Assembly: GCA_903915535.1 (NCBI GenBank)
Contig: CAIWTJ010000002.1
Coordinates: forward strand, 1 to 39,669
Length of the DNA: 39,669 bases
Reading direction: 5' to 3'
From: Enhydrobacter aerosaccus
GTDB lineage: Bacteria; Pseudomonadota; Alphaproteobacteria; Reyranellales; Reyranellaceae
Positions 1-39,669 of the stretch are shown here, piece by piece. Each line of letters opens with the position of its first letter. The stretch's first letter is position 1. The position numbers and the translations under genes are program-made. Below the pieces are notes generated by a model. The model ran no database searches. It saw only the letters and a program-made list of their open reading frames with translations, and was not told where the DNA came from.

Positions 1-116
1 CCAAGGGCGGCGCGGGCCTCCCCGCGGATCCGGCAAAGGCCAGGACATGGCTGGAACAGGCCGTCTCTCAGAACGACGCCGAGGCCAAGAAAGCGCTCGA
101 CGCTCTTCCCAAGTAG
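1..116 (+). CDS. Sel1-repeat (TPR-like) protein, C-terminal fragment
   Basis: This is the 3' end of a gene that starts before the window. The frame beginning at base 3 runs open to a TAG at 114-116. The visible residues contain GLPADPAKARTWLEQA followed by a short helix rich in Ala and Lys and ending in LPK. The pattern of Gly, then DxxKAxxWLExA, is the signature of a Sel1-like repeat, a TPR-related helical repeat used for protein-protein contacts. Only the last repeat and the tail are visible, so the protein's location and partners cannot be judged. Its stop codon lies immediately next to the stop of the convergent gene at 117-494, with no intergenic base. The repeat identification is from pattern alone and is fairly sure. 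Confidence 0.7.
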   Translation, partial: KGGAGLPADPAKARTWLEQAVSQNDAEAKKALDALPK

Positions 117-494
117 TTAGATTTTCCGGCCTTCGCCGGGGGGCATCGGCGACTGCTGCGGGATGCCGCCCTTGCCGCCAGGATCCTTGGCCGTGCAGAC
201 ATCGGCGCGCAGGCGATCCTTGAGGGCCGCGATCTGGTCCTCGATCTGCTTGTTGGCGACCTTCTGCTTGTCGATCTGGTCCTCGAGCGCCTTGACCGCC
301 GCGGCATCGGGGCCTGCGGGGGCGGGCGGCGCCGGAGGGGCCGGCAACTGCACGGCCACGTTCACGATCGGACGGTAGAAAAGGTACCAGCCCAGTCCGA
401 GACCGGCGCCGACCAGCAGGAATCCACCCACCAGACCGCCCAGGATCAGGGGCCAGCGGGAGCGTTGCGGGGGCGTGGTTGCTGGGTCGGACAT
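117..494 (-). CDS. Small membrane-anchored coiled-coil protein, unknown function
   Basis: A 125-residue protein that I cannot assign to a named family. A short polar N-terminus (MSDPATTPPQRSRWP) is followed by one hydrophobic, Gly-rich membrane segment at about residues 15-40. Next come a Pro/Ala-rich linker (PAPPAPPAPAGP) and a charged heptad-like stretch at about residues 65-95 with repeated Lys, Gln, Ile and Leu that should form a coiled coil. The tail is Gly/Pro-rich and holds the only cysteine. The layout fits a cytoplasm-in, periplasm-out anchored protein. Codon use and amphipathic pattern support a real gene. It converges with the upstream Sel1-type gene without a gap. Function is unknown. 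Confidence 0.75.
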   Translation of the reverse strand: MSDPATTPPQRSRWPLILGGLVGGFLLVGAGLGLGWYLFYRPIVNVAVQLPAPPAPPAPAGPDAAAVKALEDQIDKQKVANKQIEDQIAALKDRLRADVCTAKDPGGKGGIPQQSPMPPGEGRKI

Positions 495-632
495 GGTTCC
501 TCGGTGGGCAGTATAGACGATATCCGGGCGGCGGAATTAGGGCATATAGCCATGAGCTAAACTCCTGCAAAGGCGCTTGCCGGACCGCCGCCGCACGATA
601 AGTGTATGGGCCTAGCAAAGGCGACATCCCCC

Positions 633-639
633 AAGGAGG
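633..639 (+). promoter_or_regulatory. Strong ribosome binding site that fixes the thiolase start
   Basis: AAGGAGG lies 7 nt before the ATG at 647. The same frame is open back to an ATG at 602, but that codon has no comparable Shine-Dalgarno, so 647 is preferred. The rest of the 495-646 gap shows nothing else I can name. Confidence 0.75.
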
Positions 640-646
640 CACACAA

Positions 647-1816
647 ATGACGGCCTGCATCGTCGGTTGGTCCCACGGCAAGTTCGGCAAGCTCGACGCC
701 GAGACCAGCGAATCCCTGATCGTGAAGGCGGCGTCCGAGGCGATCGCCCATGCTGGCATCGAGCCCCGGGACATCGACGTCATCTATGTCGGCAACATGA
801 ACGGCGGCTTCGTGCGCCAGGAATTCCATTCCTCGCTGGCGCTGCAGACCCACCCCGACCTGCGCTTCAAGCCCTCGACCCGCGTGGAGAACGCCTGCGC
901 CACCGGTTCGGCCGCCATCCACATGGGCCTCAACACCTTGGCCGCCAAGAAGGCGCGCTTCGTCCTCGTGGTCGGCGTCGAGAAGATGACCGAGCTCAAC
1001 TCCACCCAGGCCGGCGAGGTTCTCATCAAGGCCTCGTACGTCGCCGAAGAAGCGACCATCGAAGCGGGCTTCGCCGGCATCTTCGGCAAGATCACCTCGG
1101 CCTATTTCCAGCGCTACGGCGACAAGTCCGATGCGCTCGCCAAGATCGCGGTCAAGGCGCACAAGAACGGCGCGAAGAATCCCTTCGCGCATTTCCAGAA
1201 GGAATTCGCCTACGACTTCTGCCGCACGCCTTCCGACAAGAACCCGTTCGTCGCGGGCCCGCTCAAGCGCACCGACTGCTCGCCGGTGACCGACGGCGCG
1301 GCGGCCGTGGTGCTGGCCGACGTCTCTACGGCCTTGGGCATGAAGCAGGCGATCGCCTTCCGTGCGGCGCAGCACGTCAACGACTTCCTGCCGATGAGCA
1401 AGCGCGACATCATCAAGTTCGAAGGCCCGGCGCTTGCCTGGAAGCAGGCGCTCGCGGAAGCCAAGATCGACCTCCTCGATCTCTCGTTCGTGGAAAGCCA
1501 CGACTGCTTCACCTCGGCCGAGCTGATCGAATACGAGGCGATGGGCCTCACCGCGCCGGGCGAAGGGGAGCGCGCCATCCACGAAGGCTGGGTCGAGCGC
1601 GACGGCAAGCTGCCGGTCAACGTCTCGGGCGGCCTCAAGGCCAAGGGCCATCCGGTGGGTGCGACCGGCGTCAGTATGCACGTGATGTCGGCGATGCAGC
1701 TTTCGGGCACCGCGCCCGGTGCGCTGCAGCTGCCGAAGGCCGAGATCGCGGGCGTGTTCAACATGGGCGGCGCCGCCGTCGCCAACTATGTGAGCATCCT
1801 GGAACCGCTGCGCTGA
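647..1816 (+). CDS. Thiolase family protein (SCP-x-type acetyl-CoA acetyltransferase)
   Basis: 389 residues. Thiolases condense or cleave acyl-CoA thioesters. The nucleophilic Cys is visible at residue 84 in ENACATGSAAIHMG. HDCFT near residue 285 and the GHPVGATG histidine motif near residue 345 are also present. The usual C-terminal CxG cysteine is absent; the end reads GVFNMGGAAVANY. The HDCFT motif and the missing second cysteine point to the sterol-carrier-protein-x/lipid-transfer thiolase subgroup rather than PhaA or FadA. These enzymes often act in degradative thiolysis of unusual acyl chains. The start is set by the AAGGAGG at 633-639. The stop overlaps the ATG of the next gene (TGATG), so the two are probably co-translated. 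The substrate cannot be read from the sequence. Confidence 0.9.
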   Translation: MTACIVGWSHGKFGKLDAETSESLIVKAASEAIAHAGIEPRDIDVIYVGNMNGGFVRQEFHSSLALQTHPDLRFKPSTRVENACATGSAAIHMGLNTLAAKKARFVLVVGVEKMTELNSTQAGEVLIKASYVAEEATIEAGFAGIFGKITSAYFQRYGDKSDALAKIAVKAHKNGAKNPFAHFQKEFAYDFCRTPSDKNPFVAGPLKRTDCSPVTDGAAAVVLADVSTALGMKQAIAFRAAQHVNDFLPMSKRDIIKFEGPALAWKQALAEAKIDLLDLSFVESHDCFTSAELIEYEAMGLTAPGEGERAIHEGWVERDGKLPVNVSGGLKAKGHPVGATGVSMHVMSAMQLSGTAPGALQLPKAEIAGVFNMGGAAVANYVSILEPLR

Positions 1817-2244
1817 TGGCGGCCTCCGTCGATCTGGTCCTGACGGACCAGCCGCCGGCCGGCATGCACGAGCTGGTCGGCCAGGGCATCTCGGCGGTGA
1901 ACGCAGCACGGATGGGCGTCAACGAGCGCCGTCCCCTCGCGATCATGATCCAGGAGAACGGCGTGCTGATTGGCGGTCTTTGCGGCCGCACGTCGTGGCG
2001 CCGTCTCACGGTCGAGCTTTTGTTCGTTCCTGAAAAACTGCGCGGCCATGGCATGGGCGCGAAGCTGCTCGCGCAGGCCGAGTCGGAGGCGAAGAAGCGC
2101 GGCTGCATCGGCTCCTGGCTCGAGACTTTCAGCCCCGACGCCAGGCGCTTCTACGAGCGCAACGACTATCGTGTATTCGGCGAGATCGCCGACTACCCGC
2201 CCGGCAATACGCGCTACTTCCTCACGAAGGACTGGCCGGCCTAG
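1816..2244 (+). CDS. GNAT family N-acetyltransferase
   Basis: 142 residues. GNAT enzymes transfer an acetyl group from acetyl-CoA to an amine. The acetyl-CoA binding motif A is visible as LRGHGMGAKLLAQAE at about residues 77-91 (the Q/RxxGxG/A class). It is followed by GCIGSWLETFSPDARRFYERNDYRVFGE, the usual motif B region with a Tyr that could act as general acid. The start overlaps the thiolase stop in a TGATG arrangement, which implies translational coupling. The C-terminus (TRYFLTKDWPA) is typical of small bacterial GNATs. The acceptor is unknown. An aminoglycoside-type role is possible but nothing in the sequence favours it. Confidence 0.85.
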   Translation: MAASVDLVLTDQPPAGMHELVGQGISAVNAARMGVNERRPLAIMIQENGVLIGGLCGRTSWRRLTVELLFVPEKLRGHGMGAKLLAQAESEAKKRGCIGSWLETFSPDARRFYERNDYRVFGEIADYPPGNTRYFLTKDWPA

Positions 2245-2265
2245 GCCGGCACGGGACTGGCCCGC

Positions 2266-4014
2266 CTAGACCGGCACGAGACCGGCTTCTCTCGCCTTGA
2301 TCTGAAGGGCGAGATACTTCGAGTAGATGCGGCACTGCGCAAGGCTGCCGGCGATGAACCACAGGCCGGGCTGCGGCGTTGCCACGAAAGTGTTGCGCAA
2401 CTCCTGTCCCGCGCCAAAGCCCCAGATCGGCCCGACCTTCTTCGTCACGTCGGCACCGAACAACCGGGTGACCAGCTCTTCCTGATCCTTGTAGCCGGTC
2501 GCCAGCACGATCAGGTCCGCCTTTAGGGCCTGGCCCGAGCGCATCAGCGCGCCTTCGGCCGTGAAGCGCTCGATGTCGGCAAACTGCACCAGGCCGATCT
2601 TTCCGGCGATCAGCAGGTCCGAACAGCCGACATTGAAATAGTAGCCGCCGCCGCGCGTCAGGTAGAGGTACTGCCAGCCCGTATTGTCGTCGCCGTAGGC
2701 AAGCTTGAAGCCGATCTTTTCCAGCCCGTCGAGCAGCTTCCTGTCCAGACCCTTGGCTTTCTCGGTCAGGAGCTGGTGGGTCTTGCGGCCGAGTGCGAGC
2801 GGTGTCGCAACGGTGATCAGGTCGCAATCTTCGAGCGGCGGGCCTTCTTCGTAAAGCGCGTAGGGAAGTTGCGCCGACGGCTCGACATTCACCACCATGG
2901 TTGGGCTGCGCTGCACCATCGTCACGTGCGCACCGCTCGATTCGAGGTCCTGCGCGATGTCATGCGCGCTGTTGCCGGTGCCGATGACGAGGACGTTCCT
3001 GCCCTTCCAGGCATCGCCGTCCTCATATCGGCTCGAATGCAGCACAGTACCCGCGAACGCCTCGAGCGTCGGAATCGCCGGAATGTTGGGAATGCCGCTG
3101 ACGCCGGTCGCCAGGACGACGTGGCGCGGCTTCATCTCGCGCTCGCTACCATCGGCGCGCCGCAGCTTCACGGTCCAGCGTCCTGCATTGTCGTCGTATC
3201 GGCCACCGAGAAATTCCGTGCGCGTCCAGAAATTGAGCTCGAGGCTATCGACATAGGCTTCGAACCAGCCCGCCAGCTTGTCCTTCGGAATGTAGGTCGG
3301 CCAGGTCGGCGGGAACGGCATGTAAGGCAGGTGATTGACGTGCACCTGGTTGTGCAGCACCAGCGCGTGATAGCGCTTGCGCCAGTTGTCGCCGATGCGC
3401 TCCTCGCGATCGACGATCAGCGTGTCGATGCCGAGCTGCCGCAGCCGTGCCGCGATGGAGAGACCGGCATGGCCGCCGCCCACGACGATCACGTCGGGAT
3501 CGTGACCGGCATACGTTTCGGCCTGCCGACGCTGGTCGAGCCAGTTGGGGCCCCGAAAATCGCGCGAGTAGGCTTCGCCCGTCGGCCGCATGCGGCCGAC
3601 ATGCTCCTCGTGGCCCTTCAGTTCGTCGAGCGCCGTGAGCAGCGTCCACGCCTTGTCGCCGATCAGCCGAACGACGCCGCTGCCACGGCCCTGCGCCGTC
3701 TCAAACTTGAAAATCGCCTCAACGACACCATCGCGGCCCGCGCGCATGACCTCGCGCGGCGGCGTACGTGCCGTGTCGACGACAATACCCGATGCCTTGG
3801 TGGCTGCCGCCAACGCCCCGGCAATCGTCGGCGCACCGCTCACCGTGTCGATGCGCCAGGTGAGCGCCAGCACATCGCGCCAGTGACTGTCGTCCTGAAA
3901 CAGACCGCGCAACTGCGCAGCGTCGCCGCTCGCCAGCGCGCGCTCGAAGCGCGCCAGCCAGTTCGCGACGTCGCGTGCGGGGTCAGACGACCGGGCTTGC
4001 GCCGCCGTCGACAT
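2266..4014 (-). CDS. FAD/NAD(P)-dependent flavin monooxygenase-like protein with N-terminal NTF2-like domain
   Basis: 582 residues from the chosen ATG; an in-frame ATG at 4047 would add 11. Residues ~15-130 resemble an NTF2/SnoaL-like domain (WLARFERALASGDAAQLRGLF, then SHWRDVLALTW). The FAD Rossmann motif VVGGGHAGLSIAARL is at about residues 177-191. The second, NADPH-binding motif VLVIGTGNSAHDIAQDLE lies near residue 355, and FAGTVLHSSRY just before it matches the FxGxxxHxxx fingerprint of flavin monooxygenases. A C-terminal ATG motif (LIVLATGYKDQ) is present. These enzymes use NADPH and O2 to oxygenate a carbonyl, amine or sulfur. The start overlaps the end of the SDR gene by 32 nt, so this is the last gene of the xdhAB-SDR-FMO operon. 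The substrate is unknown. Confidence 0.85.
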   Translation of the reverse strand: MSTAAQARSSDPARDVANWLARFERALASGDAAQLRGLFQDDSHWRDVLALTWRIDTVSGAPTIAGALAAATKASGIVVDTARTPPREVMRAGRDGVVEAIFKFETAQGRGSGVVRLIGDKAWTLLTALDELKGHEEHVGRMRPTGEAYSRDFRGPNWLDQRRQAETYAGHDPDVIVVGGGHAGLSIAARLRQLGIDTLIVDREERIGDNWRKRYHALVLHNQVHVNHLPYMPFPPTWPTYIPKDKLAGWFEAYVDSLELNFWTRTEFLGGRYDDNAGRWTVKLRRADGSEREMKPRHVVLATGVSGIPNIPAIPTLEAFAGTVLHSSRYEDGDAWKGRNVLVIGTGNSAHDIAQDLESSGAHVTMVQRSPTMVVNVEPSAQLPYALYEEGPPLEDCDLITVATPLALGRKTHQLLTEKAKGLDRKLLDGLEKIGFKLAYGDDNTGWQYLYLTRGGGYYFNVGCSDLLIAGKIGLVQFADIERFTAEGALMRSGQALKADLIVLATGYKDQEELVTRLFGADVTKKVGPIWGFGAGQELRNTFVATPQPGLWFIAGSLAQCRIYSKYLALQIKAREAGLVPV

Positions 4015-4777
4015 TGATCGCCACCCCGGTGATGAAAGAGCCCGCATCGGAGCAGAGGAAGCACGCCATGCGCGCGAACTCCTCGGCCTTGCCCATGCGG
4101 CCGAGCGGAATGCGGCCCGCCATGCCCTTCAGGAACTCTTCATAGGTCTTGCCCGCGCCCGCCGCAGTCTTGTGGCGGCGCGCCCACTGGTCGCTCTCGA
4201 TCAGGCCGACCAGCATCGCGTTCACCAGCACGCCGTGCTGCGCATTCTCCTGGCTCATCGCCTTGGTGAGCGCGAGGCCGGCGGCACGGCTGACCGACGT
4301 CGGCGTCGAGTTGGCGCCGGGCGCCTTGGCGCCGATGTTCAGCACGTTGACGACCCGGCCCCACTTGCGCTCGCGCATGCCCGGAAAGGCAAGACGACAG
4401 AGTCGAATGGCGGCAAACAGCTTGAGGTCGAGATCGCCCTGCCAATCCTCGTCGGTCACGGTGTCGAACGCCTTGGCGTGGCTGATGCCGGCGTTGTTCA
4501 CGACGATGTCGACCTTGCCGAAGTCGGCCTGGATCTTCTTCCAGGTCTCGGCGATCGGTGCTGCCTTGGAGACGTCGCAGGAGTAGCCCTCGACCTTGGC
4601 GTTGGTCTTGCCCGCGGCCTTCTGCACCTCCGCCTTGGCAGCGGCCAGGGCATCGGCCTTGCGCGCCAGCATGGCGACCGACGCGCCGGAAGCTGCGAAT
4701 TCCTTGGCCATGGCGAGACCGAGACCGGTGCTGCCGCCCGTGATCACGGCCACGCGACCGTCCATGCGTACGTCCAT
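3983..4777 (-). CDS. SDR-fold protein with replaced catalytic triad
   Basis: 264 residues of short-chain dehydrogenase/reductase fold. The cofactor motif TGGSTGLG (residues ~14-21) and NNAG near residue 92 are intact, so NAD(P) binding looks possible. The catalytic Ser/Tyr/Lys positions are not. Aligned by eye with FabG, VNVLNIGAKAPGANS followed by TPTSVSR keeps the exact spacing but has Asn for Ser, Thr for Tyr and Arg for Lys. Classic hydride-transfer catalysis is therefore unlikely as described for the family. The start has a good GGGAGG 5-6 nt upstream. The gene begins 12 bp after the molybdenum subunit gene and overlaps the monooxygenase gene, so it is part of that operon. It may be a divergent SDR subfamily with a different mechanism or a binding role. 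The fold is sure, the activity is not. Confidence 0.88.
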   Translation of the reverse strand: MDVRMDGRVAVITGGSTGLGLAMAKEFAASGASVAMLARKADALAAAKAEVQKAAGKTNAKVEGYSCDVSKAAPIAETWKKIQADFGKVDIVVNNAGISHAKAFDTVTDEDWQGDLDLKLFAAIRLCRLAFPGMRERKWGRVVNVLNIGAKAPGANSTPTSVSRAAGLALTKAMSQENAQHGVLVNAMLVGLIESDQWARRHKTAAGAGKTYEEFLKGMAGRIPLGRMGKAEEFARMACFLCSDAGSFITGVAINVDGGASPVV

Positions 4778-4789
4778 CGAATCCTCCCG

Positions 4790-7096
4790 TTATTGTTTCA
4801 GTGTAGCCAGAGCCGCCAAAATGCGCTCGGGCGTCGCCGGCGCATCCAACCGCACTGCGGTCCTGTCATCGCCCCTCCTGTCGGAGGCTGTCGACGCGAT
4901 GGCGTCCTTCAAGGCCGTCCAGACCGCCGTCGCCAACAGGAGCGGCGGCTCGCCGACCGCCTTGGAGCGGAAGATCGTCGCTTCCTTCGACGGTGCGTTG
5001 TCGAGCAGCGTCACGTTGAAGATCGCGGGCGCGTCGCGGCTGCCGGGAATCTTGTAGGTGGACGGTCCGACCGTACGGAGACGGCCCTTGGCGTCCCACC
5101 ACAATTCCTCGCAGGTGAACCAACCCTGGCCCTGCACGAAGGCGCCTTCGATCTGGCCGAGATCGATCGCGGGATTGAGCGAGCTGCCGCAATCCTGGAT
5201 GAGGTCGGCGCGCAACACGCGGCTCTCGCCGGTCAGCGTATCGATCGCCACTTCGGCGGCGGCAGCGCCGTAGGAGAAATAGAAGAACGGCCGGCCGCGC
5301 ATCGCCACACCGTCCCAGTGAATCTTCGGCGTCCTGTAGTAGCCGGTCGACGACAGCGACACGCGGCCCAGATAGCAGAGCTTCACCAGCTCGTTGAAGC
5401 TGATCACCTGGTTGCTGCCCGGTTTGGCGATGCGCACGGCGTTGTCGGCAAACTCGATGTCGCCCGCGTCGGCGCCGAAATGCCCGGCAGCGAAGGCGAT
5501 CATGCGTTGCTTGATCGTGTCGGCCGCCTCGTAGGCCGCCCAGCCGTTCAAGTCGGAGCCGGTCGAGGCCGCGGTCGGCGAGGTGTTCGGCACTTCGGCG
5601 GTCGAGGTGGCCGTGGGACGAATGCGTTCGATGTCGACCTTGAACACCTCCGCCACGACCTGCGCCACCTTGATGAACAGCCCCTGCCCCATCTCGGTAC
5701 CGCCGTGGTTCAGCCGGATCGAGCCGTCGGTGTACACATGCACCAGCGCACCCGCCTGGTTCATGTGCGGGATGTTGAAGGAAATGCCGAACTTCAGCGG
5801 GAACAGGCCGAGCCCGCGCTTCAGGACAGGGCAGGTCTTGTTGAAGGCGGCAATCTCGGCGCGACGGCGCTCGATGGACGCCTCGCGTTTCAGCTCCGAC
5901 CAGACCCTCGGCAGATGGTTCTCCTCGACCTTCTGGCCGTAGGGAGTCTCGTCGCCTTTTTCGTCGTAGAAGTTCAGCGCACGGACCGCGTCGGCATCGC
6001 GGCCGAGATGGCGCGCGATACGGTCGATCGCGTCTTCCATGACCACGACGCCCTGCGGGCCACCGAAGCCGCGGAACGCGGTGTTCGACTGCTTGTTGGT
6101 CCTGCAGGCGTAGCCGACGGCGCGGACGTGGGGAAGCCAATAGGCGTTGTCGACATGCGTGAGCGCGCGGGCGATCACGCCCGGTGTCATGTCGAGACTC
6201 CAGCCGGCGTCGGCCGCCAGCACGGCGTCGAGCGCCAACACGCGCCCCTCGTCGTCGAAGCCCACGGTGTAGCGATAGTCGAAGCCGTGGCGCTTGCCGG
6301 TGGCGATCATGTCGATCTCGCGCGGCAGGCGGAACTTCACCGGCTTGCCGGTGCGATGTGCCGCCAGGGCCGCCGCCGCGGCGACCCACGAGGCGTTGCT
6401 CTCCTTGCCGCCGAAGCCGCCGCCCAGCCGGCGCACGACCGCCGTCACGCGATTGAAGTCGCAGCCCAGGATCTGGGCGCAGACATGCTGGACCTCGGTC
6501 GGATGCTGCGTCGAGGAGTGAACGACGAGATCGTCATCCTCTCCCGGGAAAGCGAAGGCAATCTGGCCCTCGAGGTAAAAATGCTCCTGGCCGCCGACGC
6601 TGAACTCGGCGCTCAGCGTGTGGGGCGCGGTCTTCAACGCCGCCTCCGGATCGCCGCGCTGGAGCGTCGATGGCGCCTGCACATAGGCCCGCCGCGTCAA
6701 CGCGGTCGCAATATCGAGAATAGCGTCGGTTTCTTCGACCTCGATCACCGCCCTCGCCGCGCCGGCGCGTGCCGCATCGAGCGTCGCGGCAACCACGATC
6801 GCCAGGGGCTGGCCGACATACTCGACCCTGTCGGCCGCAAACAGCGGCTCTTCCTTACCGGGGCCTGCAATGCTGTTGCGACCGGGAATGTCGCCTGCAT
6901 CGAACGTCGCCACCACGCCGGCCATCGATGCCGCCCCCGTCAGATCGAGCTTGCGCAGGCGGCCCGACGCCACGGGACTCAAGACCAGCGCGGCATGCAA
7001 GGTGCCCGCGGGTTCGGGCATGTCGTCGATATAGAGCGCCTGTCCCGTGGCGTGCTTCAGCGCGCTATCGTGCCGGACGGATTTGTGGACGCTCAT
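4790..7096 (-). CDS. xdhB: Xanthine dehydrogenase-type molybdenum hydroxylase, molybdopterin-binding subunit
   Basis: 768 residues, the usual length for XdhB. The N-terminal a/b hammerhead domain (AVRHDSALKHATGQALYIDDMPEPAGT-like region, residues ~5-130) is followed by the molybdopterin domains. Visible family motifs are GGGFGGKES, TAFRGFGGPQGVVVMED, EMGQGLFIKVAQVVAE and the C-terminal SKAVGEPPLLLATAVW, which carries the catalytic Glu of the GxGE-like region. STGYYRTPKIHWD is also close to known xanthine dehydrogenases. The enzyme hydroxylates purines or related N-heterocycles with water as oxygen source, passing electrons to its partner subunit. The ATG overlaps the stop of the small subunit gene (ATGA). 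Because an SDR and a monooxygenase follow in the same operon, a substrate other than xanthine is possible. No xdhC chaperone gene is in the window. Confidence 0.9.
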   Translation of the reverse strand: MSVHKSVRHDSALKHATGQALYIDDMPEPAGTLHAALVLSPVASGRLRKLDLTGAASMAGVVATFDAGDIPGRNSIAGPGKEEPLFAADRVEYVGQPLAIVVAATLDAARAGAARAVIEVEETDAILDIATALTRRAYVQAPSTLQRGDPEAALKTAPHTLSAEFSVGGQEHFYLEGQIAFAFPGEDDDLVVHSSTQHPTEVQHVCAQILGCDFNRVTAVVRRLGGGFGGKESNASWVAAAAALAAHRTGKPVKFRLPREIDMIATGKRHGFDYRYTVGFDDEGRVLALDAVLAADAGWSLDMTPGVIARALTHVDNAYWLPHVRAVGYACRTNKQSNTAFRGFGGPQGVVVMEDAIDRIARHLGRDADAVRALNFYDEKGDETPYGQKVEENHLPRVWSELKREASIERRRAEIAAFNKTCPVLKRGLGLFPLKFGISFNIPHMNQAGALVHVYTDGSIRLNHGGTEMGQGLFIKVAQVVAEVFKVDIERIRPTATSTAEVPNTSPTAASTGSDLNGWAAYEAADTIKQRMIAFAAGHFGADAGDIEFADNAVRIAKPGSNQVISFNELVKLCYLGRVSLSSTGYYRTPKIHWDGVAMRGRPFFYFSYGAAAAEVAIDTLTGESRVLRADLIQDCGSSLNPAIDLGQIEGAFVQGQGWFTCEELWWDAKGRLRTVGPSTYKIPGSRDAPAIFNVTLLDNAPSKEATIFRSKAVGEPPLLLATAVWTALKDAIASTASDRRGDDRTAVRLDAPATPERILAALATLKQ

Positions 7097-8475
7097 AGTG
7101 CCTCGACCTCGACCGGAATTTCCGGATCGGCAACGCGCAGCGCGAGCCGGCGCAGCAGATTGGCCGCAACGTGAAGGCGATACTCTGCCGTACCCCGCCA
7201 ATCGTCGATCGGCTGGAAGTCCCGGGTGACGGCACGGGCCGCGCCTTCGAAGTCGCCTTTCAGGAGAGCCGCCTCGACCTGCGGCGCGCGCCGGGCGGTG
7301 GCCGCCATGCCGCCGAAGCCGGTTCGCACCTCTTCGATCTTCCCGTCCTTGAGACGCAGGCGATAGGCGGCGGCCACGGTCGAGATGTCCTGATCGCGCC
7401 GCTTGCTCACCTTGTCGCAGAAGAAAGCCTCGCCCGGCCACAGGCGCGGCAGCGTCAGCGACTGAATCACCTCGTCCGGCGCGAGCGCGGTCTTGCGATA
7501 GTCGAGGAAGAATTCTTCCAGCGGCAACTCGCGCGGGCCGCGCAGGGAGACGAGCTTGAGCCGCGCTTCCAGCGCCAGCAGCACCGGCGGCATGTCGCCG
7601 ATCGGCGAGGCCGTGCCGATATTGCCGCCGATCGTGCCCAGGGTGCGGATCTGTCGCGAACCGAGACGGGCGAGATATGTGCGCAGCGCCGGGAAGGCCG
7701 CGACCAGGACCGGCGTCGCCTGCACATAGGGCACCGCGGCGCCGAGCGCGATCTCGTCCTTGCCGTCGTCGATCGCCGTCAGCTCGGGAACGTACGCGAC
7801 GTGGATCACCGTCTTGGGTGGCGTACGTCCACGGCTGGCCAGCAGGCCGAGATCGGTGCCGCCCGCCAGCAAAAGCGCCTCGGGATGCCGTGCCCGCAAG
7901 GCCAGAAGATCGGCGAGCGACCGCGGCGCAAAGAAAGTCCCGTCGAACGCGGCCGACGCAGTACGCGCGGGCGGCGCGGAGACGGGTTCGGGCGCCAGGC
8001 CCGCCACCTTGACCATGGCCTCGACGATCGGGCGATAACCGGTGCAGCGGCAGAGATTGCCGGCCAGCGCATCGTGGATGATGCCGGGATCGGCCGCCTC
8101 GCCGCCGGTCGCGAAGGCGTAGGCCGACATGACGAAGCCCGGCGTGCAGAAGCCGCATTGCGTGGCGTCGGCGTCCACCATGGCGGTCTGTACCGGATGC
8201 GGCGCGCCGTCCCGGCCCGCAAGCCCCTCGACGGTACGCACCGACCGTCCATCCATCTGGCCCAGCAGCGCGATGCAGGCGTTGATCGCCTCCCGCCTTC
8301 CGTCGCCGCCTTCCAGCACCACCGTGCAGGCGCCGCAGTCGCCCTCGGCGCAGCCTTCCTTGGTGCCCTTCAGCCCGCGGCTGTCGCGCAACCAGTCGAG
8401 CAGGGTCGTCATGGGCGAGACGTCCGCGACCTCGACCGGGCTGTCGTTCAGAATGAAGCGTATGCGATCCGTCAT
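7093..8475 (-). CDS. xdhA: Xanthine dehydrogenase-type small subunit (2Fe-2S and FAD domains)
   Basis: 460 residues. An N-terminal plant-type 2Fe-2S ferredoxin domain shows GCAEGDCGACTVVLEG. A second 2Fe-2S domain shows QCGFCTPGFVMSAY and GNLCRCTGYRPIVEAM. The rest is the FAD-binding CO-dehydrogenase-flavoprotein fold, with LLAGGTDLGLLASRG near residue 220 and TIGGNIGTASPIGDMPP. The subunit carries electrons from the molybdenum centre through the two clusters to FAD and NAD or another acceptor. An in-frame ATG at 8490 is also possible; neither start has a clear Shine-Dalgarno. The gene is first in the minus-strand operon (8475 down to 2266) and faces the deacetylase genes across a 73-bp gap that should hold both promoters. 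Confidence 0.9.
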   Translation of the reverse strand: MTDRIRFILNDSPVEVADVSPMTTLLDWLRDSRGLKGTKEGCAEGDCGACTVVLEGGDGRREAINACIALLGQMDGRSVRTVEGLAGRDGAPHPVQTAMVDADATQCGFCTPGFVMSAYAFATGGEAADPGIIHDALAGNLCRCTGYRPIVEAMVKVAGLAPEPVSAPPARTASAAFDGTFFAPRSLADLLALRARHPEALLLAGGTDLGLLASRGRTPPKTVIHVAYVPELTAIDDGKDEIALGAAVPYVQATPVLVAAFPALRTYLARLGSRQIRTLGTIGGNIGTASPIGDMPPVLLALEARLKLVSLRGPRELPLEEFFLDYRKTALAPDEVIQSLTLPRLWPGEAFFCDKVSKRRDQDISTVAAAYRLRLKDGKIEEVRTGFGGMAATARRAPQVEAALLKGDFEGAARAVTRDFQPIDDWRGTAEYRLHVAANLLRRLALRVADPEIPVEVEAL

Positions 8476-8548
8476 GCGAACAGGATGCAAGCAGTTGCGC
8501 GCTAGTCAACCGCGTGATGCACTCACAGGCCACAACGAAGAGAAATCA

Positions 8549-9448
8549 ATGGACCCGTACCGGTTCGGCTATTCCCCCATCGTCTCCCGACCAAAACTCT
8601 CCTGGCCCAACAACGCCAAGGTTGCGGTCTGGGTCTGCCCGAACATCGAGCACTATGAGTACATTCCGGCCGAAGTGCGCGTCAGGAACCCCTGGCCGCG
8701 CATGCCGCACCCCGACGTTCTGGGCTACGGCGGCCGCGACTACGGCAACCGCGTGGGCCTGTGGCGCATGTTCGAGGTGCTCGACAAGCACTCGATCCGC
8801 TGCACCGTCTCGCTCTCGATGTCGGTGATCGAGATGTACCCAGAGATCCTGGAGGCCATGGAGGCCCGGCGCTGGGAGTACATGAGCCACGGCTTTTTCA
8901 ACACGCGCTATCACTGGGGCTATTCGCCCGAGGAAGAGCTCGAGGTCATCGAGCACAGCAAGGCAACGCATCTCCGCCTCACCGGCCGCAAGCTGCGCGG
9001 CTGGTTCTCGCCCGCCGTGTCCAACACGATGAACACGCCCGACCTCGTGAAGCAGGCCGGCCTCGAATATTTCTGCGATTTCTATCACGACGACCAGCCG
9101 ACGCCGCTCGCGACCAAGCACGGGCCGCTGATCCACGTGCCCTATTCGATGGATATCAACGACGCGATGATCTACCGCCAGCCGGTCGAGGCCGAGGAGT
9201 TCGGCCAGATGATCGTCGATCACTTCGACACGGTGTATCGCGAAGGCAACGAGAACGGCCGCGTGATGTGCATCGCGCTCCATCCCTACATGATGGCGGC
9301 CCCTCATCGCCTGAAGCATCTCGACAAGGCGCTCTCGTATATCCGGCAGCACAAGGACGCCTGGATCTGCACGGCCGAGGAGATCCTCGACTCCTATACG
9401 CAGAACGGACTCGCAGCCTACCAGAAGCATCTCGGGAAGGAGGCGTAG
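8549..9448 (+). CDS. PuuE/allantoinase-like polysaccharide deacetylase family protein (first of two)
   Basis: 299 residues of the NodB-like deacetylase superfamily, closest in style to PuuE allantoinases and related cyclic-amide hydrolases. Visible landmarks are YGGRDYGNRVGLWRMFEVLD, then EYMSHGFFNTRYHWGYSPEEE where classical deacetylases carry the HxxxH zinc motif, then GWFSPAVSNTMNTPDLVKQAG, and CIALHPYMMAAPHRLK near the C-terminus. The canonical TFDDG and HS/TxxH metal motifs are absent, as in PuuE, whose family is described as not needing a metal. The start codon follows a weak GAAGAG. The gene is divergent from xdhA and only 3 bp from its paralogue. A role in opening a hydantoin- or lactam-like ring is an inference from this context. 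Confidence 0.85.
   Translation: MDPYRFGYSPIVSRPKLSWPNNAKVAVWVCPNIEHYEYIPAEVRVRNPWPRMPHPDVLGYGGRDYGNRVGLWRMFEVLDKHSIRCTVSLSMSVIEMYPEILEAMEARRWEYMSHGFFNTRYHWGYSPEEELEVIEHSKATHLRLTGRKLRGWFSPAVSNTMNTPDLVKQAGLEYFCDFYHDDQPTPLATKHGPLIHVPYSMDINDAMIYRQPVEAEEFGQMIVDHFDTVYREGNENGRVMCIALHPYMMAAPHRLKHLDKALSYIRQHKDAWICTAEEILDSYTQNGLAAYQKHLGKEA
9437..9443 (+). promoter_or_regulatory. Strong ribosome binding site inside the first deacetylase gene
   Basis: AAGGAGG within the last codons of the first deacetylase lies 8 nt before the ATG at 9452. It supports re-initiation and balanced production of the two paralogues. Confidence 0.7.
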
Positions 9449-9451
9449 ACG

Positions 9452-10372
9452 ATGACAAGCTCAGTTCCAAAGAACCCGCCGCCGCTCAAGCCCGGCATCG
9501 ACAATCCCTGGTACGACTACATCCCGTATCCGAAGCGGCCGCGGCTCACCTGGCCCAAGAACGCTCGCGTCGCCTTCTATGTGATCCTGCATCTCGAATA
9601 CTACGAGCTCGAGGGGCCGGAGAGCGCGGTGCGCGACAGCCGCTTCGTGGGCGAATTCGGCAACTACAAGCCCGACTTCCGCACCTGGACGCAGCGCGAG
9701 TACGGCAACCGCACCGGCATCTTCCGTGTGTTCGACGTGCTCGATCGCTATCAGATCAAAGCGGGCCTCGCGACCAACGCAATGGCTGCCGAGCGCTACC
9801 CGTTCCTGGTCGAACAGGCGAAGAAGCGCGGCTACGAGTTCATCGCCCACGGCACCTCGGCCAACCGCATGCTGAGCTCCAAGATGAGCGAGGCCGAAGA
9901 AAAGGCCGAGATCGCGTCGAGCACCGCCGCGATCGAGAAGGCCGCAGGCACCAAGCCGACGGGCTGGCTCGGCCAGGAATATGGCGAGAGCCAGCGCACG
10001 CCGCAGCTCCTGGCCGACGCCGGCCTCGACTACGTGCTCGACTGGCCGAACGACGACCAGCCCTATCCGATGAAGGTCGGGAAGAAGTTCGTCTCGATGC
10101 CGAACCAGCCCGAGTGGGACGACGTGCAGCAGCTTTGGCTCCGGCGCATCAACACCACGCGCTATCCCGATCTGGTGTCGGATGCGTTCGAGCTGTTGCA
10201 CCAAGAAGGCGGCCAGGTGTTCAGCCTGTCGATCCATCCCTGGCTGATGGGCATGGCGCATCGCATAAAATATCTCGACGAGGCGCTCAGGCGCATCGAG
10301 CGCTTCGGCAACGTCTGGCACGCGACGCCCGGCGAGATCGCGGCGTATTACGCCAAGACGATGATGACTTAG
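9452..10372 (+). CDS. PuuE/allantoinase-like polysaccharide deacetylase family protein (second of two)
   Basis: 306 residues, clearly paralogous to the gene before it. The two share the opening RPxLxWPxNAxVAxxV, a DYGNR/EYGNR motif before the first long helix, an SHG/AHG motif replacing the zinc-binding HxxxH, a central GWF/GWL motif, DDQP, and ALHPYMM/SIHPWLM with a following HR. It differs in having a longer N-terminal arm (KPGIDNPWYDYIPYPKRP) that is seen in allantoinase-like members. The strong RBS at 9437-9443 and the 3-bp gap indicate one transcript. Two subunits of a hetero-oligomer, or two enzymes for successive or alternative substrates, are both possible. The 65-bp palindrome just downstream probably ends transcription. 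Confidence 0.85.
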   Translation: MTSSVPKNPPPLKPGIDNPWYDYIPYPKRPRLTWPKNARVAFYVILHLEYYELEGPESAVRDSRFVGEFGNYKPDFRTWTQREYGNRTGIFRVFDVLDRYQIKAGLATNAMAAERYPFLVEQAKKRGYEFIAHGTSANRMLSSKMSEAEEKAEIASSTAAIEKAAGTKPTGWLGQEYGESQRTPQLLADAGLDYVLDWPNDDQPYPMKVGKKFVSMPNQPEWDDVQQLWLRRINTTRYPDLVSDAFELLHQEGGQVFSLSIHPWLMGMAHRIKYLDEALRRIERFGNVWHATPGEIAAYYAKTMMT

Positions 10373-10378
10373 CTTTTG

Positions 10379-10443
10379 ACGGGACCGCGGAGCTCCAGCT
10401 CCGCTCATGAATTTCGAGCGGAGCTGGAGCTCCGCGGTCCCGT
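10379..10443. repeat. Large perfect palindrome (28-bp arms, 9-nt loop), likely bidirectional terminator
   Basis: Arms 10379-10406 and 10416-10443 are exact inverted complements, starting ACGGGACCGCGGAGC, and enclose the loop ATGAATTTC. It sits exactly between two convergent genes (stops at 10372 and 10448), so it can act for both strands. There is no U-run, so it is not a textbook intrinsic terminator. A related element with the loop in the opposite orientation begins at 39626, which shows that this is a dispersed repeat family of the REP type rather than a one-off. Confidence 0.85.
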
Positions 10444-10447
10444 AAGA

Positions 10448-11278
10448 CTACTCTGCCGCCTTCGTGAACCCCTGGTCCTGACGCAGGCGGAACAGGCGGA
10501 CGGCTTCGGCGTGCGCCGCCTGTGCCTCGGCCGACATCGGGGTCTTCAATCGCGTCTCGGGAAGGAAATGCCCATAGCGATCCTGGCCTCGCACCAGCAA
10601 CGCGCTGGGCTTCACCGGCCCGAGCGGCCGCACATGCGCGGGCACGAAGCTGATGCCCAGTCCCATGCGGCGGTCGTCGTTGTCGTTGCCGGGAGAGCAA
10701 TGCACCAGCGCCGTGTGATGCAGCGACATCTCTCCCGCCTTGAGCGGCATCGACACGCCCTTCTCGTGGTCGAAGCGGTCGCTGATGCCTTGGCCGCGCT
10801 TGATCATGTCGTGCGGCGTAGGCTTGTCGTCATGCTCGATCATCGGCAGGCGATGCGTGCCCGGCACGACCCGCATGCAGCCGGCCAACTCCGACGCTTC
10901 CGAGAGTGCGACCCAGGCCGTCACATGTTCCAGCGGATCGAGAAAGAAATAGGCGCCGTCCTGGTGCCAGCGGACATAGGCCGGCGTGTGCGCCTCCTTG
11001 ATCCACATGGTCGAGTGATAGACGAGGATATCCGGCCCGATCACGTCCTCGACGGCGTCCAGCACCTTCGGGTGATGCACCAGCGTGTCGGCCCAACCGT
11101 AGAGTAGGTACGACTTGCTCTTCTCGGGAAAATCCAGCGGATGGCCCTGCAGCTTCTCCCAATGCTCGAGATCGGCGCGCAGCGCGCGTACTTCGGCGGC
11201 GTCCAGCACCGGTACGGGATAGGCAAAGCCATCGCGCTTGTACTGTTCGACCTGGGCGGGCGACAAAATCCTGGGCAT
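10448..11278 (-). CDS. Phytanoyl-CoA dioxygenase (PhyH) family protein
   Basis: 276 residues. PhyH proteins are non-heme Fe(II)/2-oxoglutarate-dependent oxygenases that hydroxylate diverse small molecules. The iron-binding HxD is visible in RWHQDGAYFFLDP near residue 125. The distal His lies in SLHHTALVHCSPGN and the 2-oxoglutarate-binding Arg in DDRRMGLGISFVPAHVRP. VTAWVALSEASELAGCMRVVPGTHR is a typical strand between them. The N-terminal QVEQYKRDGFAYPVPVLDAAEV matches the family opening. The gene stands alone on the minus strand. Its end is shared with the palindrome after the deacetylase genes, and its start is 87 bp from the divergent binding-protein gene. Its substrate may relate to the neighbouring importer, but this is a guess. 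Confidence 0.88.
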   Translation of the reverse strand: MPRILSPAQVEQYKRDGFAYPVPVLDAAEVRALRADLEHWEKLQGHPLDFPEKSKSYLLYGWADTLVHHPKVLDAVEDVIGPDILVYHSTMWIKEAHTPAYVRWHQDGAYFFLDPLEHVTAWVALSEASELAGCMRVVPGTHRLPMIEHDDKPTPHDMIKRGQGISDRFDHEKGVSMPLKAGEMSLHHTALVHCSPGNDNDDRRMGLGISFVPAHVRPLGPVKPSALLVRGQDRYGHFLPETRLKTPMSAEAQAAHAEAVRLFRLRQDQGFTKAAE

Positions 11279-11365
11279 CGGCCGGCTCCGTTGGCGGTTG
11301 TCCGTCGGCGGGCGCTATCGTAGCGTCCCGCCACGCTAGACGATACTTCATTGGGGAAACGCATC

Positions 11366-12592
11366 ATGGCCAAGAAGCAGAAATTTCCGGTTTCGCGTCG
11401 CGGGTTCATCGCCGGATCGGGCGTGTTGGCGGCGGGCACGATGGGCTTCCCCCTGATCGGCGGCGCACAGGCTAAGTCCGTCAAGGTCGGCATCATCCAT
11501 CCCGTGACCGGCTTCGTGGCCTTCGCCGGCAGCCAGGGACGCATGGGCGCTACCATGGCGGTCGAGGACATCAACAAGGCGGGCGGCATCAAGTCGATGG
11601 GCGGCGCCAAGCTCGAGCCGCTGTTCGGCGACAGCCAGTCCAAGGTCGAAGTCGGCGTGGCCGAGGTCGAGAAGATGAACGAACAGGGCGTCGCGGCCTA
11701 TATCGGCTGCTACCAGAGCCCGGTCGGGATCGCGGCTAGCCAGGCTGCCTCGAAGTACGGCACGCCGTTCCTGATCGACGTCGGCGCCTCCGACCTGATC
11801 GTGTCGCGCGGTCTCAAGAACGTGTTCCGCCTCAAGCCGGGCTTCGGCGCCTGCGTCGACCAGGGCATCGACCTGCTGAGCAGCCTCAACAAGAGCGCCA
11901 ACAACGTGGCCAAGTCGGCTGTCATCGTCCACGAGTCGAGCGAGTTCGGCACCGGCACGGCCAAGCTGCTGGCCGGCAAGCTGCCGGGCATCAACATCGC
12001 CGTGAAGGAAGTGATCGCGCACGACAATCCGACGCGCAACTTCGACAACATTGCGCTTCGCATCCGCTCGCTGCAGCCCGACCTCGTGATGATGTCCAAC
12101 TACCAGGACGAATACACGCTGCTCGCGCGCACGCTCTACCAGCAGAAGGTCAACGTCGCGGGCTTCTTCTCGATCCTGGGCGGCGGCTTCAATTACAAGT
12201 TCGTCCAGGCGATGCCCGACGTGTCGCAATACATGATGGACGTGAACCACTGGTACAACCCGAAGTCGGCGAAGGCCCAGGAGATGAAGAAGCGTGTCGT
12301 CGCGACCGGCGCGCTGTTCACCTTTGAAGTCTACCTTGCCTACACCGTGGTGTCGCTGCTGGCCGATGCACTCGAGCATGCGGGATCGGCCGACAAGGAA
12401 AAGCTGACGGCGGCGCTCAACGCCTCGACCTTCGTGCCGGAACTGATGCCCTACGGGCCGACCAAGTTCGTGAATGGCCAGAACCAGGGCGGGCGTCCGG
12501 GCGTCATGCAGGCGATCAAGGGCGACATCCTGCTGGTGGCGCCCGACGACGTCGCCGAAGCCAAGGCCGTGTTCCCCAAGCCCAAGCTCTAA
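11366..12592 (+). CDS. Branched-chain-type ABC transporter substrate-binding protein, Tat-exported
   Basis: 408 residues of the Leu/Ile/Val-binding (Peripla_BP_6) family. The N-terminus has a twin-arginine signal (SRRGFIAGSGVLAAGTMGFP) and a likely cleavage site after GGAQA, so it should fold before export to the periplasm. The mature part begins KSVKVGIIHPVTGFVAFAGSQGR, the standard first strand, and AYIGCYQSPVGIAASQAA is the second. A GGGGAAA stretch lies before the ATG at 11366; an in-frame TTG at 11351 is less likely. It heads the five-gene importer operon through 15879. The ligand is unknown. Such systems also take up amides, urea-like compounds and aromatic acids. Confidence 0.92.
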   Translation: MAKKQKFPVSRRGFIAGSGVLAAGTMGFPLIGGAQAKSVKVGIIHPVTGFVAFAGSQGRMGATMAVEDINKAGGIKSMGGAKLEPLFGDSQSKVEVGVAEVEKMNEQGVAAYIGCYQSPVGIAASQAASKYGTPFLIDVGASDLIVSRGLKNVFRLKPGFGACVDQGIDLLSSLNKSANNVAKSAVIVHESSEFGTGTAKLLAGKLPGINIAVKEVIAHDNPTRNFDNIALRIRSLQPDLVMMSNYQDEYTLLARTLYQQKVNVAGFFSILGGGFNYKFVQAMPDVSQYMMDVNHWYNPKSAKAQEMKKRVVATGALFTFEVYLAYTVVSLLADALEHAGSADKEKLTAALNASTFVPELMPYGPTKFVNGQNQGGRPGVMQAIKGDILLVAPDDVAEAKAVFPKPKL

Positions 12593-12612
12593 CACCAGAC
12601 GCAATCCAGGCG

Positions 12613-13485
12613 GTGTTCGATCCAGGGTTCATCCTCGCCGGCGTGCTGAACGGCCTGCTGGCCGGCGGCATCTATGTGTTGGTGGCGGTGGGCCTCACGC
12701 TGATCTACGGCGTGCTGCACATCATCAACTTCGCGCATGGCAGCCTCCTGATGCTCGCCATGTACGCAGTGTTCTTCCTCTGGAAGCTCGCGGGACTCGA
12801 TCCCTATATGTCGTTGCCGATCGTCATCGTCGGCGCGTTCGTCGTGGGCTTCCTGCTCTATCGCGGCCTGATCGGCCGGTTCAGCCACGGCCGCGATGAA
12901 AACATCCTGCTGATCACGCTCGGCGTCTCGATCGTGGCCGACAACGGTGCGCTGCTCTTCTTCGGCGGCAACACCGAGACGGTCGACGTGCCCTACGCCG
13001 GCCAGATCATCGAACTGGGCGTGGCCTTCCTGCCGCTCGCCAAGGTGATCTCTTTCGTCGCGTCCCTGGTGATCTGCCTCGCCCTCGGCCTGTTCATGGC
13101 CAAGACCGACACCGGCAAGGCGATCCGGGCCGTCGCCAAGGAACGCCAGGGCGCGCGGCTGGTCGGCATCGACGTCGAAAAGATCTTCGCCATTTCCTAT
13201 GGTATCGGCATCGCCTGCCTGGGTGCCGCGGCCTGCCTGCTGATGCCGACCTTCTATGTGACGCCGCAGTCGGGTTACGCCTTCGTGCTGGTCGCCTTCA
13301 CCACCGTGGTGCTGGGCGGCATGGGCAGCTTCGTGGGCGCGGCGGTCGGCGGCTTCCTGATCGGCGTCACCGAATCGCTGGGCGGGTTGTTCCTGGGCGA
13401 ACAGCTCGGCCAGATCGGCATCTCGCTGATCTTCATCCTGATCCTGCTGTTCCGCCCGACCGGCCTGTTCGGGGCAAAGGCGTGA
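12613..13485 (+). CDS. livH: Branched-chain-type ABC transporter permease (LivH)
   Basis: 290 residues of integral membrane permease. The opening LAGVLNGLLAGGIYVLVAVGLTLIYGVLHIINFAHGSLLML is diagnostic of LivH (the GLTLIYGVxxxINFAHG motif), here read in two parts. It has about eight hydrophobic segments and a C-terminal VVLGGMGSFVGAAVGGF motif that contacts the ATPases. The start is a GTG at 12613, 20 bp after the binding-protein stop. It forms the membrane channel with the LivM partner 10 bp downstream. Confidence 0.92.
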   Translation: MFDPGFILAGVLNGLLAGGIYVLVAVGLTLIYGVLHIINFAHGSLLMLAMYAVFFLWKLAGLDPYMSLPIVIVGAFVVGFLLYRGLIGRFSHGRDENILLITLGVSIVADNGALLFFGGNTETVDVPYAGQIIELGVAFLPLAKVISFVASLVICLALGLFMAKTDTGKAIRAVAKERQGARLVGIDVEKIFAISYGIGIACLGAAACLLMPTFYVTPQSGYAFVLVAFTTVVLGGMGSFVGAAVGGFLIGVTESLGGLFLGEQLGQIGISLIFILILLFRPTGLFGAKA

Positions 13486-13495
13486 GGAGCGGGGC

Positions 13496-14456
13496 ATGAG
13501 CACGCGCGTGCAGATCCTGCTCGTGATCGGCTTTGCTGCCGCGGTCATCTATCCCTGGCTGGTGCCGAACTATCTCATCACGGTCGGCATGCTGATGTTC
13601 TTCTCGGCCTTCATCGGCCAGGCGTGGAACGTGTCCGGCGGCTTCGCGGGCCAGACCTCGTTCGGCCATGCGGTGTTCTTCGGCACCGGCGCCTACACCT
13701 CGACCATCCTGCAGGTGACGCACGGCTGGAACCCGTGGCTTTCCTGGGCCGCGGCGATGGCGATGGGGGCGCTGGTCGGCTGCCTGATCGCGATGCTGGC
13801 CTTCCGCGCCGGCCTGCGCGGCTCGTACTTCGCGCTGATTACGCTGGCCTTCGCCGAGGTCTTCCGCATCTTGGCCAACTCGGTGGGTTTTACGCGCGGC
13901 GGTTTGGGAATGTTGATCAAGGCCGATGCGCGACCGGAGAACCTGCAGTTTCGCGACCCCGTCTGGCCCTATTACCTCGCCTTCGCGCTCTGCCTGATCT
14001 CGCTGTTCATCGCGTGGCGCCTGACGCGCAGCCGCTTCGGCGCGCGTCTGATCGCCATCCGCGAGAACGAGGACGCGGCGCGCGCACTGGGCATCGACGT
14101 CTTCGCGGAAAAAGTGAAGGTGCTCACGCTTTCGGGCGCGATGTGCGCGGCGGGCGGCACGTTCTACGCGCAGAAGTATCTCTACGTCGATCCCACCATC
14201 GCCTTCGGCATCGACAAGTCGGTCGAGATGCTGCTGGTGACCATGGTGGGCGGCGCCGGCACGATCTTCGGCCCGCTGATCGGTGCGATCGCGCTGACCG
14301 GCATCAACGAGATCACCCGCTGGGCCGCCGGCGTCATCCCGGCGCTGAAGAATGTCCAGCCCCTCAGTTTGATCGTGTACGGCATCATGCTCATGCTGAT
14401 CGTGGCACGCCTGCCGGATGGTTTGATGAGCCTGTTCGCCAGAAAGGCGCGGCGCA

Positions 14457-14464
<8 letters not shown>
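13496..14464 (+). CDS. livM: Branched-chain-type ABC transporter permease (LivM)
   Basis: 322 residues. LivM-type permease with many hydrophobic segments. Visible landmarks are AWNVSGGFAGQTSFGHAVFFGTGAYT near residue 42, GLRGSYFALITLAFAEVFRIL, and the cytoplasmic EAA-like region IRENEDAARALGIDVFAEKVKVLTLSGAMCAAGG, which couples to the ATPases, then TMVGGAGTIFGPLIGA. A GGAGCGGGG stretch precedes the ATG. Its last 8 nt overlap the start of livG, so translation is probably coupled. Confidence 0.92.
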
Positions 14465-15879
<1,415 letters not shown>

Positions 15880-15886
15880 GGGGCCA

Positions 15887-16993
15887 CTAGGCCGCGTCGC
15901 CCGCCGCCCAGCCCGACGACCACGCCCACTGGAAATTATAGCCGCCCAGCCAGCCCGTGACGTCGACGGCCTCGCCGATCACGTAGAGGCCCGGCACCTT
16001 GCGCGCCTCCATCGTCTTCGACGACAGCCCGTCGGTATCGACGCCGCCTACCGTCACTTCGGCCTTGGCATAGCCTTCGGTGCCCGTCGGCGTGATCCGC
16101 CAGTCGTTCAAGCTCGTCGTGTCGCCCATGGCCAGCACCTCCGCCAGCCGCTGCGGCATCACTTCGGCCAGCAGCGTCTTCAGCTCCGCCTTGGGCCGCG
16201 CATGACGACGCTCCTTCAGGAACTGCGCCGCGTCGTCGATGTCTGGCAGCAGGTCGATCGAGATCTCCTGTCCCGGCTGCCAGTAGGAGGAGATCTGCAG
16301 GATCGCCGGGCCCGAGAGCCCGCGATGGGTGAACAGCATGGCCTCGCGGAACGCGGTCTTGCCGCAACGCGCGACGACATCGAGCGACACGCCGCTGATT
16401 TCCGGCACCTTCAATGTGAGTGGCACCAGCGCCGGCCGCGTCTGCGTGATCTTGAGGCCAAAGCGGCGTGCGGTGTCGTGTGCAAAGGAGGTGGCGCCCA
16501 TCTTCGGGATCGAGAGGCCGCCGGTCGCCAGCACGACGGACGAGGCTTCGAACACGCCGTGATCGGTCGCGACCGCAAAGCGGTCGGACTTCTCGACCGA
16601 CGTGATGCGATGGCCGGTGCGCACGTCGACGCCGACGGACGCACACTCGGCCAAGAGCATCGCCACGATCTGCCGCGCCGAGCCGTCGCAGAAGAGCTGG
16701 CCCAGCGTCTTTTCGTGCCAGGCGATGCCGTGCTTGTCGACCAGCGCAATGAAGTCGTGCTGCGTGTAGCGCGCCAGCGCCGACTTGCAGAAATGCGGAT
16801 TGGCCGAGAGGAACGCCTCGGGCCGGCTGTCGGTGTTGGTGAAGTTACAGCGCCCGCCACCGGAGATGAGGATCTTCTTGCCGACCTTCTCTGCATGATC
16901 GAGCAGCAACACCTTGCGGCCACGCTGGCCGGTGCGCATCGCGCACATCAGGCCAGCCGCCCCGCCGCCGACGACGATGACGTCGAAGGTCAC
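15887..16993 (-). CDS. BaiN/HI0933-type FAD-dependent oxidoreductase
   Basis: 368 residues from a GTG start. The N-terminal FAD motif is VVGGGAAGLMCAMRTGQRGRKVLLLD, followed by the family-specific KKILISGGGRCNFTN. The C-terminus GGYNFQWAWSSGWAAG matches the typical GGYNLQWAWSSG end of this family. Members include BaiN of bile-acid reduction and uncharacterised flavoproteins often called aminoacetone oxidase family. The reaction here is unknown. Its GTG overlaps the P1 peptidase stop (GTGA), so it is the third gene of that operon. It is slightly shorter than the common ~390-400 residues. Confidence 0.88.
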   Translation of the reverse strand: MTFDVIVVGGGAAGLMCAMRTGQRGRKVLLLDHAEKVGKKILISGGGRCNFTNTDSRPEAFLSANPHFCKSALARYTQHDFIALVDKHGIAWHEKTLGQLFCDGSARQIVAMLLAECASVGVDVRTGHRITSVEKSDRFAVATDHGVFEASSVVLATGGLSIPKMGATSFAHDTARRFGLKITQTRPALVPLTLKVPEISGVSLDVVARCGKTAFREAMLFTHRGLSGPAILQISSYWQPGQEISIDLLPDIDDAAQFLKERRHARPKAELKTLLAEVMPQRLAEVLAMGDTTSLNDWRITPTGTEGYAKAEVTVGGVDTDGLSSKTMEARKVPGLYVIGEAVDVTGWLGGYNFQWAWSSGWAAGDAA

Positions 16994-17997
16994 GCGAAGC
17001 GCTGCTTCCAGTCCGGCACGGCCTTGGGATACGGCAGGGCCTTGGCCTCGTAGACGCCGCGCGCCACGGCCCGTGCGAGGCAGTCGGCGGCGGCGGCACC
17101 CAGTTCCGTGAGCAGCATCGGATCCATCGGCGTTGCGATCCGCGCGGTGGCGGCCGCGAACACCGTGTCACCGTCGTTCGGTGCGTGGACCGGCCGCAGC
17201 GCGCGGCCGAGACCGTCGTTGGCCATGATGGCCATGCGCTTGCACTCGGCCTTGGTGAGCGTCGCATCCGTTGCAACAAGTGCGATGGTGGTCGCGGTCG
17301 CCTGCACCGGCTGGCCCTTGAAGCGCAGCTCGAGGGCGGCCTGCGGCACCTGCGCCGGCCAGCCCTTGCCTCCGAACTCGTTGCCTTGTTCGTAGGCGCC
17401 GGCCCAGAAGTGCGGGCTGTCGCCGATCGTGGCCATGCCGATCGCGTTCACGGCAACCAGCGCCCCGACCGTGAAGCCATTCCTGGTGCGCATGCTGGTC
17501 GAGCCCAGCCCGCCTTTCAGGTTGGCGGTGGTGCCGCCGAAACCCGCACCCACGGTGCCCAGCGCAAAGTCCGAGGCGGCAGCGAGCGCGGCCTCGCGGC
17601 CGAGATCCCAATAGGGCGGCCGATGCGTCGCCGGCTCCTTCAGCCAGTCCTTCTCGCCGCCGTTCATCAGGTCGAACAGGATCGCCTGCACTGCCACGGG
17701 CAGGATGATGCCGCCAAACTGCGCGCCCTTGCCCTGCTGGCTGAGCACCGACGTGGCGCCGCCCGCCGCATCGAGCCCGAAGATCGAGCCGCCCGACAAG
17801 ACGACGGCATCGATCAGGCCGCGCGTCATCTCGGGTTCGAGCAGGGTTACGGCGCGGTCGCCCGGCGCGCCGCCCAAGGTCGAGACGCTGGCCACGGTGC
17901 TCTGCTCGAAGATCGCGACCGTAGCGCCCGTTGCCACGCGCGCGTCGTGAGCGTTGCCGACGAGCACGCCCGGCACGTCGGTGATCAGGTTCCTCAC
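16990..17997 (-). CDS. P1 family (DmpA-type) self-processing peptidase / cyclic-amide hydrolase-like protein
   Basis: 335 residues from a GTG that overlaps the SDR stop by 4 nt (GTGA). The family (DmpA, BapA, NylC) are N-terminal-nucleophile aminopeptidases or amidases that cut themselves into two chains. Visible landmarks are RNLITDVPGVLVGNAHD at the start, VVLSGGSIFGLDAAGG, GTVGAGFGGTTANLKGGLGS, then ATTIALVATDATLTKAE followed by MANDGLGRALRPVHAPNDGDTVFA. The last block marks the self-cleavage site. A Thr in ATTI is the likely nucleophile, as in NylC, with Ala where Asn or Gly often stands. It probably hydrolyses beta-amino or D-amino amide bonds. The operon context (SDR, flavoprotein) does not fix the substrate. 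Confidence 0.87.
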   Translation of the reverse strand: MRNLITDVPGVLVGNAHDARVATGATVAIFEQSTVASVSTLGGAPGDRAVTLLEPEMTRGLIDAVVLSGGSIFGLDAAGGATSVLSQQGKGAQFGGIILPVAVQAILFDLMNGGEKDWLKEPATHRPPYWDLGREAALAAASDFALGTVGAGFGGTTANLKGGLGSTSMRTRNGFTVGALVAVNAIGMATIGDSPHFWAGAYEQGNEFGGKGWPAQVPQAALELRFKGQPVQATATTIALVATDATLTKAECKRMAIMANDGLGRALRPVHAPNDGDTVFAAATARIATPMDPMLLTELGAAAADCLARAVARGVYEAKALPYPKAVPDWKQRFA

Positions 17998-18743
17998 GTC
18001 AGGAACTCTCCGCCGTTCACGTGAATCGTCTGGCCGGTGATGAACGTGCCCTCGGGCCCCACCAGCAGGCGCACCATGGCCGCGATCTCCTCGACCGTGC
18101 CGAAGCGCTTGAGGGGAATGGGCCGGTTCTCGACCGGGCGCGGCCCGGCGGAAGCCGCGCGCGCGGTATCGATCGCCCCGGGCGAGAGGGCATTGCAGGT
18201 GATGCGGTGCGGCGCCAGCTCGACGGCGAGCGCGCGCATCAGGCCCTCGAGGCCCGACTTCGACGCCGAGACGTGACAGCGGTTGGGCGTGCCGACGTGG
18301 GTCGAGATGCCGGAGATGGCGACGAACGCGCCGCCGTTGCCCTTGGCCACCATCTGCGGGATGAACGCCTTGCCCAGCAGGAAGGCGCCGTCGAGGGCCA
18401 CCGACAGGATTTCGCGCCACTCCTCGAACGTCATCTTGAGAAACGGCGTCTGCCGCCTGAGGCCCGCGTTGCTGACGAGGATATCGACGCCGCCGAACGC
18501 CTTCTGTGCCTCGTCCGCGAGACGCTGGGTGACGGCGGGATCGGAGACGTCGCCCATGGCGGCCATCGCCTTGCCGCCCGCCGCCTTGATCTCGGCCACG
18601 ACGGCCTCGACGGCAGCCTTGTCGGAGCGGCCGTTGACCAGCACCGCGGCGCCATCGCGCGCGAGCGTCAGCGCGATGCAGCGGCCGATATTCTTGCCCG
18701 CGCCCGTGACGAGCGCGACCTTGTCTTGCAGCGGAAGGGGCAT
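17994..18743 (-). CDS. SDR family oxidoreductase with Val at the catalytic Tyr position
   Basis: 249 residues. The cofactor motif TGAGKNIGRCIAL is near residue 14. VSNAG replaces NNAG. The serine region reads VAISGIS and the catalytic segment reads RCHVSASKSGLEGLMRALA. The Lys is present, but the residue four before it is Val, with a His just before that. PGAIDTARA and TGQTIHVNGGEF are normal. The pattern HVSASK occurs in a known divergent group, so this may be a functional variant rather than damage. An AAGGAG sits 5 nt before the ATG. It is first in the operon with the peptidase and the BaiN-type flavoprotein. Confidence 0.88.
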   Translation of the reverse strand: MPLPLQDKVALVTGAGKNIGRCIALTLARDGAAVLVNGRSDKAAVEAVVAEIKAAGGKAMAAMGDVSDPAVTQRLADEAQKAFGGVDILVSNAGLRRQTPFLKMTFEEWREILSVALDGAFLLGKAFIPQMVAKGNGGAFVAISGISTHVGTPNRCHVSASKSGLEGLMRALAVELAPHRITCNALSPGAIDTARAASAGPRPVENRPIPLKRFGTVEEIAAMVRLLVGPEGTFITGQTIHVNGGEFLT

Positions 18744-18785
18744 TCGATCTCCTTAGGGTCCCGAAGAACCCTAGCGGAGATCGGC

Positions 18786-19220
18786 CTAGCCGGCCACGAT
18801 GTAGGCGCGCAGCGCCTCCGCTTCGTGCTGGGTTTCCGCAATGCGCGCCTTCACGACGTCGCCGATCGACACCAGCCCGAGCAATTCGCCATGGCGCACG
18901 ACCGGCAGATGACGGAAGCGGCCCTGCGTCATGGTCTCCATGACCTGGTCGATCGAATCGTCGGGATCGCAGGTGACGACATTGCGCGTCATCACTTCCG
19001 AGGCATCGAGCTCGAGCGCCGGCGCGCCGTGCGTGGCAACCGCGTTCACGATGTCGCGTTCGGAGACGATGCCGGCCAGCCTGTCCAGCCGGTCCACCAC
19101 CAGCACCGAGCCGATGCGGCGGGTGCTGAGCTGGCGCGAAATATGGCTGACCGTCGTGCCGGGCGACACCGTGTAAACCAGGCCACCCTTCTCTGCGAGA
19201 ATATCGGAGACGAACATCAT
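18786..19220 (-). CDS. CBS-domain pair protein
   Basis: 144 residues made almost entirely of two CBS domains. The first (residues ~5-65) contains GSVLVVDRLDRLAGIVSERDIVNAVA. The second (residues ~72-135) contains DSIDQVMETMTQGRFRHLPVV and GLVSIGDVVKAR. Such stand-alone pairs bind adenosyl ligands (AMP, ATP, SAM) and act as small sensors in the cytoplasm. A GGAGAGA precedes ATGATG; the first or second ATG could be used. It is 43 bp downstream of the SDR start and 77 bp from queC on the other strand, so it is transcribed on its own or leads into the SDR operon. No partner domain is visible. Confidence 0.9.
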   Translation of the reverse strand: MMFVSDILAEKGGLVYTVSPGTTVSHISRQLSTRRIGSVLVVDRLDRLAGIVSERDIVNAVATHGAPALELDASEVMTRNVVTCDPDDSIDQVMETMTQGRFRHLPVVRHGELLGLVSIGDVVKARIAETQHEAEALRAYIVAG

Positions 19221-19297
19221 TCTCTCCTGTGGTCGTAGGTTGCGGGTAAACGTTCAACGCTGTGGCGCGGAGGAAAGTTGCAGGCCATAAAGCCGTG

Positions 19298-20017
19298 ATG
19301 AACGATGCCCTCAACGACTCGAAGTCGGCTCTCGTCCTGTTCTCCGGAGGCCAGGATTCCACCACGTGTCTGGCCTGGGCGCTAGAGCGATTCGACCGAG
19401 TGGAGACGATTGCCTTCGACTACCGGCAGCGCCACAGGATCGAACTGGATCAACGGCTTATCGTCCTGGAAGAAGTCCGGCGCCGCTTTCCGCAGTGGAA
19501 AGAAAAGCTCGGCGAGGATCATTTCATCGACATGGGCGTGCTGGGCCAGATCAGCGAGACGTCGCTGACGCGCGATGTTGCCTTCGCGATGAAGAAGGAC
19601 GGCCTGCCCAACAGCTTCGTGCCCGGCCGCAACCTGCTGTTCTTCACCTTCGCCGCCGCGGTCGCGTGGCGGCGCAACATCCGCAACATGGTGGGCGGCA
19701 TGTGCGAGACCGATTTCTCGGGCTATCCCGACTGCCGGGACAACACCATCAAGGCGCTGCAGGTGGCGCTCAACCTCGGCATGGATCGCAGCTTCGTGCT
19801 GCACACGCCGCTGATGTGGCTCGACAAGGCCGAGACCTGGGCACTGGCGAAGGAGCTGGGCGGGGACGCGCTGGTCGAGACGATCCTCGAGCACACGCAT
19901 ACCTGCTACGAGAGCGCGCGCGGGCCGATGAATGCCTGGGGCCGCGGCTGCGGCGAATGCCCCGCCTGCGCGCTGCGCAAGCGGGGCTTCGAGATGTGGA
20001 CGGCGACGAAAGCCTAA
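19298..20017 (+). CDS. queC: 7-cyano-7-deazaguanine synthase QueC
   Basis: 239 residues. QueC converts 7-carboxy-7-deazaguanine to preQ0 using ATP and ammonia, a step in queuosine tRNA modification. The ATP-pyrophosphatase P-loop [17 protein letters not shown] is at about residues 14-30. [16 protein letters not shown] and [17 protein letters not shown] follow. The zinc-binding cluster is visible at the end ([10 protein letters not shown], then [17 protein letters not shown]). An in-frame ATG at 19262 is less likely. No other queuosine gene is in the window. The stop overlaps the convergent DUF4142 gene by 4 nt. Confidence 0.95.
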
Positions 20018-20529
20018 AGACCGCCCGTGAGACGCTGCGCGTATTCCAGGTGCAGCCGGATCTTCGGATACTGTTCCTGCGCGTAGCGGCGCAGCGGTCC
20101 GCCTTGGCCCGCCTGCGAGAAGGCGCCGTACTGCGCCTCGGCATTGGTCATCGCCGCCAGCTGGGCGTTGGCGTAGGCGGTATCGAACTCCGGTCCTTCG
20201 AGGCTGCTGAGGCGGCGCAGCACGGCAACGGTCGGCTCGTTGGGGTCCGGCGCATAGGTGACGCCCGCCTCGGAGCGCGACTTCGCCAGCGTCTGCGCGG
20301 CAAGATCGTGTTCGGTCAGCATGCGGTTGGCATAGCCCCGCACGTTCTCGTTGCGCGACTTCGAGAGCGCGAGTCGGGCCGAGGCGATCTCGAAGTCGTT
20401 GTGCGCCTGGGCGTAGCCCACGAAGCGCGCGTCGGGCAGCGCATCGACGGCGAGTGCGCGCGAGGCATAGGCCGCGGGAACGGCGGCAAGCGCGAACGTC
20501 AGTAAGGTGCGCCGGGCGATGGGGCTCAT
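20014..20529 (-). CDS. Exported DUF4142 protein
   Basis: 171 residues. The N-terminus ([27 protein letters not shown]) is a signal peptide with an ARR motif, so Sec or Tat export is possible. The rest is a helical, ferritin-like DUF4142 domain: [26 protein letters not shown], then [16 protein letters not shown], the typical M-x-x-DH-like helix, and a final HLEYAQRL. Members are found in stress or envelope contexts but have no settled function. It is convergent with queC by a 4-nt overlap and divergent from the universal stress protein gene. Confidence 0.85.
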
Positions 20530-20620
20530 GAATTTCTCCTATTGGATTTTCTGGCGCTAACGCCTGTCCTCCGGCCCGGTTCCGCTCTAAAATCCCGCCG
20601 ACGCTCATTGGGGGAACAGA

Positions 20621-21451
20621 ATGATCAAGTCCGTGCTCGCCATCTCCGAAGGTGGCCCCGACGCCGCCATGTCGTTTCGCCTCGCCGCGCGCGTGGCCGG
20701 AGCGATGGGAGCCGTCGTCGACGCGCTGCACCTGCCGGTCGGTCCGGCCGGCGGCATGGTGGGCGGCCTCGCCATGAGCGGCGAGGCGATGCCGCTGGTC
20801 ATGGATCTCGACGACGACCGCCTCGAGGAACGGGCCAAGGAATCCGGCCGCGCCTATCAGGAGCTGGTGGCCCCCATCCAGGGCGCCACCTACACCGCCG
20901 CCAAGACCGCCACGCTCGACGCGCTGGTGGCGATGGGCCGTTGCTCCGACCTGCTGGTGCTGGGACGCCCCGGCAGCGATCCGGAGAACGTGGCCCCCGC
21001 GACCGTCGAGGCCGCGCTCTACGAATGCGCCCGCCCGGTGATGATCGCGCCGCCGCACGCCGGCACCGGCGCCTTCGCCTCGGTGGTCGTGGCGTGGAAC
21101 GGCAGCATGCAGGCCGCGCGCGCCGTCGACTACGCGCTCCCGTTCCTGGAGAAGGCCGCCAAGGTCACGCTGCTCGTCGTCGACTCCAAGCCCGACGACG
21201 TGGGCGCGTCCTACCTCGCGCGCAACCTCGCCCGCCAGGGCTTCACGCCCGCGATCGACACCATCAACACCGGCATGCTGACCGGCCGCTCGCGCGGCCG
21301 CGCGCTGCTGGGCTACACGCACGAGAAGGTCGCTGACCTTCTTGTGATGGGCGCCTACGGCCGCGGTCAGGTAATGAGCTTCCTGGGCCTGGGTGGCGCG
21401 ACCGGCAAGGTGATCTCCTCCTGCCGGGTGCCGCTGCTGCTCGCCCACTAA
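20621..21451 (+). CDS. Universal stress protein, tandem UspA type
   Basis: 276 residues holding two Usp regions. The first begins IKSVLAISEGGPDAAMSFRLAARVAG and is degenerate. The second begins VVVAWNGSMQAARAVDYALPFL and ends GAYGRGQVMSFLGLGGATGKVI, which fits the ATP-binding G-x2-G-x9-G-S/T pattern loosely. VADLLVMGAYGR is the usual last strand. Such proteins bind ATP and help survival during starvation or redox stress. A GGGGGAAC precedes the ATG. The next gene starts 12 bp downstream, so the two are probably co-transcribed. Confidence 0.9.
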   Translation: MIKSVLAISEGGPDAAMSFRLAARVAGAMGAVVDALHLPVGPAGGMVGGLAMSGEAMPLVMDLDDDRLEERAKESGRAYQELVAPIQGATYTAAKTATLDALVAMGRCSDLLVLGRPGSDPENVAPATVEAALYECARPVMIAPPHAGTGAFASVVVAWNGSMQAARAVDYALPFLEKAAKVTLLVVDSKPDDVGASYLARNLARQGFTPAIDTINTGMLTGRSRGRALLGYTHEKVADLLVMGAYGRGQVMSFLGLGGATGKVISSCRVPLLLAH

Positions 21452-21463
21452 GGGAGCCGAGCC

Positions 21464-21898
21464 ATGGTGAAGTCTCTTCTCGTCGCGATGATGATCGCTT
21501 TCGCGGTCCCGGCCTATGCCGCCGACCTCGAAGCCAACAAGAAGATCGTCGTCGACTTCTACAACAAGGGACTGAACGACAAGGATTACGACGCGGCCGA
21601 AAAATACTTCGGGCCGCGTTACGTCCAGCACAATCCCGGCGCCGCGAACGGGCCCGAGGGCTTCAAGCGGCTGGTCGGCTTCCTCAAGGAAAAGTTCCCG
21701 AACTCCCGCAACGAGATCAAGCGCGTGATCGCCGAGGGCGACCTGGTCGTCCTGCACGTGCACTCCAGGCGCACGCCCGAGGATCGCGGCCGCGCCATCG
21801 TCGACATCTTCAAGGTCGAGAACGGCAAGATCGTCGAGCACTGGGACGTCATCCAGGACGTCCCCGAGAAGTCCGCGAACGACAACACGATGTTCTAG
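21464..21898 (+). CDS. Secreted NTF2/SnoaL-like protein
   Basis: 144 residues. A Sec signal peptide (MVKSLLVAMMIAFAVPAYAADL) is followed by a SnoaL-type cone-shaped domain: NKKIVVDFYNKGLNDKDYDAAEKYFGPRYVQHNPG, the FPNSRNEIKRVIAEGDLVVLHVH strand, and a C-terminal FKVENGKIVEHWDVIQDVPEKSANDNTMF. The last block is characteristic of the polyketide-cyclase-like nuclear transport factor 2 family. These act as ester cyclases, isomerases or ligand binders. The export signal points to a periplasmic role, unknown in detail. The ATG is preceded by GGGAGC. A perfect palindrome lies 8 bp after the stop. Confidence 0.88.
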   Translation: MVKSLLVAMMIAFAVPAYAADLEANKKIVVDFYNKGLNDKDYDAAEKYFGPRYVQHNPGAANGPEGFKRLVGFLKEKFPNSRNEIKRVIAEGDLVVLHVHSRRTPEDRGRAIVDIFKVENGKIVEHWDVIQDVPEKSANDNTMF

Positions 21899-21906
21899 AC
21901 CTTCCC

Positions 21907-21934
21907 GAGGCTTCCCGACCGGTCGGGAAGCCTC
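21907..21934. terminator. Perfect 28-bp palindrome, probable terminator
   Basis: GAGGCTTCCCGACC is followed directly by its inverse complement GGTCGGGAAGCCTC, with no loop bases at the centre. It starts 8 bp after the stop of the NTF2-like gene. It is probably a transcript end hairpin, although no U-run follows. A dimeric regulator site is the alternative. Confidence 0.6.
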
Positions 21935-22062
21935 CGATGCCGATGGCGCAAGGCTTTCACGCGATTCTTCCCGATTTCCGCGCCTGCCCCCCGCCCCTCT
22001 CACAAAAAATCTCCGCCCGCGCGCCGGTGCACGCACGGCAGCTGCCTGTAAATTCACCCCAA

Positions 22063-22172
22063 CCTCATGCTGAGGAGCGTCGCGCAGCGACGCGTCTCGA
22101 AGCATGGGCCACAAACACGGTGCGGGTTCCCATGCTTCGAGACGGGGGCTTCGCCCCCTCCTCAGCATGAGG
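22063..22172. repeat. Composite alphaproteobacterial palindromic repeat (REP/BIME-like)
   Basis: The outer arms CCTCATGCTGAGGA (22063-22076) and TCCTCAGCATGAGG (22159-22172) are exact inverse complements. The inner arms GTCTCGAAGCATGGG and CCCATGCTTCGAGAC are as well. Each half also carries its own hairpin (GCGTCGC-GCA-GCGACGC on the left, GGGGGCTTCGCCCCC on the right). The sequence type is widespread between genes in Bradyrhizobium-like genomes. It lies between two unrelated operons in the 434-bp gap. Confidence 0.85.
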
Positions 22173-22220
22173 ATCGAGGGGCTCTCCAGGTCGAGAAGGA
22201 TTTTCCGAACGAGCGCCGAC

Positions 22221-22274
22221 ATGCGCGCCAACCTAGGCGCGGCGCCGTCAATCCCCTATTACGGTCGTTACCGG
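22221..22274 (+). other. Copy A of a duplicated short element that encodes YYGRY
   Basis: The stretch contains CTAGGC and, 22 bases further on, the 17-mer CCTATTACGGTCGTTAC. Both features recur at the same spacing at 35796-35834. Read from the ATG at 22221 it gives MRANLGAAPSIPYYGRYRRH, which aligns with MHRATLG, five or so residues, then YYGRY in copy B. The codons in the shared part (CTA, TAT, TAC, GGT, CGT) are less GC-rich than the surroundings. It lies 62 bp beyond the 3' end of the AapJ-like gene. It may be a tiny gene, a leader peptide or a structured RNA or DNA site. Copy A's frame continues to 22385 but loses similarity. Confidence 0.4.
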
Positions 22275-22332
22275 CGACATATCGCTGGCCTGCTTGAAAC
22301 GGACAGGCGCAGCGAGGGCGCGTTTCGACCCG

Positions 22333-23364
22333 TCAGCGCATCGGCGGCGAGATCATCGCGCCGCCTTTGGTCCACAGCGAATTGACGCCGCGGCCGAACT
22401 TGAGCGGCGAGCCCTGGCCCAGGTTGCGCTCGAAGCTCTCGTCGTAATTGCCGACCTGCTTGACGATGTTGTAGGCCCACTTCTCGTCGAGGCCGAGGAT
22501 CTTGCCGTAGCCGTGGATCACGCCCAGGAACCGCTGGACGTTGAAATCCGCCGACGTCAGCGCGTCGTCGACGTTGGCCTTGCCGATGCCGCGCTCCTCC
22601 GCCTCGAGCATGGCGAACTGGGTCCAGCGCACCACGTCGAGCCAGCCCGAGTCGCCGTCGCGGACGAAGGGGCCGAGCGGCTCCTTGGTGATGAAGTCGC
22701 GCAGCATGGCGTAGTCGGCCGCGTTGCCGCTCGCCACGATCGCGGCGGCGAGAGCGGAGGCGTCCTGGGTCACGGCCTGGCAGCGGCCGTCGAACAGCGC
22801 CTTGTACATGTCCTCGGGCTTGTCGAACGGCCGGGCGATGAAGTTGATGCTTCGCGCTTTGAAATAGGCACCCATGTTGTATTCGTGGTCGGTGCCCTTG
22901 ATCACGCAGATGATCTTGTCGCGCAGGTCGTTCAGCGTCACCGCGCCCGACTTCTTCGGCACGAGGAAGGCCTGGCCATCGTAGTAGTTCACGGCGGTGT
23001 AGCGGACCTTCGTGCCGACCGTGCGCTCGAGATTGATGGTGCTGTTGCGCACCAGCACGTCAAACTCGCCCGCGATCAGCCGCGTGAAGCGGTCCTGCGC
23101 CGTGGTCGGGATGAACTGGACCTTGCTGGCGCTGCCGAGCACGGCGGCGGCGATCGCGCGGCAGAGATCGACGTCGAGGCCTTGCCATTCCTTCGCGGCG
23201 TTCTGCGCCGAGAAGCCCGGCGCCTGGCCGTTTACGCCGCACTGGAGCGTGCCGCGCTTCTTCACGACATCGAGGGTGTGCGCGGGCGCCTGTGTCTGGG
23301 CCACGGCGCCGATCGGCAGCAACGCGATGACGGCGATCATCAGAAACTGAATGAGGTGCTTCAT
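22333..23364 (-). CDS. General amino-acid ABC transporter substrate-binding protein (AapJ-like), orphan
   Basis: 343 residues. A Sec signal (KHLIQFLMIAVIALLPIGAVAQT) is followed by LDVVKKRGTLQCGVNGQAPGFS, then WQGLDVDLCRAIAAAVLGSASKVQFIP, the classic opening of the polar amino-acid binding family 3. FDVLVRNSTINLERTVG and NYYDGQAFLVPKK are typical of AapJ/BztA. These proteins deliver L-amino acids to an Aap/Bzt permease. A GGGGGAG stretch precedes the ATG. No permease or ATPase genes for this family are near, so it must either feed a permease elsewhere or serve another role. A longer frame to 23478 lacks a signal-peptide logic. Confidence 0.88.
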   Translation of the reverse strand: MKHLIQFLMIAVIALLPIGAVAQTQAPAHTLDVVKKRGTLQCGVNGQAPGFSAQNAAKEWQGLDVDLCRAIAAAVLGSASKVQFIPTTAQDRFTRLIAGEFDVLVRNSTINLERTVGTKVRYTAVNYYDGQAFLVPKKSGAVTLNDLRDKIICVIKGTDHEYNMGAYFKARSINFIARPFDKPEDMYKALFDGRCQAVTQDASALAAAIVASGNAADYAMLRDFITKEPLGPFVRDGDSGWLDVVRWTQFAMLEAEERGIGKANVDDALTSADFNVQRFLGVIHGYGKILGLDEKWAYNIVKQVGNYDESFERNLGQGSPLKFGRGVNSLWTKGGAMISPPMR

Positions 23365-23546
23365 GTTCTCCCCCAAGAACGCTTGCAAGCACCTAGCCGT
23401 AGCACTGCGGTTGCAAGGCATCAAACAATTCCCCGCGTTGCATGCGAGGCGTGCAGTGCAATTAGGTCGAGGACACACGCACTATTTGCATGCTCATGCC
23501 GCTCGCCCCCACTCGGGGGAGAGAAATCCGAGATGGAGAGAGATAG
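23365..23546. other. Intergenic gap with a weak hairpin
   Basis: This 182-bp gap upstream of the AapJ-like gene shows only CCCCC-ACTC-GGGGG at 23506-23519, a short stem that could follow the Kazal-tailed gene on the minus strand. I see no clear promoter. Confidence 0.35.
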
Positions 23547-24992
23547 CTAAGGACACGCCCCCGCGGCCTGACTCTGGACGTCGGTGTCGGCGCAGGCCGA
23601 GCAGGCGTTGCTGTAGGTCTTGCGCGTGCCGTCGCGGCGCAGGCCGCACGAGGGGCGGAAGTCCTGCGTGCACATCTGCGGCCGCGGGCTGGCGCAGGCG
23701 CCGCCGGCGACCGGCAGCGATTCGTCGGCGAGCTCGGCCTGGGTCATGCGGAACAGGAACGGCTTGGGCTGGTAGTCGCCCAGCACGCCGATGATCGCGA
23801 TCCGGACGCCTGGCGACGGCAGCGGCGACAGCGGCCGCGCCAGCACGATGTCGAGATCGGCGGTGCCGCTCTGCTGGTTCTCGTCGGTGATCGCGGCCTT
23901 GAGGCGCTCGGGGGTCGCGGAAATGACCTTCACCGAGATCTTGAGGCGCGCCTCGCCGCCCCTCTGCTTGTCGACGATCGCCTTCCACACCTTCTCCGCC
24001 GCTTCCTTGTTGGCGGGCGAGGCGTCGCGCTGGGCGAGGATGAATTCCCAGTCGGCGAACGACAGCGTGGCGGGATCGTGTGTCGCCACCGCCTGCACCG
24101 CGGCCTCCGCCGTGGTCAGCGCCTTGGAGATCGAGGCGGCGAAATTGTCCGGCGGCAGGCGCTGGCCGTCGGCGATGCGGGTCAGCAGCCCCTGCCAGCC
24201 CTCCTCGCTGCCGTGATAGGCGCGGTATTGCGCGAGCGCGTACTTCTCGACGCCCGCCGCCGCCTGGTCGTTCTTGGCCGAACGCGCGAGCACGACGGCG
24301 CGCGCGGCGTACCAGAAGCCCAGCGGATCGAGCGGCTTGTCCTCCAGCATCACGATCGAAAGCTGGTAGACGTCCTGGAGATTCTCCGGGTCGATGGTGA
24401 CGGAGTTGATGTAGAAGCGCCGCGCCTTGGCATAATCCTTGGCCTGCTGCGCGGCGAAGGCCAGCACGCTGTCGAAGATCGCCGTCGCCTGCAGCTTGAG
24501 CCGCGTGAATTCCTGGGCGCTCACGCCCTCGGGCCTCTGCCACTTCTGCAACGCCACCAGCCCGCGCTCGGCCATGGCCACGAGCGCCGCCAGACCGGCC
24601 TGGTCGCCCGCCGCGAGGCGCCCGCGCCCGACATAGACCTTGTTGGCGAGCGCGCGCACGTTGCCGGGATCGAGCTGGAGCAGCTTGGTGGCCGCCGCGT
24701 CGGCCTTCGCCGGCTCCTTGGCCGTCTGCCACGCCGCCATGAGCTGTTCGTGCGCGGCGATGATCAGTGGGCTGTTCGGGTAGAAGGCGATGAACAGATC
24801 CAGCGCCTCTGCCCGCTTGGTGGCATCGGGCGTGGCCAGGATCGCGTCATACGCTTTGCGCTGGGCCACGGGATCGCCCGGCACCTGGGCCAATGCCACA
24901 GGAGCCAACGCCCCGGGAGCCAACGCGCCGCCACTCACGACAAGAAGCACCCACGATATGATCGCTACGTATCGGCGCAACGCCGCCATCAT
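23547..24992 (-). CDS. Exported helical-repeat protein with C-terminal Kazal-like module
   Basis: 481 residues from the ATG behind GAGAGA; a GTG at 25019 would add nine. A signal peptide (ALRRYVAIISWVLLVVSGGALAP, cleaved near ALAQV) is followed by alpha-helical TPR-like pairs at about residues 30-230: RAEALDLFIAFYPNSPLIIAAHEQL, ADAAATKLLQLDPGNVRALANK and ARRFYINSVTIDPENLQDVYQL. A middle region with little recognisable motif follows. The end (about residues 440-481) has Cys spacing like a Kazal serine-protease-inhibitor module: CASPRPQMCTQDFRPSCG, then DGTRKTYSNACSACAD, then GACP. The protein is probably periplasmic or outer-membrane linked. I cannot name its family. Whether the Kazal part inhibits a protease is unproven. 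Confidence 0.8.
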   Translation of the reverse strand: MMAALRRYVAIISWVLLVVSGGALAPGALAPVALAQVPGDPVAQRKAYDAILATPDATKRAEALDLFIAFYPNSPLIIAAHEQLMAAWQTAKEPAKADAAATKLLQLDPGNVRALANKVYVGRGRLAAGDQAGLAALVAMAERGLVALQKWQRPEGVSAQEFTRLKLQATAIFDSVLAFAAQQAKDYAKARRFYINSVTIDPENLQDVYQLSIVMLEDKPLDPLGFWYAARAVVLARSAKNDQAAAGVEKYALAQYRAYHGSEEGWQGLLTRIADGQRLPPDNFAASISKALTTAEAAVQAVATHDPATLSFADWEFILAQRDASPANKEAAEKVWKAIVDKQRGGEARLKISVKVISATPERLKAAITDENQQSGTADLDIVLARPLSPLPSPGVRIAIIGVLGDYQPKPFLFRMTQAELADESLPVAGGACASPRPQMCTQDFRPSCGLRRDGTRKTYSNACSACADTDVQSQAAGACP

Positions 24993-25104
24993 ATTTCTCT
25001 CATCACCCCGGAACGACACCGCATGATAGCCGAGAGCGGGAAAATTCGTGACCGATTTGTCTAAATAAGGCAGTGTTTATCGGAAGTTGAGAGAGCCGGG
25101 GGCA

Positions 25105-26226
25105 ATGATGATCAGACGTTCGACAACGGCAGTCCTGATGGGGCTGCTGGCCACCGCATATGGCATCTCCGCGAGCGCCCAGCAGGCCGGACCGCCGCCG
25201 GCCGTCCTGGTCCAGGCCGTCGAGGCCAAGCCGCTGTCCGAGCAGCTCGAATTCATCGGCCGTGCCGCCGCCGTCGACAAGGTCGAGCTGCGCGCGCGCG
25301 TGAAGGGCTATCTGGGGCCGCGCCAGTTCACCGATGGCGGACCGGTCAAGAAAGACCAGATTCTGTTCACCATCGAGCGCGAGCCCTACCAGGCTGCCGT
25401 CGACCAGAAGACCGCGGTCCGCGATGCCGCGAAGGCGGCCCTCGCCAACGCCGACGGCCAGCTGCGGCGCGCGTCCGAGCTGCTGCGCACCAACACCGGC
25501 ACCCAGGTCACCTACGACCAGCGCCTGAGCGAGCAGCTGCAGGCCAAGGCCGCCGTCGAACAGGCCGAGGCCGACCTGCGCGACGCCCAGATCCAGCTCT
25601 CCTACACCGAGATCCGCTCGCCCATCACCGGCCGCATCGGCCGCGCCGCGGTCTCGCCGGGCAACGTCGTCGGTCCCGACTCGGGCGTTCTGGCGACGGT
25701 GGTCAGCGACCAGCCGATGCGTGTGCTCTTCCCGGTGACCCAGCGCGAGCTGCTGGATGCGCGGCGCGACGGCACCAAGGACGGCTCGGAGCTCGCGGTC
25801 CAGGTGCGCCTGGCCGACGGCAGCCTCTACAAGGAAAAGGGCAAGATCGACTTCATCGACGTGACGGTAGACGCCAAGACCGACGGCCAGATCGTGCGCG
25901 CGGAGTTCCCGAACGCCGACACCACGCTGACCGACGGCCAGACGCTGCGCGTCGTGCTCGAGGCCAAGAACCCGGCCTCCGTGCTGGCGGTGCCGCAGGC
26001 CGCCGTCGCCCTCGACCAGACCGGCTCCTTCGTCCTCGTCGTCAACGACAAGAACGTGGTCGAGCATCGCCCGATCAAGACCGGCGTCTCGCGCGACGGC
26101 CTGACCGGCGTCGAGAGCGGGCTGAAGGCCGGCGACAAGGTGATCGTGCAGGGCCAGCAGAAAGTGCGGCCCGGCATGACCGTGAACCCGAGCCCGGCTC
26201 CCGCGGCGCTCAAGAAGCCGAACTGA
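25105..26226 (+). CDS. RND efflux periplasmic adaptor subunit
   Basis: 373 residues. A signal peptide ([24 protein letters not shown]) is followed by the HlyD/AcrA-type barrel-sandwich domain ([22 protein letters not shown], then [18 protein letters not shown]), a coiled-coil hairpin (residues ~105-165, [20 protein letters not shown] and [33 protein letters not shown]), and a beta-barrel part. It bridges the inner-membrane pump and an outer-membrane channel. The ATG (first of two) follows GGGGGC; an in-frame TTG at 25087 is unlikely. The pump gene starts 4 bp after the stop. The AT-rich gap from 24993 to 25104 separates it from the divergent Kazal-tailed gene and should carry the promoter. 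Confidence 0.92.
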
Positions 26227-26230
26227 TCCC

Positions 26231-29200
26231 ATGACCATTTCATCGGTATTCATCCGCCGGCCGCGGCTGGCGTTCGTCATCTCCACGGTGATCTCGATCG
26301 CCGGCCTCATCGCCATGACGGCGCTGCCGGTGGCCCAGTTCCCCGACATCGTGCCGCCGCAGGTCAAGGTCACCGCGGTCTATCCCGGCGCCTCGGCCAA
26401 GGCGGTCGAGGAGAGCGTGGCGCAGGTCATCGAAGCCCAGGTCAACGGCGTCGAGGGCATGCTCTACATGAAGTCGACCTCGGGCAGCGACGGCAGCTAC
26501 AGCCTGACGGTGAGCTTCAAGGTCGGCTCCAACGCCGACATCAACACGGTGAACGTCAACAACCGCGTGAACCAGGCCACGGCCCAGTTGCCGCCCGAGG
26601 TGCAGAGCACCGGCATCACGGTGAAGAAGCAGTCGTCCTCGCTGCTGCAGGTGGTCGCGGTCTACGCCCCCAAGGGCGACCGCGACGCGCTGTTCCTGTC
26701 GAACTTCGCCACCATCAACATCCTCGACACGCTGAAGCGCGTGCCGGGCGTGGGCGAGGCGAGCCTGTTCGGTCCGCTCGACTACTCGATGCGCGTCTGG
26801 CTCAACCTCGACCGCCTGTCGAGCCTCGACATCACCGCCGACGACGTGGTCAAGGCGGTAAAGGCGCAGAACACCCAGGCCGCCGTCGGCCGGATCGGCG
26901 CGGCGCCGCTCAGCAACGAGGTCGACTTCCAGCTCAACATTTCCACACAGGGCCGCCTGACGACGGTGCCGGAATTCGAGAACATCGTGGTCCGCGCCAT
27001 GCCCGACGGCGGCCTGGTCCGGATCAAGGACATCGCCCGGGTCGAGCTGGGCGCCAAGTCGAGCGACCAGGCGGCGCGCTACAACGGCGCGCCGGCCACG
27101 GGCGTGGCGATCTACCAGTTGCCCGGCGCCAACGCGCTTGATGCGGCCCATGGCGTGCGCAAGGCGCTGGCCGAGATGGCGCCACGCTTCACCGACGGCG
27201 TGACCTACGACGTGATGTACGACACCACGGTGTTCGTGCAGGCCACGATCAACAGCGTGATCCACACCCTGATCGAGGCGTTCGTCCTGGTGGCCATCGT
27301 GGTCTTCGTGTTCTTGGGCAATCTCCGCGCGACGATCATCCCGATCATCGCCGTGCCGGTGGCCCTGGTCGGCACCTTTGCCGTGATGCTGGTGCTGGGC
27401 TTCTCGGCCAACACCGTGTCGCTGCTGGCGCTGGTGCTGGCGATCGGCATCGTGGTCGACGACGCGATCGTGGTGGTCGAGGCGGTCGAGCATATCCTCG
27501 AGCACGAGCCCGACCTCACGCCGGCCGAAGCGACCGAAAAGGCGATGGGCCAGGTGACCGGCCCGATCATCGCCATCACCCTGGTGCTGCTGTCGGTGTT
27601 CGTGCCGACCATGTTCATTCCCGGCATCACCGGCGAGCTCTACAAGCAGTTCGCGGTGGCCGTCGCCGTCTCGATGGTGATCTCGGCGATCAACGCGCTC
27701 ACGCTTTCGCCTGCGCTCTGCTCGCTGATCCTGCGCCACAAGAAGAAGCCTACGGGCGTGATGGCCTGGATGCAGGGCCGCATCGATGCCAGCCGCGACG
27801 GCTACGTCAGGCTGGTCACGCCGCTGGCGCGGCGCGGTATCGCCATGATCCTGGTGGTGGGCTTCATCGCCGCCACCGCCGGTGTCGGCAGCCTCGTGCC
27901 GTCGGGCTTCCTGCCCGATGAGGACCAGGGCGCCTTCATGGCCGAGCTGCAGTTGCCCGACGCCGCCTCGACCAGCCGCACGCTGGTGGCGCTGGAGCAG
28001 GTCGAGAACACCCTGAAGGGCAAGCCGTGGCTGCAGAACCTGTTCACGGTCTCGGGCTACAGCCTGCTCGATGGCCTGGCCCAGCCCAACCGCGCACTCG
28101 TCGTGGCGGCGCTGAAGCCGTTCGAGGAGCGCAAGGACAAGTCCCTGTCGGTGTTCTCGGCCCTGAAGGAATCCAACATCGCCTTCTCGCAGATCGCGGC
28201 GGCGAACATCTTCGCCTTCAACCTGCCGCCGATCTCGGGCCTCGGCAACGCGTCGGGCTTCGAGTTCCAGGTCGAGAGCCTGGCCGGCGCCGATCCGGTG
28301 GAGCTGGCGGGCGTCACGCGCGGCCTGATGCTGGCGGCGCAGAGCGTGCCGCAGCTGCAGGGCGTGTTCACGACCTATGGCGCGGCCACGCCGCAGATCG
28401 AGCTCAAGATCGACCGCGAGCGCGCGCAGGCGCTGGGCATCGGCATCTCCGACATCTTCTCGGCGCTGCAGACCTCGATGGGCGGCAGCTACGTCAACGA
28501 CTTCAACCTCTTTGGCCGCGTCTGGCAGGTGAAGGTCCAGGCCGATGCCTCCGACCGCTCGACGGTCAACGACGTCTATCGCGTGCGCCTGCGCACCAAG
28601 GACGGCGCGCTGGTGCCGTTGCAGGCGGTCGCCAACATCGAGCTGGTGACCGCGCCCAGCTCGGTGATCCGCTACAACAACCTGCGTTCGGTGACCTTGA
28701 ACGGCGCGCCCGCACCGGGCTATTCGACCGGCCAGGCGATCGCGGCGATGGAAGAACTCGCCAAGAAGACCCTGCCCGCAGGCTATACCTACGAGTGGAC
28801 AGGCACGGCACTGCAGGAAAAAGCCGCCTCCGGCCAGACCGGCTTCATCCTCGTGCTGGCGATCGTGTTCGCCTACCTGTTCCTGGTGGCGCTCTACGAA
28901 AGCACGGCCATTCCGGTGGCCGCGCTGCTCTCCGTCGCCGTCGGCCTGTTCGGTGCGATGTTCGCGCTCTGGATCTCCGGCCTCGACAACAATCTCTATG
29001 CCCAGATCGGCATCGTCGTGCTGATCGCGCTCGCCGCCAAGAACGCCATCCTGATCATCGAGTTCGCGATGGAGGCGCGGCGCGACGGCAAGGACATCGT
29101 GGTTGCCGCGACCGAGGCGGCCGGGCTTCGCTTCCGCGCCGTGATGATGACGTCCTTCGCCTTCATCTGCGGCCTGATCCCGCTGGTGATCGCGGGCGGC

Positions 29201-29380
29201 GCGGGCGCGGCCACCCAGCGTGCCGTGGGCACCGCCGTGTTCGGCGGCATGATCGCGGCCTCGTTCCTCGGCATCTTCGTGATCCCGGGCCTGTACGTGA
29301 CGTTCGAGGGCCTGCGCGAGCGGGTAAAAGGAATGATCGGCGGCAAGAAAACGCTACCGAAGCCCGTCACTCCAGCCTGA
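26231..29380 (+). CDS. RND multidrug efflux pump, HAE-1 type (AcrB/MexF-like)
   Basis: 1049 residues, the usual length. The N-terminus [29 protein letters not shown] is the first transmembrane helix, and [23 protein letters not shown] is typical of HAE-1. The proton-relay Asp pair is visible in [17 protein letters not shown] near residue 407 and the relay Lys in [19 protein letters not shown] near residue 940. [12 protein letters not shown] and [11 protein letters not shown] lie in the porter domain. It expels drugs or metabolites with proton motive force. No outer-membrane factor gene follows, so it must share a TolC-like channel encoded elsewhere. Its 3' end overlaps the convergent Bug gene by 14 nt. 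Confidence 0.95.
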
Positions 29381-30365
29381 TGTTGGCGGCCTTCACGACG
29401 GGCCGCCAACGATCGATCTCCTGCGCAAGGAACGTCGCCAGCGCCTCGGGCGGGCCGATCACCGGCTCGCCGCCTTCTTTCTCCAGTCGCGCGCGCACGC
29501 CGGCCGAGCCCAGCGCCTGGTTGATCGCGTCGTTCAATTTCTTCGCGATGGCCGGATCGATGCCGGCCGGGCCGGTGATGCCATACCACTGGTCGGCCTC
29601 GAAGCCCGGGTAACCCGACTCGGCGATCGTGGGCAGGTCGGGGAATGCGGCCGATCGCTTGACGCTGGAGATGCCGAGCGCGCGCAGGCGGCCCTGCTTG
29701 GCGAGCGGCATGACGACGGGCGCGCCGGTGAAGCCCATCTGAAGTTGGCCGCCCAGAAGATCGGCCACGAACGGCGCGGTGCCCTTGTAGGGCACGTGCA
29801 GGAATTCCGTGCCGGTCGCATAGGCGAAATAGGCCGAGGCGAGATGCGAGGCCGTGGCCGTGCCGCCGGTGCCGTAGGCCAGGGCGCCGGGCTTCGACTT
29901 GGCGAGCGCGACCAGTTCCTGAACGCTGGTCGCCGGCACGTTGGCGGCATTCACCGCCAGCACGTTGGGCACGTTCGCGCAGTAGGACAGCGCGGTCCAT
30001 CCCTTGACCGGATCGTAGCTATGGTTGGGATAGACCAGGGGATTGATCGCGAGCGTGCCGATATGGCCCATCAGCATCAGGTAACCGTCGGGCTCGGCCC
30101 GCGCCACGATCTCGCAGCCCAGCGTTCCGCCCGCGCCCGGCTTGTTCTCGACGATCACGCTCTGCCGGAAGGTCGCCTGCAGCTTGGCCGCGATCTCGCG
30201 CGCCAGGATATCGGTCGTGCCACCCGGCGTGAACGGCACCAGGATGCGCAGCGGCTTCGAGGGGAAATCCTCCGCGCGCGCCCGCGAAACGATGGCAGCG
30301 CTCGCGGCGGCGCCCCCGACGGCACCCACGACAGCGCCCATGACGGCGCGCCGTCCGATGGTCAT
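29367..30365 (-). CDS. Bug family (TctC-like) tripartite tricarboxylate transporter substrate receptor
   Basis: 332 residues. A Tat-like signal ([24 protein letters not shown], cleaved after ARAE) is followed by [29 protein letters not shown], the Bug family opening, and [41 protein letters not shown] and [18 protein letters not shown] are further family blocks. Bug receptors bind small carboxylates or amides in the periplasm. No TctA/TctB membrane genes are near. The ATG overlaps the VOC gene stop (ATGA), which links it to that enzyme. Confidence 0.9.
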
Positions 30366-30913
30366 GGCTTGTCCGTCCCGCCTTCGATGCGTGCGCGCAG
30401 GGTGGCGTCCTTCAGCGTCGTATCCTGGCCGACCGGCGCGCGGCGGACGGCGTCCTCCAGCGTCGCGGTCTGGCGCCATTCGTCCCACGGGCGCGAGCGG
30501 CCGTCGGCGCCGATCTGGTCGACGCCCCAATAGAGTTCGAGATGGTGGCCGTCGGGATCGAGGAATTCGACCGAGACCTGGCAGCCGGCGCGGCGGCGCC
30601 CTTCGTAGGTGATCTTCGCGCCGTGCTTCTTTAGGTGATCGCGGGCGCGGAACACGTCGTCGAGGCTTTCGACCTCGAAGGCGAGATGATGCAGGCTCTT
30701 GTCCTGCTGCTCGCTGCCGCCGCCCACCAGCGCCAGGCAGTGGTGATCGGGATTGCAGCGCAGGAACACCATGCCGCCCGGCATCATCGTGCCGTCGTAG
30801 GTGTCGGAGACCTTGAAGCCCAGCACGTCGGTATAGAAGCGCTTCGACCGCTCGAGGTCGGACGCGAAGATGACGGCATGGCCGATTTTCTGGACGGCAA
30901 AGGGAGGGCTCAT
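30362..30913 (-). CDS. VOC family (glyoxalase/extradiol-dioxygenase-like) protein
   Basis: 183 residues. A two-module vicinal-oxygen-chelate fold begins VQKIGHAVIFASDLERSKRFYTDVLGFKVSD, with the first metal-type His in GHAV. LHHLAFEVESLDDVFRARDHLKKHG carries the second and DPDGHHLELYWGVDQIG the Glu ligand. Ring-cleaving dioxygenases, glyoxalases and epimerases share this fold, and the spacing resembles the catechol 2,3-dioxygenase-like group. The C-terminal 40 residues are a charged tail without homology I recognise. It is co-transcribed with the Bug receptor and faces the amidase gene across only 44 bp, a shared control region. Confidence 0.85.
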   Translation of the reverse strand: MSPPFAVQKIGHAVIFASDLERSKRFYTDVLGFKVSDTYDGTMMPGGMVFLRCNPDHHCLALVGGGSEQQDKSLHHLAFEVESLDDVFRARDHLKKHGAKITYEGRRRAGCQVSVEFLDPDGHHLELYWGVDQIGADGRSRPWDEWRQTATLEDAVRRAPVGQDTTLKDATLRARIEGGTDKP

Positions 30914-30957
30914 GGGATAGCATCATGGACCTAATCGAGCGTCAGGGGGAAGAACGC

Positions 30958-32238
30958 ATGGCGAAATCGCCCAACCAGTATTCAGCCAGCCAGGCCGTGC
31001 AGCGCATGGCCGACAAGCGGCTGAAGGCCGTCGACATGGTCGAGGCCTGCCTCGAACGCATCGACAGGCGCGAGGGCCAGGTCCACGCCTGGGAGGCGAT
31101 CGACGCCGAGGGCGCGCTGAAGCGGGCCGCGATGCTCGACAAGCGTGCGAAGCCCGTGGGCCCGCTGCACGGCATTCCGCTCGCGGTGAAGGACATCATC
31201 TCGACCAGGACCATGCCCACCACCTGCGGCTCGCCGATCTATCGCGACCATGTCGCGGGCAAGGATGCCGCCTGCGTGACGCAGCTCGTGAACGCGGGCG
31301 CCATCGTGCTCGGCAAGTCGGTCACGACCGAGTTCGCGGGCGGCCATGCCGGCAAGACGCACAATCCGCACAACGTCCGCCATACGCCCGCGGGCTCGTC
31401 GTCGGGATCGGCCGCCGCGGTCGCCGACTTCATGGCGCCGATCGGCTACGGCACGCAGACCTCGGGCTCGGTGATCCGGCCCGGCGCTTTCAACGGCGTG
31501 GTGGCCTACAAGGGCACCTACGGCTGGGCCGACATGACGGGCGTGAAGACCTATTCCAAGAGCCTCGACACGCTGGGCTTCTTCGCGCGCGAGGCCAACG
31601 ACCTGGCGCTCATCCGCGCCGCCTACGGGCACGCGCCGGCCGATCCGCCGCCGAAGGGCCGCGCGCCCCGCATCGGCTTCTGCCGCACGCGCTGGTGGGA
31701 CATGGCCGATCGCTATAACCAGAAGAACATCGAGACCGCCGCCAGCACGCTCCGCGCCGCCGGCGCCAAGGTCCGCGCGTGGGACATGCCCGAGAGCTGG
31801 GACGCGCTGATCGAGGCGCACAATCGCGTCATGACCAAGGAAGCGACGTTCCATTACGGGCCGGAGCGCGAGCGCTTCCCGCACCTGCTCTCGGTCGGGC
31901 TCACGAGCGCGCTCGAAGTGGGCGACGCCGTCACGCGCAAGCAGCTGACCGACGCCAAGAAGCGCCGCGAGCGCGCCAAGGCCGAGCTCGCGGGCGTGTG
32001 GGACACGTTCGACATCCTGCTGGCGCCGTCGGCGCGCGGCGAGGCGCCGGCGGGTCTCGGCTACACCGGCGATCCCCTCTTCAACCGCTTCTGGACGCTG
32101 CTCGGCTCGCCCTGCATCACGCTGCCCTTCAACACCGGGCCGTTCGAGTTGCCGCTCGCGGTGCAGCTGATCGGCCCGCACAAGGGCGACGACCAGCTCA
32201 TCGCCTGGGCGCGCTGGGTGGAAGAGCACCTCCGTTGA
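30958..32238 (+). CDS. Amidase signature family protein
   Basis: 426 residues. The Ser-cisSer-Lys triad can be placed: Lys in PLAVKDIISTRTMPTTCGS (near residue 80), the first Ser in the glycine/serine loop AGSSSGSAAAVADF, and the nucleophilic Ser in QTSGSVIRPGAFNGVVAYKGTYG. The loop reads SSSGSAAAV, not the usual GGSSGGSAAAVA, but the required residues are present. It should hydrolyse an amide to acid and ammonia. A GGGGGAAG precedes the ATG at 30958. The stop overlaps a TTG start of the aspartate dehydrogenase gene, so the two are coupled. An Asn- or Asp-amide-type substrate is only a guess from that pairing. Confidence 0.9.
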   Translation: MAKSPNQYSASQAVQRMADKRLKAVDMVEACLERIDRREGQVHAWEAIDAEGALKRAAMLDKRAKPVGPLHGIPLAVKDIISTRTMPTTCGSPIYRDHVAGKDAACVTQLVNAGAIVLGKSVTTEFAGGHAGKTHNPHNVRHTPAGSSSGSAAAVADFMAPIGYGTQTSGSVIRPGAFNGVVAYKGTYGWADMTGVKTYSKSLDTLGFFAREANDLALIRAAYGHAPADPPPKGRAPRIGFCRTRWWDMADRYNQKNIETAASTLRAAGAKVRAWDMPESWDALIEAHNRVMTKEATFHYGPERERFPHLLSVGLTSALEVGDAVTRKQLTDAKKRRERAKAELAGVWDTFDILLAPSARGEAPAGLGYTGDPLFNRFWTLLGSPCITLPFNTGPFELPLAVQLIGPHKGDDQLIAWARWVEEHLR

Positions 32239-33005
32239 GACTGGGCCTGATCGGCTACGGTGCCATCGGCAAGCATGTCGAGGCGGCCGGGCTCGAAAAC
32301 ATCGAGCTGGTCTCGGTGCTGGTGAAGCGGCCGCGCAACGAGGGCAAGCTGACGCACGAGCCCGAACGCTTCTTCGCGCACAAGCTGGACGCGGTGGCCG
32401 AATGCGCCGGCCATGAGGCCGTTCGCGTCCATGGCCAGCGCGTGCTGGAGAGCGGTGCGGACTTCCTCGTGACGTCCGTCGGCGCCTTCACCGACACTGC
32501 CCTGTTCGACCGGCTGCTGGCCGCCGCCAAGGCGAGCGGCACACGGCTGATCCTGCCGTCGGCCGGCATCGGTGCGCTCGACATCCTGAGCAGCGCCGCC
32601 GTCGGTGGGCTGGAGAGCGTCACCGTCACCGTGCGCAAGGATCCGTCGGCGTGGAAAGGCACGATCGCGGAGACGCTGGTCGATCTCGACTCACTCACGG
32701 CCCCGCACACCGTGTTCGACGGACCGGTGCGCGAGGGCGCCCGGCTCTATCCGCAGAACGTCAACATCTCGGCCGCCGCCGCGATCGCCGGCATCGGTCT
32801 CGACCGGACCCGCGTGGTGATCGTGGCCGATCCCACCATCACCACCCACATTGTCGAGCTCGAAGCCAAGGGCGCGTTCGGCCGCTTCACCTTCAGGGAA
32901 GACGTGGCCGTCAGCGAGGAGAACCGCAAGACCGGCAAGCTGGTCGCGATGGCGATGGTGAAGTCGGTGCGCCAGCTTGCCTCGTCCCTGGTGGTCGCGG
33001 CCTAG
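32235..33005 (+). CDS. Aspartate dehydrogenase family protein (NadX-like)
   Basis: 256 residues from a TTG that overlaps the amidase stop (TTGA). The Rossmann motif GLIGYGAIGKHV opens the protein. LPSAGIGALDILSSAAVGGLESVTVTVRKDPSAWKG and NVNISAAAAIAGIGLDRTRVVIVADP follow the L-aspartate dehydrogenase pattern, and the catalytic His is probably that in TITTHIVELEAKGAFGRFTF. The family catalyses NAD(P)-linked deamination or reductive amination of aspartate and can feed NAD biosynthesis or nitrogen use. The 44-bp gap upstream of the amidase would serve both genes. It ends one base from the convergent Bug gene. Confidence 0.87.
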   Translation: MRLGLIGYGAIGKHVEAAGLENIELVSVLVKRPRNEGKLTHEPERFFAHKLDAVAECAGHEAVRVHGQRVLESGADFLVTSVGAFTDTALFDRLLAAAKASGTRLILPSAGIGALDILSSAAVGGLESVTVTVRKDPSAWKGTIAETLVDLDSLTAPHTVFDGPVREGARLYPQNVNISAAAAIAGIGLDRTRVVIVADPTITTHIVELEAKGAFGRFTFREDVAVSEENRKTGKLVAMAMVKSVRQLASSLVVAA

Positions 33006-33006
33006 A

Positions 33007-33972
33007 TCAGTTCTCCGGCTTGATGTTGAAGTCGCGGATGATCTTGCCCCACTTCAGGCGATCCTCGGCGATCTCCTTGTCGAACTGCTCCTTGGTGCCG
33101 ACCACGATCTGAAGCCCGTTGTCGGCGAACTTCTGTTTCAGCTCCGGCGACGACACCGCCTTCACGAGCTGGTCGTTCCAGAACTTCACCATCTCCGGTG
33201 ACATGCCGCCGGGGCCGACCAGTCCGAACCAGTTGTGGATCACGAAGTCCTTGAGGCCGGTCTTCGAGATCACCGGCACCTCGGGCAGGAGCGGCGACGC
33301 TGAGTCCGCGCCGTAGCCGATGGCGCGCAGGCCGCCGCCCCGGATCTGGCCCATGAACTCGGGCATGTTGCCCCACATCAGGTCGACGCGGCCGCCGGTC
33401 ATGTCGACGATCGCGGGCGCGCCGCCGCGATAGGGCACCTGCGTCAGCTTGGTGCCGGTCAGCGCCATGAACAGGGCGCAGGAAAGCTGCTGGCTGGAAC
33501 CCGAGCCCACGGTGGCGCAGGTCACCTTCTCCGGGTTGGCCTTGGCCGCGTCCGCCACGTCCTTCCAGTCCTTGAACGTCGTGTCGCGGCCGACCACGAG
33601 GATGTTGTAGACGCCGGCCACGTTGCCGATCGTCGTCAGGTCCTTGTCGACATCGATGTTGGTTTTCACCATCTGCGGCAGCACCGTCATCATCGCCATC
33701 GAGGCGAGCAGGATGGTGTGGCCGTCGGGCGGCGACTTGGCCGTCTCGAGGGCCGCGATCATGCCGGAGGCACCCGCCTTGTTGTCGACCACCACCGTGC
33801 GGCCGATCTGCTTGGTGAACTGTTCGGCCAGCAGGCGCCCGATGATGTCGGAGCTGCCGCCCGCCGGGAAGCCGTTGATGAACCGCACGTCCTTGGTCGG
33901 GAAGGTCGCCTGCGCCCACGCGGTGCCTGTCATTGCCAACACAGCCACGAGCGCCGTGACAAAACGCTTCAT
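33007..33972 (-). CDS. Bug family (TctC-like) substrate receptor, second copy
   Basis: 321 residues. A Sec signal (KRFVTALVAVLAMTGTAWAQATF) is followed by FPTKDVRFINGFPAGGSSDIIGRLLAEQFTK and RTVVVDNKAGASGMIAALETA, family blocks shared with the gene at 29367-30365. VPYRGGAPAIVDMTGGRVDLMWG is the ligand-loop block. GGAGGA lies 5 nt before the ATG. It follows the enolase-superfamily gene by 20 bp, so the receptor probably imports that enzyme's acid substrate. No membrane partner genes are present. Confidence 0.9.
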   Translation of the reverse strand: MKRFVTALVAVLAMTGTAWAQATFPTKDVRFINGFPAGGSSDIIGRLLAEQFTKQIGRTVVVDNKAGASGMIAALETAKSPPDGHTILLASMAMMTVLPQMVKTNIDVDKDLTTIGNVAGVYNILVVGRDTTFKDWKDVADAAKANPEKVTCATVGSGSSQQLSCALFMALTGTKLTQVPYRGGAPAIVDMTGGRVDLMWGNMPEFMGQIRGGGLRAIGYGADSASPLLPEVPVISKTGLKDFVIHNWFGLVGPGGMSPEMVKFWNDQLVKAVSSPELKQKFADNGLQIVVGTKEQFDKEIAEDRLKWGKIIRDFNIKPEN

Positions 33973-33992
33973 CGCTTCCTCCGCTTTGTCGC

Positions 33993-35132
33993 TTAAGCGA
34001 CTTTGTATTTCTTCAGGATCTCGCGATCGATCTCGATGCCGAGACCGGGACCGCCGGGCACCTTCACGATGCCCTTCTTCTGCTCGATCGGCTCCTTCGC
34101 GAGATGATCGCGCAACGGGTTCGGCGTCTGCTCGAACTCGAGCATCGGTGGCATCGGCCGGAACGCGGGCGGCTGGTCGGGCAATGCCGCCAGGAACTGC
34201 ACCGTGGCCGCGAGCCCGATCGCCGAGCCCCAGGCGTGCGGCACGCACTCGACGCCGAACGCCGAGGCGAGCGTCGCGATCTTGCGGCACTCGGAGAATC
34301 CGCCGGCCGCGCAAAGATCGGGCTGCACGATGTCCATGGCCTTCTTCGCGATCACGTCGCGGAAGCCCCAGCGCGTGAAATCGTTCTCGCCGCCCGCCAC
34401 CGCCATGTCGAGCGCACGCGTGACCTCGATGTAGCCGTCGTGATCCTCGGGGCTGACCGGCTCCTCGAACCACAGGATGTCGTGCTCCTCCAGCATGCGG
34501 CCGAGCTTGATGGCGTTGGGCACCGAGAAGCAGTGGTTGGCGTCGACCGCGAGCTTCACGTCCGGCCCGATCGCCTTGCGCACGGCGCCGACGCGCTTGG
34601 CATCGAGCTTGAGGTCGCCCAGCCCGATCTTCATCTTGATGGCACGGAAGCCGTCGTTCTTGAACTCCAGCGCCTCCTCGACCGCTTCCTCGACCAGACG
34701 ATTCATGTCGATGAAATAGAGACCCGTCGCGTACGGAATCACCTCGGTGCGATAGGCGCCGCCGATCAGCTTGTGCACCGGCTTGTTCACCGCGCGGCCC
34801 ATGATGTCCCACAGCGCGATGTCGATGCCGGAGATGGCCGAGATCGCCATGCCGGTGGTGCCGTAGTCCTTGATGCGATTGTAGAGGTCTTCCCAGATCG
34901 CCTCGACGTCGAAGGGATCGCGGCCGATCAGGCGCGCCTTGTACTGCGTCTCGACGAAGGTCTTGGCGACGGCGGCGGGCCCATAGCACTCGCCCCAGCC
35001 AGTGATGCCGTCATCGGTCGAGATCTCGACCAGGCAGGTCGAGCGCGTGCCGTAGACCCAGCCGCGCGCCGACACGAACGGCTTGTCGACCTTGCATTGC
35101 AGAATATGACAAGTGACGTCCGTCACTTTCAT
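33993..35132 (-). CDS. Mandelate racemase / muconate-lactonizing-like enolase superfamily protein
   Basis: 379 residues. An N-terminal capping domain (residues ~1-130; FVSARGWVYGTRSTCLVEISTDDGITGWGECYG) precedes the barrel. Catalytic landmarks are AIKMKIG (KxK), AVDANHCF (Asp), ILWFEEPVSPEDHDG (Glu) and AVAGGENDFTRWG (Glu), with HAWGS carrying the His of the mandelate-racemase subgroup. It removes a proton next to a carboxylate in dehydration, racemisation or lactonisation. It starts at the ATG 35132; an upstream in-frame ATG would lack a reason. It shares an operon with the Bug receptor and diverges from the cupin gene. Confidence 0.9.
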   Translation of the reverse strand: MKVTDVTCHILQCKVDKPFVSARGWVYGTRSTCLVEISTDDGITGWGECYGPAAVAKTFVETQYKARLIGRDPFDVEAIWEDLYNRIKDYGTTGMAISAISGIDIALWDIMGRAVNKPVHKLIGGAYRTEVIPYATGLYFIDMNRLVEEAVEEALEFKNDGFRAIKMKIGLGDLKLDAKRVGAVRKAIGPDVKLAVDANHCFSVPNAIKLGRMLEEHDILWFEEPVSPEDHDGYIEVTRALDMAVAGGENDFTRWGFRDVIAKKAMDIVQPDLCAAGGFSECRKIATLASAFGVECVPHAWGSAIGLAATVQFLAALPDQPPAFRPMPPMLEFEQTPNPLRDHLAKEPIEQKKGIVKVPGGPGLGIEIDREILKKYKVA

Positions 35133-35219
35133 GAGCGTTTCCCTTCGTTTCTTATGATGTGAAGTTGGCACATCTGTTAGCTTTCACCAACGGCCAGCAG
35201 AGCCGCATGGAGGAAACAG

Positions 35220-35639
35220 ATGGATCTCAATCGCCGCACGATCTTCGGCTGCGCGCTGTGCGCGCTGCCCGCGCTCGTCGCCACCAGCACCACCGGCATG
35301 GCGCAGTCCGCACCCGCCGCCACCGCCGGCGTGAAGCGCAAGGTGCTCTCGCAGATCGACGGCCCGACCCCGGGCTACGTCACCATCGCCGTCGAACTCG
35401 AGATCGACGCCGGCGCCACCGTCGCGCGCCACACGCATCCCGGCATCGAATCGACCGTCTTCACCTCGGGCAGCGGCGAGCTGCTGGTCGATGGCCAGCC
35501 CGCCAAGCCGTTCAAGGCCGGCGACGCAATCCAGGTGCCGCCCAACACGGTCCATAGCGTGAAGAACGGCTCGTCCGTGACCAAGGCCATCGGCACCTAC
35601 ATCGTCGAGAAGGGCAAGCCGCTCGCCTCGCCGGCGTAG
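35220..35639 (+). CDS. Exported cupin-domain protein
   Basis: 139 residues. A twin-arginine-type signal (LNRRTIFGCALCALPALVATSTTGMAQS) is followed by a single cupin barrel: VELEIDAGATVARHTHPGIESTVFTSGSGELLVDGQ with HTHP and Glu as metal ligands, then GDAIQVPPNTVHSVKNGS, the second motif with its His. The protein should bind a metal in the periplasm after folding in the cytoplasm. An AGGAAACAG precedes the ATG. Enzyme, binding or antioxidant roles are all possible. It is divergent from the enolase-superfamily gene across 87 bp. Confidence 0.88.
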   Translation: MDLNRRTIFGCALCALPALVATSTTGMAQSAPAATAGVKRKVLSQIDGPTPGYVTIAVELEIDAGATVARHTHPGIESTVFTSGSGELLVDGQPAKPFKAGDAIQVPPNTVHSVKNGSSVTKAIGTYIVEKGKPLASPA

Positions 35640-35717
35640 CTTCCCGTCCAATAAACGGGCGCTAGACGGGATGGCGGCGCGCCCTCCCATGTTTAATAAA
35701 CATCCGATAAACATAAG

Positions 35718-35755
35718 GCGGGTGCGTGCACGTGCATTGATGTGCGCGCACCTGC
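35718..35755. other. Imperfect hairpin (14-bp arms)
   Basis: Arms GCGGGTGCGTGCAC (35718-35731) and GTGCGCGCACCTGC (35742-35755) pair at 12 of 14 positions around a 10-nt loop. It starts about 80 bp after the cupin stop and 26 bp before the ATG of copy B. It may be a terminator or part of a structured leader. Confidence 0.55.
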
Positions 35756-35780
35756 CGATCTCGCGAAGCCTATTGAGCCT

Positions 35781-35834
35781 ATGCATCGCGCGACTCTAGG
35801 CGTGATCGCGCAAGCGACCTATTACGGTCGTTAC
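35781..35834 (+). other. Copy B of a duplicated short element that encodes YYGRY
   Basis: CTAGGC and, 22 bases on, CCTATTACGGTCGTTAC match copy A at 22233-22271. From the ATG at 35781 it reads MHRATLGVIAQATYYGRYCP and continues KMQAGFSFFIL before losing meaning inside the next gene's antisense. It lies 32 bp beyond the 3' end of a minus-strand binding-protein gene, as copy A does. Shared residues between the copies are RA, LG and YYGRY. Peptide-coding, RNA and DNA-site readings are all open. Confidence 0.4.
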
Positions 35835-35865
35835 TGCCCTAAAATGCAGGCCGGCTTCAGCTTTT

Positions 35866-36891
35866 TTATTCTATCACTTCGTCGGCGCGGGCGAGCAGAA
35901 GCGGCGGCACGGTCACGCCAATCGCTCGTGCCGTCTTGAGGTTGACCACGAGTTCGAACTTGGTCGGCTGCTCGATCGGCAAGTCGCCGGGCTTCGCCCC
36001 CTTGGCGATGCGATCGACATAGTCGGCCGCCCGCGCGAAGGCCGCGGGAATGCTGGTCCCGTAGGTCATCAGTCCGCCGGCCTCTGCCATGGCCCTGTCG
36101 GAGAACATCAGGATCGCGCGGTGGCGCAGCGCCAGGGCCGCAACCTTGTCACGCTCGCGAAAAAAGAAGGGCGAGGTAAGCGGCAGCAGCGTGCCGCGGG
36201 CCTCGGCCGGCGCTTCGGCGAAGGCCTTCTCGTAGTCGTAGGGCGGATTGCCGAACTCGATGCCAGCCAGCCGGATGCCCAGCTTGGCGGCAGCGTCCTT
36301 CGTTACACTCCATTGGTCGCTGGAGTAACGATCCCAGAATACCGTCATCGCCCGCAGGTCGGGAAAGGCGTCCTTGAGGATCTGTACCCGCTTCTCCGCA
36401 AGTTCGATCTGCTGGAGCATGAGGCCCGTGGCACGGCCTTCCGGGCGCGCCAGGCTCTTCACGTATCCGCGGAGCAAAGGATCGTAGTCGATCGCCACCA
36501 TGACGATGGGTGCCTCGCCCGGCAGCGCCAGAGCCGCCCGCAGCGAGAACTCCGGTCCCGGAGCGATGATGATGTCGGCGGCACCGACGCCAAACCGCCG
36601 ATAAGCCTCCGGATAGGCATCCGCACTGTCGACCAATACGTGATCGAACGAAAAATTCCTGCCTTCCTCGTAGCCGAGCCGTGTCATGCGCTCCAGAAAA
36701 GAGAGCCACAAAACCGACGATCTCGGTTGGCCGCTCGCGGCAACGACGCGCAGAATCTTGCGCGGTTGTTGCGCGTGCGCGTGGCCCGCACAGGCGGCAA
36801 GGCTGCCCATCAAAAGACTGCGGCGCTTCAGAAGTGGCTCCCCCTCAAGTCGGCGCAACGTGCACCGAAATGAGCAGGTTTCCCAGCGCAT
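35866..36891 (-). CDS. ABC_sub_bind family periplasmic binding protein
   Basis: Up to 341 residues from the ATG at 36891, but that start overlaps the preceding gene by 47 nt and the first ~20 residues look like read-through. The signal peptide (LKRRSLLMGSLAACAGHAHAQQ) begins near residue 21, and a GGGGGAG before a CTG near 36831 hints at a shorter protein. The mature part has VLWLSFLERMTRLGYEEGRNFSFD, ADIIIAPGPEFSLRAALAL and VPPLLLARADEVIE, the pattern of the large ABC_sub_bind family abundant in Bradyrhizobium relatives. It is the last gene after the ATPase and HyuA genes. The ligand is unknown. Confidence 0.85.
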   Translation of the reverse strand: MRWETCSFRCTLRRLEGEPLLKRRSLLMGSLAACAGHAHAQQPRKILRVVAASGQPRSSVLWLSFLERMTRLGYEEGRNFSFDHVLVDSADAYPEAYRRFGVGAADIIIAPGPEFSLRAALALPGEAPIVMVAIDYDPLLRGYVKSLARPEGRATGLMLQQIELAEKRVQILKDAFPDLRAMTVFWDRYSSDQWSVTKDAAAKLGIRLAGIEFGNPPYDYEKAFAEAPAEARGTLLPLTSPFFFRERDKVAALALRHRAILMFSDRAMAEAGGLMTYGTSIPAAFARAADYVDRIAKGAKPGDLPIEQPTKFELVVNLKTARAIGVTVPPLLLARADEVIE

Positions 36892-38902
36892 CCTGGCGAA
36901 CCGTGTCGCCCGGCTCGACCACGGTCGTGCAATCGAGCTGCTCGAGGATCGCCGGTCCTTCGAACACGGCGTCCTTCGGCAGCTTGTCGCGCGCGTAGAC
37001 CGGCGTCTGGTGCCAGCCGTCGGTGAACCATACGCGGCGCTCGCCGGTCAGCGCGGCTTTCAAGGTCGGTGCGCGCTCGCCCGACGCCAGCGCACCGAGA
37101 TCGATCTCCGGCCGCACGCCGATCACGCCGGTGTGCAGGTTGACCAGCACCGGCGGGATCTCGGCCAGTTCGATGCCGAAGCGGCGCCAGTAGGCGGCGG
37201 CAAACGCCTTGTGCAGGTCGGCGATGGAAATGTCGGCGCGCTCGATGGCGACCGACAGGATATGGCTCTGCCCCGCGAACTGCATGTCGGCGGTATGGAC
37301 GTAGCGCAGCTCGCGGATCGGCACGCCTTCGCTCTCGATCGTCTTCTTTCCTTCCGCCGACTGCTCGGCGTAGATGCGCGCCACCGTGGCGTCGTCGAGC
37401 GCCGACAGCGGCTTGTTCACCGTGCGCACATAGTCGTGACGCAGGTCGGCCACGACGCAGCCGAGCGCATTGGTGATGCCGGGCCGCGCCGGCACCAGCA
37501 CCGTCGGGATCGCGAGCTCGCGCGCCAGCGCCGTCGCATGCAACGGACCCGCACCGCCGAAGGCAAAGAGTGCGAAATCGCGCGGATCGTGGCCGCGCGA
37601 CAGCGACACCAGCCGGATGGCACCCGCCATGCGGTCGTTGGCGATGCGCAGGATCGCGGCGGCCGCCGCTTCGGCGTCCAGACCGAGGCGCTTGCCGACC
37701 TTGTCCTCGATCAGTTTCCGGACGTGATCCAGCGTCACCGGATGATCGACGCCCAGCAGCCGGTCGGGATTGAGCCGCCCCAGCACGAGATTGGCGTCGG
37801 TGATGGTGGGCTCGATGCCGCCGCGGCCGTAGCAGATCGGTCCCGGCCGGGCGCCCGCGCTCTCCGGCCCGACCCGCAGCATGCCCGCGGTATCGACCGA
37901 CGCGATCGAGCCGCCGCCGGCGCCGATCGTGTGCACGTCGACCATCGGCACGTGGATCGGCATGGCGTATTCGAGTTCCAGTTCGCCCGAGACCTGCGGC
38001 ACGGCGCCTTCGATCAGGCCGACGTCGGTCGAGGTGCCGCCCATGTCGTAGGTGATGAGATCGGCATGTCCCGAGACACGGCCGGTATAGGCCGCCGCCA
38101 TCACGCCAGATGCGGGGCCCGACATCACGGTGTTCACGGCGGCCCGGGCGATCAGCTGCGAGGAGATCGTGCCACCGTTGCCCTGCATCACCAGCAGGTC
38201 GCGGTTGAACCCCTTGGCCGAGAGTTCGGTGCGCAGGCGCGTGAGATAGCGGTCGAGCACCGGCTGGACCGAGGCATTCACCGCCGCGGTCACGCCGCGC
38301 TCGTACTCGCGATACTCCGACAGGATCGCGTGGCCCGCCGTCACGTATTTATTCGGCCACAGGCCGCTCACGATCTCGGCGGCGCGCTTCTCGTGGCTCG
38401 CGTTGATGTAGCTGTGCAGGAAGTGCACGACGACAGCCTCGCAGCCCAGCGCCAACAGCTTCTTCGTGGCTTCGGTGACCGCCGCCTCGTCGAGCGGCAG
38501 GAGAACCTTGCCGTCGGCGTCCATGCGTTCGGGCACTTCGAGGCGGTATTCGCGCTCGATCAGCGGCACGAAGGTGCCGCGCAGACCGTAGGCCTGCGGC
38601 CGTGTGCGCCGCCCCAGCTCCAGCACGTCACGGAAGCCCTTGGTGGTGATGAGGCCGACCTTGGCGATCTTGCGTTCCAACAGCGCGTTGGTCGTCGTGG
38701 TCGTGCCGTGCACCAGCGACTGCAGGATCGCGGGATCGGCGCCGGCCGCGGCGAGCGCCGCCATGAAGCCGATCGCCTGGTTGTCGATCGTGGTCGGCAC
38801 CTTGGCGAGCTTGACCGTGTTGCTCGCCGCATCGATGGCGATCAGGTCGGTGAAGGTGCCGCCGACATCGATGCCGACGGTAAGGGTGCTTTTCGGGGAC
38901 AT
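36845..38902 (-). CDS. Hydantoinase/oxoprolinase family protein, HyuA type
   Basis: 685 residues. An ASKHA-type ATPase opening (TVGIDVGGTFTDLIAID) is followed by LVHGTTTTTNALLERK, LLVMQGNGGTISSQLI, MSGPASGVMAAAY and YDMGGTSTDVGLIEG, then HTIGAGGGSIASVD and ALFAFGGAGPLHATALARE, all standard HyuA blocks. It hydrolyses a cyclic amide or acts as acetone/acetophenone-carboxylase-like subunit using ATP. HyuB, the usual partner, is not found downstream; the next gene is a binding protein. It starts 2 bp after the LivF-like stop. The missing partner may lie beyond the right edge. Confidence 0.9.
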   Translation of the reverse strand: MSPKSTLTVGIDVGGTFTDLIAIDAASNTVKLAKVPTTIDNQAIGFMAALAAAGADPAILQSLVHGTTTTTNALLERKIAKVGLITTKGFRDVLELGRRTRPQAYGLRGTFVPLIEREYRLEVPERMDADGKVLLPLDEAAVTEATKKLLALGCEAVVVHFLHSYINASHEKRAAEIVSGLWPNKYVTAGHAILSEYREYERGVTAAVNASVQPVLDRYLTRLRTELSAKGFNRDLLVMQGNGGTISSQLIARAAVNTVMSGPASGVMAAAYTGRVSGHADLITYDMGGTSTDVGLIEGAVPQVSGELELEYAMPIHVPMVDVHTIGAGGGSIASVDTAGMLRVGPESAGARPGPICYGRGGIEPTITDANLVLGRLNPDRLLGVDHPVTLDHVRKLIEDKVGKRLGLDAEAAAAAILRIANDRMAGAIRLVSLSRGHDPRDFALFAFGGAGPLHATALARELAIPTVLVPARPGITNALGCVVADLRHDYVRTVNKPLSALDDATVARIYAEQSAEGKKTIESEGVPIRELRYVHTADMQFAGQSHILSVAIERADISIADLHKAFAAAYWRRFGIELAEIPPVLVNLHTGVIGVRPEIDLGALASGERAPTLKAALTGERRVWFTDGWHQTPVYARDKLPKDAVFEGPAILEQLDCTTVVEPGDTVRQDALGNLLISVHVAPT

Positions 38903-38904
38903 GT

Positions 38905-39606
38905 TCAAACCGACAGATATTGTTCGCGGAGGGAAGCGTTGGCGGAGAGTTCGGCCATGGTGCCGCCGAAGCGGATCTGGCCCTTTTCGATGATATAGGC
39001 GCGGTCGGCAACGGACTGGCAGAAATGCAGGTTCTGTTCGGACAGCAGTACGCACATGCCCTCGGCCTTCAGCGCCCGGATGGAATGGCCCATCTGCTCG
39101 ACGATGATCGGCGCCAGCCCTTCCGACGGCTCGTCGAGCAGCACGCAGCGCGGGTTGCCCATCAGGGTGCGCGCGATGGTGAGCATCTGTTGCTCGCCGC
39201 CCGACATGCTGCCGCCCGGCCGCTCGCGCATGCGGCCGAGATTGGGAAACAGCGCGAAGAGTTTTTCCGCGTCCCAGGTCGGTGCCTTTTCCCGCGCGGC
39301 CTGGCGGCCGACCTCGAGGTTTTCCATGACCGACAGCTCGGTGAAGATGCGCCGCTCTTCCGGCACGTATCCAAGGCCCAGCCGCGCGATCCTGTAGGGC
39401 GGCAGGCGCTCGATGCGTTTGCCGTCGAAGCTGACCTCGCCCTTGGCCGGTGCCACGAGACCCATGATCGCTTTCATCGCCGTCGACTTGCCCGCGCCAT
39501 TGCGGCCCAGCAGGGCCACGACCTCGCCCGGCCGCGCCTCGAGCGTGACCCCGTGCAGAATGTGGGCGCGGCCGTAGAAGGCATGCAGCTCGGTCACCGC
39601 GAGCAT
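38905..39606 (-). CDS. LivF-type ABC transporter ATP-binding protein, second copy
   Basis: 233 residues. Walker A is GRNGAGKSTA, the Q-loop region is LGYVPEERRIFTELSVMENL, the signature is MSGGEQQMLTIARTLM, and Walker B is CVLLDEPSEGLAPIIVEQ; the switch reads LLSEQNL. It is the LivF partner of a second branched-chain-type importer. Its permease and binding genes would have to lie beyond the right edge. A palindromic repeat sits just upstream at 39626, which suggests this gene may begin its transcript. It is co-directional with HyuA and the ABC_sub_bind gene. Confidence 0.92.
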   Translation of the reverse strand: MLAVTELHAFYGRAHILHGVTLEARPGEVVALLGRNGAGKSTAMKAIMGLVAPAKGEVSFDGKRIERLPPYRIARLGLGYVPEERRIFTELSVMENLEVGRQAAREKAPTWDAEKLFALFPNLGRMRERPGGSMSGGEQQMLTIARTLMGNPRCVLLDEPSEGLAPIIVEQMGHSIRALKAEGMCVLLSEQNLHFCQSVADRAYIIEKGQIRFGGTMAELSANASLREQYLSV

Positions 39607-39625
39607 GCAAGAACCTCATGCTCAT

Positions 39626-39669
39626 ACGGACCGCGAGCCTCCGGCTCGCTCGGGTTCATGAGCGAGCCG
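39626..39669. repeat. Dispersed palindromic repeat, cut by the window edge
   Basis: The left arm starts ACGGACCGCGAGCCTCCGG. The loop is CGGGTTCATG, and AGCGAGCCG (39661-39669) pairs with 39642-39650. The right arm runs off the window. Read on the minus strand its centre GCTCATGAACCCGAGCG matches GCTCATGAATTTCGAGCG of the element at 10379-10443, so it is the same family in reverse orientation. Confidence 0.7.

Follow-up and report, generated by a model that had tools for sequence, protein, structure and literature searches.

Whether one catabolic pathway or several unrelated functions are brought together is the question raised by a locus in which genes for a xanthine dehydrogenase (XDH), an SDR and a flavin-containing monooxygenase (FMO) face two genes for PuuE-like hydrolases, referred to as PuuE1 and PuuE2. 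The locus lies in a 39,669-nucleotide stretch of Enhydrobacter aerosaccus DNA (contig CAIWTJ010000002.1, hereafter the window; Table 1), for which an earlier note had proposed a single route degrading an N-heterocycle other than a purine. The reading favored here, with a probability of roughly 60%, is that two functional units, a purine XDH and an imide- or ureide-opening set, stand side by side, together with hitch-hikers, in an arrangement that most Reyranella have fixed.

Table 1. Features of the locus and their positions in the window.
Feature	Positions	Strand	Description
FMO	2266-4014	-	type II flavin-containing monooxygenase extended at the N-terminus by a SnoaL/NTF2-like domain; optional locus member
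SDR	3983-4777	-	adh_short / adh_short_C2; usual neighbor of xdhB, or of PuuE1 where xdhAB is missing
xdhB	4790-7096	-	xanthine dehydrogenase molybdopterin subunit; TIGR02965
xdhA	7093-8475	-	FAD / 2Fe-2S subunit; TIGR02963
Divergent intergenic region	8476-8548		73 bp between xdhA and PuuE1; conserved PuuE1-proximal element
PuuE1	8549-9448	+	PuuE-like NodB-fold hydrolase, not canonical allantoinase
PuuE2	9452-10372	+	second PuuE-like hydrolase, paired with PuuE1
PhyH-type dioxygenase	10448-11278	-	PF05721; variable member
Branched-chain amino-acid type ABC importer (SBP, LivH, LivM, LivG, LivF)	11366-15879	+	SBP (11366-12592) = Peripla_BP_6; LivHMGF by similarity

Every gene described in the earlier note is present in the window, and the tight spacing that it reported was reproduced exactly: xdhA and xdhB overlap by 4 nt (ATGA), 12 bp separate xdhB from the SDR gene, the SDR and FMO genes overlap by 32 nt, and PuuE1 starts 73 bp from xdhA on the opposite strand. 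PuuE2 follows PuuE1 after 3 bp. The Pfam families found are MoCoBD_1/2, FAD_binding_5, Fer2, adh_short, Pyr_redox_3/FMO-like, Polysacc_deac_1 (twice) and Peripla_BP_6. MAFFT alignment of 26 loci, two of them without xdhAB, revealed in the 73-bp region an element composed of TTG, about 17 nt and TGxTGCACT, with a few departures. The window holds no tRNA, which rules out a tRNA-bound island.

XdhB and XdhA score above the equivalog cut-offs of TIGR02965 (1091.5 bits, cut-off 849.5) and TIGR02963 (483.2 bits, cut-off 467), respectively, and share the two-subunit architecture of R. capsulatus XdhAB (1JRO). XdhB matches the R. capsulatus protein over its full length (1jro_B, E=6e-224), retaining equivalents of E232, R310 and E730, which we take to be the active-site Glu/Arg/Glu, and of F344 and F459, presumably the Phe pair around the purine; all are invariant in 20/20 sequences. 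The locus differs from the R. capsulatus system in having no xdhC next door, as the earlier note had rightly observed. This absence is not special to the locus, because none of 75 family genomes has a TIGR02964 (xdhC) match above the cut-off (weaker matches occur in 72); on the same ground a local xdhC was rejected. The other Mo-hydroxylases of the genome are at most 30% identical, leaving XdhAB as its sole true XDH copy.

Genes for the later steps of purine breakdown are encoded outside the locus. A full match to PuuD-type urate oxidase (E≤1e-100) was found in 71/75 family genomes, that of the window included; over the Pfam cut-off the count is 74/75, with three genomes (G001, G003, G064) reaching it by weak partial matches only. 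UraD occurs in 70/75 genomes, fused to HIU hydrolase in the copy that was inspected, and was not found in the draft assembly of the window's genome in this family-wide search. Canonical PuuE exceeds its cut-off in 67/75, including the window's genome. The gene xdhB is present in 65/75, and all ten genomes lacking it keep UraD, so the urate genes were not lost along with XDH. Both UraD findings count against the favored reading. Because of its scores, its active site, its status as the only copy and the canonical PuuD and PuuE elsewhere, XdhAB is most likely, as judged from sequence, an ordinary purine xanthine dehydrogenase despite its odd neighbors. On the first three of these points a non-purine identity was rejected, and the assignment of the enzyme to a non-purine N-heterocycle in the earlier note is not supported.

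For PuuE1 and PuuE2, AlphaFold2 models were obtained with pLDDT 81.7 and 86.7, respectively, and pTM 0.86 each. The first PDB match of both is the PuuE allantoinase 3cl6 (TM 0.80 for PuuE1, 0.81-0.82 for PuuE2), and the TM of about 0.8 in both directions places them in the NodB-type PuuE fold, whereas CE4 deacetylases reach only about 0.4-0.6 by query length and at most 0.76 by the shorter target. An excerpt of PMC10967932 gives the CE4 polysaccharide deacetylase motif as a His-His-Asp metal triad. This triad is incomplete in both proteins, in which the second His, in motif 2, is replaced by Asn118 in PuuE1 (invariant in 22/22 sequences) and by Ala137 in PuuE2 (invariant in 19/19). PuuE allantoinase likewise lacks the second metal-binding His; PuuE1 and PuuE2 differ from it in being only 22-27% identical, in usually occurring as a pair, and in scoring 136.1 and 94.0 bits against the TIGR03212 cut-off of 424.6. 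With canonical PuuE encoded elsewhere, the two are ruled out as the genome's missing allantoinase. A further likeness is to the HpPgdA-related cyclic imide hydrolases (HxnM of Aspergillus; P. putida AAY98498), in which a NodB-type ring opener works with an amidase according to the available part of PMC9304392; the structural match of PuuE1 and PuuE2 to HpPgdA (3QBU) is weaker than that to PuuE, and HxnM is likened by description only. Judged by the models, PuuE1 and PuuE2 resemble amidohydrolases that open rings more than they resemble polysaccharide deacetylases. That they are true deacetylases of the cell envelope, in line with their PF01522 membership, is extremely improbable given the weaker CE4 fold match and the amide hydrolases and transporters that surround the pair on plasmids.

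Gene order was followed in the best 80 of 245 relatives, and loci were counted over 53 Reyranella-type and 27 more distant ones, with distances in the former taken between the ends of tblastn matches. In 50/53 Reyranella-type loci, PuuE1 has a divergent xdhA at a distance of 75-147 bp; of the remaining three, two have no xdhA and the third stops at PuuE1. Such recurrence of the divergent PuuE1-xdhA arrangement greatly exceeds what chance would give, and the gene order is ancient. An SDR match above 75% identity was found in 44/53 loci, several of the remainder being short contigs, and in three relatives (G007, G008, G038) PuuE1 faces the SDR without xdhAB, xdh matches there being at chance level only. 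Conservation of the order in other genomes, on which the earlier note had made its proposal depend, was thus found for xdhAB, PuuE1, PuuE2 and the SDR. The flanking thiolase, HI0933-like flavoprotein, S58 peptidase and second SDR are frequently retained among relatives too; because such neighbors are often kept, synteny within the genus is weak evidence for one pathway.

The constant part of the locus is the PuuE1-PuuE2 pair. PuuE2 stands at most 300 bp from PuuE1 and in the same orientation in 51/53 Reyranella-type loci, the two without a scored PuuE2 (apparently L194 and L171) being on contigs that end in or soon after PuuE1, and in 22/27 more distant loci. Seven of the latter (L201-L206, L217) seem to come from the window's own family, and the close PuuE2 is found in 7/7 of these and in 15/20 loci from other families. 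In the 27 more distant loci, some of them truncated by contig ends, the DNA within 6 kb of PuuE1 contains no XDH-family gene. PhyH occurs within 6 kb of PuuE1 in 11/52 Reyranella-type loci, two Comamonadaceae loci carry homologues of 63-64%, and an importer set 58-69% identical adjoins the pair in the Alcaligenaceae locus L208 (for this locus and L224, gene content was taken from ORF lists).

The best PDB match of the FMO is the type II enzyme of Janthinobacterium svalbardensis (8acs_A, E=8.6e-120, residues 14-579 of 582). This near full-length homology extends through the N-terminal extension, which received no Pfam call. Equivalents of His-216 and Tyr-458 of 8ACS are kept and that of Asp-217 is Asn (residues from an excerpt of PMC10028610, offset by hand). 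Homologues above 65% identity were found in just 5/53 Reyranella-type PuuE1 loci, within the locus DNA compared, and at 69% or more in 15/75 family genomes; among these 15, no called gene stands between FMO and SDR in five, one to four genes do in four, and the two are apart in six. The FMO is an optional member and probably a lineage-specific addition; a core role was rejected on these counts and on its frequent separation from the SDR, and the fixed pathway step that the earlier note had made of it is not supported.

Of 75 genomes, 65 have both xdhB and PuuE1, none xdhB only, four PuuE1 only and six neither (Fisher 1e-6, kinship uncorrected). That xdhB never occurs without PuuE1 could indicate a functional bond and speaks against the favored reading. 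In favor of it, genera g3 and g5 have the two genes on different contigs in all of their eight genomes. Under a one-pathway explanation, XdhAB would oxidize a lactam or N-heterocycle next to the nitrogen to yield a cyclic imide, the SDR and FMO would adjust the oxidation state, PuuE1 and PuuE2 would open the ring, and the importer would feed the route. Chemical precedent comes from Aspergillus nicotinate breakdown, for which the accessible portion of PMC9304392 describes the hydroxylase HxnS, acting on nicotinate and hypoxanthine, HxnX, the SDR HxnW, the cyclic imidase HxnM, related to HpPgdA/PuuE, and the amidase HxnN. In that account, an XDH-type hydroxylase, monooxygenases, an SDR, an imidase and an amidase form one regulon in A. 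nidulans. This system differs from the window in having monooxygenases akin to NicC and 3-hydroxybenzoate hydroxylase instead of a type II FMO, and in that the fungus has a separate canonical XDH, HxA (excerpt of PMC9304392). Despite this precedent, the genus-wide co-localization and the co-occurrence of xdh and pair, one pathway is considered unlikely: the XDH active-site residues are unchanged in 20/20 sequences, no second XDH would remain for purines, the distant loci hold no XDH-family gene near PuuE1, three relatives retain PuuE1 and SDR without xdhAB, and the FMO is rare. The proposal of a single route is supported as regards conserved order and ring-opening hydrolases, and not supported as regards a non-purine XDH and the FMO as a fixed step.

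Annotated neighbors of the pair were viewed in 12/71 plasmid records (H1, H2, H4, H5, H7, H8, H11, H13, H14, H15, H19, H21), unannotated records and near-duplicates being skipped. L241 and L243 have nearly the same gene order. An isochorismatase-family hydrolase, once named cysteine hydrolase, is annotated directly upstream of PuuE1 in 8/12, and an amidase or asparaginase adjoins the pair in three more. These amide-hydrolyzing neighbors in 11/12 loci, together with the PuuE-like models, support the earlier description of the two proteins as ring-opening-type hydrolases. In general, the pair in distant loci and on plasmids often stands beside isochorismatase-type hydrolases, amidases, Asp/Glu racemases or MmgE/PrpD, and on some plasmids (Sphingobium, Sphingomonas, Burkholderia) LeuCD-like and isocitrate-lyase-family genes are nearby. 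By tblastn within 6 kb, isochorismatase was found in 6/27, racemase in 6/27 and MmgE/PrpD in 5/27 distant loci versus 0/15 controls each, the controls all being from the window's family, including XDH loci on purpose and not taxon-matched. The seed proteins come partly from counted loci (L210, L222, L224, plasmid loci), which therefore match by construction; with seed loci left out, isochorismatase remains in 4/25. Seeds were taken from L222, L224, L235, L236 and L237 (isochorismatase), L210, L236, L240, L245 and L246 (amidase), L236 and L238 (asparaginase), L118, L123, L224 and L243 (racemase), L093 and L224 (MmgE), L237 and L241 (LeuC and isocitrate lyase family), and L238 and the window (Mo hydroxylase). 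Against the favored reading, no isochorismatase, amidase or asparaginase homologue was found within 6 kb in 52 Reyranella-type loci, and importer ATPases are not enriched (8/27 versus 5/15 controls), a count that misses the importers of L208, L221 and L224 just beyond 6 kb. The amide-hydrolase-type neighbors in other hosts suggest that the cell takes up a cyclic imide or ureide and opens its ring by hydrolysis.

An extended purine salvage cluster, in which PuuE1 and PuuE2 would hydrolyze a further purine-derived ureide such as an allantoin or hydantoin side product, would fit PuuE allantoinase being the closest fold for both and the pair standing beside the only XDH. It is nonetheless very unlikely, since canonical PuuE is encoded elsewhere, the two proteins fall far short of the family cut-off, and among the 12 plasmid loci a purine-enzyme name is carried only by the Mo hydroxylase of Arthrobacter, with rutA (pyrimidine use) about 9.5 kb from the pair in one locus.

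In the favored juxtaposition, xdhAB as the single ordinary XDH would supply urate to enzymes whose genes lie elsewhere, namely PuuD, UraD-HIU hydrolase and canonical PuuE. The pair is probably a separate, widespread gene set for importing and opening small nitrogen-containing rings, joined in many species by an ABC importer, MmgE/PrpD or PhyH: a small cyclic imide or ureide would be taken up, PuuE1 and PuuE2, presumably acting together and without the classical NodB metal triad, would open the ring hydrolytically, possibly with no metal, and an amidase would then cleave the half-amide. The SDR would be a usual neighbor and the FMO a lineage-specific addition.

Arthrobacter plasmid pLDW-10 carries a three-subunit Mo hydroxylase, different from Reyranella XdhAB, with the PuuE-like pair and an asparaginase, and an XdhC family protein downstream. 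This combination would also suit one pathway and, being independent, makes an XDH-pair coupling in Reyranella possible by analogy. Going further, PuuE1 and PuuE2 may form a two-protein, metal-independent ring opener of an unrecognized cyclic-imide module that occurs in Alphaproteobacteria, in Betaproteobacteria and on one or more actinobacterial plasmids, acting with an isochorismatase-type half-amidase, with a Mo hydroxylase recruited separately in Reyranella and Arthrobacter to make the imide from an N-heterocycle. This proposal is distinctly unlikely as a whole; the LeuCD-like and isocitrate-lyase-family genes on some plasmids are as expected for substituted maleimides, and if recruitment were true, two pathways would share the single xanthine dehydrogenase of the cell.

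The name polysaccharide deacetylase is probably misleading for such tandem genes on catabolic plasmids and chromosomes. Reading the pair as small-ring amidohydrolases offers testable substrates, namely succinimide, maleimides, glutarimide and hydantoins, and the module may explain part of the nitrogen that soil and water bacteria gain from cyclic imides. Among the literature matches listed, no description of a tandem PuuE1-PuuE2-type pair was found in titles or abstract openings, nor did the search find a paper treating Reyranella together with xanthine dehydrogenase. In the available part of a paper on Polaromonas plasmids, one plasmid is listed as carrying a polysaccharide deacetylase as well as a hydantoin racemase, and no link is drawn between the two.

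PuuE1 and PuuE2 probably make up the core of a separate, widespread catabolic module whose current name is likely to be wrong. The genes and spacings described in the earlier note proved exact, and its observation is confirmed; its interpretation, in which XdhAB, SDR, FMO and the pair make a plausible route for a non-purine N-heterocycle, possibly fed by the importer, is only partly supported.

Positions and assignments of the features discussed, within the window
Feature	Position	Strand	Assignment	Source
FMO	2266-4014	-	flavin monooxygenase-like protein	Pfam/NCBIfam
SDR	3983-4777	-	short-chain dehydrogenase	Pfam/NCBIfam
xdhB	4790-7096	-	two-subunit xanthine dehydrogenase	Pfam, NCBIfam
xdhA	7093-8475	-	two-subunit xanthine dehydrogenase	Pfam, NCBIfam
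xdhA-PuuE1 interval	8476-8548			
PuuE1	8549-9448	+	Polysacc_deac_1	Pfam
PuuE2	9452-10372	+	Polysacc_deac_1	Pfam
PhyH	10448-11278	-	PhyH dioxygenase	Pfam/NCBIfam
Importer	11366-15879	+	binding protein: periplasmic, branched-chain type	Pfam/NCBIfam
Amidase-signature gene row	30925-35132			
Hydantoinase/oxoprolinase locus	36845-39606		PF01968, PF05378	

The best 80 PuuE1 loci of 245 relatives were compared, 53 of them (Reyranella-type) with PuuE1 at least 81% identical and 27 more distant. The constant part of the locus is the pair itself: PuuE1 has PuuE2 within 300 bp and in the same orientation in 51/53 Reyranella-type loci and 22/27 distant ones (7/7 apparently from the same family and 15/20 others), the homologue in the other five being on the opposite strand or about 6 kb away. 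Against the PuuE cut-off of 424.6 bits (NCBIfam), PuuE1 and PuuE2 score 136 and 94 bits. Structure searches with their predicted models (pTM 0.86 each) returned PuuE allantoinase first (TM about 0.8) and HpPgdA next (about 0.7), while classical CE4 deacetylases ranked lower (TM 0.4-0.6 when normalised to the query, reaching 0.76 when normalised to the shorter target). Neither protein retains the second His of the NodB metal motif: Asn118 takes its place in PuuE1 (invariant in 22/22 sequences) and Ala137 in PuuE2 (19/19); PuuE is described as not metal-dependent (PMC10967932). The window's own genome holds 18 PuuE-like matches, several clustered on single contigs (C96, C43, C285 and C274).

Gene order is also kept among relatives, with a divergent xdhA match ending 75-147 bp from PuuE1 in 50/53 Reyranella-type loci and an SDR of more than 75% identity within the available sequence in 44/53. 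Two of the remaining three (L150 and L199) carry over 7 kb on the xdhA side with no xdhA match, and in L207 the DNA starts at PuuE1. An element upstream of PuuE1 (TTG, about 17 nt, TGxTGCACT) is nearly invariant in an alignment of the window and 25 relatives, and is kept with or without xdhAB, which two of these 26 loci lack. Across 75 family genomes, xdhB and PuuE1 occur together in 65, PuuE1 alone in 4, neither in 6 and xdhB alone in none (Fisher 1e-6, kinship ignored), which speaks against an accidental neighbourhood; as a counterweight, synteny within the genus often extends over a larger block that takes in apparently unrelated genes. The two genes share a contig in 52 of those 65 genomes; of the other 13, five are drafts of the window's genus and eight belong to genera g3 and g5, where the pair has other neighbours and xdhAB lies elsewhere, with the same thiolase nearby in three of four xdh loci inspected (L117, L122 and L133, not L119). 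In three genomes (G007, G008 and G038) the SDR faces PuuE1, and similarity to xdhAB in the locus is at chance level. The adjacency of xdhAB and the pair in Reyranella is old and stable, its meaning unproven. Between xdhB and SDR, L153 (5154-6284) and L130 (7360-8479) carry genes for a VOC-type protein and a TetR-type regulator, both of which the window lacks; the xdhB-SDR gap exceeds 1.1 kb in 20 of 42 loci having both, among which L153 was inspected, L130 coming from another set. A TetR gene follows xdhB in L117.

A non-purine substrate for the molybdenum hydroxylase was not borne out. XdhB and XdhA score 1091.5 and 483.2 bits against equivalog cut-offs of 849.5 and 467 (NCBIfam), and R. capsulatus XDH aligns with XdhB end to end. 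Equivalents of the active-site residues Glu232, Arg310, Phe344, Phe459 and Glu730 (R. capsulatus numbering) are retained and invariant in 20/20 sequences, leaving the active site unchanged. Further xdhB-like matches in the 5.8 Mb draft genome are far weaker, at or below about 30% identity over long stretches. Purine genes lie elsewhere: PuuD-type urate oxidase has a full match in 71/75 family genomes, the window's included (74/75 pass the Pfam cut-off, three by weak partial matches only), canonical PuuE exceeds its cut-off in 67/75, again including the window's, and OHCU decarboxylase is found in 70/75, with no match in the window's draft in the same family-wide search. The cell therefore needs an XDH for purines, this is the sole one found and its sequence gives no sign of a substrate change: XdhAB is most likely an ordinary purine enzyme. 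Counting against a tight link between XDH and urate genes, all ten genomes without xdhB retain OHCU decarboxylase. No family genome (0/75) has an xdhC match over the TIGR02964 cut-off, although XdhB is present in 65 of them. The OHCU decarboxylase copy inspected is a fusion with HIU hydrolase, adjoining in L125 (7144-14340) a succinate-semialdehyde-dehydrogenase-like gene and a branched-chain-type importer; L126 and L129 show the same clusters.

As a fixed pathway step the FMO fares no better, an FMO above 65% identity being present, within available sequence, in 5/53 Reyranella-type loci. Homologues of at least 69% identity occur in 15/75 family genomes and adjoin SDR in five of these. The protein aligns over nearly its full length with the Janthinobacterium svalbardensis type II FMO, which oxygenates some ketones and sulfides, and keeps its catalytic His and Tyr, whereas its Asp is Asn in the window (residues from PMC10028610). 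The FMO is a hitch-hiker of known kind.

Outside Reyranella the pair keeps different company. An Alcaligenaceae contig (L208) reads GntR-type regulator, PuuE1, PuuE2, MmgE/PrpD homologue and an importer sharing 58-69% identity with the window's; L224, a contig from Comamonadaceae, has a similar importer facing PuuE2, with an MmgE/PrpD homologue, two more PuuE-like genes and PuuE1, as well as genes for an isochorismatase-family hydrolase, a protein of the Asp/Glu racemase family and PhyH. Among 12 of 71 matching plasmid records inspected by annotation, ten carry the pair in tandem, the exceptions being Aminobacter and Streptomyces with one gene each, and eight have an isochorismatase-family hydrolase directly upstream of PuuE1 (Variovorax, as 'cysteine hydrolase', Terrarubrum, Salipiger, Burkholderia, Comamonas, Sphingobium, Acidiphilium and Sphingomonas). 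Arthrobacter carries an asparaginase instead, and Aminobacter and Agrobacterium an amidase; the Streptomyces annotation shows none of the three. By tblastn within 6 kb of 12 plasmid loci, 27 distant loci and 15 controls, respectively, isochorismatase-type genes were found in 8, 6 and 0, amidase in 4, 5 and 2, racemase in 1, 6 and 0, MmgE/PrpD in 0, 5 and 0, XDH-family genes in 1, 0 and 4 (controls deliberately include XDH loci) and the importer ATPase, without enrichment, in 3, 8 and 5. Since seeds came partly from the counted loci, these counts are a lead rather than a test; with seed loci removed, isochorismatase remains in 4/25 distant loci. Applied to 52 Reyranella-type loci, the same search found MmgE/PrpD in 22 and PhyH in 11; isochorismatase, amidase and asparaginase gave no match in any.

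In the simplest reading, a small cyclic imide or ureide would be imported, its ring opened by PuuE1/PuuE2 and the resulting amide hydrolysed by an enzyme that differs from host to host. LeuCD-like genes accompany HMG-CoA-lyase genes in the Sphingobium, Sphingomonas and Acidiphilium plasmid loci, and isocitrate-lyase-family genes in Sphingobium and Sphingomonas and also in Burkholderia, there on the opposite strand. The latter combination is reminiscent of dimethylmaleate hydratase and dimethylmalate lyase, and would suit substituted maleimides. The single pathway joining XdhAB, SDR, FMO and the pair has many pair loci without XDH, the unchanged active site and the want of another XDH for purines against it, but stays at about one in five given the co-occurrence of xdhB with PuuE1, Arthrobacter crystallopoietes pLDW-10 (L238), where a three-subunit XDH-family enzyme lies directly upstream of the PuuE-like pair, and a chemical precedent in fungal nicotinate breakdown, where an XDH-type hydroxylase, monooxygenases, an SDR and an imidase share one pathway (PMC9304392). 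The pLDW-10 asparaginase follows the pair, and an adenylate-forming enzyme, a downstream XdhC family protein and moaA lie in the same region.

Elsewhere in the window, a row of genes encodes an amidase-signature enzyme and an aspartate-dehydrogenase-like protein, together with what by eye is a Bug-type receptor, and an enzyme of the mandelate racemase/muconate lactonizing family. At the window's end, the hydantoinase/oxoprolinase A-type gene with its adjoining LivF-like ATPase (by eye) is possibly another ring-opening locus.
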